Assembly (NCBI RefSeq): GCF_003336875.1
Contig: NZ_QGNJ01000019.1
Span: forward strand, 1 to 64,000
Source: Oleisolibacter albus
GTDB lineage: Bacteria; Pseudomonadota; Alphaproteobacteria; Azospirillales; Azospirillaceae
Reading direction: 5' to 3'
DNA: 64,000 bases
In this document: one piece after another, positions 1-64,000 of the stretch
How the letters are laid out: each line of letters starts with the position of its first letter
Position numbering within the stretch: position 1 is the stretch's first letter
Position numbers and translations under genes: made by a program
The notes under the pieces: generated by a model
What the model was told of the DNA's origin: nothing
The model's database searches: none
Seen by the model: only the letters and a program-made list of their open reading frames with translations

Positions 1-63
1 CTCTCCGGCCTCAACCCGCGCCAACGCAGCCAACTTCTCCTCTAAACTACGTCGCTTGCCCAT
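1..63 (-). CDS. Transposase N-terminus (partial)
   Basis: The first 21 residues (MGKRRSLEEKLAALARVEAG...) start at position 63 and run off the left edge. The basic start followed by a helix rich in Leu/Ala/Glu is typical of the HTH-containing OrfA of IS3-like elements. A purine-rich AGAGGAGAG stretch a few bases upstream of the ATG can serve as ribosome binding site. The adjacent terminal repeat at 102-126 supports the call; the rest of the gene is outside the window. Confidence 0.55.
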   Translation of the reverse strand, partial: MGKRRSLEEKLAALARVEAGE

Positions 64-126
64 CAGCCCTCTCCTCTCAAGAGAACTGTAGCTTTTCCAG
101 ATGTCCCAGTTTAGGGGGGCAGTCCA
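1..126 (-). mobile_element. Partial insertion sequence end (IS3-like)
   Basis: The left edge carries the start of a transposase reading leftward and, beyond it, a 25-bp terminal-repeat-like sequence at 102-126. Read outward-in it begins TGGACTGCCCCCCTAAACTG, which has the TG start and CCCCTAAACTGGGAC core common to IS3-family ends. Only this end is in the window, so the other terminal repeat and the target duplication cannot be checked. Family assignment rests on the end sequence and the short basic N-terminus, and is tentative. Confidence 0.6.
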
Positions 127-233
127 AGGACGCTTCAGTGCAAAAGGTGCCGGACGCACCTAAGGCGACCCAGGCCGAAAACAGGCCTCCTTTGTCACCT
201 TAAGAGAAAAAATCGTTCTACTTCAATGCGTTG

Positions 234-267
234 AAAGGCGACATCGACCGGAGCCGATGTCGCCTTT
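234..267 (-). terminator. 13-bp perfect hairpin downstream of the SDR gene
   Basis: AAAGGCGACATCG (234-246) is an exact inverted repeat of CGATGTCGCCTTT (255-267) with an 8-nt loop. It lies about 80 bp beyond the stop of the leftward SDR gene and between that gene and the IS end. The stem is flanked by A and T runs on its two sides, so it could stop transcription in either direction. No long U tract follows, hence moderate confidence. Confidence 0.5.
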
Positions 268-347
268 GTCGCGTTTGCGTCACCTTTGCGTCGCCTTGGG
301 TCGCGTTTGGCCGGCTTTAAGGTGACGCGGGGCCGCGCCGGCGTGGA

Positions 348-1223
348 TCAGCTTTCCACCGGTTCGCCGCCATTGGGATGCAGCACCTGGCCGCTGATAT
401 AGGCGGCATCGGCGGAGGCCAGGAAGACATAGCTCGGCGCCACATCGGCCGGCTGTCCGGCCCGGCCCAGGGGCTGGCCCTGGCCGAAGTCGGCCGTCTC
501 CTCCGCCGAGAAGGTGGAGGGGATCAGCGGCGTCCAGATCGGCCCCGGCGCCACGCCGTTGACGCGGATGCCCTTCTCCGCCAGTGCCGCCGCCAGCGAA
601 CGGGTGAAGGCCAGGATGGCCCCCTTGGTGGCGGCATAGTCCAACAGCTTCGGGCTGCCGCGATAGGCGGTGATGGAGGTGGTGTTGATGATGCTGGCAT
701 CCGCCTTGAGATGCGGCAGCGCCGCCTTGGTCAGATAGAACTGGGCGAAGATGTTGGTGCGGAAGGTCCGCTCCAGCTGTTCCGCCGAGACCTGCTCCAG
801 GCCGGGCTGCGGGTGCTGTTCGGCGGCATTGTTCACCAGAATGTCGATCTGGCCGAACTTCTCCAGCACGGCGGCCACCAGGTCGCGGCAACGCTCCTCA
901 TAGCCCAGATCGCCGCGCCAGGTCAGGCAGCGCCGCCCCTCCGCCTCGACCATGCGGCGGGTGTCCTCGGCATCGGTGTCCTCGTTGAGGTAGGCGATGA
1001 CGACATCGGCGCCCTCACGGGCGAAATGAACGGCCACGGCCCGGCCGATCCCGCTGTCACCGCCGGTGATCAGGGCCACCTTGCCCGTCAGCTTGTCGCT
1101 GCCGAGGTAATCGTCACGGATGGTCAGCGGCTGCGGGGTCATCTCCGTCTCGCGGCCGGGCCGCACATCCTGGTGCTGGGCCGGTTGGCCGTCGGTCTGC
1201 GGGGCGCGGCTGTCGGGTGCCAT
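348..1223 (-). CDS. SDR family oxidoreductase (general-stress / glucose-ribitol dehydrogenase type)
   Basis: A 291-residue NAD(P)-dependent short-chain dehydrogenase. The Rossmann motif GGDSGIG is at 54-60, NNAA at 131-134, Ser183, and the catalytic YAATK with Tyr196/Lys200. The roughly 45-residue N-terminal extension rich in Pro/Gln and the 'GDSGIGRAVA' variant are typical of the YhdF/YhxC/GSP39 subfamily induced by general stress in many bacteria. The start at 1223 is chosen because GGAGGT lies six bases upstream. It stands alone and is followed by a hairpin at 234-267. The substrate cannot be read from sequence. Confidence 0.9.
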   Translation of the reverse strand: MAPDSRAPQTDGQPAQHQDVRPGRETEMTPQPLTIRDDYLGSDKLTGKVALITGGDSGIGRAVAVHFAREGADVVIAYLNEDTDAEDTRRMVEAEGRRCLTWRGDLGYEERCRDLVAAVLEKFGQIDILVNNAAEQHPQPGLEQVSAEQLERTFRTNIFAQFYLTKAALPHLKADASIINTTSITAYRGSPKLLDYAATKGAILAFTRSLAAALAEKGIRVNGVAPGPIWTPLIPSTFSAEETADFGQGQPLGRAGQPADVAPSYVFLASADAAYISGQVLHPNGGEPVES

Positions 1224-1382
1224 GGGATACCTCCGTCTCATCCAGTGGGCAGGGCTTGCGCAAACAACAGGGGCGGGGTACCTCCGTTCCGGGAACAAGC
1301 GGCGGGGCGTGATGTTGACGAGGAGCCTGCTGCCGTGCGGCCTTTCGGGCGAGGCAGGGACCAGGGCAAACGGGTGTTCCGG

Positions 1383-1625
1383 ATGATGTTGATGAAGCGG
1401 CTGACCATGAACGACATCAACGCCTATCTCGACGGCGACCTCGACGATGCCGGGCGTGCAGCCGTGGAGATGGCCCTGGAAACCGACGCGGAGGCGCAGC
1501 AGTTGCTGGCCCGGTACCGCCAGCAGGTCAATGAACTGCACCGTCTCTATGACCGCGTGCTCGACGAGCCGGTCCCGGAGGACATGCTGGCGCTGCTGCG
1601 CAGCAACCGCCCGGCGCCGAACTGA
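1383..1625 (+). CDS. Small anti-sigma-factor-like protein
   Basis: An 80-residue acidic, helical protein (core MNDINAYLDGDLDDAGRAAV) resembling the N-terminal cytoplasmic domain of anti-sigma factors, which usually begin with 'I..YLDGELD..R...VE' and end near 'LDEPVP..L..L'. No membrane segment or sigma gene follows, whereas typical anti-sigma factors are more than 200 residues long with one membrane helix. It may therefore be a soluble partner or a remnant. In-frame ATGs at 1383, 1386, 1392 and 1407 have no strong ribosome binding site, so the start is uncertain; 1407 gives 72 residues. Confidence 0.6.
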   Translation: MMLMKRLTMNDINAYLDGDLDDAGRAAVEMALETDAEAQQLLARYRQQVNELHRLYDRVLDEPVPEDMLALLRSNRPAPN

Positions 1626-1697
1626 GGGGCGTTCGGTCGGGGTACCGCCCGCCGCCGCCCGTGACCGCGCCCCCTGCGGCATGGCACCATCACCGGC

Positions 1698-3242
1698 ATG
1701 AACACACCACCTCCGCGCCGCCCCGCCCGGCGCCGCCCACCTCCCGACATCGTGCTCGGCCCCATCCTGCATGCCCGCGGCGCCCAGGGCGGCGGCGGCC
1801 AGCCTCACCGCTGGCGGCTGTCCGCCACGTTCCTGCTGGCCGGCATGGACGAACCGCCCGACCTCCGGGTGGACGGGGTGGGGCTGCCGGTGCCGCCGCG
1901 CTTCCTGCACGAGTGGGGGGCGGTCGTGCCGGGCAAGGGTCCGGTCAGCCTGTGGCGCTATGATTTCGCCGTGCCGCGCGGGGTGCAGGACGGCCGTACC
2001 GGCTATGGTTTCGACCGGGATGCGCGCCGCTGGTATGTGGATGTGCCCGGCACCGGCATGCGCCCGCGTCTGGCCTATGTGGCCTGCGGCGGCTGCGAGG
2101 ACGAGGGGGACATCGCCGCCGCCGGCCTGTCGCGCAATGCCCGTTGGGGCCACCTGCTGGGCCGCCACCGGGCGCACCCGTTCCACCTGCTGCTGATGGG
2201 CGGCGACCAGATCTATGCCGACGGTCTGTGGCGGGAGATCCCGGCTTTGCGGGCGGCGGCGGCCCTGCCTCTGGCCAGACAGGCCGCGCTGGATGCCCCC
2301 CCGGGCCTGGAGGCCGATCTCGACGCCTGGTACCTCAATGTCTATCGCCACGCCTGGGGCCAGAGCGAACCGGCCGCGCTGCTGGCCAGCGTGCCGGGCC
2401 TGCGCATGTGGGACGATCACGACATCCTGGATGGCTGGGGCAGCCATCCCGAGCCGGTGCTGGACAGCCCGCTCTACCGCGCCGTGTATGGTGCCGCCCG
2501 CCGGGCCTTCCGCCTGTTCCAGATCGGCATGCCCGACGACGACGCCCCGGAAACGCTGCTGGCGGCCGAGCCGCCCAGCTTCGCGCAGGGCCTGCAGTAC
2601 AATGGCGTCGGCGTGCTGGCCCTGGATCTGCGCAGCGAGCGGCGCCCGACCCGGGTCATGTCCAGCCGCAGCCTGGCCGAACTGCCGGACTGGCTGGCCC
2701 GCTTCCGCCAGTGCCGGCATCTGCTGGTCATGTCCAGCGTGCCCATGGTCTTCCCCAGCCTGGGGCTGCTGGAGCGCATGCTGAACCTGATCCCCGGCCG
2801 CCAGCGGCTGGAGGATGATCTGCGCGACCAGTGGCGCAGCCCGGCCCATGCCGAGGAGTTCCAGGAGGTGGTCCGTGCCCTGGTCCGCTTCATGCGGGAG
2901 ACACGCTGCCGCGTCACCCTGCTGTCCGGCGAGGTGCATCTGGGCGGCGTCGGCGCCATCCGCGGCCTGGATCTGGAGCTGTGGCAATGCATCAGTTCCG
3001 GCGTGGTGCATCCGCCGCCGCCCGCTGCCGCCGTGGCCCTGCTGGAACGGCTGGCCCGCCGGTCGGAGCCGCTGTTCGACGGGCTGACGCAGGAGATGCC
3101 AGGCTTTGCCGAAACCGGCCAGCGCCTGCTGCCCAGCCGCAACTGGCTGAGCCTGACCATGAACGCCGACAACGGCATCGACGCCGAATGGCATGCGGAA
3201 GCCGGGCCGACGCCGCTGACGCTGACCATCCCGGCCCTATGA
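1698..3242 (+). CDS. PhoD-like metallophosphatase family protein
   Basis: A 514-residue protein with the metal-binding signatures of PhoD-type phosphatases: GGDQIYAD at 168-175, WDDHD at 238-242 and SGEVHLGG at 410-417. These residues coordinate the di-metal centre in the family. No Tat or Sec signal peptide is visible; the N-terminus is Pro/Arg rich, so the protein appears cytoplasmic, unlike secreted alkaline phosphatase D. It belongs to the sub-branch often annotated only as 'alkaline phosphatase family protein'. The physiological phosphoester is unknown. It is a single gene facing a convergent methyltransferase. Confidence 0.8.
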   Translation: MNTPPPRRPARRRPPPDIVLGPILHARGAQGGGGQPHRWRLSATFLLAGMDEPPDLRVDGVGLPVPPRFLHEWGAVVPGKGPVSLWRYDFAVPRGVQDGRTGYGFDRDARRWYVDVPGTGMRPRLAYVACGGCEDEGDIAAAGLSRNARWGHLLGRHRAHPFHLLLMGGDQIYADGLWREIPALRAAAALPLARQAALDAPPGLEADLDAWYLNVYRHAWGQSEPAALLASVPGLRMWDDHDILDGWGSHPEPVLDSPLYRAVYGAARRAFRLFQIGMPDDDAPETLLAAEPPSFAQGLQYNGVGVLALDLRSERRPTRVMSSRSLAELPDWLARFRQCRHLLVMSSVPMVFPSLGLLERMLNLIPGRQRLEDDLRDQWRSPAHAEEFQEVVRALVRFMRETRCRVTLLSGEVHLGGVGAIRGLDLELWQCISSGVVHPPPPAAAVALLERLARRSEPLFDGLTQEMPGFAETGQRLLPSRNWLSLTMNADNGIDAEWHAEAGPTPLTLTIPAL

Positions 3243-3269
3243 TGTCCTCGTCCTCGCCCAGGCCCCGGG

Positions 3270-4556
3270 TCAGGCCGGTTTGCGCAGCACCGCCAGCAGC
3301 CCGTCCACGGGCTGCCCCTTGTTCCAGCGCGGGATCACGGGCTGCAGGTGCTCCAGCAGCAGACCGGCGGCGGCCGTGGCCTGGCGCAGATGCGCCTCGC
3401 CATGGGCATAGCGGCGGCCTTCGTGCAGGCGGACCCCCTCCCCCCGTTCCAGGGTGAAGGCGAAGCGCCCCCCGGGCCGCAAGGCTCCGGCAGCGGCGGC
3501 CAGCACCGGATGCAGGTCGCCGAGATAGACCAGCACATCGGCGGCGACGATCAGATCCCAGGCGTCCGGCCGCGTCCGCAACGTCGCCACCAGCTCGCCG
3601 TCCCACAATTCATCATACAGATGACGCGCGCGTGCCTTCTCCACCATGCGCGGGGACAGGTCGAATCCGGCCAGCCAGGCGGCGAACGGGCGGAGTTCCA
3701 CGCCGGCCAGCCCGGTGCCGCAGCCGGCATCCAGGACGCGCAGGCCGGTGCCCAGACCCAGCCCTTCCAACGCCTGCCGCAAGGCCTGCGGTGCTGTATA
3801 GCGCAACGTGCCGACCAGATGGCTGTCGAAGCGGTCGGCATAGCGGTCGAACAGCGCCCGGACGAAGGCCGGCGTCAGATCGCCGCCCGCGCCACTGCGG
3901 ATCTGGGCCAGCAGAGCGGTGGCACCGGCGGGATCGTCGGGGGCCGCCTCCAGCGCCGCCTCCAACGCGCTCTCCGCCTTCTCCGGGTCCGCCAGCACCA
4001 GCCAGGCGCGGGCCAGCGCCACCTGGGCCGGATGGCGGGCCGGATCGGCCGGATGGGCATGGCGCAGCGCCGGTTCCAGCAGTTCCGCCGCCTGCACCGG
4101 CTCCTCGGCCCGGACCAGCATGTCCGCGACCTCGGCCAGCCCGGCCAGATCATGGGGAGCCAGGAACCGCGCCTCGCGGGCATGGTCCAGGCTGCCGGCG
4201 CTGTCGCCCGTCTCCAGCAGCAGCCCGGCCATCAGCCGGTGCAGGACAGCATCGTCCGACTGTGTCCGCAGCACGTCACGACAGAGGGACAGCGCCTCGG
4301 CCACGGCCCCGCTGTCCCGCAGCGCCCGGATCAGGCCGCGCCGCCAGTCCCGGCGGCCGGGATCGCCGTCCAGCGCGGCGCGGAAACCGGCCACCGCCTC
4401 GGCCGCATATCCATGCGCCAGCAGCGCATCGGCCGCCTCGCCGCAGGCATCCGGATCATCGGCGGTCAGCGCCCGCCGCCAGGACTGGAGATCATCGCCC
4501 GGTGGCGTCGGGTCGGACAGGTCGGCAGGCATGATTCGGTCGGTCACGGACAGCAT
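3270..4556 (-). CDS. TPR-containing class I SAM methyltransferase
   Basis: A 428-residue two-part protein. Residues about 30-220 form several TPR-like helical pairs (e.g. '..A...LLL..GD...SL.HA..A..LAP'). Residues about 235-400 are a Rossmann methyltransferase with motif I VLDAGCGTG at 274-282 and a later 'DLIVAADVLVYLGDL' strand. Such TPR-methyltransferases are common in Rhodospirillales and their substrates are mostly unknown. The start could also be the ATG at 4532. It converges on the PhoD-like gene with a 27-bp gap and no obvious terminator between them. Confidence 0.8.
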   Translation of the reverse strand: MLSVTDRIMPADLSDPTPPGDDLQSWRRALTADDPDACGEAADALLAHGYAAEAVAGFRAALDGDPGRRDWRRGLIRALRDSGAVAEALSLCRDVLRTQSDDAVLHRLMAGLLLETGDSAGSLDHAREARFLAPHDLAGLAEVADMLVRAEEPVQAAELLEPALRHAHPADPARHPAQVALARAWLVLADPEKAESALEAALEAAPDDPAGATALLAQIRSGAGGDLTPAFVRALFDRYADRFDSHLVGTLRYTAPQALRQALEGLGLGTGLRVLDAGCGTGLAGVELRPFAAWLAGFDLSPRMVEKARARHLYDELWDGELVATLRTRPDAWDLIVAADVLVYLGDLHPVLAAAAGALRPGGRFAFTLERGEGVRLHEGRRYAHGEAHLRQATAAAGLLLEHLQPVIPRWNKGQPVDGLLAVLRKPA

Positions 4557-5014
4557 CCGCCACTATGAGGAAGTCTGACCGGGTCGGGCACCGGTGCAGG
4601 TGGCTGCGACATATGATCGGGTCCGGCCGCCGGATCAATCCGGCGTGCAGCATGACGGCCCGCCCGGAGCCGAAGCGAATTGATCTTGAGTGTTGCCGAA
4701 AAGTCAGGTTCCAGGCCGCTTTTCCCGAGCGGGCGGCAGAGGCCCCGGTCCCCCCGCCACGGCCGTGGAACCCGCGGACCGGCCGGCGCCGCCCATCTCC
4801 ACAGCCATGGCCTGCCTCTTTTTCGGAGATTCAGGGTTGACCCTGGCGGCGGAATCTGGGAACCCTATGCGGCCGGCGCATGGTGCCGGTGATTTTTTGA
4901 GGGAGCGGTCGCTGAACACCGTATCGGCGGCCTGAGTGTGGCGCCCGCGCGCAGGCGGGTAAACGGTCCGGACCGGGGTCCGGATCACCAGCGGACTTTG
5001 AGAAGGAGGACGAC
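4557..5014. other. Intergenic region, 458 bp
   Basis: No convincing gene. It must hold the divergent promoters of the methyltransferase and the transglycosylase. Visible symmetric elements are GCCGGATCAATCCGGC at 4629-4644, a dyad that recurs almost intact at 50080-50094, and CAGGGT-TG-ACCCTG at 4832-4845. Either could be a regulator site, but neither matches a known operator that I can name. Confidence 0.5.
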
Positions 5015-5671
5015 ATGACCAAGACGCGCATCAGCGCCTTCGCCCGTCCCCGCCGCACGTCCGCATTGGTCGCCACCCTGCTTCTGGCCGGCATCGCCGG
5101 CTTCTCCTCCTCCGCCAAGGCAGGCGCCTGCCTGGATCACATCGTCAAGGCCGAACAGGATTTCAACATTCCCCGTGGCATGCTGCTGGCTGTGTCGCTG
5201 GTCGAGACCGGCGGTGGCGGCGAGCCGGCCGCCTATGCGGTGAATGTCCGTGGCCGTGCCACGATCGGCAAGACCGAGAGCGACGCCGTCCGCCATCTGC
5301 GTGACCACAAGGGCAAGATCCAGGATGCGGCCTATGCCGGCTGCATGCAGCTGTCCGTGGAACACCATAAGAAGAGCTTCCAGCCGGTCGAGAAGATCGT
5401 GAACCCGGAAGCCAATGTCCGTTATGCCGCCCGTTACCTGATCCAGCTCCGCAATGAGACGGGAAGCTGGGCAGCGGCCGTGGCCCGCTACAACGGCGCG
5501 TCCAGCCCGAAGGTCGCCCAGGCCTATCAGTGCAAGATCCAGCGGCAGCTGGTGAGCCTTGGCTCCGACTCGGCGAACCTGATCGATGCGCGCCGGTGCC
5601 CGAATGAAACTCCGGTGGTGACCCCACGCACGCGCCGGGCTTTCGAGCAGTCACAGACCCCTGTGGGCTGA
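5015..5671 (+). CDS. Secreted lytic transglycosylase (SLT domain)
   Basis: A 218-residue exported murein transglycosylase. An N-terminal signal peptide with basic start and hydrophobic core ends at AKA (34-36). The SLT fold follows, with the catalytic glutamate in SLVET (E64), GCMQL at 109-113 and ARYNG at 158-161, matching the E-S, GLMQ and YN motifs of the family. It would cleave the glycan MurNAc-GlcNAc bond in the periplasm without water addition. A strong AAGGAGG lies six bases before the ATG. A Cys pair (about C39/C110) may form a disulfide. It is monocistronic and closed by the terminator at 5697-5731. Confidence 0.9.
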   Translation: MTKTRISAFARPRRTSALVATLLLAGIAGFSSSAKAGACLDHIVKAEQDFNIPRGMLLAVSLVETGGGGEPAAYAVNVRGRATIGKTESDAVRHLRDHKGKIQDAAYAGCMQLSVEHHKKSFQPVEKIVNPEANVRYAARYLIQLRNETGSWAAAVARYNGASSPKVAQAYQCKIQRQLVSLGSDSANLIDARRCPNETPVVTPRTRRAFEQSQTPVG

Positions 5672-5696
5672 TACTCAGCCTGCGTTGACTGCCCTT

Positions 5697-5731
5697 ACGC
5701 CCGTACCTTCGTGGTACGGGCGTTCGTTTTT
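5697..5731 (+). terminator. Rho-independent terminator of the transglycosylase gene
   Basis: An 11-bp perfect stem ACGCCCGTACC / GGTACGGGCGT with loop TTCGT is followed by TCGTTTTT. It begins 25 bp after the stop codon of the lytic transglycosylase. Confidence 0.92.
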
Positions 5732-5829
5732 CTGCGACCGGGACCCAGCCATGCCAGGATCGGACTGGTTCCCGGTGTCCGTTCTGGGGCAGGTGGAGGA
5801 ATCTCCGGCCGCCGTCGCGCTGAGTTCCC

Positions 5830-6765
5830 ATGCCCGCCCCACCTCCGCCGGCCACAGCCGGAAAAGCCATCCTGAACATGGTCTGCGCCGTGGCCCTGTT
5901 CGGCACCATGAACGCCATGGTGAAGTGGCTGAGCGCAACCTACCCGCTGAGCCAGATCGTGTTCTGCCGGTCGCTCTTCGCCCTGGTCGCCATCTGGCCG
6001 ATGGTGCGGGCCGCAGGCGGCTTGTCCAGCCTGCGCACCGACCGGCCGCTGGGGCATGCGGGCCGGTCCCTGGCGGGTGTCACCGCCATGGGATGCAGCT
6101 TCACCGCCATCAGTCTGCTGCCGCTGCCCATGGCGGTGGCGCTGAACTTCACGACGCCGTTCTGGATCACCATTCTGGGCGTGCTGCTGCTGGGCGAGCG
6201 TGTGCGCTGGCGCCGGACCCTGGCCCTGGTTTTCGGTTTTGCCGGGGTCATGATCATGCTGCGTCCCGATTTCTCGGGACCGTTCGACCTCTCGGGCGCC
6301 GACCGGATCGCTCTGGGCAGCACCATCGGGCTCAGTGGCGCGGTCTTCGCCGCCTTCGCCATGATCTCGATCCGCCGGCTCTCGGCCACCGAGCCCAGCA
6401 CCTCCATCGTCTTCTACTTCATGACCACCGCCTGCCTGATCAGCGGCGCCCTGCTGCCGTTCCAGGCCGTGATGCCCAGCCTTCACGACGGCATCATGCT
6501 GGTGGTGATGGGGCTGATCGGCGGCGTGGCCCAGCTTCTGCTGACCCGGGCCTATCGCGGCGCGCCGGTGGCGGTGATCGCCCCGTTCGATTACACCTCG
6601 ATGCTGTGGGCCACCGGCTATGGCATCGTGCTCTGGGATGAATGGCCCGACCGCTTCGTGCTGCTGGGCGCTCTGGTGGTGATCGCCAGCGGCGTCTATA
6701 TCACCCTGCGGGAAATCAAGCTGGGCGCACCGCCCACAGCCAAGAGCACAAGCGACAGTCACTGA
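5830..6765 (+). CDS. DMT superfamily transporter (EamA domains)
   Basis: A 311-residue integral membrane protein with about ten hydrophobic helices in two EamA repeats (roughly 15-140 and 165-300). Each repeat has the drug/metabolite transporter pattern, including the C-terminal 'LLLGERVRWR' and 'VLWDEWPDRFVLLGALVVIASGVYI' segments. Members export or import small metabolites such as amino acids or S-adenosylmethionine; the substrate is not predictable here. The stop overlaps the start of rlmJ (TGATG), so the two genes are translationally coupled. Confidence 0.88.
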   Translation: MPAPPPPATAGKAILNMVCAVALFGTMNAMVKWLSATYPLSQIVFCRSLFALVAIWPMVRAAGGLSSLRTDRPLGHAGRSLAGVTAMGCSFTAISLLPLPMAVALNFTTPFWITILGVLLLGERVRWRRTLALVFGFAGVMIMLRPDFSGPFDLSGADRIALGSTIGLSGAVFAAFAMISIRRLSATEPSTSIVFYFMTTACLISGALLPFQAVMPSLHDGIMLVVMGLIGGVAQLLLTRAYRGAPVAVIAPFDYTSMLWATGYGIVLWDEWPDRFVLLGALVVIASGVYITLREIKLGAPPTAKSTSDSH

Positions 6766-7607
6766 TGAACTACCGCCACGCCTTCCATGCCGGCAATGCC
6801 GCCGATGTGATGAAGCACGCCGTCCTGTGCCTGCTGCTGGAGCGGCTGTGCGCCAAGCCCAGCCCGTTCTTCGTGCTGGACACCCATGCCGGCATCGGGC
6901 GCTATGATCTGCTGGGCAGCGAGGCGACGCGCACGGGGGAGGCCGAAGGCGGCATCCGTCGGCTGTTGGCCGCCGGGGCGGATGTACCGGAAAGCCTGCG
7001 CCCCTATCTGGAGCAGGTGCGGCACTGCAATGGCGGGGCCGCCCCGGTCCGGTACTATCCCGGATCGCCGCGACTGGCCCGTGGCTTCCTGCGCGAGACC
7101 GACAGGCTGGTGCTGGCCGAGCTGCATCCGGCCGATGCCGCCACGCTGAAACAGGAATTCCACAGCGACAAGGCGGTGGCGGTCCATAACATGGATGGAT
7201 GGCTTGCCCTGAAGGCTCACCTTCCCCCGAAGGAGAAGCGGGGACTGGTGGTCATCGACCCGCCGTTCGAGGCAGCGGACGAATATGGCCGCATGGTCGC
7301 GGCGCTGACGCTGGCCCATCGCCGCTGGCCGACGGGCCAATATCTGCTCTGGTATCCGATCAAGGACCGCGCCGCGGTCTGGCGCTTCCAGCAGGACCTT
7401 GAAGATAGCGGCATCCGCCGCATCCTGGCCGTCGAACTGACCTGGGCCGAGGATGACCGCAGCGACCGCCTGAACGGCTCCGGGCTGATCCTGGTGAATC
7501 CGCCCTGGCAGCTCGATCAGCACCTCCCCGACCTGCTGGACAGGCTGCACGGGCTGCTGGCCGCGACGGCCGGCGGGACCAGCGTCAATTGGATCGTGCC
7601 GGAATGA
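6765..7607 (+). CDS. rlmJ: 23S rRNA (adenine2030-N6)-methyltransferase RlmJ
   Basis: A 280-residue protein of the RlmJ (YhiR) family, the usual length. It begins with the diagnostic MNYRHAFHAGNAADVMKHA, followed by the SAM-binding DTHAGIGRYDL at 39-49. The catalytic DPPFE motif is at 165-169; the 'DPPY/F' form is that of adenine-N6 methyltransferases. It acts on protein-free 23S rRNA during ribosome assembly. The start is fixed by the one-base overlap with the stop of the upstream transporter gene. Confidence 0.95.
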   Translation: MNYRHAFHAGNAADVMKHAVLCLLLERLCAKPSPFFVLDTHAGIGRYDLLGSEATRTGEAEGGIRRLLAAGADVPESLRPYLEQVRHCNGGAAPVRYYPGSPRLARGFLRETDRLVLAELHPADAATLKQEFHSDKAVAVHNMDGWLALKAHLPPKEKRGLVVIDPPFEAADEYGRMVAALTLAHRRWPTGQYLLWYPIKDRAAVWRFQQDLEDSGIRRILAVELTWAEDDRSDRLNGSGLILVNPPWQLDQHLPDLLDRLHGLLAATAGGTSVNWIVPE

Positions 7608-7617
7608 TGGTAGCGGC

Positions 7618-7649
7618 CCCCTGACGCGGGCGCACATCCCGGTCAGGGG
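7618..7649 (+). terminator. Hairpin after rlmJ
   Basis: CCCCTGAC-G-CGGG and CCCG-GTCAGGGG form a stem interrupted only by one bulged G, with a 7-nt loop, starting 11 bp after the rlmJ stop. No U run follows, so this may be an intrinsic terminator of weak type or only an RNA-stabilising hairpin. Confidence 0.4.
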
Positions 7650-7731
7650 TCACGCCCTTCTTCGCTCACGGCCCAGCACCCGCCAGTACAGGCGGCGAGG
7701 GCCGGGCCTGCCATGGAAACCGGCAGGCGGC

Positions 7732-8328
7732 TCAGGCGCTGCGCCGGATATCGTCGGCCTGGTCTTCCTCGCGCCGGATGACGCGGTTGGCCGCGTCATT
7801 GGCCGCCTTGGTCGCCAGTTCGGAGATGCGCTGGCCGCTTTTCATCAGATGCTCCATCTCCACCCGCAGGATGTCGGATTGGGTGGAGACCAGATCCTGC
7901 ATGCTGCGCACCCGCAGCAAAGATTGCGCCTGATCGGCCCAACGCTGCAGCGAATCCTGGCTGTAGCGCAGCCATTCCTGCCAGACCGATTGCAGCCCTT
8001 CCGCCATGGCCCCTTGCGCGGACATCAGCGCCTCCATGTTGCGGGAGACCTGCACCGACATGTCACGGCTGGAATTGGCGGCCCCTTCGATCAGGCGTTG
8101 GCTGCCTTCGACCGAACTCTGGGCCACCTGCCCGCCGATATCGACGCTCTTGCTGACAGTATCGCCCGCCGACTGGGTGATTTGTCCAACCTGTTCGCTC
8201 CCCTGCCGCGCCACGCGCCCGAACTCCTGGGCTGCGTCCCGCGTTTCACCGCTGGTGCGTCGGGTCGTATCCTTTGCCGCCGCGGCCATATCCTTGACCG
8301 TGGTCGCAGAGTCTTTCTCGTTCGCCAT
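7732..8328 (-). CDS. Phasin family protein
   Basis: A 198-residue, highly helical, Ala/Gln/Ser-rich protein without signal peptide or membrane segment. It has the phasin core of about 110 residues near its C-terminus (NMEALMSAQGAMAEGLQSVW followed by a QDSLQRWADQAQSLL helix). Phasins coat polyhydroxyalkanoate granules and influence their size and number. The N-terminal 80 residues contain many 'D/E..RQ/SV..' heptad-like steps suggesting coiled coil. AGGAG sits nine bases before the ATG. No PHA synthase or depolymerase gene is nearby. Confidence 0.82.
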   Translation of the reverse strand: MANEKDSATTVKDMAAAAKDTTRRTSGETRDAAQEFGRVARQGSEQVGQITQSAGDTVSKSVDIGGQVAQSSVEGSQRLIEGAANSSRDMSVQVSRNMEALMSAQGAMAEGLQSVWQEWLRYSQDSLQRWADQAQSLLRVRSMQDLVSTQSDILRVEMEHLMKSGQRISELATKAANDAANRVIRREEDQADDIRRSA

Positions 8329-8523
8329 CGCGGAATCTCCTGCCGATCAAATCAGCGAAACAACCGCCACGCGGCGGCTCCATTTCGCTATCGTGCAGTG
8401 CGGTAATACCATGCCTTTCCTGCGACACTACAGAGAAAAACAAACAACAAAAGCACGAACAGACTTGGTTCTTCGCAGTAACCAACCTCGGCTATGCCAT
8501 CTATTTACATACCCGATATTTCG

Positions 8524-8934
8524 CTATTTCGCCGCTTTGTGGTATGACGGCGAATCGCTGGCCGGAAAGGATTCCATCGACGCCTCCTCAACCCGATCCC
8601 GCTGCTCTGGCGGCGTGCGATCCGCAAACGGATCGGGGTGGGGACCGGACAGGACCTCGGCCACGTCCGGCGCGGAGTGGCGCGCGGGGCGGGAATGCGC
8701 GCCATGGCGACCCGGTGCAGACGCTCTGCGGTCCATCTGCTGGTACAGCGGACAGTGCCCGCTGCTGGCACGCAGCAGCAGCAAGCCACCAGCCAGCGCC
8801 AGGGCACTTCCCGCCCCGCCCCCCCGATCCAGGCCGAGCAGCAGCAAGGCCCCCCCGATCCCGCCGGTCAGGATACGTTCGCCCGGACCGATATTGACGG
8901 GACCGATGGGGAGAAATTGGTTGGCGTGCTTCAT
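8524..8934 (-). CDS. DUF2892 (YgaP-type) membrane protein
   Basis: A 136-residue protein. It begins MKHANQFLPIGPVNIGPGER and has two short hydrophobic helices (about 23-37 and 41-58) followed by 'GHCPLYQQM'. This is the DUF2892 two-helix membrane module also found at the C-terminus of YgaP rhodanese. A disordered tail ends in 'VEEASMESFPASDSPSYHK', a motif shared by many short alphaproteobacterial proteins of unknown role. An upstream in-frame extension to 9075 looks non-coding, so the internal ATG at 8934 was chosen. Function unknown. Confidence 0.7.
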   Translation of the reverse strand: MKHANQFLPIGPVNIGPGERILTGGIGGALLLLGLDRGGGAGSALALAGGLLLLRASSGHCPLYQQMDRRASAPGRHGAHSRPARHSAPDVAEVLSGPHPDPFADRTPPEQRDRVEEASMESFPASDSPSYHKAAK

Positions 8935-9153
8935 GGCGGCTGACACGGATGCGCTCCCTCTGCCGGTTCTGACATCACAGACGGAACGGGACCGGGGTGG
9001 GCTGGTTCCCGAACAGGCCCGTGCCGAACCCGGACCGCCTGTTCCCGCTTCCTGTCCAAGCGCATAGGATGTCACCCTGCCCCTTCATTTTTTGCACGTC
9101 CTGCCGCATGGTGACGTGTCCCGGTACGGCAGCGTCTAAAAGGGTGAAGAGAG

Positions 9154-9876
9154 ATGGCGCAGACTTTGCGGCGGCCATTCATGGCGGAAATCCAGATGGC
9201 GCAGCGCACCCGTCCTCTACAGGCCGGTGAGGCCGAGGCACCGGCCGCGGCGCCTCCTCCGGCATTGGTCCAGCTTCCGGCGGACAACAGCGAAATCCTG
9301 GCGGCGATCCAGGGGCTGGGCAACAAGCTGGACAAATTCCTGACCGTCGACCATCAGCAGATCGAACAGATCCAGGTGGAGGTCTCGGACATCGCCGGCC
9401 GGATACGGGCAACCAAACTGGAGATGGCGGCGCTGCGGCATCCGCTGGCGACCGAAGACACCTTCCAGGAGGCGAGCCAGCAGCTTGCCGCCGTGGTGAA
9501 GGCTGCCGAAGCTGCGACCAACACCATCATCGGGGCCGCCGAGGAAATCGAGGACATTATCGGCGAGGTTCGGGCCCAACTGCCGGAGGGTTACCAGAAC
9601 AGCCGCCTGCATGATCTCAGCGAGGTCATTCCCCGCATCTATGAAGCCTGCAACTTCCAGGACCTTACCGGGCAACGCATCACCAAGGTGGTCAATGCCC
9701 TGGCCTTCATCGAAGAGCGTGTGGAGGCCATGATGTCGGTCTGGAACAAGAAGGAATTCGAAACCCTGCCGCTGCCGCCCGGCCTGGCCCGGACCGACTC
9801 GGGGCTGGAACTGCACGGCCCGGCGATGCCGGCCGAGACCATTTCCCAGGACGATATCGACGCCCTGTTCGACTGA
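9154..9876 (+). CDS. cheZ: CheZ-like chemotaxis protein phosphatase
   Basis: A 240-residue helical protein with the CheZ signature YEACNFQDLTGQRITKVV at 163-180. The catalytic Asp170 and Gln174 (DxxxQ) would orient water for dephosphorylation of CheY-P. A long four-helix-bundle-like region precedes it (45-165). The C-terminal SQDDIDALFD (231-240) is the CheY-binding tail type. No other chemotaxis gene is adjacent, so it is an orphan cheZ. GAAGAGAG precedes the ATG; an alternative ATG lies at 9181. Confidence 0.85.
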   Translation: MAQTLRRPFMAEIQMAQRTRPLQAGEAEAPAAAPPPALVQLPADNSEILAAIQGLGNKLDKFLTVDHQQIEQIQVEVSDIAGRIRATKLEMAALRHPLATEDTFQEASQQLAAVVKAAEAATNTIIGAAEEIEDIIGEVRAQLPEGYQNSRLHDLSEVIPRIYEACNFQDLTGQRITKVVNALAFIEERVEAMMSVWNKKEFETLPLPPGLARTDSGLELHGPAMPAETISQDDIDALFD

Positions 9877-9932
9877 GAGCCACGGGCGGCGCTTCTGCCG
9901 CCCCCCCTGCCACAGGAAAAACAGAGCGACGG

Positions 9933-10679
9933 CTATTCCTGGTCGGCGCGCTCACAGCGGATCGCCATCACGGCCATCTGCGTGCGGTTCCGTGCCCCGA
10001 GCTTCTGCATCATGGCGCGGATATGCACCTTGACCGTACCTTCCAGCACGCCGAGCCGCCGGGCGATTTCCTTGTTGGAACACCCGGACTGCAGCAGATG
10101 GAAAATATCCTTCTGGCGTTTGGTCAGACATGCCACATCCGGCTCCTGCGACGCAGGCAGCGGAACCCGGCTGTCACGGATCAGCCGCTTCGGCAGTTGC
10201 ACATAGGCATCGGGGGCAAGGGCCAAAGCTACAGCGTTTTCAAAGACTTCTGAACTATCACTCTTCAGCAGCACCGCGCAGGCCCCCGCTGAAATGCAGG
10301 CCCTCGCATCGGCCCCGCGGTCGGACGACGACAAGGCCAGCAACGGCACCGGTGCGAGCCCCCGCGCCACTTCCCCGACCCGCTCCACCCAGTCCGGGCC
10401 GAGATCGTCCACATTCATCAACACGGCGTCGCAAACGGCACCCTGCGTGATCAGGGCCAGCCCCTCTTCCAGCGTAGCAGCCTGCTGGATCGCCGCCCCC
10501 GGATAGATGGCGGTCAACGACAGGGCCAGACCGTGGCGCAGGAGCGCCTGGGGATCAATGATAAGGAAGCGGTAACGGCGGAAGCCCGGCACGACACCGG
10601 CCGGCGCAGCGGCAGGACTCATCGGCCGCAAGGGCGTTGCCGTCCGGGTCACCGAACCGATCCGGAGAGCCATCGTCAT
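9933..10679 (-). CDS. LuxR/NarL-type response regulator with degenerate receiver
   Basis: A 248-residue protein with an N-terminal receiver-like domain (about 36-150) and a C-terminal LuxR helix-turn-helix (about 182-245; 'LTKRQKDIFHLLQSGCSNKE' then 'VHIRAMMQKLGARNRTQ'). In the receiver the acidic pair is reduced to a single Asp (IIDPQ, D42). The phosphoacceptor position reads Asn89 within 'DAVLMNVDDL', while the conserved Lys139 is kept. Phosphorylation in the canonical way is therefore doubtful. ATG 10679 has GGGGTGGGGGTG upstream; a GTG at 10691 is possible. It is divergent from a paralogous regulator. Confidence 0.85.
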   Translation of the reverse strand: MTMALRIGSVTRTATPLRPMSPAAAPAGVVPGFRRYRFLIIDPQALLRHGLALSLTAIYPGAAIQQAATLEEGLALITQGAVCDAVLMNVDDLGPDWVERVGEVARGLAPVPLLALSSSDRGADARACISAGACAVLLKSDSSEVFENAVALALAPDAYVQLPKRLIRDSRVPLPASQEPDVACLTKRQKDIFHLLQSGCSNKEIARRLGVLEGTVKVHIRAMMQKLGARNRTQMAVMAIRCERADQE

Positions 10680-10922
10680 CGTCACCCCCACCCCTTTTCC
10701 GCTGTGTTAACGCCGCGTGAACATACTCCCTCGGGTTAAGTCCTTTCGCAAGATAAAGGTGGGAAGGGGGTGGGTGAGTGTTTTACTATTCTGCAAAGTC
10801 TGCGCCCAGGCGTCAGGCCGATGAGCCCCGTCGCAGTAAAGGCAGGTTAAAGTTTATTCACCGCCTCATTTACTACTTTTTTTCTTAAAAGATTGATAAA
10901 ATCCAATCTATCGGGGACGCAC
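10680..10922. promoter_or_regulatory. Divergent promoter region between two LuxR-type regulators
   Basis: A 243-bp gap separates the two divergent regulator genes. The right half (about 10843-10915) is clearly A/T rich against the GC-rich background, with runs such as ACTTTTTTTCTTAAAAG. Repeated GGTTAA-type half-sites occur at about 10733 and 10848. Promoters for both genes must lie here; exact boxes cannot be assigned. Confidence 0.5.
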
Positions 10923-11579
10923 ATGCCGGAAACAGTCCTGCTGGTTGATCATGACCAGCTTTTCAGCGCCGCCTTGGCGGCACTCCTCTCCGAAGAGGGG
11001 ATGACCGTCGACACGCCGGCCGCGACCCTCGCCACCGCTCTTGAGCGGCTTGAACGGGAGGATGGACCGGCGCTGGTGATCGTCGACCCTGCCACCCTGC
11101 CCGACGCCGGCAGCGGGGAAGCCGTTGCCGCGCTGCGGCAGGCGGCACCGCAGACCCGTGTCGTCGTGCTGACATCCAGTATGCAGGATACGGCACTGCT
11201 GCGCAGTCTGGCCGCGGACGCGGATGCCCATATCGCCAAGACTGCCGCCTTCGAAACCGTGCTCCGCGCGCTCCGCCTGACGCAGCTTGGCCAGGCCGTC
11301 TATCCGGCGCGGATTGCCGCCCTGTGGAATCAAAGGATGCAGGCCGGCGACGACGGCGCTGAATCCACGGATCTGCTGGAACTGTCACCGCGTGAGCGTC
11401 AGATCCTGGCCTGCGTCGTCGCCGGGCTGTCCAACAAGGCCATTGCACGCCGGCTCGCCATCACGGAAAGCACCGTGAAGATGCATTTCAAAAATGTCAT
11501 GCGGAAGATCGACGCGGAAAACCGGACCCAGGCCGCCATCTGGGCCATGGACCACGGCATCCAGCCCGTTGCCTGCTGA
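10923..11579 (+). CDS. LuxR/NarL-type response regulator
   Basis: A 218-residue regulator. The receiver (1-120) has LLVDHDQ (D9/D11), phosphoacceptor Asp55 in LVIVDPATLP and Lys106, so unlike its neighbour it looks phosphorylatable. The LuxR HTH spans about 152-216 ('LSPRERQILACVVAGLSNKA', 'STVKMHFKNVMRKIDAENRT'). CGGGGA lies eight bases before the ATG, which favours 10923 over the upstream TTG. No histidine kinase gene is adjacent. The shared architecture with the divergent gene suggests duplication followed by divergence. Confidence 0.9.
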   Translation: MPETVLLVDHDQLFSAALAALLSEEGMTVDTPAATLATALERLEREDGPALVIVDPATLPDAGSGEAVAALRQAAPQTRVVVLTSSMQDTALLRSLAADADAHIAKTAAFETVLRALRLTQLGQAVYPARIAALWNQRMQAGDDGAESTDLLELSPRERQILACVVAGLSNKAIARRLAITESTVKMHFKNVMRKIDAENRTQAAIWAMDHGIQPVAC

Positions 11580-11607
11580 AGCTGGGAGTTCCTCCGGCCG
11601 GATAGGG

Positions 11608-11633
11608 AAAAGGGGGCGCCTGACGGCACCCCC
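11608..11633 (-). terminator. Terminator of the OmpA-family gene
   Basis: Read on the minus strand, GGGGGTGCC-GTCA-GGCGCCCCC forms a 9-bp stem with one G-T pair and a GTCA loop, followed by TTTTCCC. It lies downstream of the leftward ompA-like gene and could also stop the rightward regulator transcript. A second hairpin (11655-11674) sits directly after the ompA stop. Confidence 0.7.
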
Positions 11634-11680
11634 TCCCATTGGCCCGGACAGGGAAGGCGGTCCGAAGACCGCCTGTCCGA

Positions 11681-12754
11681 TTACGGGAAAATGATGACGG
11701 CGCGGCGGTTGGACGGCTCGCGCACGCCATCGGCCGTCGGAACCAGCAGATCCGTTTCGCCCTTGGCCTGAACCGCGATCTCGCCGGCCGGAACACCCTT
11801 GCTGACCAGGTACTCGCGCACGGCCTCGGCACGCTGCTGCGACAGCTTCAGGTTATAGTCGGCGCTGCCCGACGTGTCGGTGTAGCCGCTGACCTGAATG
11901 GCCGCGATCTTGCCGGTCTTGGCATTGCTGATGACGTTGTTCAGCACCTGCTGGGCATCGGCGCTCAGCACAGCCTTGTTCCAGTCGAAGAAGACCGTGA
12001 AGTTGCGGCTGATGGTCGGGGCCGGAGCCGGGGCAACCACGGGAGCAGGCGCCGGAGCCGGAGCAGCGACCGGAATCACGGCCGGGGCGGCCTTGGGAGC
12101 AGGCGTGGTGCCGAACAGCACGCGCAGGCCGACCATGACCGAGTGGCTCTCATACTCGTACTTGAAATCGCGGCCGCGGGTGGAGGTGGTCTTCACCGGA
12201 TCGGCATTCAGGTAGCGATAGCCCAGCGACACATCCATGTTGTCGAACAGGGAGTAGGTGACACCGGCATTCAGCTGCCACGCCACGGTCGTATCGGACT
12301 TGCTGGCGTTCTCGCCGGCGGTGAACAGGTTGCCGGCCTTATGCAGACCGATGTCCGCAACACCGACGCCACCGCCGATATAGGGACGGAACGGCGTCCC
12401 GGTCTGGATCTCATAGGCGGCGACGCCCATGTAGGTCAGGGCGCTGGTCTGGCCATTGCCGCCGCTGCGGCCGGCGCTGCCACCGGTGATGTCACCGATG
12501 GTGGCACGGCTGTAGCCGATCTCGGCGCCGAGACGCAGACCATTGCCGAAGCGATAGCCGCCCTCGACCACACTGGCGACCGATCCCTTGTAGTCGGCCT
12601 TGGAAGACGGCGTGGCTTCGAAAGTGGTGTCGTTCAACCAGGTCATGCCGACCTGGGAACCGAAGTAGAGCCCTTCCGGCAGGCCCTGAGCCGAAGCCAT
12701 GGCCGGAACAGCCAAAGCGACAACGGTGCCCATGAGCAGATGGCGCAGCGTCAT
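11681..12754 (-). CDS. OmpA family outer-membrane protein
   Basis: A 357-residue outer-membrane protein. A signal peptide is cleaved after ASA (about residue 22). Residues 28-205 form an eight-stranded OmpA-like beta-barrel with alternating aromatic/Gly strands. A Pro/Ala linker of tandem PAP repeats follows (about 213-242). The C-terminal OmpA peptidoglycan-binding domain has 'FDWNKAVLSADAQQVL', 'VSGYTDTSGSADYN' and 'NRRAVIIF'. It links the outer membrane to murein. AGGAG precedes the ATG. It is monocistronic with a terminator at 11608-11633. Confidence 0.93.
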   Translation of the reverse strand: MTLRHLLMGTVVALAVPAMASAQGLPEGLYFGSQVGMTWLNDTTFEATPSSKADYKGSVASVVEGGYRFGNGLRLGAEIGYSRATIGDITGGSAGRSGGNGQTSALTYMGVAAYEIQTGTPFRPYIGGGVGVADIGLHKAGNLFTAGENASKSDTTVAWQLNAGVTYSLFDNMDVSLGYRYLNADPVKTTSTRGRDFKYEYESHSVMVGLRVLFGTTPAPKAAPAVIPVAAPAPAPAPVVAPAPAPTISRNFTVFFDWNKAVLSADAQQVLNNVISNAKTGKIAAIQVSGYTDTSGSADYNLKLSQQRAEAVREYLVSKGVPAGEIAVQAKGETDLLVPTADGVREPSNRRAVIIFP

Positions 12755-13014
12755 AGTGATTTCTCCTTATGGGGCCCTTGGATGGGCCGCTCCCTTCTTC
12801 ACAGCCGTTGCCGGGCTTGTCCGGCCCGGACACACAGAAGCGCGGCCGGCAACCCGAACGGTCCAGCCCGCGCAACTGTTACCGCTATCGATATTGGGAC
12901 TCAAGCCGGCAGAAATAAGGCATGCCCCCGCGAAAAGGGCTCTACCGTTGAGGATTACCCCGAACGGCGGTGCAAAAGGGCCGCACCCTTGGTCGTTCTG
13001 CCGGATTTAGGCCC

Positions 13015-13200
13015 TTATGCTGCGTTGCGGAAGGCTCGGACCGCCGCCTGCTGCGCCTCGACGATGTCGGCGAAAACGATCCCATGCAGAGATTGCAAAA
13101 CAGGATGGACCGCGTGGAAGACCACGCCACCGGCATCCTCGACGGCGAGACCGACGGCTTCATCCTCGACCTCGATCATGAATGATGTGTTCTGCCGCAT
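13015..13200 (-). CDS. Small conserved hypothetical protein
   Basis: A 61-residue acidic/hydrophobic protein (MRQNTSFMIEVEDEAVGLAV...) with alternating beta-like strands and a short C-terminal helix 'VEAQQAAVRAFRNAA'. GAGGA lies seven bases before the ATG. The pattern of a strand-rich sequence recording a 'visible or apparent' value followed by a helix is seen in many short orphan alphaproteobacterial proteins. I cannot assign a function. Confidence 0.55.
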   Translation of the reverse strand: MRQNTSFMIEVEDEAVGLAVEDAGGVVFHAVHPVLQSLHGIVFADIVEAQQAAVRAFRNAA

Positions 13201-13351
13201 GGCTTTTCCTCAGGACAGACCCCGTTCCATACGGGCGTGCCGGACGCGGGTCTAGCAGGGTGGCGATCCGCGTTGCCACCACACTTCTGTTACAACGGGG
13301 CGTTCATACGGCCAGCAGGTTCAGCCGTCCCATCCGACCTTCGGCCGAACA

Positions 13352-14440
13352 ATGACGGAAGACCGAGCCATGGTAGGATCGGTGCCCCGACCAAACGGAG
13401 AAACCATCCCCGTGTCCGCTGCCATCCGTCTCATTTCCTCGGCGCCACCGTCCGAGGGCAAGGCCCATAGGCTCGCACCCGGCGTCCATTGGGTCAGGCA
13501 CCCCCTGCCCTTCGCCCTGGACCATGTCAATGTGTGGCTGCTGGAGGATGGCGCCACCTGGACCCTGGTCGATACCGGCGTCCACAGCAGCCGCAGCCAG
13601 TCGGCCTGGGAGGCGGTGTTCGCAGGGCCGATGCAGGGCCGACCCGCCAGCCGGGTGCTGGCAACCCATTTCCACCCTGACCATATCGGGCTGGCGGCGT
13701 GGCTCTGTCAGCGCTTTTCCGCGGATTTGTGGACCAGCCGGACCGAATGGCTGCTGGCCCGGTTGCTGCATCAGGACCAGACGCCGGCGCTGCGCGATGA
13801 AATCCGCACTTTCTACTCGGCGGCCGGTCTCGACGATGAACAGACGCAGGCGCTGACGGAGCGCGGCAATGCCTACGCCCGCGGGGTGCCGGCACTGCCG
13901 GCGCGCTACCACCGGCTCCGTCAGGATGACGGGGTGCGGATCGGGGATCGGCTCTGGCGCGTCGTGACCGGTGGCGGACACTCGCCTGAGCATGTGTGTC
14001 TTGCCTGCGAGGATGCCGGCGTGTTGATCGCCGGCGACATGATCCTGCCGGGCATCAGCCCCAACGTCAGCGTCTGGGCCAATGAACCGGACGCCGATCC
14101 GCTGAGCGAGTTCTTCGACGGGCTGTCACGGCTGCGCGGGCTGCCGGATGACCTTCTGGTTCTGCCGTCCCATGGCATTCCCTTCCACGGTCTGCATGGG
14201 CGGATTGATGAACTGCTCCACCACCATGAAATCCGTTTATCCGAGGTGATGGATGCCTGCGCGGCAGCCCCCCAGAGCGTGGGCGATATCACCAGGCTGC
14301 TGTTCCGCCGGCCGCTGGATACCCACCAGTTGAGCTTCGCCGTCGGCGAAGCGCTGGCTCATCTCAACCATCTCGTCGTACAGGGGCAGCTGCGGCGCGA
14401 GACCGATGCCGCCGGTCGATGGTGGTTTCAGCGCCGATAG
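13352..14440 (+). CDS. MBL-fold metallo-hydrolase with C-terminal winged helix
   Basis: A 362-residue protein. The metallo-beta-lactamase core carries the zinc motif THFHPDH at 105-111. Further ligands are visible in GGGHSPEHVCL (second His), AGDMILP (Asp) and LPSHG (last His). The region after residue 290 matches the small winged-helix domain of LACTB2-like hydrolases ('LSEVMDACAAAPQSVGDITR'). Likely a thioester or phosphodiester hydrolase; the substrate is unknown. The N-terminal 25 residues are atypical, and a GTG at 13412 could be the true start. Confidence 0.85.
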   Translation: MTEDRAMVGSVPRPNGETIPVSAAIRLISSAPPSEGKAHRLAPGVHWVRHPLPFALDHVNVWLLEDGATWTLVDTGVHSSRSQSAWEAVFAGPMQGRPASRVLATHFHPDHIGLAAWLCQRFSADLWTSRTEWLLARLLHQDQTPALRDEIRTFYSAAGLDDEQTQALTERGNAYARGVPALPARYHRLRQDDGVRIGDRLWRVVTGGGHSPEHVCLACEDAGVLIAGDMILPGISPNVSVWANEPDADPLSEFFDGLSRLRGLPDDLLVLPSHGIPFHGLHGRIDELLHHHEIRLSEVMDACAAAPQSVGDITRLLFRRPLDTHQLSFAVGEALAHLNHLVVQGQLRRETDAAGRWWFQRR

Positions 14441-14510
14441 GGACAATCAGCCGGAACGGACCGCCCGATCATGCCGCGCCTCGCGCGCCTGCCAAAATCC
14501 GTGAACCGTT

Positions 14511-14744
14511 TCAGCGCTCCGAGCCACCCGCCCCGGCCCGCCCGGCCGGGGTGAACTGCGCCGGATCGTCCAGTACGGTTGCGGCCAGGGTCTTCATGGT
14601 CTTGGGATCATCGACCCGGACCAGGCGCACATGCAGTTTGCCCACCGCGTCGCGGGTTACCGCCACCACCTCCCAGACGCTGGCTCCCAGCCCGCGCTTA
14701 ACATACCGCTGCCCTTCGGTAACTTCCTGTCGACGTCGGATCAC
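14511..14744 (-). CDS. Small conserved hypothetical protein
   Basis: A 77-residue basic protein containing 'GQRYVKRGLGASVWEVVAV' followed by 'HVRLVRVDDPKTMKTLAATV', a compact beta-rich module. It starts at GTG 14744, with GAGGGG six bases upstream. The sequence style (RYVxRG...WEVxxV...HxRLxRxDDPxxxKTL) is that of a conserved short family in Rhodospirillales with no known role. It may be single-domain nucleic-acid or stress related, but this is not supported further. Confidence 0.6.
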   Translation of the reverse strand: MIRRRQEVTEGQRYVKRGLGASVWEVVAVTRDAVGKLHVRLVRVDDPKTMKTLAATVLDDPAQFTPAGRAGAGGSER

Positions 14745-14873
14745 AGCGTCCCCTCACAGCCACCCCCGCACCATGGCCGGCGAACACGCCCTTTTCATGG
14801 AAGTTCCTGCGCCGCCGCCATGCGGACCGGACATCCGCGGGAACACGGCTGTGCCTCCGCCGTTGATGTCGCC

Positions 14874-15113
14874 ATGAAAGACGATAGCGATATCGTGGCC
14901 GTTGCCCTGCAGTTGGTGAACGACCATGGAAGCGATGCCCCGACCATCAGCCGCAACCGCCTGGTTGAAGTGACGGCGGCGGGGAATGCGCGGGCCGCCC
15001 GCTTCTGGCGCGCCGTCCGGCACGCCTGTGAGCATCTGCTGACTCAGCGCGGCGAAACGGCGACGGCAGCGCCCCTCCGGCGGCCCTCCGCCACGCCCCT
15101 GCCCTGGCGCTGA
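14874..15113 (+). CDS. Small conserved hypothetical protein
   Basis: A 79-residue protein, helical in its first 55 residues (DIVAVALQLVNDHGSDAPTI, then 'AGNARAARFWRAVRHACEHL'), with a Pro/Arg tail. The pattern 'A..LV..HG..A....A......GN...A..W..V..A...L' matches a short family of unknown function common in alphaproteobacteria. The start is the ATG at 14874; no strong ribosome binding site is visible. Confidence 0.5.
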   Translation: MKDDSDIVAVALQLVNDHGSDAPTISRNRLVEVTAAGNARAARFWRAVRHACEHLLTQRGETATAAPLRRPSATPLPWR

Positions 15114-15188
15114 CCGGCGCCACCGCGACGGACGGGCAGGCTTGCGGCGCCCCGGGTCGGCCGGTCTCCACAAGCCTGCGGCTGGATG

Positions 15189-15779
15189 TCAGCGCACGGA
15201 CGGCGACGCGACGGCGGCGGACTGGGCCACCTGCACAGCCTGGGCCGGCCGGTCGCAACGGGGCAGCAGGGAAACGCGGACGACATCCTCCGATGTCACC
15301 GCCCGCTTGACGTCGGCGACGCTCATGGCCAGCGCCTGCGGGACAATGGCCGCATGGCTTTCACAGAAGATCGGCGTTGTCAGCGCGATGGCCCGTTGCG
15401 ACATCTCGTTGGCAAGCCGGGTGCGGAAGCTGTCGAATTCCTTGGTCGGGTTCTTGACGCCAGCGCGCTTGTACTGGCCGATCAGCGCCTTCTCCCACTC
15501 CTGAATCTGCATTTGGTGGTTGAGGGTGAACTGTTTGTACTGGGCGAAAAGGCTGGGCGTGCCCTTCTGGTCCATGGCCTGGCAGGTCAAGCCGACGACC
15601 ATGAGTTCCGTATGCAGGCGAATGGCCTGTTCGGCCTCGAACTCGGCGGGCGTGTAGCAGGGCGCAGCCTTCGCCTTGGGAGGGGGCGCCTTCTTCTTGG
15701 CCGGCGCATCGGCGGCGAAGGCGGACGCGCAGAACAGCGCGAAAATCGCGGTGGCAGTGGCAAGGCGGGAACGCAGCAT
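15189..15779 (-). CDS. Exported protein of unknown function
   Basis: A 196-residue protein with a clear signal peptide (MLRSRLATATAIFALFCASA, cleavage near AFA|AD), then a Lys/Pro-rich linker and a helical domain of about 150 residues with four cysteines. The cysteines lie in 'APCYTPAEF', 'LTCQAMDQ', 'IFCESHAA' and 'PRCDRP'. An upstream in-frame extension to 15875 is not needed; the ATG at 15779 immediately precedes the signal peptide. Cysteine pairing suggests periplasmic folding. No family recognised. Confidence 0.7.
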   Translation of the reverse strand: MLRSRLATATAIFALFCASAFAADAPAKKKAPPPKAKAAPCYTPAEFEAEQAIRLHTELMVVGLTCQAMDQKGTPSLFAQYKQFTLNHQMQIQEWEKALIGQYKRAGVKNPTKEFDSFRTRLANEMSQRAIALTTPIFCESHAAIVPQALAMSVADVKRAVTSEDVVRVSLLPRCDRPAQAVQVAQSAAVASPSVR

Positions 15780-16357
15780 GGCGACCAATCCAAGATCAAG
15801 GGGTGGCGGAAAGCCCGGGGGTCTTCCGCTGGCGCAGTCTGCCCGATCCCGATCAGGCCCGGCAAGGGGCCGCACGGGGACCGGACCGGCGCCCCGGCGA
15901 TGTCACGCCCGACCATGGCGTATCGGCAACGCTGAAGACCGGGAATCCATCCCAGGGTTCGTGGAAGGTCGTTTCAAAGGCCGGAACCGGCGGGTTCCAG
16001 GAGCACCAGCGGCTGCTTTCTGTTTTAAAATACCGACTCACTTGCATCGCGCAGTATGCTGTTGCTTTCTTTCCAGAAAATTATCCTGCTTTCAAAATCC
16101 AGTTTTGCTTTCGGATCGAGATACTCTGCCGACAACCATCCGCCTGCTTCGGCCCGACGCGCTTGGGGCAGCGCTGGAAAAATCGGGAAAATCCACGGAT
16201 TCCGACGATTCCGGGAATTTATGGGCTGGCATTTCAAAGCCAATTCGCCCATATGTGAATGACTAATCCTGGATGGCTGACGGTCCAAGGCGCCCCCGCT
16301 TTACAAAAGCTGTGTGCTCAATAACCCGGCGATCCAAAAAACCTGTGTCTTCGCCGC
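15780..16357. other. Intergenic region, 578 bp, AT-rich right half
   Basis: No supported gene. From about 16010 to 16350 the base composition shifts to A/T rich against the surrounding GC-rich DNA, with repeated CTTTC/CAG steps around 16065-16125 and the small dyad GCTTT-ACA-AAAGC at 16309-16321. It must contain the promoters of the exported-protein gene and of the HTH/disordered-tail gene. A small RNA is possible but unproven. Confidence 0.4.
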
Positions 16358-17470
16358 ATGACGCAAGAGCCTCTCTGGCAACCGAGTGACATCTTGACTG
16401 CCGAACCTGATGGTGATGCGGAAACCCCGAAACGTCGGGGCCGAATTCCGCAATCCGCTTGGCCTCGAATTCTCGAGCTGTACAAAGCGGGATCAACCCT
16501 GTCCGCAATCGCGCGTGAGTTCGACTGCACGCCGAGCGCGATCTCTTACATTGTCCGCAAGGCGGAGGCCTCTGGCCTGACCGCGGAAGGGGCGGGTCCC
16601 GCCCCTGCGGCCGACGTGGTGCAGCCGTCGCTGGACGTTGCCCCGCCGACGCCGCAGCCCGCGCCGGCACAGCCCGAGTCCGCGACTGCGACGCCGGACA
16701 CCGTGCCGTCTGCCGACGCCGCGGAACCGGAACAGCGGGAGCCGCGGCGGCTGGAGCATCGGGGCGACGGTCCCCGCCAGCCCCGACCGGACATGCCTCC
16801 CCGTGAAGCGCGGGAACCTCGCGAGCCACGGGAACAGCGGGAACCGAGGGAGCCGCGCCAGCCCCAGGGGGAAGGACGCGCCCCGTTCCAGGATCGCCGG
16901 GGTGGAGATCGTCAAGGCCGCTTCCAGCAGGGGCAGCCGCGCCCGCAAGGGGAGCGGGGTGAAGACCGGCCCCAGGGCGGTCAGCGCTTCGAGCGCCAGG
17001 GCGATAGTCGGCGTGACCGCCCGGCCGACCAGCGGCCAGCTGAACCGCGTTTCGCCGACCAGCGCGGGCCGCGTCCGGATCGTGGCCCGGAACGTGGCTA
17101 TGAGCGCGGACTGGAGATCGGCCCCCCGCCCCTGAGCGAGGCCGAATTGAACGGGCCGCCTGCGGATGTGGTCTATCCCTACCGTCAGCAGCGCAATGCC
17201 GCCCGGATGGAAGCGCAGGAGACGCCGACGCTTCCGGCCGATCAGCGCATGGAGGCTGCGGCCAAGAGCTGCGCCGAGGCCTATATGGCCTGGAAGGCCC
17301 AATCGGGTGAAGCCAACATGCTGGCCCTGAGCGACGCCTTGCACGAGATGCGCAAGGTGATGGCCCGTATGGAGATCGAGATGTCGTCCACCCGCAAGGA
17401 GGAGCAGCGGCCGATCCCGATCCCCGGCTATCGGCACAACCAGCCTCCGCCGCAGCAGCCGCGCGGCTGA
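16358..17470 (+). CDS. Helix-turn-helix protein with long disordered R/E/P/Q-rich tail
   Basis: A 370-residue protein in three parts. Residues 25-75 are a basic HTH ('GRIPQSAWPRILELYKAGST', then 'AIAREFDCTPSAISYIVRK') like those of resolvase/GcrA-type DNA-binding domains. Residues about 80-275 are low-complexity, with Pro/Ala first, then dense Arg-Glu-Pro-Gln-Gly repeats such as 'REAREPREPREQREPREPRQ'. Residues about 295-345 are a short helical segment ('AAAKSCAEAYMAWKAQSGEA'). This suggests a DNA-binding protein with a flexible, charged multivalent linker. No direct function is recognisable. Confidence 0.75.
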   Translation: MTQEPLWQPSDILTAEPDGDAETPKRRGRIPQSAWPRILELYKAGSTLSAIAREFDCTPSAISYIVRKAEASGLTAEGAGPAPAADVVQPSLDVAPPTPQPAPAQPESATATPDTVPSADAAEPEQREPRRLEHRGDGPRQPRPDMPPREAREPREPREQREPREPRQPQGEGRAPFQDRRGGDRQGRFQQGQPRPQGERGEDRPQGGQRFERQGDSRRDRPADQRPAEPRFADQRGPRPDRGPERGYERGLEIGPPPLSEAELNGPPADVVYPYRQQRNAARMEAQETPTLPADQRMEAAAKSCAEAYMAWKAQSGEANMLALSDALHEMRKVMARMEIEMSSTRKEEQRPIPIPGYRHNQPPPQQPRG

Positions 17471-17485
17471 CGGCAACGACACGGG

Positions 17486-17520
17486 AAAAGCCCCGGCCTT
17501 CGGACGAGGCCGGGGCTTTT
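17486..17520 (+). terminator. Rho-independent terminator
   Basis: A 13-bp stem AAAAGCCCCGGCC / GGCCGGGGCTTTT with a 9-nt loop, followed by GCTTTAT, starts 15 bp after the HTH-protein stop. The A run on its left lets it also act on the leftward baeRF transcript. Confidence 0.93.
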
Positions 17521-17557
17521 GCTTTATGACCCGCAGCCGCGCGACGCCCCACCCGGC

Positions 17558-18727
17558 TCAGAAACGCAGCAGCGCCGCCATCACCTGTCCGGGCGGCATG
17601 TCGGATACGTCCAGTTCAAAGACCCGGCCACCGGTGACCATCGTGTGGGCTGCTGCCAGGTCCAAAAGATCCTCGTCACCGGGGTGCCGCGCATGATGCA
17701 GGATGGCGGTCTGCTCCTTCGGCAGCCAGCGCCCCCAGCACGCACCGCCCTGCCGCAGCAAGAGTGTTTCGACACGACCCTGCAGAGCCGCCGCCACGAT
17801 CTCGGCGGGATGCGTCGAGGCCGTTCCACCGCCGCCGCCCACCCCTTGACGCACACGGTCCAGAGCATCCCGGCGGGCCTGATCGAACCGGGGCCGCAGC
17901 ACCTCACGGGCATGGCTGTGCAGTGTGGCCGGATCAAGACTGTCGGGCGGCACCGTGATCATGGGCTCCACCAGGACCGGGTAGCGACAGACGCGGCGGA
18001 AATGACCGGCAAGGCGCTCATCGGCCACGACGACCAGCGGAACACCCGATCCGCCGAGATACTGATCAAGGCAGGCGGCGATCTGCTTCAGATATTGGAT
18101 CGCCTCATCGTTGGACACCTGCTTCTGGCTGCCGGCATCGGCATTGGCCGGAGCATCGGCGGCATTGGCCGTTACCGGCTTTCGGACTGTCCCGTCAGAC
18201 CGCGTCTGGCCTTCTCCCCGCGCATCGGGACCACCACCAAACAGATTTTCCATGCCGCGGGGCAGATCCGCGAGCGCCACCGGCCGCAGTTCACCCCCGC
18301 CGCCTTCATAGATCGTCGCCTCTTTCAGGCTGATTGCAGCCACAACGAAACGGCTGTCGGCAGCCAGCGCAGGCAGCAAGGGACGGATCTGGAACCGGGG
18401 ACCCACATGCCAGCTTTCGCCGACAGAAACCGGCAAATGGCGAACCAGCGTGGTCCCGGGAGCGATGAAAACGGCCAGTCCCTGCTGCTGGTGGCGCCAG
18501 AAAAGACCATCCTCCACCAGGGCATAACCGGGTCGGAGCAGCGCCTCCGCCTCCGGGCCGCGCAGGCCGCCATCGACCAGGGCCGCCTGGACCTTGCCCA
18601 GCAAATTCCTCAAGCGGATCGGATCCTGGCGGATTTCCCGTCCCGCCACATGTGTCGGCAGGAAAATTGAAACAGCCGGCCCGGTGATCTCGGCCAGGAG
18701 CGGTTGCAAGTGATCGTGGGCTGACAT
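17558..18727 (-). CDS. baeRF-family (bacterial archaeo-eukaryotic release-factor-like) protein
   Basis: A 389-residue protein. It has an N-terminal 'PAVSIFLPTHVAGREIRQDP' plus 'RLRNLL' segment, a central eRF1 domain 2-like part and a C-terminal L7Ae-like part ('RVETLLLRQG', 'EDLLDLAAAHTMVTGGRVFEL'). This is the arrangement of baeRF proteins, which resemble eRF1/Pelota and are proposed to act on stalled or modified ribosomes. A low-complexity insert (about 160-205) separates the domains. No GGQ-type loop is evident. The biological role of the family is unproven. Confidence 0.75.
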   Translation of the reverse strand: MSAHDHLQPLLAEITGPAVSIFLPTHVAGREIRQDPIRLRNLLGKVQAALVDGGLRGPEAEALLRPGYALVEDGLFWRHQQQGLAVFIAPGTTLVRHLPVSVGESWHVGPRFQIRPLLPALAADSRFVVAAISLKEATIYEGGGGELRPVALADLPRGMENLFGGGPDARGEGQTRSDGTVRKPVTANAADAPANADAGSQKQVSNDEAIQYLKQIAACLDQYLGGSGVPLVVVADERLAGHFRRVCRYPVLVEPMITVPPDSLDPATLHSHAREVLRPRFDQARRDALDRVRQGVGGGGGTASTHPAEIVAAALQGRVETLLLRQGGACWGRWLPKEQTAILHHARHPGDEDLLDLAAAHTMVTGGRVFELDVSDMPPGQVMAALLRF

Positions 18728-18839
18728 TCATGCCTCGCGGTGACTGGGTCCCTGCCCCCTGCCAACCACGCCTTACCCACGCGGTTCCCGATGAACGGGC
18801 ATTTCCACCGGCGCCGTGGCCCGGCTTCCGCCGGCCCCG

Positions 18840-18938
18840 TCAGGCCACGAGGGCGGCACCGACAAAGAACCAGCCATAGATGGTCCCGAAAAGACCGGTG
18901 ATGGCCAGAAAATCGCGGACATACGCAAGACGGGTCAT
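18840..18938 (-). CDS. 32-residue single-pass membrane peptide
   Basis: An uninterrupted frame encodes MTRLAYVRDFLAITGLFGTI followed by YGWFFVGAALVA, with charged residues only in the first nine positions and then a single hydrophobic helix. AGGGGAGG lies seven bases before the ATG, one of the best ribosome binding sites in this part of the window. Size and topology fit a small inner-membrane regulatory peptide. It stands alone between the baeRF gene and the ferritin-like gene. Function unknown. Confidence 0.6.
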   Translation of the reverse strand: MTRLAYVRDFLAITGLFGTIYGWFFVGAALVA

Positions 18939-19089
18939 GATGGCCTCCCCTGTGAGCGCGACGGCAAGCACCGGCCCGATCGGTTGGGCAGATCGGTGCA
19001 TGCCTGGATCATCTCAGAACGGATGAAGAACATCAACAGAAATGTTCTCCATCCGTTCATGCCGATCCGCAACAGGCGAAGAACCCGGT

Positions 19090-19599
19090 TTACCGGGCCG
19101 CCTGTTGCCCCCCCGCCTCGAAGCGGCTCAGGAACGACCGGGTGATGATGGGGATCTGACTGTCGATCCAGCTGGCCATGGCCTCCTCCTCGCGCAGGCT
19201 CTCTTCGGCCAGACGTTGGATCTCGACCTCGCCGGCTGCCTGGGCCGTCTGAATCAGAACCTTGTAATTGACGATCTCCCACTGCTCGAGCGTGTAACTG
19301 GCCAGCAAGTCCTTGATCACCTCGTCGCTGGCGAAGATGTTCATCATGGCCTGCATGTTTGCCGACAGCTTCGCCCCCATGGTCTTCAGGGCCGAACTGT
19401 CAGTTCCGAGCCGGTGCAGTGCCGTTTCCAGCCGTTCGACCTGATGTTCGGTCTCATCCCGGTGCTGCCGCAGCCGGGCCGTGAAGTCGGGGTAGCTCTC
19501 CAGCCGTTCCAATTGCCGGTCGATCATGCTGATCGCCTGCTGCTCCATGGCATAGGCATCGCGCAGATAGTCGATCAGGGTGTCGCGGATCGCAGCCAT
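19090..19599 (-). CDS. Ferritin-like DUF892 (YciE/YciF) family protein
   Basis: A 169-residue four-helix protein of the DUF892 family (MAAIRDTLIDYLRDAYAMEQ; 'RLRQHRDETEHQVERLE'; 'YTLEQWEIVNYKVLI'; 'LAEESLREEEAMASWI'). The regularly spaced Glu/His pairs are the candidate di-metal ligands. Members are stress-associated and linked to osmotic or oxidative responses. GGAGAG precedes the chosen ATG, so an upstream in-frame ATG at 19644 is rejected. Single gene. Confidence 0.9.
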   Translation of the reverse strand: MAAIRDTLIDYLRDAYAMEQQAISMIDRQLERLESYPDFTARLRQHRDETEHQVERLETALHRLGTDSSALKTMGAKLSANMQAMMNIFASDEVIKDLLASYTLEQWEIVNYKVLIQTAQAAGEVEIQRLAEESLREEEAMASWIDSQIPIITRSFLSRFEAGGQQAAR

Positions 19600-19749
19600 C
19601 GTATGTCTCTCCACCAGTGCGGCCATGCCGGCCGTCCGGAGCAAGAACAGGCCGGAGGCGAAGGCTGTTGCACCGATGCCCCCTTCCTACCCCCGACGCC
19701 GTCCCCTGCCCCTTCCGGCGTACAAGGGTGCGCCGGCACCGGTCCGGCC

Positions 19750-21165
19750 TCAGGCCACGGCCAGAGCCGATGCACGCGCCAGATCGGCAACGAAGGCCGC
19801 ATAGGCGTCGCGGCGACTCGTCTCGTCCGGCAGACGCAGCAGATGGGCCGGATGGACGGTGACGTAGCCGGGCCGGCCCGGTGAGAACCGGAACTCGCCC
19901 CGCTCTTGTGTCACCGCAATGGGGCGCCCGGCCAGGGCCAGGGCGGCCGACGCCCCCAGCGCCACCACCAGCCGCGGCTGGACCAGGGCCAGTTCCCGGT
20001 CCAGCCACCAGCGATACTGCTTCACCTCGCCGGCGGTCGGGCTGCGATGCAGCCGGCGCTTGCCGCGCTGCTCGCATTTGAAGTGTTTCACGGCATTGGT
20101 GAGATAGATCCGGGCGCGGTCGATCCCGGCTTCAGCCAGCGCGCGATCCAGCAATTGCCCCGCCGGCCCGACGAAGGGCCGTCCCTGCCGGTCCTCCTCG
20201 TCGCCCGGCTGCTCGCCCACCAGGGCCAGGGCCGGCTGCAGCGGCCCCTCGCCCAGAACGGCCCGGCCGCCGCCGGGCACCAGCGGTTCGGCCGCCGCGA
20301 TGATGCGGTTCAACGCCTCCAGACTGTCCGGCGCCTGGGACAGGGCCGCGGCCACGGCCCGGTCGGGGCTGCGCTTGGCCGCGGCCGACGGCGGCTGCGC
20401 CACCATGGCCCGCACCCGCTCCGGGGCGGAACGGACCAGATCGGGGATCAGGGCCGCTTCCGGCAGGTTGCGCCAGTATTTGCGCGGCATCTCCGCCCGC
20501 ATGGCCGTGGGATTGACCCGTGCCGGGTTGAAGCTGCTGGCATAATAGCCACGCCAGCCCTCCTCCACCGCATCCTGTTCCGGCACCTGCTCGCGCCGGC
20601 CGGGCGGGCCGATGTCCAGGCGGTGCCGGTCCCAGTGGAGCGAGCCGACCGGGGTCAGGATCGACCAGACCATGCCGCGGAACCGCTCAACGAAGAAATC
20701 GGCCACGGCCGCGACGATGTAATGTTCGGGTTCGAACCAGGCCAGATAGCGCTCCCCGCTCGCATCCTCCAGCCGGCGGAAGCGGACGAAGGCGTGCATC
20801 TTGTGGACATCGCGCCCGACCGATTGGGCCATGCGCCCCAACCGGTGGACCAGCGGGTCGCTCTGCACCTGCAACAGCGCTGCCTCTCCCCGCAGGACAC
20901 GCCAGACCGCCTGATAGAGAAGGGCGTAGCGCTCGCGGTCGCGGTGGCAGACCACCTGCCGGATCAGGTCGGCCAGGGCACGCGGCAGGACCACCGGCGG
21001 CGCCCCGTTCCTTTCCCCGTCGTGAACCATCGCACCGAACAGGTCGGCGCCACCGGCCTGCCATGTCACGCCGTCCGGCGCGGCCCCGGCGGCCACCAAC
21101 CGGCGCACGGCCTGACGGAATCCGTCGAGATCGGCGCCCGGTTGCAACACGATCTGGTGCTGCAT
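19750..21165 (-). CDS. DUF4130 - UdgX-type uracil-DNA glycosylase fusion
   Basis: A 471-residue protein. Residues about 1-255 are the DUF4130 domain that partners radical-SAM repair proteins ('LYQAVWRVLRGE', 'MHAFVRFRRLE', 'WSILTPVGSLHWD'). Residues about 285-471 are a family-4-like uracil-DNA glycosylase with motif A GEQPGDEED (317-325) and motif B HPAHLLR (437-443). The insert KRRLH (369-373) corresponds to the KRRIH loop that defines UdgX, whose His forms a covalent bond to the abasic sugar after uracil release; here it is H373. It is translationally coupled to the upstream radical-SAM gene by TGATG. Confidence 0.9.
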   Translation of the reverse strand: MQHQIVLQPGADLDGFRQAVRRLVAAGAAPDGVTWQAGGADLFGAMVHDGERNGAPPVVLPRALADLIRQVVCHRDRERYALLYQAVWRVLRGEAALLQVQSDPLVHRLGRMAQSVGRDVHKMHAFVRFRRLEDASGERYLAWFEPEHYIVAAVADFFVERFRGMVWSILTPVGSLHWDRHRLDIGPPGRREQVPEQDAVEEGWRGYYASSFNPARVNPTAMRAEMPRKYWRNLPEAALIPDLVRSAPERVRAMVAQPPSAAAKRSPDRAVAAALSQAPDSLEALNRIIAAAEPLVPGGGRAVLGEGPLQPALALVGEQPGDEEDRQGRPFVGPAGQLLDRALAEAGIDRARIYLTNAVKHFKCEQRGKRRLHRSPTAGEVKQYRWWLDRELALVQPRLVVALGASAALALAGRPIAVTQERGEFRFSPGRPGYVTVHPAHLLRLPDETSRRDAYAAFVADLARASALAVA

Positions 21166-22379
21166 CAGAACAGGCTCAGTTGCCGGGCCGGCGCCAGCAA
21201 CCGCGCCCGCAGATCGGCCCGATCCGTCAGGGCCAAGGGCCGGTGGTCGGCGGTGATGAGGAAGGGGCGTGCCCGTTTCAGCCCGGCGGTCAGCCGGGCC
21301 ACATCGTCCAGCCGCAGGGCCGTGTGCCGGCGGGCGGCGAGGATACGGTCCACCGCCCGCGCGCCCAGGCCCGGCACGCGCAGCAGCAGTTCGCGCTCGG
21401 CCCGGTTCACATCCACGGGGAACCGGTGCCGGTTCTTCAGGGCCCAGGCCAGCTTCGGATCGACCTCCAGATCCAGCATGCCGCCCTGACTGCCTTCGGC
21501 GATCTCTTCCACGCTGAACCCGTAATGGCGCAGCAGCCAATCCGCCTGGTACAGCCGGTGCTCGCGCTGCAAGGGCGGCGGCTTCAGCGGCAGCACGGCG
21601 CTGGCCTCGGGAATCGGGCTGAAGGCCGAATAATAGACGCGGCGCAGGGCATAGTGCCGGTAAAGCATGTCGCTGGTCCGCAAGAGTGCCGTATCGTTGC
21701 TGTCGTCGGCGCCGACGATGATCTGGGTGCTCTGCCCGCCGGGAGAGAAGCGGCGCCGCTCCTCCCTGGCCTCGGCGATGCGCTCGCGCATCTGGCCCAT
21801 GGCAGCCGTGATGGTCCCGCCCTGTTTCTCCGGCGCCAACCGCTTCAGGCTGCGCTCGCTGGACAGTTCCAGATTGATGGACAGACGGTCGGCGAACAGG
21901 CCCGCCTGTTCGATCAGCCAGGGGCTGGCCTCGGGGATGGTCTTCAGATGGATGTAGCCGGCGAAGCCATGCTGCTGCCGCAACGTCTTCGCCACCCGCA
22001 CCAGCTGCTCCATGGTGTGGTCGGGCGAGCGGATGATCCCGGAGGACAGGAACAGCCCTTCGATATAGTTGCGCCTGTAGAAGGCCAGCGTCAGCTGCAC
22101 CACCTCCTCCACGCTGAAGCGCGCCCGCCGCACATTGGAGGAGCGGCGGTTGATGCAATAGGCGCAGTCGAACAGGCAGTAGTTCGTCAGCAGGATCTTC
22201 AGCAGCGACACGCAGCGGCCATCGGGCGTGTAGGCGTGGCAGATGCCGCTGCCGGTGGTCGAGCCGATGCCGTCCTTGCCCGCCGCCCGCTTGGCCCCGC
22301 CCGATGAGGCGCAGGAGGCGTCATATTTGGCGGCATCCGCCAGGATGCGTAGCTTGGCAAAGACCGTCTCGTCGCTCAT
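21165..22379 (-). CDS. Putative DNA modification/repair radical SAM protein
   Basis: A 404-residue radical-SAM enzyme with the [4Fe-4S] motif NYCLFDCAYC (C68, C72, C75). A helix-hairpin-helix-like segment near the C-terminus ('LLLRVPGLGARAVDRILAAR') suggests DNA contact. This family is regularly encoded next to UdgX/DUF4130 proteins, as here, and is thought to act in DNA repair or base modification, but no reaction has been established to my knowledge. The chosen ATG (22379) is preferred over an upstream one at 22388. Confidence 0.88.
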   Translation of the reverse strand: MSDETVFAKLRILADAAKYDASCASSGGAKRAAGKDGIGSTTGSGICHAYTPDGRCVSLLKILLTNYCLFDCAYCINRRSSNVRRARFSVEEVVQLTLAFYRRNYIEGLFLSSGIIRSPDHTMEQLVRVAKTLRQQHGFAGYIHLKTIPEASPWLIEQAGLFADRLSINLELSSERSLKRLAPEKQGGTITAAMGQMRERIAEAREERRRFSPGGQSTQIIVGADDSNDTALLRTSDMLYRHYALRRVYYSAFSPIPEASAVLPLKPPPLQREHRLYQADWLLRHYGFSVEEIAEGSQGGMLDLEVDPKLAWALKNRHRFPVDVNRAERELLLRVPGLGARAVDRILAARRHTALRLDDVARLTAGLKRARPFLITADHRPLALTDRADLRARLLAPARQLSLF

Positions 22380-22451
22380 GGCACACACCGGGACTGTTCA
22401 CTTTATGTTCCGGTGAGTATGCACCGATCACGCCATTCGGCAAGGGGATGG

Positions 22452-23342
22452 TCAGCTGGCCGGATGCAGTTCGGCCGCCAGTGACAGCCAGGCCTTGGCA
22501 GCGTGGGAGAGATAGCCGCCTCGCCGCCAGATCAGGGCCATATTCCAATCCATGGATGGCTCGACCAGGGGCAGCGCCCGCACCGCCGGATGGCGTCGAC
22601 GCTCGGCGATCAGCCGCGGCAGAAAGCCGACGCCCAGCCTGGCCGCCACCAGCTCCACCAGAAAATTGATCTGGCTGCTGCGGGCCGCGATGGTCGGGGT
22701 GAAGCCATTCCGCCGGCAGGCATCGAGGATAATGGGGTTGAGGGCGAATCCCGTCTCGAACAGGATGAAGGGCTGGTCGGCCAGGGCCGCCAGCGGCACC
22801 CGGTCCCGCGCGGCCAGCGGATGATCCGCCGCGATCAGCAGGTCGATGGGCTCACAGCGCACATCCTGCCAGTCGAACTCGTCGGCCACCGGCAGCAGCG
22901 AGGCGCCCAGATCCACCTCACCGCTGCGCACCAGCTCCTCCAGCCGCTTGCTGCCATGCTCCACCAGCTGGATGTCCACGCCGGGATAGCGGCTGCGATA
23001 GACGGCGAAGATGGGGGCGAACAGCACGTCGCTGCCGATGGGCGGCAGACCGATGCGCAGCACGCCACGTTTCAGCCCGCGCAGCTCGTCCAGTTCCACC
23101 ACCAGATCGTCGCGTTCGGCCAGCATGGCCAGGGCGCGGCGATAGACGATCTCCCCGGCGGCGGTGAGCGTGCTGCGGTGACCGACCCGGTCCAGCAGCG
23201 GCAGCCCAAGCTCGTCCTCCAGCTGTTTCACCGCCTTGCTGACGGTGGACTGGGTGGCGAACACGGTCTTGGCCGCCTGGGAGAAGCCCCCCTGGCGAAC
23301 AACCTCGACAAAGGCGCGCAGCGTCCTGAGTTCCATGAACAT
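22452..23342 (-). CDS. LysR family regulator (CidR-like)
   Basis: A 296-residue LysR-type activator/repressor. The winged HTH is at 3-62 ('LRTLRAFVEVVRQGGFSQAA', 'ATQSTVSKAVKQLEDELG') and the effector domain covers about 90-290. It is divergent from cidA/cidB-like genes across an 85-bp gap containing a CGACTA-N5-TAGTCG dyad, the arrangement of CidR regulating cidAB in other bacteria. The alternative start six bases downstream (MELR) is equally plausible. Confidence 0.9.
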   Translation of the reverse strand: MFMELRTLRAFVEVVRQGGFSQAAKTVFATQSTVSKAVKQLEDELGLPLLDRVGHRSTLTAAGEIVYRRALAMLAERDDLVVELDELRGLKRGVLRIGLPPIGSDVLFAPIFAVYRSRYPGVDIQLVEHGSKRLEELVRSGEVDLGASLLPVADEFDWQDVRCEPIDLLIAADHPLAARDRVPLAALADQPFILFETGFALNPIILDACRRNGFTPTIAARSSQINFLVELVAARLGVGFLPRLIAERRRHPAVRALPLVEPSMDWNMALIWRRGGYLSHAAKAWLSLAAELHPAS

Positions 23343-23350
23343 TCCATATA

Positions 23351-23367
23351 CGACTAGTCATTAGTCG
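23351..23367. promoter_or_regulatory. Candidate LysR operator
   Basis: CGACTA-GTCAT-TAGTCG is a perfect 6+6 dyad within the 85-bp divergent gap between the LysR gene and cidA. It has the T/A-N11-like interrupted symmetry expected for LysR-family binding. Position close to the LysR start fits autoregulation and control of the cid genes. Confidence 0.55.
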
Positions 23368-23427
23368 ATCAATTCATTTTCGGCATGCTGCGCCGCGGCG
23401 CTATAGTCCTGCGACAAAGGTGCAGAC

Positions 23428-23844
23428 ATGATCCCTCGCAAACTCTCCATTCTCTCCCGTCAGCAGTTGCATCGCAGCCGGCTGCTGCAGATCGGCCTTC
23501 TGATCGGCTTCTGGCTTGCCGGCGATGCGCTGGTGCGCCTGACCGGCCTGCCGATCCCCGGCGGCATCGTCGGCCTGTTCCTGGTTGTGCTGCTGCTGGC
23601 CAGCGGGCGGTTGAGCCTGTTCAGCATGCGCCGCGGCGCCAACTGGTTCCTGGCGGAGATGCTGCTGTTCTTCATTCCCGCCGTGCCGGCCGTTCTGGAC
23701 CACCGGGAATTCATCGGCCTGCTGGGGCTGAAGATCCTGGCCGTGATCCTGCTGGGCACGGTGGTGGTCATGGCGGTCACTGCCCTGACCGTTGATGTGG
23801 TCTGCCGTTGGAGTCTCCGCCGTGAGCCTGCCCTTGTGGAGTAA
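23428..23844 (+). CDS. CidA/LrgA family holin-like protein
   Basis: A 138-residue protein with four hydrophobic helices and the family motif 'LTGLPIPGGIVGLFLVVLLL' plus 'ANWFLAEMLLFFIPAVPAVL'. CidA/LrgA proteins are small membrane proteins associated with murein hydrolase control, and more recently with small-metabolite (pyruvate/acetate) transport. The end overlaps the start region of cidB, so the pair is co-translated. Likely controlled by the divergent LysR gene. Confidence 0.9.
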   Translation: MIPRKLSILSRQQLHRSRLLQIGLLIGFWLAGDALVRLTGLPIPGGIVGLFLVVLLLASGRLSLFSMRRGANWFLAEMLLFFIPAVPAVLDHREFIGLLGLKILAVILLGTVVVMAVTALTVDVVCRWSLRREPALVE

Positions 23845-24529
23845 CGCCGTCCTGTCCACGGTGCTGTGGTCGGCGGCGACCATTCTGCTCTATCTCATCG
23901 GCAAGCGTGTCTATCGGCGCTGGCCGCGCTGGTGGACCACACCGCTGGCCATCGCGCCGGTGCTGCTGATCGGCCTGACCCTGGCCTGCAACACCAGCTA
24001 CCGCGACTATATCAGCGGTACCCACTGGCTGGTGGCGCTGTTGGGGCCGGCCACCGTGGCCTTCGCCATTCCCATCTACGAGCAGCGTGCCCTGATCCGC
24101 CGGCACTGGCCGGTGCTGGCCATCGGCTCCCTGGTCGGCAGCGGCACGGCCATGCTCTCGGCCTGGGGATTTGCCAGCCTCATCGGCCTGGATGAGACGC
24201 TGCGCCTCAGCCTGCTGCCGCGTTCCATCAGCACGCCCTTCGCCATGACCGTGTCCGGCGATATCGGCGGCGTGCCCGACCTCACGGCGGTGTTCGTGGT
24301 CTTCACCGGCGTCTTCGGCGCCGCCTTGGGCGAGGTGCTGCTGCGCTGGCTGCCGCTGCGCTCGGTCCTGGCCCGCGGCGCCCTGTTCGGCATGGGGGCC
24401 CACGGCGCCGGTGTGGCCAAGGCCCACCAGATCGGGCGGGAGGAAGGCTCCATCGCCGGTCTGGTCATGGTGATGGTCGGTCTGCTGAACGTGCTGGCGG
24501 CCCCCCTTCTGGCCCACCTGCTGCGCTGA
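23822..24529 (+). CDS. CidB/LrgB family membrane protein
   Basis: A 235-residue LrgB-family protein with about six to seven membrane helices. It has the signature 'PRSISTPFAMTVSGDIGGVP' and 'RGALFGMGAHGAGVAKAHQI'. It is the usual partner of CidA/LrgA. GTG 23822, which overlaps the end of cidA by 23 bp and has GGAG nine bases before it, is preferred; an ATG at 23795 is possible. Followed by a GC-rich hairpin. Confidence 0.9.
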   Translation: MSLPLWSNAVLSTVLWSAATILLYLIGKRVYRRWPRWWTTPLAIAPVLLIGLTLACNTSYRDYISGTHWLVALLGPATVAFAIPIYEQRALIRRHWPVLAIGSLVGSGTAMLSAWGFASLIGLDETLRLSLLPRSISTPFAMTVSGDIGGVPDLTAVFVVFTGVFGAALGEVLLRWLPLRSVLARGALFGMGAHGAGVAKAHQIGREEGSIAGLVMVMVGLLNVLAAPLLAHLLR

Positions 24530-24548
24530 ACCGAGCCTGGACGAAGAT

Positions 24549-24574
24549 GGGGGCGGGTCTTACGGCCCGCCCCC
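24549..24574. terminator. GC hairpin between convergent cidB and nitroreductase
   Basis: GGGGGCGGG / CCCGCCCCC form a 9-bp stem with an 8-nt loop midway between two convergent stop codons. There is no U tract. A near-identical GGGGGGCGGG / CCCGCCCCCC hairpin occurs at 49203-49228, suggesting a recurrent terminator type in this genome. Confidence 0.55.
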
Positions 24575-24593
24575 CGGATCGTTTCGCCGTCCG

Positions 24594-25226
24594 TCACTTC
24601 ACCTCGGTGATCAGCGCCTCGCGCGGGCGGCGCACCTTCTTCAGGTTCACCAGCCAGTCATGGGCGGCATCACGATAGCCCAGCGGCAGGATCACGGCCG
24701 AGCGCAGACCGCGCGCCCGCAGGCCCAGGATTTCGTCCAGCTTGTCGGCATCGAACCCTTCCATGGGCGTGGCATCCACGCCCTCGAACGCAGCGGCGAT
24801 GATGGCGGCGCCGAAGGCGATATAGGCCTGACGGGCGGCGTGCTGGAAGTTCACCTCCGGGTCGCGCTGCGGATAGGTGGACAGCAGCATCTTCCGGTAA
24901 TTCTCCCACCCCTCGTTGGTGAAGCCGCGCTCGCTGTTCACCAGATCGAACATCATGTTGATGCGTTCGGGCGTGTAGGTGTCCCAGGCGGCGAAGACCA
25001 GCAGGTGCGATCCGTCGGTCACCTGCCCCTGGTTCCAGGCGATGGCCCTGATCCGCTCGCGGATCTCCGGGTTGGTGACGACAAGCACCTCGAAGGGCTG
25101 CAAGCCACTGGAGGTGGGGGCCAGCCGGACGGCCTCCAGGATGCGGTCCAGCTTGTCCTGCGGCACCATCTTGGCCGGATCCATCTTCTTCGTGGCGTAA
25201 CGCCAGTTGAGCTTCTCGATCAACAC
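24594..25226 (-). CDS. NAD(P)H-dependent nitroreductase (NfsB-like)
   Basis: A 210-residue FMN-dependent oxidoreductase. It has the NfsB-type N-terminus 'NWRYATKKMDPAKMVPQDKL' and 'LAPTSSGLQPFEVLVVTN' for FMN binding, then 'TPMEGFDADKLDEILGL' and 'SAVILPLGYRD'. It would reduce nitroaromatics, quinones or related electrophiles. It starts at GTG 25226. Divergent from an HxlR-type regulator, the common arrangement for such reductases. Confidence 0.9.
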   Translation of the reverse strand: MLIEKLNWRYATKKMDPAKMVPQDKLDRILEAVRLAPTSSGLQPFEVLVVTNPEIRERIRAIAWNQGQVTDGSHLLVFAAWDTYTPERINMMFDLVNSERGFTNEGWENYRKMLLSTYPQRDPEVNFQHAARQAYIAFGAAIIAAAFEGVDATPMEGFDADKLDEILGLRARGLRSAVILPLGYRDAAHDWLVNLKKVRRPREALITEVK

Positions 25227-25388
25227 GGAAAAACCTCGTCTCCAGGCCGGGACAGCATGTCCGGCGCCGCAGGCTCACCCCGCCACGTCCGGCATGGTAC
25301 CGTTTTGTAACCTGGCTAAAATAGGGGCCGCCCGGCCGGCGGCAAGAAGGCATATTTTTGATACCCAGGCACAGAAAGGGAACCACCC
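25227..25388. promoter_or_regulatory. Divergent nitroreductase/HxlR control region
   Basis: A 162-bp gap between divergent genes contains GGTACCGTTTTGTAACC (25296-25312). Its imperfect dyad (GGTAC...GTAACC) is a candidate HxlR binding site, followed by TAAAAT (25316-25321) as a possible -10 element for the regulator gene. Confidence 0.45.
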
Positions 25389-25778
25389 ATGGGCTGCCAC
25401 TACCATGCCGCGGAGTGCAAGCGGGTCGGCGGCGTGCTCTCGCGCATCGGCGACAAATGGAGCGTGCTGGTCATCATCATGCTGGGCGGCCAGCCCCGCC
25501 GCTTCAACGAGCTGAAGCGGCTGATCGGCGGCATTTCACAACGCATGCTGACGCTGACCCTGCGCGGGCTTGAGCGGGACGGTCTGGTCAGCCGCACCGC
25601 CTATCCCACCATTCCGCCACGCGTGGACTATGCGCTGACGGATCTGGGCCGCTCGCTGCTGCTGCCGCTGGAGAGGCTGAGCACCTGGGCCGTCGGCAAC
25701 CTGCCCCGGATCGAGGCGGCGCGGGCACAGTTCGACCGGCAGAACGCACCGGAAACGATGGCGGCGGCCGACACCTGA
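25389..25778 (+). CDS. HxlR family transcriptional regulator
   Basis: A 129-residue winged-helix regulator of the HxlR/YodB class. It has a conserved N-terminal Cys (AAECKRVGGVL), 'IGDKWSVLVIIMLGGQPRRF' and 'GISQRMLTLTLRGLERDGLV'. The single N-terminal Cys is the redox-sensing residue in YodB-type members, so electrophile or quinone sensing is plausible. AAGGGAA precedes the ATG. Divergent from, and probably regulating, the nitroreductase gene. Confidence 0.92.
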   Translation: MGCHYHAAECKRVGGVLSRIGDKWSVLVIIMLGGQPRRFNELKRLIGGISQRMLTLTLRGLERDGLVSRTAYPTIPPRVDYALTDLGRSLLLPLERLSTWAVGNLPRIEAARAQFDRQNAPETMAAADT

Positions 25779-25895
25779 GCCGCCACCGTTACCGATACTG
25801 GGTCCGGGGATCGGACCAAGCGCCCGGCCCCACTGTTGAGCCCTGGCAGACGCCCCTTCCCAGGGGCACAGCCCCACACCACGGAGATGCTCCCG

Positions 25896-26246
25896 ATGGC
25901 GGTTCGCAAATTTTCGATCACCGACGCCCACTTCGAACGATCCCCCGGGCAGAATGGCGAGATCTTCGCCGGCAATGTCGTCGATCAGCGTCACGGTGCG
26001 CCGATCACCATCGGCTATGGCCGCTATGGACCCGACCAGTCCCTTGAGGTGACATTGGAGGTGGACGACGTGATGCTGGTGCTGGAGGGTCAGCTGTCGG
26101 TCTCGAGTACGGCCGGCACCGTCATTGCCGGCCCGGGCGAGATCGTCCACATGCCCAAGGGCGAAATGGTGACCATCCGTTCCCATGCGAACGGAGCCGT
26201 GACCGCCTATGTCACCTATCCCCATTGGCAGACCCCGGATATCTGA
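25896..26246 (+). CDS. Cupin-domain protein (EutQ-like)
   Basis: A 116-residue single cupin barrel ('VTLEVDDVMLVLEGQLSVSS', 'IAGPGEIVHMPKGEMVTIRS'), lacking the usual His-rich metal motif. It resembles the ethanolamine-utilisation EutQ-like cupins that occur outside eut operons. CGGAG nine bases before ATG 25896 decides the start over an ATG at 25887. No eut genes are nearby, so the role is unknown. Confidence 0.8.
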   Translation: MAVRKFSITDAHFERSPGQNGEIFAGNVVDQRHGAPITIGYGRYGPDQSLEVTLEVDDVMLVLEGQLSVSSTAGTVIAGPGEIVHMPKGEMVTIRSHANGAVTAYVTYPHWQTPDI

Positions 26247-26550
26247 ACCGGCGCGCCGGCCGCTCGGACCGGTTGGATCCGTCCACGGCCGAGCAGAGGC
26301 CCGCCGAGAATTGCCCGACATCCATGCCGGCTTTCCAGCACGCTAAAATGAAAGCGCGGGGCCGACGGCTGTCCGGCCACGGACCCTGACCACCAGCCGT
26401 CATGGAAATACATGCCCGCCCTCAACACCTGATCCGGCCCCGCCGGACCCGACATACTCTGCACAGCTTGTTCGTTACTCTTCAAACCACCTGGAAATCT
26501 TCTTTTAATTGTGCTAGCAAGCCCCCGTATTAACCTCACGGTGGCACAAC
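26247..26550. other. Intergenic region, 304 bp
   Basis: No gene seen. AACCGG...CCGGTT (about 26246-26274) is a possible hairpin after the cupin gene. The last 90 bp are A/T rich (TTCTTTTAATTGTGCTAGC at about 26500) and probably hold the promoter of the exported-protein gene at 26551. Confidence 0.4.
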
Positions 26551-26955
26551 ATGCTCTCACGACTTCTTCTGGTATTCGCAGCGCTGGTCGCTTTTGCCTT
26601 GCCGGCGCAGGCGCAGTTCGGGCGGACCCAACCGGTCTACAATGTGGAGGACGCTCCGATCGCTTCGGTGTCTGGCAAAAGCCTGAGCGCCGAAGAGGTC
26701 AAGTCCAGGATCATCCAGGCGGCCCAGGCTCGTGAATGGATCGTGCAGGAAGTCGGCCCAGGTCACCTGACCGCAACAGTCAGACCCCGGACACACGTCG
26801 CTGTTGTCGACATCCTCTATTCGCCTACGCTTTATTCCATCAAGTACAAGGACAGCACAAACCTGCTCTACGATGGGACCACCATCCACAGGAATTACAA
26901 CAAGTGGGTTAAGCTTCTGGAAGCGGATATCAACGTCAAGCTGAATCAGCGCTGA
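26551..26955 (+). CDS. Exported protein of unknown function
   Basis: A 134-residue protein with signal peptide (LLLVFAALVAFALPAQA|Q) and a compact mature domain. The mature domain has 'DAPIASVSGKSLSAEEVKSR', then 'HVAVVDILYSPTLYSIKYKD' and a final 'IHRNYNKWVKLLEADI'. This pattern (helix, strand with 'I.Y....YSI.Y.DS.NL', conserved YN.W) is a conserved periplasmic family of unknown role. Its last 20 bases overlap, tail to tail, the end of the phosphopantetheinyl-transferase gene of the pigment cluster. Confidence 0.75.
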   Translation: MLSRLLLVFAALVAFALPAQAQFGRTQPVYNVEDAPIASVSGKSLSAEEVKSRIIQAAQAREWIVQEVGPGHLTATVRPRTHVAVVDILYSPTLYSIKYKDSTNLLYDGTTIHRNYNKWVKLLEADINVKLNQR

Positions 26956-27655
26956 TTTCCCAAGAGAAATCCGCCTCCCACTGCCGGATCGCAGCTGGTG
27001 CCGTACCGCTCGATTCCTTGGTTTCATACACAGGAATCATCAAGGGCGAGCCTCCATCCAAGCCGGCCCCGGCGTACAGGGCCAAGGCCAGCATGTGGTG
27101 GGTGCCGAAAGCACCAGCAATCACGCGCCAAGGTCCGGCTGGCAGACCCGCCCCGCGTTGGATCGCGGGTCTGCCAGCCGCCAGGTCGACACCGGAAAGA
27201 CTGTGGAATACGGTCAGGCCGACAGCCTTGGCGATCGCTTCCTTCATGACCCACCAGCACAAGGCCTGATGCTCTGCGGCGGTCGCCGGCAATCGGGCAA
27301 GCCGGTCGCATTCCATTGGCGTGTATGCCTGCCGAGCGACGCGCAGCGCCTTGCCTGCGTGGGATAGTGTCTCCAGATCGATACCGACATCTCCGCCGCT
27401 GCGGAGAGCCAGCACGATCCGGTCCCCGGTGTGGCTGAGATTGAATCCCAGCCCCGCTTGCACTGCCTGGCGGCATCGAGGCTTGCCGTATGGGCCCCGC
27501 TCCAGGTCCAAAGCCTCGGCGGACAGGCCCAGAGCTGTGGCCAGCCTGGTCCGCAGCAACCAATCCGCCGCGGCCGAGCGCTTCGACAGCACGTCGCCCG
27601 AACCATCAAGATATAGGTAATGCAGCTCGATTCCAGGGGCGCCTGCTCCCGCCAT
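26936..27655 (-). CDS. 4'-phosphopantetheinyl transferase (Sfp type)
   Basis: A 239-residue Sfp-type enzyme that activates carrier proteins by transferring phosphopantetheine from CoA. Motifs in order: GPYGKP at 54-59, FNLSHT at 71-76, GIDLE at 91-95 (Mg ligands) and KEAIAKAVG at 138-146. As the last gene of the pigment operon, starting one base after the apeR-like stop, it most likely loads the two ACPs at 42.2-42.8 kb. The C-terminal 20 bp overlap the convergent exported-protein gene. Confidence 0.93.
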   Translation of the reverse strand: MAGAGAPGIELHYLYLDGSGDVLSKRSAAADWLLRTRLATALGLSAEALDLERGPYGKPRCRQAVQAGLGFNLSHTGDRIVLALRSGGDVGIDLETLSHAGKALRVARQAYTPMECDRLARLPATAAEHQALCWWVMKEAIAKAVGLTVFHSLSGVDLAAGRPAIQRGAGLPAGPWRVIAGAFGTHHMLALALYAGAGLDGGSPLMIPVYETKESSGTAPAAIRQWEADFSWEISADSA

Positions 27656-27656
27656 C

Positions 27657-28883
27657 TCAGGTCCAGCGCCGGAAGATCAGCGAACTGTTCACGCCGCCGA
27701 AGGCGAAGTTGTTGGACATGACGAGATCTGTATCGATGCCGCGGCCAGCGCCAGTGATATAGTCAAGGGGAGCACAACGCGGATCGAGATCGTCCAGATT
27801 GAGATTCGGAGCGAACCAGCCATTCCGCATCATCTGGATGGCAGCGACGGCCTCGATGGCACCACAGGCCCCCAGCGTGTGTCCCGTATAGCTTTTCAGC
27901 GAGCTGATCGGGATATGTCTGCCAAAGACATCCGCCGTTGCGTTGCTTTCCGCAATATCGCCCGCCTCTGTCGCTGTTCCGTGGGCATTGATATAACCGA
28001 TGGCCTCGGGCGCCAGATTCGCATCGGCCAGAGCCAGCCGCAAACAGGTGGCCATCGTCTCCTGTGCCGGTTGGGTGACGTGCCGGCCATCGGAATTCGT
28101 GCCGAAACCGACGATCTCGGCCAGGATCCGCGCGCCGCGGGCCTGGGCATGTTCCAGTTCTTCCAGGACGAGCGTCGCCGCTCCCTCGCCAATCACCAAC
28201 CCGTCGCGGTTGCGGTCAAAGGGGCGCGGGGTCGCCCCGATGTCGTCATTGCGCTCGCTGGTGGCATAGAGCGTTTCGAACACGGCGGCCTGGCTCGGAC
28301 TGATCTCCTCCGCCCCGCCAGCCAGGATCACATCCTGCAGCCCCCGCTGAATCGACTCGTAGGCATAGCCAATGGACAGGCTGCCCGAGGTACAGGCACT
28401 GGAACTGGGGATAATGCGCCCAGTCATGCCGAAGAAGATCCCGATACTCACCGCCGTCGTGTGCGGCATCATACGCACGTAGGTATTGGCGCGCATGCTG
28501 CCGGTCCGGTGATTGATCAGCATCTCACCGAACTCGATGATCGACGGCGGCGAGCCGGATGACGAGCCATAGGCGACCCCTGCCCGCCCCCCAGTCAACA
28601 CCGGATTGCCGAGCAGGCCAGCATCGGCAAGCGCCAGTTCGCTGGCGTAAGTGGCCAACAGGCTCACACGCCCCATGCCACGGGTACGCTGGCGGTTGTA
28701 ATGCGCCGGCAATGGAAACTCGGGGACCACCGCCGCCAGCCGGCAGCGCAGCCCTTCATAGATTTCCCAGCCCGCCATATAAGACACGCCGTTGCGCAGG
28801 GAGCGCAGATGCGCCTCGATAGACGGCCAGTCATTGCCGACAGGCGTCAGCGCTCCCAATCCAGTTACGACCACGCGCCGCAT
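27657..28883 (-). CDS. apeR: Beta-ketoacyl-ACP synthase (ApeR-like)
   Basis: A 408-residue FabF-type condensing enzyme with the full Cys-His-His triad: C164 in SSACTSGS, H301 in NAHGTATEAGD and H335 in YTGHTLGACG. In aryl polyene systems the R-type KS is thought to start or prime chain building, separate from the O/C heterodimer that elongates. The ATG at 28883 overlaps the KR stop (TGATG). Length and motifs are complete. Confidence 0.9.
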   Translation of the reverse strand: MRRVVVTGLGALTPVGNDWPSIEAHLRSLRNGVSYMAGWEIYEGLRCRLAAVVPEFPLPAHYNRQRTRGMGRVSLLATYASELALADAGLLGNPVLTGGRAGVAYGSSSGSPPSIIEFGEMLINHRTGSMRANTYVRMMPHTTAVSIGIFFGMTGRIIPSSSACTSGSLSIGYAYESIQRGLQDVILAGGAEEISPSQAAVFETLYATSERNDDIGATPRPFDRNRDGLVIGEGAATLVLEELEHAQARGARILAEIVGFGTNSDGRHVTQPAQETMATCLRLALADANLAPEAIGYINAHGTATEAGDIAESNATADVFGRHIPISSLKSYTGHTLGACGAIEAVAAIQMMRNGWFAPNLNLDDLDPRCAPLDYITGAGRGIDTDLVMSNNFAFGGVNSSLIFRRWT

Positions 28884-29608
28884 CAGAACATTCCACCATT
28901 CACGGAAATCGTTTGCCGGGTGATGTACCCGGCCTCGTCGGAAAAGAGGAAACCGACAAGCGCCGCCACGTCGGTCGCCGTTCCCATCCGCTGCATGGGG
29001 ATCAGGTCCGCCAGACGAGTCTTGTCCATCTCCGCCGTCATATCGGTATCGATCACGCCGGGCGCCACACAGTTGACGGTAATCCGGCGGCTTGCAAGTT
29101 CCACGGCCAGGGCCTTGGTCGCACCGATCAGCCCGGCTTTGGCCGCGCTGTAATTCACCTGCCCCCTGTTCCCCATGACACCGGCCACAGAGGAAAGGAC
29201 CACGATACGACCACCGCTCCGGCGCCGCACCATCGGCATGGTCAGCGGATGGACGACATTGAAGAAACCATCGAGATTGGTGCGGATCACCTCGTCCCAT
29301 TCCTCTCCGGTCAAGGCCGGAAAGGCGTTATCCCGGTGGACTCCAGCATTGCAGACGATCCCGTAATAGGCGCCGTTGGCATCCACATCGGCCGACAGCG
29401 TCGCGGCCGCTGCGGCCCGGTCTGCAACGTCGAAGACCTGCAACCGCGCCGTCCCGCCGGCCGCCTCGATTTCGGCGACCACGTCCTCTGCCTGTCCACG
29501 CTGGCTGCGGCAATGCACCGTAACATCGAAACCATCCCGCGCCAGCCGCAGGGCGATGGCCCGGCCAATACCGCGGCTGGATCCGGTTACGAGCACACGA
29601 CGCGTCAT
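28883..29608 (-). CDS. apeQ: 3-ketoacyl-ACP reductase (ApeQ-like, FabG family)
   Basis: A 241-residue SDR with TGSSRGIG at 8-15, 'CNAGVHRDN' and the catalytic Ser plus YSAAK. It would reduce the 3-keto group after each condensation with NAD(P)H, giving the 3-hydroxy substrate for ApeP/ApeI-type dehydration. It overlaps the upstream DH gene by 4 nt (ATGA) and the downstream KS by 1 nt. Confidence 0.9.
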   Translation of the reverse strand: MTRRVLVTGSSRGIGRAIALRLARDGFDVTVHCRSQRGQAEDVVAEIEAAGGTARLQVFDVADRAAAAATLSADVDANGAYYGIVCNAGVHRDNAFPALTGEEWDEVIRTNLDGFFNVVHPLTMPMVRRRSGGRIVVLSSVAGVMGNRGQVNYSAAKAGLIGATKALAVELASRRITVNCVAPGVIDTDMTAEMDKTRLADLIPMQRMGTATDVAALVGFLFSDEAGYITRQTISVNGGMF

Positions 29609-30084
29609 GGCAGATCTTCCTCGAAAAAGGCTTTCCGATCACTCGGGACAAAGACGTTCAGCCGGCATTCCGCCCAGACGGAATGCCCCTCGATTCGGCA
29701 GTGGAACACACCGGCCGGCCCGTCCAGCAGTTCCTGCTCCACCCGGACGGTGAGCAGATCGCCCAACGGGAACCAGGGTGACGAGGCGGTGAACCGCCGG
29801 GTTCCAACCAGCAGGCCGAGAGAAATCGGCTTGCGTTCGAGTTGACTGCGAATGCCGTCATACATGGCCACGGTCTGGGCCATGTACTCGATTCCGACCC
29901 AGGACGGGACTCCACGGCCGATCTCATAGAACAGGGAATCCTCGGCGATGCGCACTTCTGCTTCGGCCCAGCCATCGCCATAGCAACGGGCACGATCCAG
30001 CAGCAGCATCGTCCGGGCATGTGGCAGCAACATGTCCACGGGCCAGGGGATATGCCGGCCCGCCTGTGGGACAACCTCCTCCAT
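29605..30084 (-). CDS. apeP: Hot-dog fold dehydratase (ApeP-like)
   Basis: A 159-residue FabZ/FabA-like dehydratase. The catalytic His22 lies in LLPHARTMLLLD and the acidic partner Glu66 in WVGIEYMAQTVAMYDG. It removes water from 3-hydroxyacyl-ACP to form the conjugated double bond. A second dehydratase domain is fused to the AMP-ligase (39.9 kb), as in ape systems that have both I and P. The start overlaps the stop of the KS gene (TGATG). Confidence 0.87.
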   Translation of the reverse strand: MEEVVPQAGRHIPWPVDMLLPHARTMLLLDRARCYGDGWAEAEVRIAEDSLFYEIGRGVPSWVGIEYMAQTVAMYDGIRSQLERKPISLGLLVGTRRFTASSPWFPLGDLLTVRVEQELLDGPAGVFHCRIEGHSVWAECRLNVFVPSDRKAFFEEDLP

Positions 30085-31280
30085 CAGAGCCTCCCCAGCA
30101 CAAGGCTGATATTGTTGCCGCCAAAGGCACAGGCATTGACCATCACGACCCCCTGCCCCTTCCGACGCAATGTCTCGCCCCGACGAACAAGCGTGGCGCT
30201 GAGCAAACCGGGATCGACGTCGCCGTCCCAGAGATGGGGGGGCAGGAGGCCATCGACATTTTCATCCGACAAGGTCAACCAGCTGGCCGCAGCACCCAGG
30301 GCGCCGGCCGCGCCGAGCGTATGGCCCAGCTGTGGCTTTGATGAACTGCAGGGCACACCTTGGGGGAATATCCGCTGCATGGCGCGGCTCTCCATATGAT
30401 CGTTCTGTAGCGTCCCGGTGCCATGGAGATGGACATAGTCCACGGCCGTCGCCTCCAGGCCGGCTTGGCGCAGCGCCTGCCCCATGGCGGCCGCGATCCC
30501 CCGCCCGTCAGGATCGGGAGCCGTCATGGAATAGGCGTCGGAGGTACTGCCTGTGCCAAGCAGAGCCACGGCGGCGGGCTCCCGTCGCATCAGGAACAAC
30601 GCCGCCCCCTCGCCCAGGCTGGTACCATCCCGGTTTCGACTGAACGGATTGCAGATCCGGCGGGATAGAACGGACAGCGCATCGAAGCCGTTCATCGTCA
30701 GTCGGCAGAGCGTGTCCACCCCGCCGGCCAGCACCACGTCGGCCAGTCCGGTCAACAGCAGGCGGCGCCCCGCCGCCAGGGCCTGGGCCCCGGAACTGCA
30801 GGCCGTGGAGATGGTATAGGCCGGACCGGCAAGCCCCAATTGCCGGGCCGCCACCTCTGCCACGCTGCCCATCTCCTGCCGTCGGATATCATAGGCGGGT
30901 GGCAGATCGCCTTGCCGCAGCAGATGGGCAATGGCCGCTTCGCCCTCGGCAATACCAGAAGTGCTGGACCCCAGAACCACAGCGACGCGCTCCGGTCCGA
31001 CCTCGGCCACCGCCGCGTCGATCTCAGCCTGGATTTCCTGGATCACAAGCGTCATCAGCCGGCTGTTGCGGCTGGAAAAGCAATCCAGGGTCTGAGGAAG
31101 GTCCGGCAGATCCCCGGAAACGACGCCGGCCGGGATCGGCAGGTTGCTGATCATAAGATCGGGCCGCGGCACCATCCCGCCTTGCTCGCCTTGAAACAGC
31201 CCGGCGGCAACGTGTGCCTTCCCCCGTCCGACCGCGCATGCGACGCCAAGGGCGTGAAGATAAACCGGCCGCGCTGTCAC
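30084..31280 (-). CDS. apeO: Beta-ketoacyl-ACP synthase (ApeO-like elongating KS)
   Basis: A 398-residue KS with C161 in STACSSGAQ, H286 in HLHGTGT and H320 in QLGHTLGAAG. In the E. coli/Xenorhabdus pathway the O-type KS pairs with a catalytically incomplete KS-like partner (C) to elongate the polyene; that partner is encoded at the head of this operon (43603-44391). It starts at GTG 31280, overlapping the DUF3261 stop by 4 nt (GTGA). Confidence 0.9.
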   Translation of the reverse strand: MTARPVYLHALGVACAVGRGKAHVAAGLFQGEQGGMVPRPDLMISNLPIPAGVVSGDLPDLPQTLDCFSSRNSRLMTLVIQEIQAEIDAAVAEVGPERVAVVLGSSTSGIAEGEAAIAHLLRQGDLPPAYDIRRQEMGSVAEVAARQLGLAGPAYTISTACSSGAQALAAGRRLLLTGLADVVLAGGVDTLCRLTMNGFDALSVLSRRICNPFSRNRDGTSLGEGAALFLMRREPAAVALLGTGSTSDAYSMTAPDPDGRGIAAAMGQALRQAGLEATAVDYVHLHGTGTLQNDHMESRAMQRIFPQGVPCSSSKPQLGHTLGAAGALGAAASWLTLSDENVDGLLPPHLWDGDVDPGLLSATLVRRGETLRRKGQGVVMVNACAFGGNNISLVLGRL

Positions 31281-31873
31281 GACGAGGCTCCCATGACTTT
31301 TGTCCGGATGCGGAGTTGATAGGCGGGATGGACGCGGTTCACTATCAGGTCTGCCGTCGGAGTTCCCGTCCTATCTGCCGGGGGCAAGGACGTCTCGGCC
31401 AGCAGGGTGCCATCGCGATCAAACAGGCGACGCCCACCGGTTTCGGTCCGCACCAATTCCAAGCCCTGACGGGCGAAGGCAGCTCGGAGACTTGCGTCCG
31501 GCCAGAACGCCAACTGGAAGTCGGCCAACACGTGACGCGGGTCCACCGGCAGAGATTTTCCTCCCGGCACCACCACCTCAACGGTATGACCATCATGCGT
31601 GAGCGTGAACAGCGGCAGTCCCAAGGGGCTGAGGCCGGTCATCCGCAGCGTTGTCCCGGATAACTCGACCTGGAAGCGCAGAGACCGCGTCTGGTCCTGG
31701 AAAGTGCCCGTCACCAGTTGATCGAGCACCACAGGGGCACCGAAATCTGCGGGCGCCAGATCCAGGAGCAGCGGCTCCTGCGCCGCAGGAGCCTGCCCCC
31801 CCCCCCGCACACCGGAACAGGCCGCAAGCCCGGTCAGCACCAAGACCGGCAAAAGGCGAAAAACAGGACGCAT
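31277..31873 (-). CDS. DUF3261 lipoprotein (ApeN-like)
   Basis: A 198-residue predicted lipoprotein with lipobox LTGLAAC (Cys near residue 19), a Gly/Gln/Ala linker and a beta-rich mature domain ('LRMTGLSPLGLPLFTLTHDG', 'VDPRHVLADFQLAFWPDASL'). DUF3261 proteins are found almost only in aryl polyene/flexirubin clusters, consistent with a periplasmic or outer-membrane role in product placement. The ATG at 31873 overlaps the flavoenzyme stop (TGATG); a GTG three bases upstream is less likely. Confidence 0.85.
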   Translation of the reverse strand: MRPVFRLLPVLVLTGLAACSGVRGGGQAPAAQEPLLLDLAPADFGAPVVLDQLVTGTFQDQTRSLRFQVELSGTTLRMTGLSPLGLPLFTLTHDGHTVEVVVPGGKSLPVDPRHVLADFQLAFWPDASLRAAFARQGLELVRTETGGRRLFDRDGTLLAETSLPPADRTGTPTADLIVNRVHPAYQLRIRTKVMGASS

Positions 31874-33111
31874 CACGCAGCCCTGGCCAGTTCCGCGATC
31901 GCGGCCAGGCGGGGGCCGGGACGGGCGACCAATGGATTGTCCTCATCCCAGGCGTACCCCGCCAGCACGGCACAGATCATCTGACGGATTTTTGGTTCCG
32001 CGCGGCCGGCGTGGAAAATGATGTCCTGCAGATCGCCTGTGTACCATGCCTCGACAAAATGGCGGAATGTCTCGATTCCCCTGGCCAGCGGAGCGGCAAA
32101 AGCCGTCTGCCAGTCGACCGTCTCTCCCCGCAGATGGCGGTCCAGAGCCGCCGCGGCCAGAAACGAGGATTTCAGGGCGATGGTCACGCCCGAGGAAAAG
32201 ATCGGGTCCAGAAACTCTCCGGCATTGCCCAGCAGGGCAAAGCCTCCGCCCCAAAGCCTGGACACCTTGGCGGAGTATCCAGTCAACCGGCGGATGGGAA
32301 GTGGCCACTCCGCACCGGCAAGCAACCGGGACAGGTTGGGCACGCTGGAGACCCAATAACGGAGCTTGGCCGCATCCTCGCCGCCGGGGACCCCTTGCAC
32401 CAATTCTGCTTCGCCAACGACCCCGAGTGAGCAGGTTCCATCGGCAAACGGGATCAGCCAGAACCAGACATCCCGGTGCTGGGGGTGAACTGTAATCAGG
32501 ATTTTGTCACGGTCGAAATTCCGATCGTCGATATGATCGACCACATGGGTGAACAATGCCTGGCGCACGGGCCAATCGGATGGCCGGTCCAGATCAAGGA
32601 GCTTCGGCAACACCCGGCCGAAGCCACTGGCATCCAGGCAGAAGCGGGCCCTGACCACCCCGCTCCCCTCCTGCCCTTCAAAGCCCAGGGCCACACCGTC
32701 GGCCGTTTCCGTAAAGCTGGTAATCGTCTGCCCGTAACGGATGTCGGCCCCCTGGCGTGCCGCCTCATCCGCGAGGATCTTGTCAAAATGAGCCCGTTTG
32801 ACCTGATAGGTCGTCGCCCACCCCGACGACAGCTTGTCCGAGAAGTCGAAGGCGAAATACCGGCCATCGGCTTCAAACGCCGCGCCATTCTTGTGCTGGA
32901 AGCCGGCCTGCTGCACGGCCGGCAGCATCCCTGCTTCTTCAAGATAGGCCATGGACTGCGGCAGCAGACTCTCCCCGATGGAGAAGCGTGGAAAGCTCTC
33001 CCGCTCCAGCACCGTGACGCGATGGCCATATCGGATCAGCAATGCCGCTGCGACGGCGCCGGCCGGACCAGCCCCGATGATTGCCACATCCGTCTTCAAC
33101 TCATTGGACAT
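31873..33111 (-). CDS. FAD-dependent oxidoreductase, halogenase-like
   Basis: A 412-residue flavoprotein. The FAD-binding IGAGPAG is at 12-18, followed by ERESFPRFSIGESLLP, CLDASGFGR and GNAGEFLDPIFSSGV. It contains WFWLIP at 216-221, which fits the WxWxIP signature of flavin-dependent halogenases that keeps them from acting as monooxygenases. The catalytic Lys could not be placed with certainty: K74 lies in the right region, but the spacing differs. Related genes occur in xanthomonadin/flexirubin clusters where the product is halogenated. Halogenation of the aryl head is therefore a reasonable inference, not shown. Confidence 0.82.
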   Translation of the reverse strand: MSNELKTDVAIIGAGPAGAVAAALLIRYGHRVTVLERESFPRFSIGESLLPQSMAYLEEAGMLPAVQQAGFQHKNGAAFEADGRYFAFDFSDKLSSGWATTYQVKRAHFDKILADEAARQGADIRYGQTITSFTETADGVALGFEGQEGSGVVRARFCLDASGFGRVLPKLLDLDRPSDWPVRQALFTHVVDHIDDRNFDRDKILITVHPQHRDVWFWLIPFADGTCSLGVVGEAELVQGVPGGEDAAKLRYWVSSVPNLSRLLAGAEWPLPIRRLTGYSAKVSRLWGGGFALLGNAGEFLDPIFSSGVTIALKSSFLAAAALDRHLRGETVDWQTAFAAPLARGIETFRHFVEAWYTGDLQDIIFHAGRAEPKIRQMICAVLAGYAWDEDNPLVARPGPRLAAIAELARAA

Positions 33112-35503
33112 GCCGAGTCTCCGTATGCTTGTCGCGCAGAAATGCGGTCCGGCGCGCCAGAGGTGATGCCAGGAAGGACGAAATAATGCCAATCGCCACC
33201 GTCTGGCCGAAGGCACTGATGGCGGCCGTAGCGGAGAGGCCGAGCAAGCCGAAGGACAGCAGAGTGCTGATCACCGATGTCGCGATTGCGACCAGCGTCC
33301 CTCGATCCGCTCCCTCTGATTCACGGAAGAACAGGCCGTAATCGACCCCCATGCCCAGCACGAGAAGCAGTGCCATGGCATGGAACAAACTGAATCCGAT
33401 GCCCAGCAAGCCGAAGGCGCCCAGGCAGACAAGAGCGGCAATACAGGGGACGGCCATGACCTGCGCCCCACCCAGCGCGCCATACCGATGGCAGAGCAAG
33501 AGGGCGACACAGAGATAGGAGCCCAGGATCAGCCACACCGCCCGAACGCGATAACGCGCAAACATGGCCGACGCATCGGCGGCCGGGTCAACCAGTTCGA
33601 CACCGTCCGGCAGAGACACTTCTGAGAAGAGATCCTTTTTCTTCAAACCCCGCAGTAGGACCGCTGAAGCGACCCAACCCGCATCGCTGCTGGAGGGACC
33701 AAGCCATAGATGGCGATAGGGCGCCGATGCCGCATCCGCCAGCCAGGACTGCAAGGTGAAGGGTTCGGCTTCGGCCAGCGCCTGCTCGTAGGAGTGCAGC
33801 AGAGACGGATCCAGGCCGATACGGGCCGTGATTCGGCTCAGCGCGCCATCCGGACCGACAGCGGCACGCCGCAACAGGGCGATGGATTGATCTTGCCGTT
33901 CCGGCGATGGCACAAGGCTGGACAAGGCCTGATAGCCGGCGATGTCCCCCGACCTTTGGAGCGGATCCAGCAGATCCCGCAGCCGTTCCTCCCGCTGCAA
34001 CACCTCCCCGGCATTTCGCCCGCGGACCAGCAGGAAAACACCCTCTCCGGCATCCCCCAACGCGCGACGCGCCGCCGTCTCATCCGAGACGACAGCCTTG
34101 TCCCGGGCCTGGAACTGGCGGACATCGTCATTGCTGTGGAGACGGAGCGCGGCAGCAGTGGAGGCCAGCGCAATCAGAACCAACGCCACAGGAGCAGCGC
34201 GCCGGGTTGCAGGACGATCCCAGAACGCCAGCCAACGATCAGCGGCTTTGGCAACCACGCCACCGGCGCGTCCCGCGCGACGGGTGAACAGCGGATACCA
34301 CCACAGCGTCGTGAGAAAAGCGGCCGTCAACCCGACCATGGAGAAGATGGCAATCTGGATCAGGCCGGGGAAACCGGAAAGGATCAAGCCCATGAAACCG
34401 AGCAGGGTGGTCAGTAGCCCCAAAGTCAAACTGGGCAGCACGTGCCGCATCGCTTCGTCCGGGCACCATTCCCCTCCCGGATCGAAACGGGTGGCGAAGA
34501 AATGAAAGGTAAAATCTTCCGCCGTACCAACCAAACTGACCGCGAACACGACAGTGAACAGGTGAACGCTGCCAAAAAGCCAGAGTGTGGCAGCAAATCC
34601 AACCAGTGTGCCCACGCCGATGGCCACCAGGCTGAAAATCAGGGGCCGAGCCGAACGGAAGGTCAGAATCAGAAGACCAACAACGGCGAGAAGAGAGGCG
34701 GTGCCGATGACCGAGACCTCTTCGCGGGCACTTGCGGTCCCTGCCGCCGCATGGGGGAGGACACCGGCGATGTGCAACCTCATGGCCGGGCTTCTGGTGG
34801 CCAGGGCCTGTCTGACCGCTTGCAACTGCGGCATCAGACTGTCCTGGTAGGGCACAGAGAAGGGGGACCGCGTAAGGTCGAACTGGAGCGGCACGAAGGC
34901 CTCGCCCCCCTGTATGAGCACAGGCTGGCCGTCGACAAGCATCCACTCCACGCCGGCTGGCGGCCGGTTCACCGACTGGAGGAAATCAGTGACCAGCAGC
35001 AACGGGTCCTGCCGGATCAGGGTGGAACTGGCCAGCGATCCCGGCAGGTAATATCGGCGAACGATTGCCGCCTCAAGCGCGCCTGCCGGATCGTCGCCCG
35101 ACAGGCGTTGGCGTAGTCTTTCGCTGACCAGACCGAACGGCGCCTGCCGGTAGAAAGTGGCCAGGGCCTGAGCGGCCGCGATGTCCAGACTGGGCGCCGC
35201 CGTCAACAGACCAGAAGCCAACAGGCTGTCCCGCACTTCGCGGCTGGCAGTCGCAGCGTGAGCCGGATCAACCGCCCCTCCGACCACGACCAGCAGACGG
35301 CGTTCCAGCCGTTCCTGGGCCAGCGAGGCCGATGCTTCCGATACCGGGTCACGCTCCGTCGCGGGGAGAAGTGCCGTCAACTCGCCGTTGAGGACATCAC
35401 CCGCCGCCAGACGGAGCACAATCCAGACTCCCAGCACCAGCACGAGGGCGGCCCAGCCCACTCCGGCCAGGGTGCCATATCGGGTGTATTGGTCCTTACT
35501 CAC
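33101..35503 (-). CDS. MMPL/RND-type exporter (ApeM-like)
   Basis: An 800-residue membrane protein with the two-repeat MMPL layout. It has one N-terminal helix, a large periplasmic loop (about 35-255), five helices ('SVIGTASLLAVVGLLILTFR' onward to 420), a second loop (about 455-650) and a final helix bundle. The bundle includes 'MGVDYGLFFRESEGADRGTL', the DYG-type motif of this class. It exports pigment precursors or lipids across the inner membrane. It starts at GTG 35503 inside the LolA-like stop region and overlaps the flavoenzyme by 11 bp. Confidence 0.88.
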   Translation of the reverse strand: MSKDQYTRYGTLAGVGWAALVLVLGVWIVLRLAAGDVLNGELTALLPATERDPVSEASASLAQERLERRLLVVVGGAVDPAHAATASREVRDSLLASGLLTAAPSLDIAAAQALATFYRQAPFGLVSERLRQRLSGDDPAGALEAAIVRRYYLPGSLASSTLIRQDPLLLVTDFLQSVNRPPAGVEWMLVDGQPVLIQGGEAFVPLQFDLTRSPFSVPYQDSLMPQLQAVRQALATRSPAMRLHIAGVLPHAAAGTASAREEVSVIGTASLLAVVGLLILTFRSARPLIFSLVAIGVGTLVGFAATLWLFGSVHLFTVVFAVSLVGTAEDFTFHFFATRFDPGGEWCPDEAMRHVLPSLTLGLLTTLLGFMGLILSGFPGLIQIAIFSMVGLTAAFLTTLWWYPLFTRRAGRAGGVVAKAADRWLAFWDRPATRRAAPVALVLIALASTAAALRLHSNDDVRQFQARDKAVVSDETAARRALGDAGEGVFLLVRGRNAGEVLQREERLRDLLDPLQRSGDIAGYQALSSLVPSPERQDQSIALLRRAAVGPDGALSRITARIGLDPSLLHSYEQALAEAEPFTLQSWLADAASAPYRHLWLGPSSSDAGWVASAVLLRGLKKKDLFSEVSLPDGVELVDPAADASAMFARYRVRAVWLILGSYLCVALLLCHRYGALGGAQVMAVPCIAALVCLGAFGLLGIGFSLFHAMALLLVLGMGVDYGLFFRESEGADRGTLVAIATSVISTLLSFGLLGLSATAAISAFGQTVAIGIISSFLASPLARRTAFLRDKHTETRHVQ

Positions 35504-36134
35504 CGAACTGCGCCCGCTCCGCTGCGGCCAGACCGGCAGGATCGATAGCCTGGGCGCTGAAGCTGATGGTCGTCTGGTCGCCAGACGCCTCTTCGATCCG
35601 GACCGTATCGATCTCGGTCGCCCCCGTCACCTCAACGATGCGGATCGCTTTGGCGAAAGTCGGGTCGCGGGGGCTGAGTTTGAGCGTCCAGCGGCCAGTC
35701 TGCTGTATCAGTTCCGCCTCGAACATATCGGTGAAGCGGCTTAAATTTCCTGTCGGCAGGTCAAGAAACAACGGCAGAAAAGCCCGGAAGACGGGCTGTG
35801 CCATGGCCGGCATCTCTTGCGCAGGCATCCCCTCTTCCTGTTCCGTCACCCGCCCAGGCGTGATCGCGACCGTGACGGCGAACGGATCGTCAAGAATCCA
35901 GAGAATGCCAACACCAGGCGCGACAATCAGACGTCCGGCGGAGACCAGCGGTTGGCTCATCGCCTGCGCCATCCGCACCTGGTGGAAGCGGGCGCGCAGA
36001 ACACCGTCGTGAACCGGCGCCGGCAGCGCGCGCAAGGCAGCCTCGCCGTGCAGGATCTCCGCCTGGGTCGCCGCACCGGCCGACAAGGGGGCGAGCACAG
36101 ACAGGAAGAGCAGGATACCGGCCAGTTTCATCAT
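35496..36134 (-). CDS. LolA-like periplasmic lipid carrier (ApeL-like)
   Basis: A 212-residue exported protein with signal peptide (MMKLAGILLFLSVLAPLSAG, cleavage near AGA|AT). The mature region folds like an outer-membrane lipoprotein carrier (LolA/LolB half-barrel): 'VLRARFHQVRMAQAMSQPLV', 'VGILWILDDPFAVTVAITPG', 'LFLDLPTGNLSRFTDMFEAE'. Such genes accompany MMPL exporters in polyene clusters and probably ferry the hydrophobic product to the outer membrane. Start ATG 36134, or 36131. Confidence 0.82.
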   Translation of the reverse strand: MMKLAGILLFLSVLAPLSAGAATQAEILHGEAALRALPAPVHDGVLRARFHQVRMAQAMSQPLVSAGRLIVAPGVGILWILDDPFAVTVAITPGRVTEQEEGMPAQEMPAMAQPVFRAFLPLFLDLPTGNLSRFTDMFEAELIQQTGRWTLKLSPRDPTFAKAIRIVEVTGATEIDTVRIEEASGDQTTISFSAQAIDPAGLAAAERAQFGE

Positions 36135-36135
36135 C

Positions 36136-36546
36136 TCAACACCCCAACCGGCTCGCCAGGGCATCGACGGGACCAAACTGCATTTCCCGGGTGCTCATAT
36201 CCACGGCCACCTGGACCGTGTAGCCCTTGGTCAGCCGTTCGCCGGTCGCGGCATCCCTGATCTCATATTCGATGCGCAATCGCGGATCATAGTCAGTAAT
36301 ACGTGCCAGAATCCGCAGCTTCTGACCATAGCGGGCAGGCCTCGGATAGCGTATCCACAACTCGACGACCGGCCATCCATAGCCGGATGCCTTCATCTGC
36401 GGATAATCATAATTGATACTTTCCAGAAGGGCACATCGCGCGATCTCAAAATATTTAACGTAGTGACCGTGCCAAACGATCTCCATGACATCAATATCGT
36501 GGAAGGGAACCGTGAGTTCGATTTCGTTTTCGGGAAATTTTGACAT
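36136..36546 (-). CDS. 4HBT-type acyl-CoA/ACP thioesterase (ApeK-like)
   Basis: A 136-residue single hot-dog thioesterase of the YbgC/4-hydroxybenzoyl-CoA thioesterase type. The catalytic Asp lies in FHDIDVMEIVWHGHYVKYFE and a conserved 'YRIEYEIRD'-like strand follows. It likely releases or edits chains from the ACPs. It ends two bases before the LolA-like start. Confidence 0.9.
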   Translation of the reverse strand: MSKFPENEIELTVPFHDIDVMEIVWHGHYVKYFEIARCALLESINYDYPQMKASGYGWPVVELWIRYPRPARYGQKLRILARITDYDPRLRIEYEIRDAATGERLTKGYTVQVAVDMSTREMQFGPVDALASRLGC

Positions 36547-36555
36547 AGCGACGCC

Positions 36556-38127
36556 TTAGTGCTGGAGCGGCCAAGCCGCAATCTGAATAGACGCCACCAC
36601 GGCGCGCAGATCCGCCTCCAGTGGCCGATCTTCCAGCAGAGAGGGGGACAAGCCCCGAACGACTTGGGCCAATGCGCCGATCGCCCCTCTCCGCCAGCGT
36701 TCCTCGCCTCCAGCCCGCCCTCGAAGCTCGAGAGCCTGTACCAGCGCCAAGAGATGGGCGGCGGCCACCTGTTCGGTCAATTGCAGCACGCGCAGACAGT
36801 CGCGGGCGGCAATCGTCCCCATACTGACCTTGTCCTGGTTGTGGCTTTCGGTCGAGCGGGAGAACGCGCTTGCCGGCATGGTCAATTTCAAGGCTTCAGC
36901 CGTCCAGGCGGACATCCCGATCTGCACAGCCTTGAAGCCGTGATTAATGGCGAGGCGAGCCCCCGTCGCCCCTGTCAGTCCGGGGGGAAGACCGTTGTTC
37001 ATCTTCGGATCGACAAGCAGCGCCATCTGCCGGTCCATGAGATCGGCCAGATTGGCAACACAGGTCTTCAGGCCATCCATAGCGAAGGCGATATGCCCAC
37101 CATAGAAATGGCCGCCGTGCAGGACGGCCTTGGCCTCGCCATCAATGATCGGGTTGTCGTTGGCGCTGTTCAGTTCGGTTTCAATGAACTGGCGCAGCCA
37201 CGGAAGGCTGTCACGCAGAACACCGATGATATGGGGAGCGCAACGGATGGAATAGCGATCCTGCAGCCGGCTGGGCGCCATATAGGCACCCGCCTGGTCC
37301 AGATCCGCGCGGATCCAGGCTGCGACCTCGTTCTGACCGGGATGCGGCTTTACGGCAAAAAGCCGGGCATTGAAATGCTCGGGGTTGCCTCCCAGGGCCA
37401 GACTCGCCATGGCAGTCAATCGGGAACAGAGCCGCGTCAGATACTCCGCCCGGACGAACGCTTCGCAGGCCAGACCCGTCATCACGGCTGTGCCGTTCAT
37501 GAGAGCCAGCCCTTCCTTGGGCCGCATCTCCAATGGCGGCAGCCCCAACTCGGCCAGCACCTCGGCAGCCGGCCGGATATGCTCGCCCACGCGGGCAGAC
37601 CGTTCTCCGACCAGGAGCGCAGCCACATAGGATAAGGGGGTCAGGTCACCGCTCGCTCCAACCGATCCCTCCTCGGGGATCAGGGGCTGCACATCCAGGT
37701 TCAGCAGATCCACCAAGCGCTGCAGCAGCACATGGCGAACGCCGGAATGGCCAAGCGACAAAGAAGCGAGGCGGGCAACCATCACCGCACGGGTAAGGTG
37801 CGGGGCCAGATGCGCGCCAAGACCGCACCCATGGAAACGGGACAGCTGTAGAGGCAGGGCAGCAACCAGGTCCCGGGGGATACGGGTGGTGCAGTTGTCG
37901 CCATAACCGGTGGTCACGCCATAGATCTCGCCATCCTGCGCCACCAGCTGATCAAGATAGGCGGCACTGGCCTCGATACGATGCTGCACGTCCGGGGCCG
38001 GGTCCAAAGCCACAGGCACATGCGAACGAGCGATCGCAACAACCTCTTCAATGTTGAGACGGCCACCGCCAATAAGAATGGGGGCAGGACAGCCAATATT
38101 CCGGGATGCAGTCTGCACAGTATTCAT
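36556..38127 (-). CDS. MIO-dependent aromatic amino acid ammonia-lyase (HAL/PAL/TAL family)
   Basis: A 523-residue enzyme, full family length. The MIO cofactor forms from Ala158-Ser159-Gly160 in GSVGASGDLTPLSY. Catalytic Tyr76 lies in TTGYGD, and there is an EFNSANDNPI-like ELNSANDNPIID plus 'SHNQDKVSMGTIAARD'. It removes ammonia from an aromatic amino acid to give an arylacrylate, which would prime the polyene. The selectivity pair is F98-H99, unlike the H-L of TAL, F-L of PAL and S-H of HAL. The ATG at 38127 lies in the same frame as the upstream acyltransferase with no stop between them. Confidence 0.92.
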   Translation of the reverse strand: MNTVQTASRNIGCPAPILIGGGRLNIEEVVAIARSHVPVALDPAPDVQHRIEASAAYLDQLVAQDGEIYGVTTGYGDNCTTRIPRDLVAALPLQLSRFHGCGLGAHLAPHLTRAVMVARLASLSLGHSGVRHVLLQRLVDLLNLDVQPLIPEEGSVGASGDLTPLSYVAALLVGERSARVGEHIRPAAEVLAELGLPPLEMRPKEGLALMNGTAVMTGLACEAFVRAEYLTRLCSRLTAMASLALGGNPEHFNARLFAVKPHPGQNEVAAWIRADLDQAGAYMAPSRLQDRYSIRCAPHIIGVLRDSLPWLRQFIETELNSANDNPIIDGEAKAVLHGGHFYGGHIAFAMDGLKTCVANLADLMDRQMALLVDPKMNNGLPPGLTGATGARLAINHGFKAVQIGMSAWTAEALKLTMPASAFSRSTESHNQDKVSMGTIAARDCLRVLQLTEQVAAAHLLALVQALELRGRAGGEERWRRGAIGALAQVVRGLSPSLLEDRPLEADLRAVVASIQIAAWPLQH

Positions 38128-39147
38128 TATCAGCTTTCGCCTTGTTTTTTTTATATTCTGGCCATGAACCAAATCAACGCTGGCTGGCGCCCAGAAATCA
38201 AAAAAGTTAAACCATTGGAGCGGATAGCGCAGGGCATAGTATCCAAGCCGGGCAGCATAGCTGGCGATTGTCTTTCGCAGGTTCTCCTGCCGATTCCGGC
38301 GCGATTGTTGCAATCCTTCGGCATCGAGTTCCTCAAAGATGATGCGATGGCGCCGCCCCTCCCTGACACAGAAGACCAGCAGCACCGGGCATGCCATCAG
38401 CGATGCCAGAATAAACGGCCCCTCGGGAAATGCCGCATCGGCTCCCAGGAACGGCACGGCGCATGTGCGCCGACCGCCACTCGCGGGGGTCCGGTCCCCC
38501 ACAATGACCACCAGCTCGCCACGATCCACGCGCTCCTTCAAGAGGATCGCCGTATCAACCCCGAATGATGAGGTCTGGATCATATTGAGGGCCGCCGAGG
38601 GATTGGCCTGGGCGAGCAGCCGGTTGAAACCGGCGGCATGTGCCGTATGCACCACCACGTTGATCTTCAGCTGCTGGTGCAGGCTGCCAAGAGCGCGGCA
38701 GAGCTCAAGGTTACCGAGATGGCTGCCGATCATCACACCGCCACGCCCCTCGGCCAGGACCCGGTCGAGGAGGTCGCGATTGTCGTAATCGACATCCTGC
38801 GGCCGAATATCTCCGGTCCAACTCGCCACCTTATCCAGGATGGCGGAGCCGAAGCTCATATAATGGCGGAAGCTGTAGAACAGGTTCGGGCGGCTGCCCA
38901 GGGCATGGCGGCCCTCCGGGTAGGCCCAGACCCGGTCCAGAAAGGAGCGCGAAGCATACCGGGTTCGACCATCCGACAGGAAGAAGTAAGTGATCACCGG
39001 AACCAGGAACAGGCCGAAGCCAATCCGGCCGAACAGCCGATAGCACTGCAGCATGAACCACAGACCGGCGAAGACACCCCGTTCCCGCATTCCAGACCAA
39101 TGCACGCCGGTGTCGGGCCGGACCGGGTTCCTTTCGAGGGTCGACAT
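38128..39147 (-). CDS. LpxL/HtrB-like acyltransferase, in frame with the ammonia-lyase
   Basis: About 340 residues of a lipid A-type acyltransferase: one N-terminal hydrophobic anchor (about 23-56), the H-x4-E motif HLGNLE (H143, E148), and a domain end 'YPLQWFNFFDFWAPA'. No stop codon separates it from the ammonia-lyase, so as written the two form one 863-residue polypeptide (36556-39147). Removing one A from the A8 run at 38145-38152 gives a stop at 38132-38130, two bases before the lyase ATG, which would make two normal genes. A GTG at 39153 is an alternative start. Confidence 0.85.
38145..38152 (-). other. A8 homopolymer between acyltransferase and ammonia-lyase domains
   Basis: Eight consecutive A on the coding strand lie at the boundary of two complete domains, in otherwise GC-rich sequence. 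In the zero frame the reading continues into the lyase. With seven A the acyltransferase ends at a TGA four bases before the lyase start codon begins. This is a slip-prone site, either biological (transcriptional slippage) or a sequencing artefact. Confidence 0.8.
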
Positions 39148-39149
39148 GC

Positions 39150-39896
39150 TCACGCCACCTTGCCGCGGCGGAGGAAGTGCCCGGTCGCCAGTCGCCCGGC
39201 CATTCCCAGAAGCAGTCGCGTGTGCATGGCGCTGATGCTGACATTGTCCTTCAGCATGCGGAAATTCGAGATCCCGCCTTGCGGATAGATGACCGCGGTC
39301 CGGATGAACCGGAAGGGCACACCCAGCCAGTGCAGGCGGACCAGGATTTCGATATCGAAATCCATGCGCATGCCGAGCCAGCGGCTTTCCGCCGCCCGCA
39401 ATGTCGCTGCGATCGGATAAACCCGGAAACCGCACATGGGATCGGCGATGTCCAGAGACAGGGTCTCCGCCCAGACGCAGACGCGGCTAATCACGCGGCC
39501 GACGCGCCGCCCAAGCGGAGCGGTGGCATCGAACTGCGGCACACCGGCGATCAGTGCATCGGGGTTGCTCCGGGCCGCCTCGATGAAGCGGGGAATGTCA
39601 GCAATGTCATGCTGGCCGTCGGCATCGATCTGCAGCGCATGACTATGGCCGGCCATCGCCGCGGCGCGCAGTCCATCGATGACGGCAGCGCCTTTGCCGC
39701 CATTCTCATGGCGACGGACCACCGTGACGAACGCATGCTCAGCCCCGCTGCGGGCCAGGATTGCGGCATCCTCCGCTGTGTTGCCGTCATCCACCAGGAA
39801 GACCGGCAGCCCATAGGCCCCCAGGGAATTCATCAACCGCACCGCGGTAGCCGCATGCCGGTAGACTGGAACGATCAGGCAGAGTTGCGGAATCAT
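39150..39896 (-). CDS. Family 2 glycosyltransferase
   Basis: A 248-residue GT-A enzyme with DDG at about 36-38, 'ENGGKGAAVIDGL' and the metal site in 'ALQIDADGQHDIADI', then 'DPMCGFRVYPIAATL'. It resembles dolichol-phosphate-mannose-type glycosyltransferases. In polyene clusters such an enzyme may glycosylate a lipid or the pigment head. The start overlaps the AMP-ligase stop by 4 nt (ATGA). Confidence 0.88.
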   Translation of the reverse strand: MIPQLCLIVPVYRHAATAVRLMNSLGAYGLPVFLVDDGNTAEDAAILARSGAEHAFVTVVRRHENGGKGAAVIDGLRAAAMAGHSHALQIDADGQHDIADIPRFIEAARSNPDALIAGVPQFDATAPLGRRVGRVISRVCVWAETLSLDIADPMCGFRVYPIAATLRAAESRWLGMRMDFDIEILVRLHWLGVPFRFIRTAVIYPQGGISNFRMLKDNVSISAMHTRLLLGMAGRLATGHFLRRGKVA

Positions 39897-41635
39897 GCCT
39901 CTCCTCCCCCCTCCCCGCCGAAGAGCAAGCGGCCGGACGCATGCCGCCCGGAAGGACTGGAAATATCGAACTGGACCTTGTCACTGTCCGGTTTAAAGGA
40001 CAGGACCAGATCCAGTTCCGCTGCGGGCCGGACGACGCGGAAGAACTTCAGGGCCTCGACCCGCAGAACCGCGCCGCCCTTGCCGCCGTCGGCCATGGCC
40101 ATTGCAACGGCCCAGCCAAGCTGGGCGACACCTGGCAGGATGGGCGTCCCATCGAAGTGCCCGTCGAAATAGCACAGCGACGGCGGAACGCGGAGCCGTG
40201 CCGCTATGGAATCCTCGCCCCTGCTCACCGACAGCGTCTCCGGCCGGGTTCCGTGGCCGCAGGCCGGCTGGAAAAGAGCCTCGAGTTGCTCAGTCGTTAT
40301 CTTGCCCTGACTGTTTTCGGGCAGGGTGCGCACGAAGCGCCAATAGCGTGGCACGGCCGAGCGCGGCAGAACCTCGCGCAGGTCTTTCGCCATGGCCGCA
40401 ATGATGGTGCGGCGGCCACGCTCACAGAGGTCGGTCCATCCGTCGGACGATGGCACCACGACGGCAGCAAGGGCCGTCCGCCGGCTCCGAGACAGCGGGA
40501 AGACGCGCACCCCCTGCACCCCGGCCATGACCGACAGGGCCTGCTCGACCTCGTTCAGGCTGACCCGGACCTCGTCGATCTTCACGATACGATCCGCTCG
40601 CCCCAAGAGACTGAAGCTGCCGTCGGCGGCCGGCCCATCAATGACATCGGCGCAGACCATTTCCCCGGCACAGGCCTGATGCGGAGAGTTGAGGCGAAGT
40701 TGGCCGGTTTCCCCATCCCGACGGACATGCACGCCCGAAAAGGGTGTCCAGCGGCTGGGCCGGGACGGATCGGACACTCGCCGGTAGGCGATGCCTCCCG
40801 TCTCGGTGCTTCCGAACACCTCGAACAGGCTCGCTCTCGTTTGGTTGTTCCAGGCCGCCGCCACGGCGGGGTCAAGGGGGCCACCGGAGGAGAAGGCGGC
40901 GGCCAGACCGGAGCCGAGTGCCGCCAAATCCAGCGCCGGCTGGGCCCGCTTCAGAAAGGTGGGGGAAGAAACGAAAACCGTACCACCGTCGCGTTCCAGC
41001 GCCTGGCACAGCTCATGCGGATGCAGAAGCAGGCCGGTCACAATCGTCCGCCCAGCCGCAAGCGGCCAGACGAGGCGGAACAGGAAGCCGTAGATATGAT
41101 GGCACGGCACGGAACCGGCAACGAGTGCAGGGTCGGCCGCGTCTCGGATGAACGTCGCCTCCAATGTCGCCACTTCCGTGGCAAGCCGGATCAGCGGCCG
41201 CGTCACAGGCACAGGCCCGTTGGTGGAACCCGAGGTGTGGAACGTCACGAAAACACGATCGCCGTCCAGAACCGCGGGAGGCAAGGCCTCTGCATCGGCA
41301 CCGGGAGACAGCGGATCGCGGCCGGCCAGATCGGCCTGGTCTGAAAACACCATGTCTGCCGTTGCGGCCAAGGCCTTCAGATGGGCGGAAGCCAGACTCG
41401 CCGGGAGCAGGATCTCACAGCCAGCCCGGGCGGCAGCGGCAAAGGCCACAGCCATCCGCGCCTCATCGGACAATGCCAAAAGGCAGCGCCTGGTCCCGCA
41501 ACGGGCCAGTTCGGCGGCCAGGGACAGGGCGGCCTTCTGGAACCAGGAGCGGCTGCGCGGCCCGTCCCGAAGCAGCAGGGCGGGTCGATCCCGCTCGCAG
41601 GAGAGCGGCAACAGCACGGACAGCAGGTCAATCAT
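39893..41635 (-). CDS. AMP-ligase fused to hot-dog dehydratase (ApeH-ApeI-like)
   Basis: A 580-residue bifunctional protein. Residues 1-455 are an acyl-AMP ligase with TSGSTNG at 134-140, 'EVFGSTETGG' and the catalytic Lys in QGKIT (K445). Residues about 465-580 are a FabA/FabZ-like domain with HFDGTPILPG at 493-502. In the E. coli pathway these activities are on separate proteins (H and I); here they are joined. It would activate the aryl acid and load it on ACP, and dehydrate during elongation. Start at 41635 (ATGA overlap); an N-terminal extension to 41734 is rejected. Confidence 0.88.
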   Translation of the reverse strand: MIDLLSVLLPLSCERDRPALLLRDGPRSRSWFQKAALSLAAELARCGTRRCLLALSDEARMAVAFAAAARAGCEILLPASLASAHLKALAATADMVFSDQADLAGRDPLSPGADAEALPPAVLDGDRVFVTFHTSGSTNGPVPVTRPLIRLATEVATLEATFIRDAADPALVAGSVPCHHIYGFLFRLVWPLAAGRTIVTGLLLHPHELCQALERDGGTVFVSSPTFLKRAQPALDLAALGSGLAAAFSSGGPLDPAVAAAWNNQTRASLFEVFGSTETGGIAYRRVSDPSRPSRWTPFSGVHVRRDGETGQLRLNSPHQACAGEMVCADVIDGPAADGSFSLLGRADRIVKIDEVRVSLNEVEQALSVMAGVQGVRVFPLSRSRRTALAAVVVPSSDGWTDLCERGRRTIIAAMAKDLREVLPRSAVPRYWRFVRTLPENSQGKITTEQLEALFQPACGHGTRPETLSVSRGEDSIAARLRVPPSLCYFDGHFDGTPILPGVAQLGWAVAMAMADGGKGGAVLRVEALKFFRVVRPAAELDLVLSFKPDSDKVQFDISSPSGRHASGRLLFGGEGGGEA

Positions 41636-42234
41636 ACCGGAACCCGCCTCATCATGAGCCGCCGCGCCAGATATTCCCCGCCGAGAAGGCAGCCGATGGC
41701 GATGTAGGAAATCAGCCCGTTGTAGAGGGCCCACAGTTCCAGATCGTCAGAGAGCACGGTGTAAAGGGCGATTGCGCCATTGGTAACGAAGAACAGGCAC
41801 CAGATCTTGGTGACTTTTCGTGTCCATGCCACGCCGGCTGGAGACAGATCCGGCTCGCGCAGGCGGGCCAGACGCTCGATCACAGGGGGAGGACGCAGCA
41901 ATGAAAGTCCGAATATGATCAGCATGCCAGTATTCACCGCCACGGGATAATACAGTAGGAAGTCCGGCGTTCCCGAGAGCAGAGCAGCCCCGGGAAACCC
42001 CAGGGCAGCAATCGCAGACGCCCAGCCCATCCGTTGGCTCGAGCGATCTCCGAAGGGCAGGAACAGTCGCAGCGCCAGCAGGACCAGCAGCATCAGGGAC
42101 AGCGGCCGCCAGCCGCCATGGGCAATCCCCAGATAGACAAGCAGCGGATACGAAACGGCTGCCAAGCCGATCAAGGCAGCCAGAACCGCCTTTCGGCCAG
42201 GGGCGATGCGCGGCTGTCGGCGCAGGAGGACCAT
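41632..42234 (-). CDS. COG4648-type membrane protein (ApeG-like)
   Basis: A 200-residue protein with about six hydrophobic helices ('AVLAALIGLAAVSYPLLVYL' first; 'IWCLFFVTNGAIALYTVLSD' later), a family regularly found in aryl polyene clusters next to the ACPs. GAGG seven bases before ATG 42234 sets the start. The precise function is unknown; a role in membrane assembly of the pathway is inferred from context. Confidence 0.85.
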   Translation of the reverse strand: MVLLRRQPRIAPGRKAVLAALIGLAAVSYPLLVYLGIAHGGWRPLSLMLLVLLALRLFLPFGDRSSQRMGWASAIAALGFPGAALLSGTPDFLLYYPVAVNTGMLIIFGLSLLRPPPVIERLARLREPDLSPAGVAWTRKVTKIWCLFFVTNGAIALYTVLSDDLELWALYNGLISYIAIGCLLGGEYLARRLMMRRVPV

Positions 42235-42241
42235 GACTGCC

Positions 42242-42502
42242 TCAGGCCGCCACATGCTCGTTCAATACGCGGTGCAGGACATCGACGACGTCCCCCACGG
42301 ACTGGATGCGCTTGAACGTCAGAGGGTCGATCTTGCGCCCGGTAATGACCCGAAGCTCCGCCAACAGGTCAACGGCATCAATACTGTCGATCTTCAGATC
42401 GGAATACAGATTGGCTTGCGGCACCACCAGGGCCTCGTCCAGCTCGAAATGTTCCACAAGCAACGCCTTCAGCGTCGTGAAAATCTCTTCCTTACTCTGC
42501 AT
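42242..42502 (-). CDS. apeF: Acyl carrier protein (ApeF-like)
   Basis: An 86-residue ACP with the phosphopantetheine Ser40 in LKIDSIDAVDLL. Acidic, four-helix size. GGGGGAAG before ATG 42502 decides the start over an upstream TTG. One of two ACPs in the cluster and a likely substrate of the PPTase at the end of the operon. Confidence 0.92.
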   Translation of the reverse strand: MQSKEEIFTTLKALLVEHFELDEALVVPQANLYSDLKIDSIDAVDLLAELRVITGRKIDPLTFKRIQSVGDVVDVLHRVLNEHVAA

Positions 42503-42571
42503 GTCTTCCCCCAACCATTTGTAATCCGGCAGGCCCGACTTGGCGCTGGCCCAACCGGCCCCTTTCAGCCA

Positions 42572-42829
42572 TCACGCACTTTGAAACTGGCGGACCAGTT
42601 CCGCCAGCGTGGAGACAGACCGGAAATAGCCCCGGATCTCGTCAGACCGGCCATCGATCTTGATGCCGTAGCGCTTCTGTAGCGCGACCCCCAACTCCAG
42701 CGCGTCGATGGAATCCAACCCCAGCCCCTCCCCGAACAGCGGCAGATCAGACCCGATGTCCGCGGGCTGGACATCCTCCAGATCAAGCGACTTGATGATC
42801 AGGAGTTTTATCTCGGCTTCCAATGACAT
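42572..42829 (-). CDS. apeE: Acyl carrier protein (ApeE-like)
   Basis: An 85-residue ACP with Ser40 in GLDSIDALELG and the family end 'YFRSVSTLAELVRQF'. If it starts at 42829 its first 47 bp overlap the PlsC gene in another frame. An upstream ATG at 42850 with AAGGTGG ten bases before it would add seven residues and lengthen the overlap to 68 bp. Confidence 0.9.
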   Translation of the reverse strand: MSLEAEIKLLIIKSLDLEDVQPADIGSDLPLFGEGLGLDSIDALELGVALQKRYGIKIDGRSDEIRGYFRSVSTLAELVRQFQSA

Positions 42830-43616
42830 TTCCAGACTCGTCTCTTCCATCCGAATGAACCACCTTTGTTTCCAGAAGACTCTGTAAAAGCCTGTTTACG
42901 CGTCTATTGTTACGGCTGAGTGAATCCCCTTCAACGATTATAGATTCGGGGGACACATCATCGCCAACCTGCAACGTCCAATGCGGCTTCCGCAGCGGGA
43001 TCTCGTACCAGGATTTGCATTTGGTCAGCGTTGTCGGTTCCACATGGATGGACACCGGGGTGAAGGCCTTGCAACTGGCCGCTATGATCGACGCGGCTCC
43101 CCGCTTCAATTGCAACGGCCGTCCCGGCTCGGTCCGGGTGCCTTCAGGGAAGATCACCAACGAGTGACCGGCCTGCAGCGCCGCCACGCAGTGCTCCACG
43201 AGTTGCAGGGGATCATCGTTCGGGATGTACCCGGTCGCCCACATGACTCCCATGACGAAAGGGTTTCGCCAATGGCTGCTCTTTACCACGCAGAGCGTGG
43301 AGGGCATCTGCGAAATGATGAAAACCACGTCGATCAGTGACGGGTGGTTGGCCACAACCAGCAGGCCGGTCCGCTTCAACCGGCCGGCATGCTCCCAGCG
43401 GTAAGACAGCACGCCGAGCGTTTTCATCAGCCAGATAAACAAACCGAAGCACCGCCCCACCACGATCTGACAACGACGCTGGGCCTTGGCCCGGTCCGCA
43501 CTGCCGAGGTGGATGGCCGGAAACAGAACGAGGCCAATGAACAGCCCGCCGACACCGAAGGTGGCGAAGCTCATCACCGTTCCGCAGAGACGCCAGATCT
43601 GGTCAAGCCGGGCCAT
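42783..43616 (-). CDS. PlsC-type 1-acyl-glycerol-3-phosphate acyltransferase (ApeD-like)
   Basis: A 277-residue acyltransferase with an N-terminal hydrophobic segment (about 10-32), NHPSLID (H-x4-D) and FPEGTR. Such enzymes transfer acyl groups to lysophosphatidate-like acceptors. In the cluster it probably builds the lipid that anchors the aryl polyene in the outer membrane. It overlaps the upstream KS-like gene by 14 bp. Confidence 0.88.
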   Translation of the reverse strand: MARLDQIWRLCGTVMSFATFGVGGLFIGLVLFPAIHLGSADRAKAQRRCQIVVGRCFGLFIWLMKTLGVLSYRWEHAGRLKRTGLLVVANHPSLIDVVFIISQMPSTLCVVKSSHWRNPFVMGVMWATGYIPNDDPLQLVEHCVAALQAGHSLVIFPEGTRTEPGRPLQLKRGAASIIAASCKAFTPVSIHVEPTTLTKCKSWYEIPLRKPHWTLQVGDDVSPESIIVEGDSLSRNNRRVNRLLQSLLETKVVHSDGRDESGNVIGSRDKTPDHQVA

Positions 43617-44391
43617 GTTGGCTCCATGTCCATTCGAATCGGGCGCCCCGGCGGCTGAGATGCGTTGACCGCCCCAGCAGCAGCGGCACCAGATCCTGTA
43701 CACACCAGCGTGTCGTCTCCTCGGAAAACCCGTCGCCGGCACGCCACCCCAGATGCACGGTCGTCCCCCCGGCCGCCATGTCGGCCCGGGTCAGACGCAA
43801 CCCGAGCGCGCCACCACCGGCCGGCGGCCATGGATCACCGCCATAGCAATCGGGAAGCGGCTCTTCGGCATAGACCATCAGCACGTCCTCGGCCTCCCCC
43901 GCCTGCAGCAGGGACCAGCTTTCCAGGACGGCGAACTCAAGGCTGTCCGGCCCCGCCGCGATAGCGGTCGCATGACCGTCGAGACCATTCGTGATCGAGC
44001 AGAGAGCCGCGCCCGTATTATGAACGGACATGCTGAAAGCTGCAGGCGAAAGCAACTCTCCTTTCGCCAGGGCGCAGAGAAGAGCATAGGTGACGTCATA
44101 CTCGCCGAAGCGCGAGGCGAAAACCAGATGAGGCCGCCCTGAATTGCCTTGCAACAGACTGCGGGCCACACTCAGGGCCAGTCGAGACAAGCGGCTATAG
44201 CGCCTGTACTGCAGAGGCGGCAAGAAATCAAGCTTAGGCGACCAGGACGGATCAGGTACGCGCGCGCCGTCTAACCACTCCGACCACTCCGTCTGGGTGC
44301 TGATATTGCCAAGGCATGCCGACCATTGCTGAACTTTCAGCAAAATCTCTGGCAGTACGCTTGAATTTTTCTTTACCCCAGCCCACTGCAT
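43603..44391 (-). CDS. Beta-ketoacyl synthase-like chain-length factor (ApeC-like)
   Basis: A 262-residue truncated KS-fold protein of the type paired with ApeO ('RPHLVFASRFGEYDVTYALL', 'AAFSMSVHNTGAALCSITNG', 'VLMVYAEEPLPDCYGGDPWP'). The Cys/His/His triad is not conserved, fitting a non-catalytic chain-length partner. It is the first gene of the operon, and its upstream region (44392-44798) carries the likely promoter. Confidence 0.85.
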   Translation of the reverse strand: MQWAGVKKNSSVLPEILLKVQQWSACLGNISTQTEWSEWLDGARVPDPSWSPKLDFLPPLQYRRYSRLSRLALSVARSLLQGNSGRPHLVFASRFGEYDVTYALLCALAKGELLSPAAFSMSVHNTGAALCSITNGLDGHATAIAAGPDSLEFAVLESWSLLQAGEAEDVLMVYAEEPLPDCYGGDPWPPAGGGALGLRLTRADMAAGGTTVHLGWRAGDGFSEETTRWCVQDLVPLLLGRSTHLSRRGARFEWTWSQHGPA

Positions 44392-44798
44392 CTTTCGTAA
44401 TTGCCCCCCGCCCGGATGGGTGAGATAACACTATCCGACCGGTTAATGTCAATGCACAGACTTGAAGCCTTTGGCTGTATAATTGGACTGAAAATACCGC
44501 ATCTACCGAGTTCTCAAAGAGAGTCGCAGCATGCCCAATTTTGAGCAAAAATTAAAAAAAACTTCTCAAGACAAAGCAGTTCGCATAGAGGGCTTGACTG
44601 GAGGCGAGCACTACGATCGAAAGAACGCACACTCACCTATTGAAAGGCACACCAATCATATAAATTGCGTCACGGATAAGTATTTCAGTTTTCCCTTCCG
44701 TCCAGACCCATCTGCACAGGCCGGCGGACTGCCCCGGGGCCGTCAGCACGAGATGGACGGGATGCGTCGCCCCTCGGCACCGGGGACGGCCTGACGTG
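44392..44798. other. Intergenic region, 407 bp, upstream of the pigment operon
   Basis: A/T-rich gap between the divergent KS-like gene and the epimerase gene. It holds the candidate operon promoter (44424-44453), an A run AAAAATTAAAAAAAACTTC near 44546, and presumably the epimerase promoter. A short rightward reading frame at 44531-44794 has no ribosome binding site or recognisable domain and is not called. Confidence 0.5.
44424..44453 (-). promoter_or_regulatory. Candidate promoter of the pigment operon
   Basis: On the minus strand TTGACA (44453-44448) is followed after 18 nt by GTTATC (44429-44424), about 33 bp before the KS-like gene start. The -35 box is perfect and the -10 is poor. The intergenic region is A/T rich. 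Confidence 0.35.
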
Positions 44799-45719
44799 AT
44801 GGATTGCTGGCTGGTGACCGGTGGCGCGGGCTTTATCGGCTCCCACCTGGTGGACGCGCTTTTGGCCCGCGGGGACAGGGTCCGCATTCTCGACGACCTG
44901 AGCAGCGCTTGCCGAGACAATGTGCCTGCAGCGGCGGAGTTTCTGCTCGGCGATGTGACGGATTCCGCCTTGGTCCAACGGGCCATGGCCGGCGTCAGCG
45001 GTTGCTTCCATCTTGCGGCAATCGCGTCGGTCGAGCGCGGGCTTGAAGATTGGCTCGGCACCCATCGCACCAACCTGACTGGAACAGTCACGGTTCTCGA
45101 TGCGGCCCGCGGCACTCAATGTCCTGTGGTCTACGCCTCATCGGCTGCCATATATGGCGCCAATCAGGATTTACCCCTGAACGAACAATCCCCTGCGGAA
45201 CCGCTTTCCGCCTATGGCGTTGACAAGCTTTCTTGCGAGTTTTACGCCAAAGTCGCGGCGCAGATACACGGCGTACCCAGCGCCGGGTTGCGCTTTTTCA
45301 ATGTCTATGGCCCGCGGCAGAATCCCGCTTCGCCCTACGCCGGGGTCATCGCGCGTTTCGTTCGTCAGGCGCTCTGCGGTCGCCCGCTGTATATAAATGG
45401 AGATGGCGGTGCGACGCGTGATTTCATCCATGTGCATGACGCTGTTGATCATCTGCTGGCAGCCATGACACGAGTTCGGACCGGCCAGGCCCGTGGCGAG
45501 GTCTTCAATGTTTGCACCGGGCACTCCACCAGCGTGCTGGCACTGGCAGCAATGATCCGAACTATCGCCGGCAGCAACAGCCCGATCATGCACCAGCCGG
45601 AGCGGGCCGGCGACATCCGCCATTCCCTGGGGGATCCCGCGCGAGCCATCCGCCTCCTGGGGGTTGGAACCCGGACCAGTCTGGAGAGCGGGCTGCAAAC
45701 CATGCTGCGGCCCTCCTGA
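44799..45719 (+). CDS. NAD-dependent NDP-sugar epimerase (GalE/WbpP-like SDR)
   Basis: A 306-residue extended SDR with GGAGFIGSH at 9-17, catalytic 'ASSAAIYG' plus 'YGVDKLSCE' (YxxxK), and 'LRFFNVYGPRQNP'. This matches UDP-glucose/UDP-GlcNAc 4-epimerase-like enzymes. It is divergent from the pigment operon; whether it supplies a sugar for the cluster's glycosyltransferase is unknown. ATG 44799, just after an in-frame GTG. Confidence 0.88.
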   Translation: MDCWLVTGGAGFIGSHLVDALLARGDRVRILDDLSSACRDNVPAAAEFLLGDVTDSALVQRAMAGVSGCFHLAAIASVERGLEDWLGTHRTNLTGTVTVLDAARGTQCPVVYASSAAIYGANQDLPLNEQSPAEPLSAYGVDKLSCEFYAKVAAQIHGVPSAGLRFFNVYGPRQNPASPYAGVIARFVRQALCGRPLYINGDGGATRDFIHVHDAVDHLLAAMTRVRTGQARGEVFNVCTGHSTSVLALAAMIRTIAGSNSPIMHQPERAGDIRHSLGDPARAIRLLGVGTRTSLESGLQTMLRPS

Positions 45720-45965
45720 TTGTCCCGCACGGAGCGTCCCACTGAAGGGGCGTGCGGTGTGAGTTCTCCAGAACGGTTTCTGCAGTGACCGGCCCTGGTG
45801 TGCGATGTGACCGGGGTCGAGGTCTGGCTCGGCAAAAGGCGGAGCGCGTCCAAAGCGGACACCTTCCGCAAAGCACCGGCGCCGGACGGTCGCCAACAGC
45901 GCACGCGGCCGGTCAAAGCAGCATTTCCAGAGGTCAAACGACAGCAGCAGACCTGATGACAGTCG

Positions 45966-46496
45966 TTACGCCGCCCACTCCTTGCGCAGAATGGCGTACT
46001 GCATCGTATTCTCGTAGATTGGCACACCCTGATCGTCATTGACGAATGACACGAACTCCCGGAACAGCCCCTCCCGTCGCATCCCCAACCGCTCGCAGAG
46101 GCGCTGCGAGGCAAGATTGTTGTCCTCCACATAGGCGTAGAGCCGCCGGGCCTCTTTCACCTTGAACAAGTAGTCGAACAGCGCCCGCGCCGCTTCGGAG
46201 GCATAGCCGCCACCGCTGAAATTGACGTTGAAATTCCAACCAACCGAATATGTGTCAGGAGGCTCGGGGAGACAAAGCAGGTCGCCGATCAGCTTACCAG
46301 AGCTTCGCAGGCATACGGCGACATGCTCATCGCTGCCGCTGCGCGCCTCGACTTCGGCTTGAGCGGCATCGAGATCGGCAAGTTCGAGAGACGCAAAGCA
46401 ACTCGATCGGGGCTGATGCAAATAGGCAAACAGATCAGCAGCATCACCCTGCCGGAAATTTCGCAGAATCAGCCGCTCTGTTACAACGACGTTCAC
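45966..46496 (-). CDS. GNAT family N-acetyltransferase (RimJ/RimL type)
   Basis: A 176-residue acetyltransferase: 'TERLILRNFRQGDAADLFAY', 'GWNFNVNFSGGGYASEAARA' (acetyl-CoA loop), 'NNLASQRLCERLGMRREGLF'. This is the RimJ/RimL-like ribosomal-protein acetyltransferase layout, but the substrate is undetermined. It starts at GTG 46496, with AAGGAAG five bases upstream. Confidence 0.87.
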   Translation of the reverse strand: MNVVVTERLILRNFRQGDAADLFAYLHQPRSSCFASLELADLDAAQAEVEARSGSDEHVAVCLRSSGKLIGDLLCLPEPPDTYSVGWNFNVNFSGGGYASEAARALFDYLFKVKEARRLYAYVEDNNLASQRLCERLGMRREGLFREFVSFVNDDQGVPIYENTMQYAILRKEWAA

Positions 46497-46851
46497 CTGA
46501 ACTTCCTTTTTGACTCTATTGGCCCCTCCCACACATAAACGGCATCGACAGCTACGTCGACACACGCCTCTGGTCCCTGTGGCCCCATTCCTGGAGTATG
46601 AGCCGGCGCTGCGGCTCGCATTCTACCTTGTTGTAGAGGCCGCAGGACAAACCCCCACCCTTGTGGGGATGGGAGCCTGCCTCCATGCAGTCGCTGATGA
46701 CATCGACGCCATAACGGCCGATCGTCAACGCATCCCGGCCGCCATGCACAACTTATCTTTGCCCCCAAAAGCGAGCGATCGACCTTTCATTCATTTCAGC
46801 TGGTCATGATGATTTAGCGATAGTTCGCGAAACGCCGCGAACCACGTCATT
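46497..46851. other. Intergenic region, 355 bp
   Basis: No supported gene. Lower GC than its surroundings. A minus-strand frame (about 46552-46749) encodes a Gly/His/Cys-rich peptide without a ribosome binding site or known domain and is not called. Confidence 0.45.
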
Positions 46852-48447
46852 TCATTCCCACTCGATCGTTCCCGGCGGCTTCGAGGTGATGTCGTAGGTG
46901 ACGCGGTTGATGCCCTTGACCTCGTTGATGATGCGGGTGGCGACGCGGCCCAGGAAGCTGTGGTCGAAGGGGTAGTAATCGGCGGTCATGCCGTCGACCG
47001 AGGTCACGGCGCGCAGCGCGCAGGCATAATCGTAGGTGCGGCCGTCGCCCATCACGCCCACGGTGCGCACCGGCAGCAGCACGGCGAAGGCCTGCCAGAT
47101 GGCATCGTAAAGACCGGCGTTGCGGATCTCTTCCAGATAGATCGTATCGGCCTTGCGCAGGATCTCCAGCTTCTCCCGCGTGATCTCGCCGGGGATGCGG
47201 ATGGCCAGCCCCGGACCGGGGAAGGGATGACGGCCGACAAAGCTGGGCGGCAGGCCCAGCTCGCGCCCCAGCGCCCGCACCTCGTCCTTGAACAGCTCGC
47301 GCAGCGGCTCGACCAGCTTGAGCTTCATCCGCTCCGGCAGGCCGCCCACATTGTGGTGCGACTTGATGGTGACGCTGGGGCCGCCGGTGAAGGACACGGA
47401 TTCGATGACGTCGGGATAGAGCGTGCCCTGGGCCAGGAAGCCGGCCCCGCCCACCTTGGCGGCCTCGCGGTCGAACACCTCGATGAACAGGCGGCCGATG
47501 ATCTTGCGCTTCTGCTCTGGATCGCTGACGCCCGCCAGTTCACCCAGGAACAGGTCGCTGGCGTCCACATGCACCAGCGGGATGTTGTAATGGTCGCGGA
47601 ACAGGGTCACCACCTGCTCCGCCTCGCCGGCGCGCATCAGGCCGGTATCGACGAAGATGCAGGTCAGCGCGTCGCCGATGGCCTCATGAATCAGCACGGC
47701 GGCCACCGAACTGTCGACACCGCCGGACAGGCCGCAGATGACCTTGCCCTCGCCCACCTGGGCGCGGATGCGAGCCACGGCCTCCTGGCGGAAGGCGGCC
47801 ATGGTCCAGTCGCCCGTCAGCCCCGCCACCGTGAACAGGAAGTTGCGGATCAGCGCATCGCCATGGGGGGTGTGCACCACCTCGGGATGGAACTGCACGC
47901 CATAGAAGCGGCGGGTATCGTCGGCGATGATGGCATAGGGCGCCCCCTCGCTCTGCGCGACGATGCGGAACCCCTGCGGCAACCGGGTCACCCGGTCGCC
48001 ATGGCTCATCCACACCTGCTCGCGGGCGCCGGGGGTCCAGACCCCCTCGAACAGGGCGCAGGGCTCCTTGACATCGACATAGGCGCGGCCGAATTCGCGG
48101 GTTTCGCCCGGCTCCACCTTGCCGCCCAGCTGCTCGCACATGGTCTGCTGACCATAGCAGATACCCAGCACCGGCACGCCCAGGGTCCACACCGCCTCGG
48201 GCGCGCGGGGGCTGCCGGTCTCGGTCACGCTGGCCGGTCCGCCGGACAGGATGATGGCACGCGGGCCGAAGGCCCGGATGCGGTCGCCATCGGCGCTGAA
48301 CGGATGGATCTCGCAATAGATCCCGGCCTCGCGCACCCGGCGCGCGATCAGCTGGGTCACCTGCGAACCGAAGTCCAGGATCAGGACGCGGTCGGGATGG
48401 GCGCCGGGGTGGACGCCGAGATGGGCGGAGGTCGCGGAAGCGGTCAT
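46852..48447 (-). CDS. guaA: GMP synthase (glutamine-hydrolysing)
   Basis: A 531-residue bifunctional GuaA. The class I glutamine amidotransferase domain has the nucleophile Cys97 in GICYGQQ and QFHPEV downstream. The ATP-pyrophosphatase domain has SGGVDSS, and the C-terminus ends with '[17 protein letters not shown]', as is typical for the dimerisation domain. It converts XMP to GMP. The first 20 residues are slightly longer than in E. coli. Confidence 0.97.
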
Positions 48448-48567
48448 GGCGCACTGTCCTGGGCTGGGCCGAAAGTGCGCCGGACCCTAGCCCAGCCGCC
48501 CCGTCCCCGCAAGCGGAGCGGGTGCAAAGCCGGGTTGTCCCCGGTCATCCAGGGCGGAGGCTCAGCC

Positions 48568-49131
48568 TCAGTGGTCCCCGCCCACCGGCGGATCGGCCGC
48601 CAGCCGGGCCAGCGGCACCAGATCGCTCCAGCCATAGGCCACCTCGGTCAGGCGGGCACCGGCGAAATGGATGGGCTGCTCGGCCAGGCGCTGCCCACCC
48701 AGCCGCTCATAGAACCAGCGCGCCTGATTGTCCCGCAGCACCCAGACCACAGCCGCCTGCATGCCGGTATCCAGCAATTGCTGCGCCATGGCTCCCAACA
48801 GGCGCCGGCCCCAGCCCAGCCCCTGCATCTGGTCCAGCAGGTACAGCGCATAGAATTCGCCATCGAATCCCGACAGGCCGGTTCGTTGCGATCCGCAGCT
48901 GGCGAAGCCGGCAACGCCATCGGCCGCCGTCTCCAGCACGAAGGTCCGGCGGCCCCGCTCCGCCGCCCCCAGCAGCGACTGCCAGCGGCGGGCATAGGTC
49001 TCGGCCGACAGTTTCACCAGATACTGGTCCGGCAGCTGGCCGGGATAGGTGGTCCGCCAGCTTTCCACATGCACGCGCGCGATGGCGGCGGCGTCGCCGG
49101 GGCGGGCGGGTCGGATCAGATCAACGGCCAT
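48568..49131 (-). CDS. GNAT family N-acetyltransferase
   Basis: A 187-residue acetyltransferase with 'ARVHVESWRTTYPGQLPDQY' (N-terminal strand/helix), 'FDGEFYALYLLDQMQGLGWG' (substrate and acetyl-CoA strands) and 'RRLLGAMAQQLL' with 'WFYERLGGQRLAEQP'. GGAGAGG six bases before ATG 49131 fixes the start. Substrate unknown. Located between guaA and the acetoin-reductase-type SDR. Confidence 0.88.
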   Translation of the reverse strand: MAVDLIRPARPGDAAAIARVHVESWRTTYPGQLPDQYLVKLSAETYARRWQSLLGAAERGRRTFVLETAADGVAGFASCGSQRTGLSGFDGEFYALYLLDQMQGLGWGRRLLGAMAQQLLDTGMQAAVVWVLRDNQARWFYERLGGQRLAEQPIHFAGARLTEVAYGWSDLVPLARLAADPPVGGDH

Positions 49132-49202
49132 GGGCGGCCTCTCCAACAGGGCTCATGCGATGCTGCCCCAGTTCCCGGCCCTTGACCAGAGCTTACAGGG
49201 TC

Positions 49203-49228
49203 GGGGGGCGGGCTGCGGCCCGCCCCCC
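49203..49228. terminator. GC hairpin between SDR and GNAT genes
   Basis: A 10-bp stem GGGGGGCGGG / CCCGCCCCCC with a 6-nt loop directly after the SDR stop (minus strand). Same type as the hairpin at 24549-24574. No U run. Confidence 0.5.
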
Positions 49229-49235
49229 GCCGGCA

Positions 49236-50015
49236 TCACCGATAGACCAGACCGCCGTCGATCAGCGGGGCCTGACCGGTCATGTAATCGGCATCCGGGC
49301 TGGCCAGGAAGGAGACCAGTCCAGCCACATCGTCCGGTGTCTCCGCCCGTCCCAGGGCGATGCCTTCCACATATTTCTTGTAGGTCGCCCCGACGGGCGC
49401 CCCGGTGACCGCCGCCATGCGCTTGTCGATCTCCACCCACATGTCCGTGCCCACCACGCCGGGGCAATAGGCATTGACGGTGATGCCGTCGGCGGCAAGC
49501 TCCTTGGCCGCCGCCTGGGTCAGGGCACGCACGGCGAACTTGGTGGCGGAATAGACACCCAGCAGGGCGAAACCGTCATGGCCGGCGATGGAGGAGGCGT
49601 TGATGATCTTGCCCTTGCGCCCCAGCTTCTTGAAGGTGGCGGCCGCGGCCTGGATGCCCCAGAGCACGCCCTGGACATTGATGCGGAAGATGCGCTCCAC
49701 CTCCTCCGGCGTCACGTCGAGAAGCGGCTGCACCTGGGCGATGCCGGCATTGTTGACCATGATGTCCAACCCGCCAAGCGTGTGGACGGCATGATCGACA
49801 GCGGCATGCACCTGGGCCCGGTCGCTGACATCGGCGACAAAGGTCGTGGCCCGGCGGCCCAGCGCCCGCGCCTCCTTGGCCACCGCCTCCATCTTCTCGG
49901 GGTTGAGATCGACGATGACCAGATCCGCACCATCGCGCGCCAGACGCAGCGCGATCCCGCGACCGATCCCTTGTCCAGCCCCGGTAACCAGGGCGACCTT
50001 GCCGACACTGTGCAT
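49236..50015 (-). CDS. budC: Acetoin reductase / 2,3-butanediol dehydrogenase-type SDR
   Basis: A 259-residue SDR with GAGQGIGRG at 12-20, '[20 protein letters not shown]', '[10 protein letters not shown]' and '[11 protein letters not shown]'. The C-terminus '[20 protein letters not shown]' plus '[14 protein letters not shown]' matches diacetyl/acetoin reductases (23BDH family). It would reduce diacetyl or acetoin with NADH. Single gene. Confidence 0.87.
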
Positions 50016-50276
50016 GAGCGTGCTTCCCTCATCTGTGGGAACGGCCTGGGGCCGGCCCCATGGACGTCCCCCTGGCGGACCGGATCAATCCGGCGCCGGC
50101 GGACCCTCGGCATTGGCTGGGCCCGCGCATGCCTGATCGGCACACCGGCCAGCCGCCAGCGGCGCAACAGCTATGGCTGCTGCAACCGCCCCTCACATGT
50201 GGGAATGGATCGGCCGGACGGGAGAGGCAATTTGCCACATCAATCCGTTACAGTCTGATGTTTCAGGTGCTTATGC

Positions 50277-51620
50277 TCAGGCCTGCTGGCCGTCCGGCTC
50301 CGTTGCCGCCGCAGCGGCGTCCTCCTTGCGCTGCATGACCGCGCCGAAGAAGCCGTCGGTGTTGTGCCGGGCCGGGGTCAGCCTCAACATGGGCTCGGTC
50401 GTCGGGGCCTTGCCCCAGCCGGCAGGCCAGGCCTCGGGCACGGGAACCAGAGTGAAGTCGGGATTGGCCTCCAGGAAAGCCTCGACCTGGCGCTCATTCT
50501 CCTCCGGCAGCAGCGAGCAGGTGGCATAGATCAGCCGGCCGCCGGGCCGCACCAGCCGGGCCGCACTGGCCAGGATACCGGCCTGCAGCGGCACCAGTTC
50601 GGACAGCCCCGGCCCCAGCAGGCGCCAGCGGCTGTCGGGGTTGCGCCGCCAGGTCCCGGTGCCGCTGCACGGCGCATCCACCACCACGCGGTCGAACTTC
50701 AGCTTGTGGCGCTTGACCCAGGGGTCGCGCTCGCTGGACAGGGGCCGGGTCTCGATATTGTGCAGGCCGGCGCGGCGGAAACGCTCCTTGGCCCGGGTCA
50801 GCCGGCCCTCCAGCACATCGGCGGCCACGACGCGGCCCTTGTTGTCCATCATGGCGGCGATGGCCAGGGTCTTGCCGCCGGCCCCGGCGCAGAAATCCAC
50901 CACCTGCATGCCCGGCCGCGCATCGGCCAGGAAGGCCACCAGCTGCGAGCCCTCATCCTGGATCTCGATCAGCCCCTCCTTGTAAGGGGCCAGCGCCATC
51001 ACGGGCGCCCGCGTGGGCAGGCGCAGCCCCACCGGCGACAGCGGCGTCGGCTCGGCGCTGATGCCGGCCTGCTTCAGGGCGGCGATGGCCTGCTCCCGCG
51101 TGCCCTTGACCGGGTTGACGCGCAGGTCCAGCGGCGCCTCGCCCAGCATGGCCCCCATTTCAACCAGGAAACGGTCGCCGAAGGCGACCTGCAGCGGCCC
51201 GGCGGCCCAGTCCGGCACTTCCCCCTTCACCGCATCGGGCTGATGCGGATGGTCCAGGGTGCGGGTCTCCAGCGCCTTGGCCAGACGCCATTCCTCGTCG
51301 CTGAGCGGCGGCGGCGAGAAGCGGCCGCCGGCGAAATTGTTGGCGATGCTCTCCGGCGTCTTGTCCTGGGTCAGCATGAGGTCGGCCACGACCAGGGTGC
51401 GCGGCGTGACCGTCACCCCCATCTTCTCGATCCACCAGGTCAGCCGGGCCCAGCGGCGCAGCACGCCATAGGCCTGACCGGCGATGGCCGCGCGATCCTT
51501 GGCGCCGATATAGCGGCGGTCACGGAAATAGGCGCTGGCGATGGCATCGGCCGGGCGCTTGGCCTCGATGATCTGGGTCAGCAGGTCGATGGCCGTCTGG
51601 AGCCGGGCGGCGGGGGTCAT
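50277..51620 (-). CDS. rsmB: 16S rRNA (cytosine-C5) methyltransferase, RsmB/NOP family
   Basis: A 447-residue RNA m5C methyltransferase. It has the SAM motif 'VVDFCAGAGGKTLAIAAMMD', the two catalytic cysteines in PCSGTGTWRRNPD and ATCSLLPEEN, and an N-terminal RNA-binding helical domain (about 1-145). Closest by architecture to RsmB (C967). Start ATG 51620. Confidence 0.9.
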   Translation of the reverse strand: MTPAARLQTAIDLLTQIIEAKRPADAIASAYFRDRRYIGAKDRAAIAGQAYGVLRRWARLTWWIEKMGVTVTPRTLVVADLMLTQDKTPESIANNFAGGRFSPPPLSDEEWRLAKALETRTLDHPHQPDAVKGEVPDWAAGPLQVAFGDRFLVEMGAMLGEAPLDLRVNPVKGTREQAIAALKQAGISAEPTPLSPVGLRLPTRAPVMALAPYKEGLIEIQDEGSQLVAFLADARPGMQVVDFCAGAGGKTLAIAAMMDNKGRVVAADVLEGRLTRAKERFRRAGLHNIETRPLSSERDPWVKRHKLKFDRVVVDAPCSGTGTWRRNPDSRWRLLGPGLSELVPLQAGILASAARLVRPGGRLIYATCSLLPEENERQVEAFLEANPDFTLVPVPEAWPAGWGKAPTTEPMLRLTPARHNTDGFFGAVMQRKEDAAAAATEPDGQQA

Positions 51621-51748
51621 GGCATATCCTGGAACTGGCGAAGCCGCGGACTATAGGCATCCCGACCGTCGCTTGGAAGCCACGGCCATGCAACCCCGGC
51701 CTCCGCAATCGCAGGATGGGTTGACCCGGGACCGGACAGGGGACCGGA

Positions 51749-53443
51749 TCAGGGGGCTGCCGGCCCCAGCCGATAGAGATGCAGCGTCGCCGGCTTGCCG
51801 CGGCTGTAGTTGAAGCCGGACAGTTCGACCAGCCGCACCGCTACCAGCCCCTTGTCCGCCAGCCCGGCCCCGGCCAGGGTCCGCTGGAACAGCTCCTCCT
51901 CCGGCCCGGTCGTCACCAGCCCCAGGGCACAGGCGGGATCGGCGGCCAGATGCTCCGCCACCATGGCGCCATTGCCCAGGCGGGTCCTGGTGCCGACCAG
52001 GAAGACCATGCTGGGCTCGGTATAGCCGGCCGCCGCCAGCACCGTGCCGGGGCAGGTCCGGTTGGCCTGCACCGCCGCCTGCACCTGCGGGCTGAGCCAC
52101 AGCGGCGACAGCCCCGGCAGCACCAGCCCATGCACAAGCAGATAGGTGGCAAAGGCACCGCCCAGCCCCGCCGCCAGCAGCCGGTTCGGTTCGCGCCCGG
52201 CCTCCAGGCCCAGCACAAGGCTGCCCGTGGCCAGGATCACAGCCCCTGCCAGCAGGGCCAGCGGCGAGACGGATTGGGTCAGCTGCCAGGGGAATCCGGC
52301 GATCGCCCCGGCGAAGGCCAGGGTCACGACCATGAACAGCAGCCCGGCCAGGGCCAGCAGCCAGGGCTTGCGCACCTCGCTCCGGCTGAAGCGGTGCAGG
52401 GCCGCCGCCGCCATCAGGGCGGCGATGGCCGGGAACACCGGCAGGGTATAGTGCGGCAGCTTGGTGGTGACGATCTCGAACACCAGCCAGCTGGGAATGA
52501 TCCAGGCCAGACAGAAACGGACGGCGTCGTCAGCACGGTTGCGCCAGATCCACGGCACGGACAGCAGCGCCAGCAGCGGCCAGGGCCAGAAGCTCAGCCA
52601 GAAGGTCGCCAGGAAATAACCCGGCGGGGCGCCATGCCCCTCCTGCCCCGTACCGGCCTTGCCCAGGAACTCGTGGCCGATGGCATAGGTGAAGAACTCG
52701 CCCTTGGTGGCGATGCCGATGGCGATCAGCCAGGGCAGCACCACGGCCAGCAGCAGCGGCAGGCCCGTCGCCGGGCGCAGGCGCTTCAGCCAGCCGGCCC
52801 TGCGTTCCATGCCCCACAGGGCCAGGATGGTGCCGCCGGTCACCATCAGGATGATCGGCCCCTTGACCAGGATCCCCAGGCCAAGGCCCAGCCAGAACAG
52901 CAGCGTCAGCCCGAGCGACGGCGCAATGGGCTTGTCGCGGTCGAGCCAGACGCGCGCCAGCACCCCCTGCGCCAGCAGGATGGTCGCCAGCAGCACGGCA
53001 TCGGTCTTGGCCATGCGCGCTTCCACGCCCAGAACCACGGTGGAGGCCAGCGCCAGCCCGGCCAGCAGGCCGGCTGTCGCCCCGAACAGCCGCGCCGCCG
53101 TCCAGGCCGTCAGCAGCACGGCGGCCACCGCGCCCAACAGCGAGGGAATGCGGTACATCCAGATCGGCCCGTGTTCGGCCCCGCCGGTCAGCAGCGAGAC
53201 CGACGCCGATTGCAGCCAATAGATCCCCACCGGCTTCTTGTGCCGCGCCTCGTCCTGATAGCGGATATCGACGAAGTCGCCGCTTTCCAGCATCTGGTGG
53301 CTGGCCTGGGCATAGCGGCTCTCGTCCCGGTCGAAGGGCGGAATGCCGGCAAAGCCGGGCAGGAACATGGCCAGGGCCACCACGGCCAGCAGCAGCCAGT
53401 GGACGGGCTTCAACGCGGTCAGGCGCAGCGGGGCATGGCTCAT
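51749..53443 (-). CDS. ArnT-like glycosyltransferase family 39/83 membrane enzyme
   Basis: A 564-residue membrane enzyme with about twelve helices and the first-loop motif 'GFAGIPPFDRDESRYAQASH', whose acidic Asp/Glu is the catalytic site of C-type glycosyltransferases such as ArnT. 'HKKPVGIYWLQSASVSLL' follows, as in polyprenyl-phosphate-linked sugar transferases acting on lipid A or glycolipids. It shares a 4-nt overlap (ATGA) with the LAB_N gene. An upstream in-frame extension lacks the membrane pattern. Confidence 0.88.
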   Translation of the reverse strand: MSHAPLRLTALKPVHWLLLAVVALAMFLPGFAGIPPFDRDESRYAQASHQMLESGDFVDIRYQDEARHKKPVGIYWLQSASVSLLTGGAEHGPIWMYRIPSLLGAVAAVLLTAWTAARLFGATAGLLAGLALASTVVLGVEARMAKTDAVLLATILLAQGVLARVWLDRDKPIAPSLGLTLLFWLGLGLGILVKGPIILMVTGGTILALWGMERRAGWLKRLRPATGLPLLLAVVLPWLIAIGIATKGEFFTYAIGHEFLGKAGTGQEGHGAPPGYFLATFWLSFWPWPLLALLSVPWIWRNRADDAVRFCLAWIIPSWLVFEIVTTKLPHYTLPVFPAIAALMAAAALHRFSRSEVRKPWLLALAGLLFMVVTLAFAGAIAGFPWQLTQSVSPLALLAGAVILATGSLVLGLEAGREPNRLLAAGLGGAFATYLLVHGLVLPGLSPLWLSPQVQAAVQANRTCPGTVLAAAGYTEPSMVFLVGTRTRLGNGAMVAEHLAADPACALGLVTTGPEEELFQRTLAGAGLADKGLVAVRLVELSGFNYSRGKPATLHLYRLGPAAP

Positions 53444-53808
53444 TCGGTCACGATCTCCCGCTCGGCCTCGGCCCGGATGTCGATGCGGCCCAGACGCTGC
53501 TTCTCCTGCCGGATCAGATGCAGATTGCGCAGATAGATGAGGATGGCCGGCATCTGTCCGGCCATCACGACCAAGTCCCGGTCCAGCACACCATAGGTGA
53601 AGATCATCAGGCCGCCACCCAGGCTGAAATACCAGAAGGCGACGGGCACGACGCTGCGCTTGGCCCGCTCCGAGGCCAGCCACTGCACGACGAACCGCCC
53701 CATGAACATGGCCTGCGCCACCAGGCCGAACAGCACCAGCCAGCCCTTATGGGCCGTGGCATCCTGCCACCAGGAGATCAGCCAGTGTTGGATTTCAAGC
53801 CAGTGCAT
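53440..53808 (-). CDS. Lipid A biosynthesis N-terminal domain (LAB_N) protein
   Basis: A 122-residue protein with three hydrophobic helices and the LAB_N/PQ-loop-like core 'AQAMFMGRFVVQWLASERAK' and 'VPVAFWYFSLGGGLMIFTYG'. Often encoded between a GT2 and an ArnT-like transferase, as here, where it may act as a lipid-sugar flippase component. The start is two bases before the GT2 stop region. Confidence 0.9.
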   Translation of the reverse strand: MHWLEIQHWLISWWQDATAHKGWLVLFGLVAQAMFMGRFVVQWLASERAKRSVVPVAFWYFSLGGGLMIFTYGVLDRDLVVMAGQMPAILIYLRNLHLIRQEKQRLGRIDIRAEAEREIVTE

Positions 53809-53813
53809 GGGAC

Positions 53814-54527
53814 TCAGACCTCGGTGACGTGCGAAGGAACGGTGGTGCGGCGCAGCAGCCAGACCACGCCGAACAGATCGAACAGGCCGACAGCGGCACG
53901 GCCCAGATTGGTGTATTTCGACGTGCCGGCGGTCCGCGCCCGGTCATTGACCGGCAGATTGGCGTACCGCAGTCCCCGTCCCTGCGTCAGGGCCGGAAAG
54001 AAGCGGTGCATGCTGTCGAAGAAGGGCAGTTCCAGCAGCAGGTCGCGGCGGATGAGCTTCAGCCCGCAGGCCGTATCGGGACAGGCGTCGCGCAACAAGG
54101 CCCGGCGGATGCCATTGCCGATACGCGAGGCCAGGCGCTTCCAGATGGTGTCGTCGCGGCGGCGGCGCACGCCCGCCACCAGGGCCAATCCGGAATCAGC
54201 CGCCACCAGATCGAGCATGCGCGGCACGTCGCGCGGATCGTTCTGCCGGTCGCCGTCCATGGTGACGATCCAGGTTCCCCGCGCCGCCGCCGCTCCTGTG
54301 CGCAGGGCCGCGCTCTTGCCGGACTTGGCGCTGTGCCGGATCAGGCGGATCACCGGGTGGCGCTGCCGGGCCTCCTCGATCCGGGCAACCGTGGCGTCGG
54401 TCGAGCCATCATCGATGAACAGCACCTCGTAAGCCGGGCCATTGCCCAGCACCTCCGCCAGTTCCTCCACCAGGGGCAGGATGTTGTCCTGCTCATTGAG
54501 GACGGGGATCACCACCGAATAGTGCAC
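53814..54527 (-). CDS. Family 2 glycosyltransferase (DPM1/ArnC-like)
   Basis: A 237-residue GT2: 'YSVVIPVLNEQDNILPLVEE', DDGSTDAT, 'MDGDRQNDPRDVPRML', 'ACGLKLIRRDLLLELPFFDS'. It makes polyprenyl-phosphate sugars for the ArnT-like enzyme downstream. GTG 54527 with GGAGC before it is preferred to the upstream ATG at 54551, because homologues start directly with the SVVIPV strand. First gene of the three-gene unit. Confidence 0.85.
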   Translation of the reverse strand: MHYSVVIPVLNEQDNILPLVEELAEVLGNGPAYEVLFIDDGSTDATVARIEEARQRHPVIRLIRHSAKSGKSAALRTGAAAARGTWIVTMDGDRQNDPRDVPRMLDLVAADSGLALVAGVRRRRDDTIWKRLASRIGNGIRRALLRDACPDTACGLKLIRRDLLLELPFFDSMHRFFPALTQGRGLRYANLPVNDRARTAGTSKYTNLGRAAVGLFDLFGVVWLLRRTTVPSHVTEV

Positions 54528-54604
54528 AGCTCCACCTCGACTCAAGGCCATCGCCGGCAGCGCTCATATCCCGAAAGGGGCGGTGACCGCCAGTGACGCT
54601 TTCC

Positions 54605-54627
54605 TGTAGGAGCGGCGAAAGCCGCGC
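54605..54627. repeat. REP-like extragenic palindrome
   Basis: TGTAGGAGCGGCGAAAGCCGCGC has the TGTAGGAGCGG head and GCGGC-GAAA-GCCGC stem-loop typical of REP elements in pseudomonads and xanthomonads. It lies in the short gap between pncA and the GT2 gene. Only one copy is present in the window. Confidence 0.6.
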
Positions 54628-54638
54628 ATGGCGGACGG

Positions 54639-55262
54639 TCAGCCCAGCGTCCCGCTGCCGGTCGTGGTCACGCCCACGGCATCCCAGCGCCGCCGGGCCG
54701 CAGCCAGCGAGCCGTCCAGATCGATGGCCCGGCAGGCATCCTCGACGATCACCGCCTCGAAGCCGCAGCGCACCGCATCCTCGGCCGACCAGGACACGCA
54801 GAAATCCGTGGCCAGCCCGCACAGAACCACCCGGCGCACACCCCGCTCCCGCAGATAGCCTGCCAGCCCGGTGCTGGTGCGATGGTCGTTCTCGAAGAAG
54901 GCGGAGTAGCTGTCGATGTTCCGATGCATGCCCTTGCGCAGGACCAGGGCGGCGTGACCGGTCTCAAGATCGGGATGGAAGGCCGCCCCCGCCGTCCCCT
55001 GGACGCAATGGTCCGGCCACAGCACCTGCGGTCCATAGGGCATCTCGATGGTCGAGAAGTCCGGCCGGCCATGGGTCGAGGCAAAGGAGCCATGGCCTGC
55101 GGGATGCCAGTCCTGGGTCAGCACCACCAGGGGGAAACGGCGGGCCAGATCATTGGCCAGCGGCACCACCGCGGCACCGTCGGTCACGGCCAAGGCGCCG
55201 CCGGGACAGAAATCCCGCTGGATATCGACCAGCAGCAGGGCGTCGGTGTCGGTGATGCGCAT
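54639..55262 (-). CDS. pncA: Nicotinamidase / pyrazinamidase
   Basis: A 207-residue PncA-type amidohydrolase with the catalytic triad D13 (VDIQRDFCPGGAL), K110 and C155 (ATDFCVSW), and metal ligands D51/H53/H57 in QDWHPAGHGSF. It deamidates nicotinamide to nicotinate for NAD salvage. Start ATG 55262. Next to a guanine-deaminase-like gene. Confidence 0.95.
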   Translation of the reverse strand: MRITDTDALLLVDIQRDFCPGGALAVTDGAAVVPLANDLARRFPLVVLTQDWHPAGHGSFASTHGRPDFSTIEMPYGPQVLWPDHCVQGTAGAAFHPDLETGHAALVLRKGMHRNIDSYSAFFENDHRTSTGLAGYLRERGVRRVVLCGLATDFCVSWSAEDAVRCGFEAVIVEDACRAIDLDGSLAAARRRWDAVGVTTTGSGTLG

Positions 55263-55282
55263 GGTGTCGCTCCGGGCTCGGC

Positions 55283-55759
55283 TCAATAGGGGATACGGTC
55301 GGCCTTGTCGGTCCAGGCCTGGAACACGGCCCGGGCTTCGGGCAGCGGGGCATGCTGGCAGGGAACGATGCGGGCGCTGGGCGGCAGCGCCACCTGGGCA
55401 TAGAGCAGAGCATCGTCGAAGCCGATGGCCGCGGCCTCGTCCCGGGTATTGGCATAGATAATGCGGTCGACCCGGGCCCACAGGCTGGCGGCCAGACACA
55501 TGGGGCACGGCTCGCAACTGGCATAGAGCACGGCACCGCGCAGGTCGAACCGGTGCAGACGGGCACAGGCGTCGCGGATGGCCACGACCTCGGCATGGGC
55601 TGTCGGATCGTTGCTGGAGGTAACCCGGTTCCAGCCCTCTCCCACCACCTGCCCGTCCAGCACCAGGACGGCCCCGAACGGGCCACCGGCACCGGTCTCC
55701 ATGCCCCGGCGGGACAGGTCGGCGGCATGGCGGAGAAACGTCAAATCGTCGGCGTGCAT
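55283..55759 (-). CDS. Nucleoside/guanine deaminase-like (CDA fold)
   Basis: A 158-residue zinc deaminase: HAEV with H55/E57 in TAHAEVVAI and PCPMC with C85/C88, the classic CDA zinc site. 'PFGAVLVLDGQVVGEGWNRV' and the C-terminal 'IVPCQHAPLPEARAVFQAWT' match guanine deaminases (GuaD type) rather than tRNA deaminases. It would convert guanine to xanthine. It lies upstream of pncA, 20 bp apart, so salvage functions are paired. Confidence 0.87.
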   Translation of the reverse strand: MHADDLTFLRHAADLSRRGMETGAGGPFGAVLVLDGQVVGEGWNRVTSSNDPTAHAEVVAIRDACARLHRFDLRGAVLYASCEPCPMCLAASLWARVDRIIYANTRDEAAAIGFDDALLYAQVALPPSARIVPCQHAPLPEARAVFQAWTDKADRIPY

Positions 55760-55987
55760 TCAAACTCCGGACTGAAGGACAGGAACGCCGGCGGCAACAG
55801 GCCGCCCCGGCGCTAGACATAGCGCGCCAGGACGCGACTGTCAGCGAAAGCGGACCCATATCGCCGCCGCGCTGGCAATCGCTCGTCCCCGGCGATAGAA
55901 GGCCAGGCGCAGCCGGGTCTTGTCCCGCACCGATCCGCCTGTCGGCAAGAACCGGCTGCACATGCCATCCGCAAGGGACCGATCTCC

Positions 55988-56806
55988 ATGTGCCGTTTCC
56001 CTGTCCGCCGCACGCTGGCGGCGCTGGTCGCGCTCTCCGGCTTCCTGCTCGCCCCCACGGCCGCCTTCGCCTGGGGGCGTGACGGCCATCGGGCCGTTGC
56101 CGCCGTGGCAGAGCAGCTGCTGACCCCGGAGGCCAAGGCCGGGATCGCCACCCTGCTGGAACCCGGCCAGTCCCTGGCCGATGTGGCCAGCTGGGCCGAT
56201 GAGGTCCGCCCGGAGCGGCCGAACACCGGCGGCTGGCACTATGTCAACGTGCCCATCACTACGGCGGGCTATGATGCGGACCGCGACTGCCACACACGGG
56301 AATGCGTGGTGCCTCAGGTCGAGCGCTTTTCCGCCCTGGTGGCGGATCGTTGGCTGCCGACCCCGATCCGCGCCACCGCGTTGAAGTTCCTGGTGCATTT
56401 CGTCGGCGATCTGCATCAGCCCATGCATGTGGGTGAGAACCATGACCGCGGCGGCAATGACGTCAAGGTCGTGCTGGCTGGCACCGAGACCAACCTGCAC
56501 CGCGTCTGGGACAGCCAGATCCTGCAAAAGGGCTGGGGCAAGGACGGGGCCGCCATGGCACCGCAGCTGCTGGCGGCGCTGACGCCGCAGCACCGCGTGC
56601 GCTGGTCGAAGGGCGACGCCGCGTCCTGGGCGCAGGAAAGCTGGGCGGTCAGCCGCGATGCCATCTATCCCGCGCTGGGCGCAGAGATCCCCCCGGCCAT
56701 TACCCCGGACACGGCCCAGCGCTGGCTGCCCATCATGGAACAGCGCATCACCCAGGCCGGCGTACGGCTGGCCCTGTTGCTGAACCGGGCCTTTCCGGCC
56801 TCCTGA
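55988..56806 (+). CDS. S1/P1-type nuclease
   Basis: A 272-residue zinc-dependent nuclease. A signal peptide is cleaved just before WGRDGH, so that the N-terminal Trp and the His in WGRDGHR become zinc ligands. Other ligands are in 'ADEVRPERPNTGGWHYVNVP', 'LVHFVGDLHQPMHVG' and 'NDVKVVLAGTETNLHRVWDS'. It degrades single-stranded nucleic acid in the periplasm or outside. ATG 55988 with AAGGGA upstream. Confidence 0.92.
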   Translation: MCRFPVRRTLAALVALSGFLLAPTAAFAWGRDGHRAVAAVAEQLLTPEAKAGIATLLEPGQSLADVASWADEVRPERPNTGGWHYVNVPITTAGYDADRDCHTRECVVPQVERFSALVADRWLPTPIRATALKFLVHFVGDLHQPMHVGENHDRGGNDVKVVLAGTETNLHRVWDSQILQKGWGKDGAAMAPQLLAALTPQHRVRWSKGDAASWAQESWAVSRDAIYPALGAEIPPAITPDTAQRWLPIMEQRITQAGVRLALLLNRAFPAS

Positions 56807-56828
56807 CCGATAGGGCGGCCGCTCCGCC

Positions 56829-57353
56829 CTAGAAGTTCAACAGGGCCGGCGCCTTGTGGATGATCTCTTCGAGGATCATCTCCGCCGTATCGAGATCCTG
56901 CTGCAGCTTCTCGCCCAGCTTTCCCACATATTCCGGCCGCTTCAGCTTCTCCGAGGCATCATAGAGGCTGCGCAGTTCGGACACGAAGATGTCGCGCGCG
57001 CCCAGGGGCAGCATGGTCTTGGCCGACAGGACGAAGAAGAAGCGCATGCTGGCCCGGACCAGCAGACCCAGCATCATGGTGTCGAGTCGGGCATATTCCT
57101 CGCGCAGATCATCGACGCGCACGCCTTCGACACTCTTCAGCCGCCCCTCGATCAGGATGCAGAGGGCGCGGAACTCACCGACCTTGCTGCGGAAATCATT
57201 GTAGGCCTGGAAGCTGTCCTTGGCCGCTTCCTCCTCGGCCAGCTTGGCCAGATGCATGGCCTCGCGGGCCTGGCGCTCCAGGGCCGCCAGCAGGTCCTGG
57301 ACGTCTTTCCGGCTATAGGTTCTTTTCATCTCGATCAGGGCCAGCAGCTGCAT
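56829..57353 (-). CDS. Conserved helical protein of unknown function
   Basis: A 174-residue, mostly helical and Glu/Leu/Arg-rich protein with coiled-coil-like segments ('VQDLLAALERQAREAMHLAK', 'YARLDTMMLGLLVRASMRFF', 'EKLKRPEYVGKLGEKLQQDL'). One of many short conserved cytoplasmic families in Rhodospirillales. AAAGG seven bases before ATG 57353. No known fold assigned. Confidence 0.65.
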   Translation of the reverse strand: MQLLALIEMKRTYSRKDVQDLLAALERQAREAMHLAKLAEEEAAKDSFQAYNDFRSKVGEFRALCILIEGRLKSVEGVRVDDLREEYARLDTMMLGLLVRASMRFFFVLSAKTMLPLGARDIFVSELRSLYDASEKLKRPEYVGKLGEKLQQDLDTAEMILEEIIHKAPALLNF

Positions 57354-57541
57354 CGGCGCCTTTCCGTGTCCGGCTCCCGGCCGGCGGAAGGCACCGATGT
57401 ATAGCGCCTCCCTCCCCGTCGATAAAGCGGCCCCATCCGGCAGCTGGCCGGCGGTGCTTGCACGCCTGGTTGTCCTGGCCCTAGGCTCGATCCGTCAACA
57501 ACAGGCCACAAGGCCGGCGATACATCGGCTGGGGGAGCTTC

Positions 57542-58420
57542 ATGTTAACCATTACGTCCCTGTCGCACACCTATCCCAATGGCGTGCAGGCGCTCAATGA
57601 CGTCACGCTGGCCGTGCCACGGGGCATGTTCGGCCTTCTCGGCCCCAACGGAGCCGGCAAATCCTCACTGATGCGCTGTATCGCCACGCTGCAGACGCCC
57701 ACATCCGGCAGCATCCAGTTCGACGGCATCGATGTGCTGGCCCAGCCGATGGAGCTGCGCCGCATCCTCGGCTACCTGCCGCAGGAGTTCGGTGTCTATC
57801 CGCGCATCAGCGCCGAGGACATGCTGGAGCATCTGGCCGTCCTGAAGGGACTGACCAACGCCGGCGAACGGCGGGAGGTGGTTGCCGGCCTGTTGCAGCA
57901 GACCAATCTCTATCATGCCCGCAAGAAGGCGCTGGCCGGCTTCTCCGGCGGCATGCGCCAGCGCTTCGGCATCGCCCAGGCCCTGCTGGGCAACCCGAAG
58001 CTCATCATCGTCGACGAGCCCACGGCCGGCCTCGACCCCGAGGAGCGCAACCGCTTCCACAATCTCCTGTCGGAGATCGGTGAGCATGTGGTGGTGATCC
58101 TGTCCACCCATATCGTCGAGGATGTGGCCGATCTGTGCCAGCGCATGGCCGTTCTGGCCGGCGGCCGCATCCTGCTGGAAGGGGAGCCGCTGCCGCTGAT
58201 CGACAGCATGCGCGGCCGGATCTGGCGCAAGATCGTCGACAAGGCCGAGGTGGAGGAGCACAGGCAGCGCCACGCCCTCATCTCCACCCGCCTGTTCGCA
58301 GGCCGCGTGGTGCTGCATGCCCTGGCCGACACCCACCCCGGCGACGGGTTCGAAGTGGCGCCCGGCAATCTTGAGGATGTCTATTTCGCCACGCTGGCCA
58401 GCAGCCGGCGCGCCGCCTGA
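57542..58420 (+). CDS. ABC transporter ATP-binding protein
   Basis: A 292-residue ABC ATPase with Walker A GPNGAGKSS, signature variant FSGGM and Walker B LIIVDEPTAGLDP. It is followed after 26 bp by the permease fused to an M1 peptidase, so the two form one export system. GGGGGAG precedes the ATG. Confidence 0.93.
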   Translation: MLTITSLSHTYPNGVQALNDVTLAVPRGMFGLLGPNGAGKSSLMRCIATLQTPTSGSIQFDGIDVLAQPMELRRILGYLPQEFGVYPRISAEDMLEHLAVLKGLTNAGERREVVAGLLQQTNLYHARKKALAGFSGGMRQRFGIAQALLGNPKLIIVDEPTAGLDPEERNRFHNLLSEIGEHVVVILSTHIVEDVADLCQRMAVLAGGRILLEGEPLPLIDSMRGRIWRKIVDKAEVEEHRQRHALISTRLFAGRVVLHALADTHPGDGFEVAPGNLEDVYFATLASSRRAA

Positions 58421-58446
58421 TCCGGACCGCGCAGAGGAGACCGCCC

Positions 58447-61400
58447 ATGCTCGGCCGCATCGCCGCATTCGAATTCCGCTACCAGCTGCGGCAGCCCGCC
58501 TTCTGGGTCTGCTTCATCGCCTTCTTCCTGCTGACCTTCCTGGCCATCACCAACGACAATGTGCAGATCGGATCGGGCGGCGGAACCCATGCCAACGCCC
58601 CGTTCGCCATCTTCCAGACCACGGCCATCATGAGCCTGGTCGGGCTGTTCATTCCGCTGGCGATCCTGCCCGGCGCGCTGCTGCGTGATCCGGAAACCGG
58701 CATGGCCGGATTGCTCTATGCCCTGCCCCTGCAACGGACCAGCTTCCTGCTCGGCCGCTTCCTTGGCGCCTATGCCATCGTGGCCCTGGCCTTCCTCGGT
58801 GCGCCCCTGGGCACCATGCTGGGCAGTGTCATGTGGTGGCTCGACCCGGAGACCCTGGGACCGTTCCGCGCCGTCGACTATGTCCATGCCGTGCTCATCT
58901 GGGGCTGGCCCAATCTGCTGATCACGGGGGCGCTGTTCTTCGCCACCGCCGCGCTCAGCCGCAGCCAGTGGGCCGTCTACGGCGTCATGCTGGCCCTGCT
59001 GGTGGCCTGGGTCGTCACCGGCAAGCTGCTGGACGGTCCCGAGGTGCGGGAGCTGGTGGCGATCACCGATCCGTTCGGGCTGCGCGCCGCCGGGCAGATG
59101 ACGCGCTACTGGACCACCTTCGAGCGCAACACGCAGCTGGTGCCCCTGGAGGGCATTCTGCTGTGGAACCGGCTGCTGTGGCTTGGCATCGCGGTGGCGC
59201 TGGTGGGTCTGGCGCTGGCCAGCTTCCGGTTCCAGACCCAGCCCCGTGGTGGCCGCCGCCGCAAGGCGGAGCCTGTCGCCACCGAGCCCGTCAGCGGCGA
59301 CCTGCGGCTTGTCGGCGGCACGCCGGCCCCCGCCGGCCGCGCCGGGCTGGCGCAATTCCTGGCGCAGAGCCGCCTGGAAGCGGTGAGCGTCATGAAAAGC
59401 CCCGGCTTCCTGGTCATGCTGGCCCTTGGCCTGTTCAATGCCGTCGGCGCGCTGAGCAGCATGGACGCGCTGTACGGCACGCCGATCTATCCCGTCAGCC
59501 GCATGGTGGTGGATCTGCTGGCCGGCAGTTTCGGCATCATTCCGGTGATCGTCGTCATCTACTACACGGCGGAACTGGTCTGGCGCGACCGCCAGACCCG
59601 CATGCATGAGCTGGTGCAGTCCTGCCCGGTTCCCGGCTGGGTCTTCGTGGCCAGCAAGCTGCTGGCCATGGTCCTGGTGCTGCTGGCTCTGTTCGCCGCG
59701 GCCGCCCTGGCCGGCATCATCACCCAGCTGGTCGCCGGACCGACGCCGATCGAACCCCGCTTCTATCTGGCGCAGATGCTGGTCTTCACCGGCATACCGA
59801 TCCTGCATCTGGCCGTGCTGTCCCTGTTCATCCAGGTGCTGGTCCCCAACAAGTATCTCGGCATGCTGGCCATGGTCGGCTACATGCTGCTGGGGATGGT
59901 GGCCGAGCAGCTGGGGCTGGTCGACAATCTGGTGATCTTCGGCGACAGCCCGACGGTCCGCACCTCCGACATGAACGGCTTCGGCCATTTTGCCGAACCG
60001 ACCCTGTGGTTCCTGGCCTACTGGAGCTTCGCCGCCCTGGTTCTGGTGGCGGTGGCGCATCGGCTGTGGCCGTCCGGCGTGCCGGCGCCCCTGGCGAAAC
60101 GGCTGCGGAGCCTGGCCCACGGCTGGACCGGCGGCCCCGCGGTGCTGGCCGCCGCCGGCCTGGCCGGGTTCCTCCTGACCGGCGGGTGGATCGCCTACAA
60201 CACCCATGGCCTGAACGACGTGCGCAGTCCGGACAGCCGCGAGGCGGATCTGGTCGCCTATGAGAAGGCCTACCGCCAGTATGAGGGCCTGCCGCAGCCG
60301 CGGATCACCGATGTCCGCGTCGATCTGGATCTGTTCCCCGAAACGCGCGGCTATCAGGCCAAAGGTGTCTATGTCCTGGAGAACCGCACGGGCGTGGCCG
60401 TGCCCGACATCCATATCCAGTTTGACCAGGATATCGTTGTCACCGCGCTGGAGGTGGAGGGAGGCACCCCGAAGCAGGAGGATCGGCACTACAACCACTT
60501 CATCCATCAGCTGGCCGTGCCGATGCAGCCGGGGGAAAAGCGGACCCTGCGCTTCGCCGTGAAGAAGGAGAATCCCGGTTTCACCAACGATGCCGAGGTG
60601 ACGCCGGTGGTCTATAACGGCTCCTTCCTCAACAATACGGCCGTGGCCCCCTTCATCGGCTTCAGCCGCGCCTTCCTGCTGCAGGACCGCAATGCCCGGC
60701 GCAAGCACGGGCTGGACCCGATCGACCGCATGGCGAAGCTGGATGACCAGAGCCAATGGCGGAACAACTATCTGCGCGAGGACAGCGACTGGGTCCGCTT
60801 CGAGACCACCGTCTCCACCAGCGCGGACCAGACCGTCATCGCACCGGGCTATGCGCAGAAGGAGTGGGTGGAGAATGGGCGGCGCTACGTCCACTACGCC
60901 ATGGATGCCCCGATCCTGAACTTCTACAGCTGGCTGTCGGCCCGGTACAGCGTGGCCCGGGACAGCTGGAACGGCGTGGATCTCAGCGTCTATTACCATG
61001 AGCCGCACGCCTGGAACGTGCCGCGCATGCTGGACGCCATGAAGAAGTCGCTGGCCTATTTCAGCGGTGCCTTCAGCCCCTACCAGCATCGGCAGATGCG
61101 CATCCTGGAGTTCCCGGCCTACGCAACCTTCGCCCAGAGCTTCCCCAACACGGTTCCCTATTCCGAGGGCATCGGCTTCATCGCCGATAACCGGGATCCC
61201 GAGGACATCGATTACGTCTTCTATGTCACCGCGCATGAGGTGGCCCATCAATGGTGGGCGCACCAGGTGATGGGGGCCAATGTCCAGGGCTCCACCCTGC
61301 TGTCGGAGACCCTGGCGCAGTACTCGGCCCTGCTGGTGATGGAACAGGAATACGGCCCGGACAAGATCCGCAAATTCCTGAAGTACGAGCTGGACCGCTA

Positions 61401-62028
61401 CCTGCGCGGCCGCGGCGGCGAGGAACGCGAGGAACAGCCGCTGATGCTGGTGGAGAACCAGGCCTATATCCACTACCGCAAGGGCGCGATCGTGATGTAC
61501 GCGCTGAAGGATCTGGTCGGGGAGGAGACGGTGAACCGGGCCCTGGCCCGGCTGGTCAAGGAAACAGCCTACAGGAGCGATCCCTATCCCCGTTCCGTCG
61601 ATCTGGTGCGCATCCTCAAGGAGGAGGTGGGGCCGGACCGCACCGGTCTGATCGAGGATCTGTTCGAGAAGATCGTTCTCTATGACCTGAAGCCCGCCCA
61701 GCAGACGGTGGAGCCCACGGCCGACGGCAAGCTCAAGGTGACGCTGACGCTGGATGCCGCCAAGGTGGAGGCCGACGGTCAGGGCAAGGAGACGCCGCGC
61801 ACGCTGGACGACTGGATCGATATCGGCGTGTTCAAGGCCGACCCGTCCAAGCCCGCCTTCAGCGCCGCCGACGTGCTCTATCTGAAAAAGCACAGGATCG
61901 AGCGCAAGGATCAGGTCATCGAGATCGAGGTGGATCGCAGCGACCGGCTGTGGATCGGCGTCGATCCCTACAACAAGCTGATCGACCGCAACAGCGACGA
62001 CAATGTGGTGAGCTGGACGGCCCCCTAG
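58447..62028 (+). CDS. ABC transporter permease fused to M1 peptidase domain
   Basis: A 1193-residue protein. Residues about 1-580 are two ABC-2-type permease modules with about twelve helices. Residues about 600-1180 are an M1 (gluzincin) peptidase-like part with HEVAHQW at 930-936 and the third zinc ligand in SETLAQY (E954). The spacing from His934 to Glu954 is 19 residues, one more than the classical HEXXH-X18-E, and the GxMEN motif is replaced by YSEGIG. This is the family form in which an ABC exporter and an M1-like domain are joined; the substrate is unknown. Operon with the ATPase, closed by a bidirectional terminator. Confidence 0.9.
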   Translation: MLGRIAAFEFRYQLRQPAFWVCFIAFFLLTFLAITNDNVQIGSGGGTHANAPFAIFQTTAIMSLVGLFIPLAILPGALLRDPETGMAGLLYALPLQRTSFLLGRFLGAYAIVALAFLGAPLGTMLGSVMWWLDPETLGPFRAVDYVHAVLIWGWPNLLITGALFFATAALSRSQWAVYGVMLALLVAWVVTGKLLDGPEVRELVAITDPFGLRAAGQMTRYWTTFERNTQLVPLEGILLWNRLLWLGIAVALVGLALASFRFQTQPRGGRRRKAEPVATEPVSGDLRLVGGTPAPAGRAGLAQFLAQSRLEAVSVMKSPGFLVMLALGLFNAVGALSSMDALYGTPIYPVSRMVVDLLAGSFGIIPVIVVIYYTAELVWRDRQTRMHELVQSCPVPGWVFVASKLLAMVLVLLALFAAAALAGIITQLVAGPTPIEPRFYLAQMLVFTGIPILHLAVLSLFIQVLVPNKYLGMLAMVGYMLLGMVAEQLGLVDNLVIFGDSPTVRTSDMNGFGHFAEPTLWFLAYWSFAALVLVAVAHRLWPSGVPAPLAKRLRSLAHGWTGGPAVLAAAGLAGFLLTGGWIAYNTHGLNDVRSPDSREADLVAYEKAYRQYEGLPQPRITDVRVDLDLFPETRGYQAKGVYVLENRTGVAVPDIHIQFDQDIVVTALEVEGGTPKQEDRHYNHFIHQLAVPMQPGEKRTLRFAVKKENPGFTNDAEVTPVVYNGSFLNNTAVAPFIGFSRAFLLQDRNARRKHGLDPIDRMAKLDDQSQWRNNYLREDSDWVRFETTVSTSADQTVIAPGYAQKEWVENGRRYVHYAMDAPILNFYSWLSARYSVARDSWNGVDLSVYYHEPHAWNVPRMLDAMKKSLAYFSGAFSPYQHRQMRILEFPAYATFAQSFPNTVPYSEGIGFIADNRDPEDIDYVFYVTAHEVAHQWWAHQVMGANVQGSTLLSETLAQYSALLVMEQEYGPDKIRKFLKYELDRYLRGRGGEEREEQPLMLVENQAYIHYRKGAIVMYALKDLVGEETVNRALARLVKETAYRSDPYPRSVDLVRILKEEVGPDRTGLIEDLFEKIVLYDLKPAQQTVEPTADGKLKVTLTLDAAKVEADGQGKETPRTLDDWIDIGVFKADPSKPAFSAADVLYLKKHRIERKDQVIEIEVDRSDRLWIGVDPYNKLIDRNSDDNVVSWTAP

Positions 62029-62051
62029 CCGGACCCGCCGCCGGCAGGAAA

Positions 62052-62089
62052 AAGGGCCTCCGGAGCGATCCGGAGGCCCTTGGTCTTTT
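62052..62089 (+). terminator. Bidirectional terminator between ABC-M1 and clpA
   Basis: A 12-bp stem AAGGGCCTCCGG / CCGGAGGCCCTT with a 6-nt loop, followed by GGTCTTTT. It is preceded by GGAAAAA, so it works for the rightward ABC-M1 gene and for leftward clpA. Confidence 0.9.
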
Positions 62090-62109
62090 CAGGGGAACCG
62101 GTGGATGCG

Positions 62110-64000
62110 TCAGTCCGCGTCCACCATCTCCTCCACGGCTTCGTCGCTGTCGCCACGACGGCCGCCTTTGGCCTCGGCATAGTCGAACGCGAGCTTGTCC
62201 TCGGCCGTGTTCAGCACGATCTTCACCGCGCCGCCCTTGGTCAGCTTGCCGAACAGCAGTTCCTCCGCCAGGGGCTTCTTCACATGCTCCTGGATGGTAC
62301 GGGCCAGCGGACGGGCACCCATGACCGGGTCGTAGCCCTTCTTGGCCAGCCATTCCCGCGCATCCTCGGACAGTTCGATGGTGACGCCGCGGTCCCCCAG
62401 CTGGGCTTCCAGCTCCATCACGAACTTGTCCACCACGCGGGCGACGATCTCGGCCGTCAGGCCGGAGAAGGCGATGATGGCGTCCAGCCGGTTCCTGAAT
62501 TCCGGCGTGAACATCTTGTTGATCGCCTCGGTATCCTCGCCCGTGCGGACCTCCCGACCGAAACCGATGGCGGGCTTGGCCATGTCGGCCGCGCCGGCAT
62601 TGGTGGTCATGATCAGGATGACGTTGCGGAAATCGACCGTCTTGCCGTTGTGGTCGGTCAATTTGCCATGGTCCATGACCTGCAACAGGATGTTGTACAG
62701 GTCCGGGTGCGCCTTCTCGATCTCGTCCAGCAGCAGCACGCAGTGCGGATGCTGGTCGACGGCATCGGTCAGCAGGCCGCCCTGGTCGAAGCCGACATAG
62801 CCCGGCGGCGCGCCGATCAGCCGGCTGACCGTATGGCGCTCCATATACTCCGACATGTCGAAGCGCGTCAGCTCGATGCCCAGGGTGCGGGCCAGCTGCT
62901 TGGCCACCTCGGTCTTGCCGACGCCGGTCGGGCCGGAGAACAGGTAGTTGCCGATGGGCTTCTCCGGCTCGCGCAGACCGGCCCGCGCCAGCTTGATGGC
63001 CGACACCAGCGCTTCGATGGCCTGGTTCTGCCCGAAGACCATGGTCTTCAGGTCCCGCTCCAGGTTCAGCAGCACTTCCTTGTCGTCACGGCTGATCGAC
63101 TTCGGCGGGATGCGGGCAATCTTGGCGATCACCCCCTCCACATCCTTCTGGGTGATGGTCTTCTTGCGCTTGCCTTCGGGCAGCAGCGCCTGGGCCGCCC
63201 CGACCTCATCGATGACGTCGATGGCCTTATCCGGCAGCTTGCGGTCGCCGATATACTTGGCCGACAGTTCGACCGCCGTGCGGATGGCGTCCTTGGTGTA
63301 GCGGACGCGGTGATGCTTCTCGTAATAGGTCTTGATGCCGTCGAGGATCTTGATGGCATCCTCGATGGTCGGCTCGTTGACGTCGATCTTCTGGAAGCGC
63401 CGGACCAGGGCCCGGTCCTTCTCGAAATAGCTGCGATATTCCTTGTAGGTCGTCGAGCCGATGCAGCGCAGCGCGCCCGACGCCAGGGCCGGCTTCAGCA
63501 GATTGGACGCATCCATGGCGCCGCCCGAGGTGGCACCGGCCCCGATCACCGTATGGATCTCATCGATGAACAGGATGGAGCCGTCCAGCGCCTCCAGCTC
63601 GGAGACGACGCTTTTCAGCCGCTCCTCGAAGTCGCCGCGATAGCGGGTGCCGGCCAGCAGCGCCCCCATGTCCAGCGCATAGATGACGGCATTCTTCAGG
63701 ACCTCCGGCACCTCGCCATGGACGATGCGCCGGGCCAGCCCTTCGGCGATGGCCGTCTTGCCCACGCCCGGATCACCCACATAGAGCGGGTTGTTCTTGG
63801 AGCGACGGCACAGGATCTGGATGGTGCGCTCAACCTCCTGCTCACGGCCGATCAGCGGATCGATCTTGCCGCTGGCCGCCTTCTTGTTGAGGTTGACGCA
63901 GTAGGCCTCAAGGGCCTCGGTGCCTTTTTTCACGACCTTCTCCGGCTGGGCGTCGTCGTCGGCTCCGGAGACACGCTTGGGTTCAGATCGTCCGGGTGCC
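62110..64000 (-). CDS. clpA: ATP-dependent Clp protease ATP-binding subunit ClpA (partial at 5' end)
   Basis: At least 629 codons (the gene continues beyond the right edge) covering the end of the N-linker and both AAA+ modules. Module 1 starts [20 protein letters not shown] with Walker A GDPGVGKT; module 2 has Walker [13 protein letters not shown]. The C-terminus carries the ClpP-docking IGF-like 'KPAIGFG' region and an acidic tail. ClpA unfolds substrates for ClpP. The in-window start GTG at 63933 is not the real start because the frame is open upstream. Confidence 0.95.

Follow-up and report, generated by a model that had tools for sequence, protein, structure and literature searches.

Is the run-on reading of two pigment-cluster genes a real bifunctional enzyme, or does it stem from a change at an otherwise ordinary gene junction? 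This question is raised by the minus strand of positions 36556-39153 in the window, a 64,000-nucleotide stretch of Oleisolibacter albus (contig NZ_QGNJ01000019.1, positions 1 to 64,000). A sequence-only reading had claimed that a lipid A-type acyltransferase (AT) and a MIO ammonia-lyase have no stop between them there and form an 863-residue fusion, and translation bore this out: 36556-39153 is free of internal stops, with AT and lyase in one open frame of 865 residues counted from a GTG at 39153, or 863 counted from an ATG at 39147. Pfam recognises two domains within this fused frame: Lip_A_acyltrans, spanning residues 120-270, and Lyase_aromatic, spanning residues 366-813. Its first part (38128-39153, minus strand; PF03279, E 2.4e-9) is LpxL/HtrB-like and corresponds to the acyltransferase portion of ApeJ, and its second part (36556-38127, minus strand; PF00221, E 1.3e-161), an aromatic/histidine-type lyase, has an ATG of its own at 38127-38125. 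In addition to the Lyase_aromatic domain, the ASG triad was found in the lyase translation (SVGASGDLT), and as regards substrate (His, Tyr or Phe), the NCBIfam lyase models listed were all under their cut-offs for this protein. The ASG motif of the lyase, SVGASGDLTPLS, is the MIO motif, and HLGNLE in AT, found by eye, fits the HX4E motif.

The AT and lyase coding regions are separated by the adenine run that the earlier reading had placed at 38145-38152 on the coding strand. It falls in the unconserved tail of AT, and all eight A were present there on the minus strand, written as ATA AAA AAA ACA. Runs of this kind are scarce in the genome: a search of its 4.69 Mb (44 contigs) returned 15 separate A or T runs at least eight bases long (16 overlapping matches), and the window has just one other run of that length, at 44554-44561. 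This second run is found upstream of the first cluster gene, where the sequence is AT-rich (about 45-48% GC) and may form the gene's promoter region.

When the AT tail was reframed with seven A, it read ...GQNIKKQGES followed by TGA TAA TGA (38124-38132, minus strand, overlapping the lyase ATG), the first stop standing two bases 5' of that ATG, as had been predicted for one A fewer. With nine A, the AT frame continues for 32 codons and ends within the lyase gene, and so a one-base slip from the A8 frame in either direction gives a separate AT. The stop-free join is by itself weak evidence against chance, since about 22 stop-free codons would arise in a given frame roughly one third of the time (a rough estimate). 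The chance of a TGA-TAA pair just 5' of a start in a given unselected frame is, on a similarly rough estimate, well under 1%, and on account of these tandem stops and of the style of the cluster's other junctions, the seven-A frame appears to give the AT gene its original end.

The AT-lyase pair sits in an aryl polyene (APE) cluster some 17 kb long (26936-44391, minus strand), delimited by translations, NCBIfam and tblastn, whose contents comprise ketosynthases, ACPs, ApeG/H/I-like proteins, GT2, AT, lyase and thioesterase, as well as LolA, MMPL, an FAD enzyme, a DUF3261-type lipoprotein and a PPTase. It was assigned to the APE type upon finding ketosynthases, ACPs, a ketoreductase, dehydratases, an acyl-ACP synthetase, AT, a thioesterase and LolA/MMPL export together, and tblastn of relatives' open reading frames gave matches over most of 27.7-44.3 kb. 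The genes were identified with NCBIfam for eight proteins, and names were given partly by eye and partly via the E. coli ape table (excerpt of PMC8253772). Most other junctions of the operon had been said to share a TGA-start layout, and this proved to be the case: among the 17 other cluster junctions, a TGA end was found at 15, and at 15 (not the same set) the following gene could start no more than 15 bases away. The two exceptions in spacing flank the first ACP gene.

The gene of the GT2 glycosyltransferase, the other half of ApeJ (39150-39896, minus strand), is set apart from AT via a GTGA overlap (39150-39153), as seen by translation, tblastn and junction checks, and its stop-to-ATG offset is +5, like that of the seven-A AT-lyase junction. 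We considered this split as a second frameshift and rejected it, as the overlap resembles other cluster junctions and GT2 and AT are likewise separate in 26 of the 77 scorable relatives (fused in 51; among the best 80 of at least 591 loci plus L003 and L004, described below). The two are separate in the alphaproteobacterial loci L032, L033 and L051 and fused in L004, of the same class; as far as the sequences tell, split versus fused GT2-AT is a natural alternative within APE clusters.

The junction was aligned with that of close relatives, as the sequence-only reading had recommended, using 82 loci: the best 80 of at least 591 in named genomes, together with L003 from the same genus and L004 from the same class. 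Within this set, AT and lyase were separate in 80 loci and fused in none, the other two (L052 and L106) being unscorable for want of an AT match. The best matched pieces were 29-56% identical for AT and 52-81% identical for the lyase, the latter figure being 52-68% for the 80 named-genome loci taken alone. Among the 80 split loci, 75 have a lyase-frame ATG, GTG or TTG no more than 20 bases from the AT stop. An A run of this length was absent from the AT tail position in all 82; the longest A run near the junction measured 2-6 bases in 79 of them and 7, 7 and 8 bases in three Photobacterium loci, in which the A7-A8 runs are found where the lyase begins and its gene is separate from that of AT. 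Lyase and thioesterase occupied separate frames in all 77 relatives scored for them (78/78 with the window). Left out of the count were L005-L031, 27 loci that showed one gene only when scored inside flanks of ~1.5 kb or less (16 without lyase, 11 without AT), and L112-L119, lyase relatives at 33-35% identity.

In a phylum-wide sample, which may duplicate species of the named-genome set, 41 of 397 other genomes had a match at E 1e-100 or better, and none of these 41 matches covers both domains stop-free, the two that cover both (in G486 and G392) doing so with internal stops. All nine loci opened from this sample were split, and the remaining 32 were assessed from the match table only. Plasmid records matched another part of the window, 45500-64000, nine of the 35 being from Azospirillum, in keeping with an alphaproteobacterium near that genus. 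Megablast of 28000-44000 against plasmid records gave no match, and among the plasmid protein matches (20 of 870 listed), the annotated ones covering most of the query show lyase and acyltransferase as separate features. Among titles and abstract openings on APE or flexirubin together with ammonia-lyase, none mentions an AT-lyase fusion, which is not proof that none has been published. To judge by the loci sampled, the AT-lyase fusion is not conserved.

At the level of the order, two of 82 genomes matched at E 1e-90 or better, namely this genome and G004. The latter, of the same genus and with a lyase about 80% identical, is the sole further species of the order found to carry this enzyme. The junction in G004 (locus L003, G004:C264:15351-19931) reads TGA-CC-ATG, its +5 stop-to-start offset being equal to that of TGA-TA-ATG in the seven-A window, and so the spacing foreseen for seven A was found in the closest relative. 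Translation examined by eye indicated that the APE cluster of G004 is a relic, in which the start of a ketosynthase-like protein is joined to the last ~55 AT residues, the lyase frame is open and the thioesterase is cut short. Because AT there is a relic, G004 is a good guide to where the lyase starts and a less reliable one to the end of AT, and its junction may have drifted. The last AT residues that can be aligned with G004 precede the A8 position, and neither domain is interrupted elsewhere.

Taken together, these data make it highly probable that one A was added at an ordinary APE junction, a real indel and a consensus error being counted here as one. A +1 length change is the simplest explanation because none of the 82 relatives (the best 80 of at least 591, plus two) is fused or carries the run. 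The ancestral state would have been an ordinary junction, with AT ending in TGA two bases 5' of the lyase ATG; a gain of one base in the A run of the unconserved AT tail would then cause the AT stop to be missed and the frame to be read in phase into the lyase. The extra A would have arisen by replication slippage in the strain or species as a recent, lineage-specific and nearly neutral change. Such a plain indel was absent from the three options of the sequence-only reading (fusion, slippage or error), and we think it the most likely; of those three, error is retained as a sub-case, while the comparison, with 0 of the same 82 relatives fused or bearing the run, tells against fusion and slippage as functional features. 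We infer the direction of the change, its neutrality and its protein products. If the eight A are real, the cell would make an AT-lyase fusion of about 95 kDa, and some separate lyase as well, provided that ribosomes still start at the lyase ATG. The nearest AAGG lies 12 bases from this ATG (by eye), and with only so distant a motif the separate lyase would perhaps be poorly made when not coupled to a nearby AT stop. The loss of function from the fusion would probably be small, since both enzymes' motifs are kept and the change falls in an unconserved tail.

Overall, we give a real, recent and nearly neutral +1 indel by replication slippage somewhat better than an even chance, and favour it over a consensus error at the homopolymer, a possible but less probable sub-case in which the true sequence would have seven A, with AT and lyase as ordinary tightly spaced genes. 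An error would agree with the closest relative G004 and the rest of the cluster, both of which match the seven-A layout, and with the lack of any fusion among the 82 relatives (the best 80 of at least 591, plus L003 and L004), but the wider assembly argues against it. Coding frames were scored on either side of homopolymer runs in 400 kb of the genome plus the window (464 kb, about 10% of the assembly), which contained 240 runs at least six bases long, 104 of them scorable: the frame was kept at 80, the strand changed at 10, and the frame changed on the same strand at 14. All 14 had an upstream TGA stop within 75 bases and a new-frame ATG or GTG within 91 bases, and they look like ordinary gene boundaries because a stop and a start are nearby, although allowing an ATG or GTG as far as 91 bases away makes this a loose criterion; a frame break lacking a nearby stop and start was found at 0 of the 104. 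Same-strand frame changes were seen at 109 of 2,920 random positions, 35 of 485 runs of five and 14 of 104 long runs, and the excess near runs presumably stems from gene boundaries rich in G or C. The A8 site was unscorable at 180-base flanks, and at 600-base flanks both sides favour one and the same reading frame, as expected where no stop intervenes. Thus, the data do not show homopolymer errors to be frequent in this assembly, the run check limiting the general rate and not this one site. A G11 tract in the same cluster sits in an open lipoprotein frame, which likewise limits the general error rate. Frame transitions that are unclustered probably reflect indel mutation or sequencing error, and indel mutation is likelier where they lie close to the 3' end of a gene than elsewhere (excerpt of PMC3711429).

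A selected fusion, in which the lyase is tethered to the membrane-associated AT as a real bifunctional enzyme and maintained as such, is in our view very improbable, even though the frame is open, the motifs of both enzymes are present, and APE clusters do join neighbours, GT2 and AT being fused in 51 of 77 scorable loci (among the best 80 of at least 591, plus two). Against it stand the relatives (80 split, two unscorable and none fused of the 82 drawn in this way) and the tandem stops held in the seven-A frame. The timing of the two steps argues against it as well, the ApeJ-type step being late whereas the lyase presumably provides an early precursor in the APE pathway. In the pathway proposed for these pigments, an ApeJ-type enzyme joins the finished polyene to a membrane anchor as a late step (excerpt of PMC8253772). 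Programmed slippage, by which polymerase or ribosome would slip on A8 and yield a mixture of fused and separate products, can claim the rarity of A8 in the genome (15 runs), a length that is the lower limit for E. coli RNA polymerase, whose slippage is undetectable on fewer than eight A (excerpt of PMC6260861), and the precedent of a human gene with an eight-A run, about a tenth of whose product carries an extra A (excerpt of PMC1088944). However, in a large share of bacterial genomes selection against A/T runs becomes evident at nine (same excerpt), a length above A8, and with eight as the E. coli lower limit and nine as the selection threshold, the run is borderline for slippage. Moreover, the run is absent at this place in the 82 relatives (the best 80 of at least 591, plus two), among which no conserved A/T run was found at the frame transition, and the RNA fold downstream is ordinary, with z of -1.06 and -0.18 against shuffles. 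RNA structure as a frameshift stimulator was rejected, the fold being about equal to that of shuffles, and Rfam at gathering scores gave no match in the window. The support for programmed slippage thus ends with the open frame and the run itself, and we consider it very improbable. Equally far from likely is a length-variable switch with eight real A, in which seven A would give separate AT and lyase and eight A a membrane-tethered fusion, the strain varying its supply of pigment precursor through slippage in replication or of the polymerase.

The +1 indel that we prefer resembles the GeneTack singleton frame transitions in being a single-genome change near a gene's 3' end, but those break a gene, whereas the change in the window joins two (excerpt of PMC3711429). 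As for the cluster itself, the APE cluster of E. coli CFT073 resembles it in having a GT2 and a lipid A-type AT beside ACPs, a thioesterase and a LolA-like protein, together with an RND/MMPL transporter, a DUF3261 protein and ketosynthases (excerpt of PMC8253772). There, ApeJ is a single GT/AT gene, whereas in the window GT2 stands apart from AT, whose frame continues into the lyase; a text search of that paper on the CFT073 cluster did not find the term 'ammonia lyase'. Lyase-bearing APE clusters of Shewanella, Vibrio, Photobacterium and the Burkholderia group, as well as those of Rhodobiaceae MAG UBA4490 and Rhizobium sp. Q54, have AT followed by lyase as in the window, but unlike the window they keep the two apart, by a difference of frame or by a stop, wherever this could be scored. 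Should the eight A be real, two genes with a tight stop-start junction would have been joined by a one-base change that leaves the conserved cores of both enzymes intact. Caution is warranted above all, as automatic annotation would give an 863-residue bifunctional enzyme that is found in no scorable relative (the best 80 of at least 591, plus two), and an entry of this kind could mislead analyses of domain architecture or pathway fusion.

Elsewhere in the cluster, an FAD-dependent enzyme (31873-33216) is encoded between the MMPL transporter and lipoprotein genes, its best NCBIfam match, below the cut-off, being the CmlS halogenase. The DUF3261-type lipoprotein gene (31277-31876) contains the G11 tract at 31796-31806 (minus strand), located by eye just past the lipobox. 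The frame around this tract is open and opens with a lipobox-bearing signal sequence (also by eye), and the tract could be length-variable.
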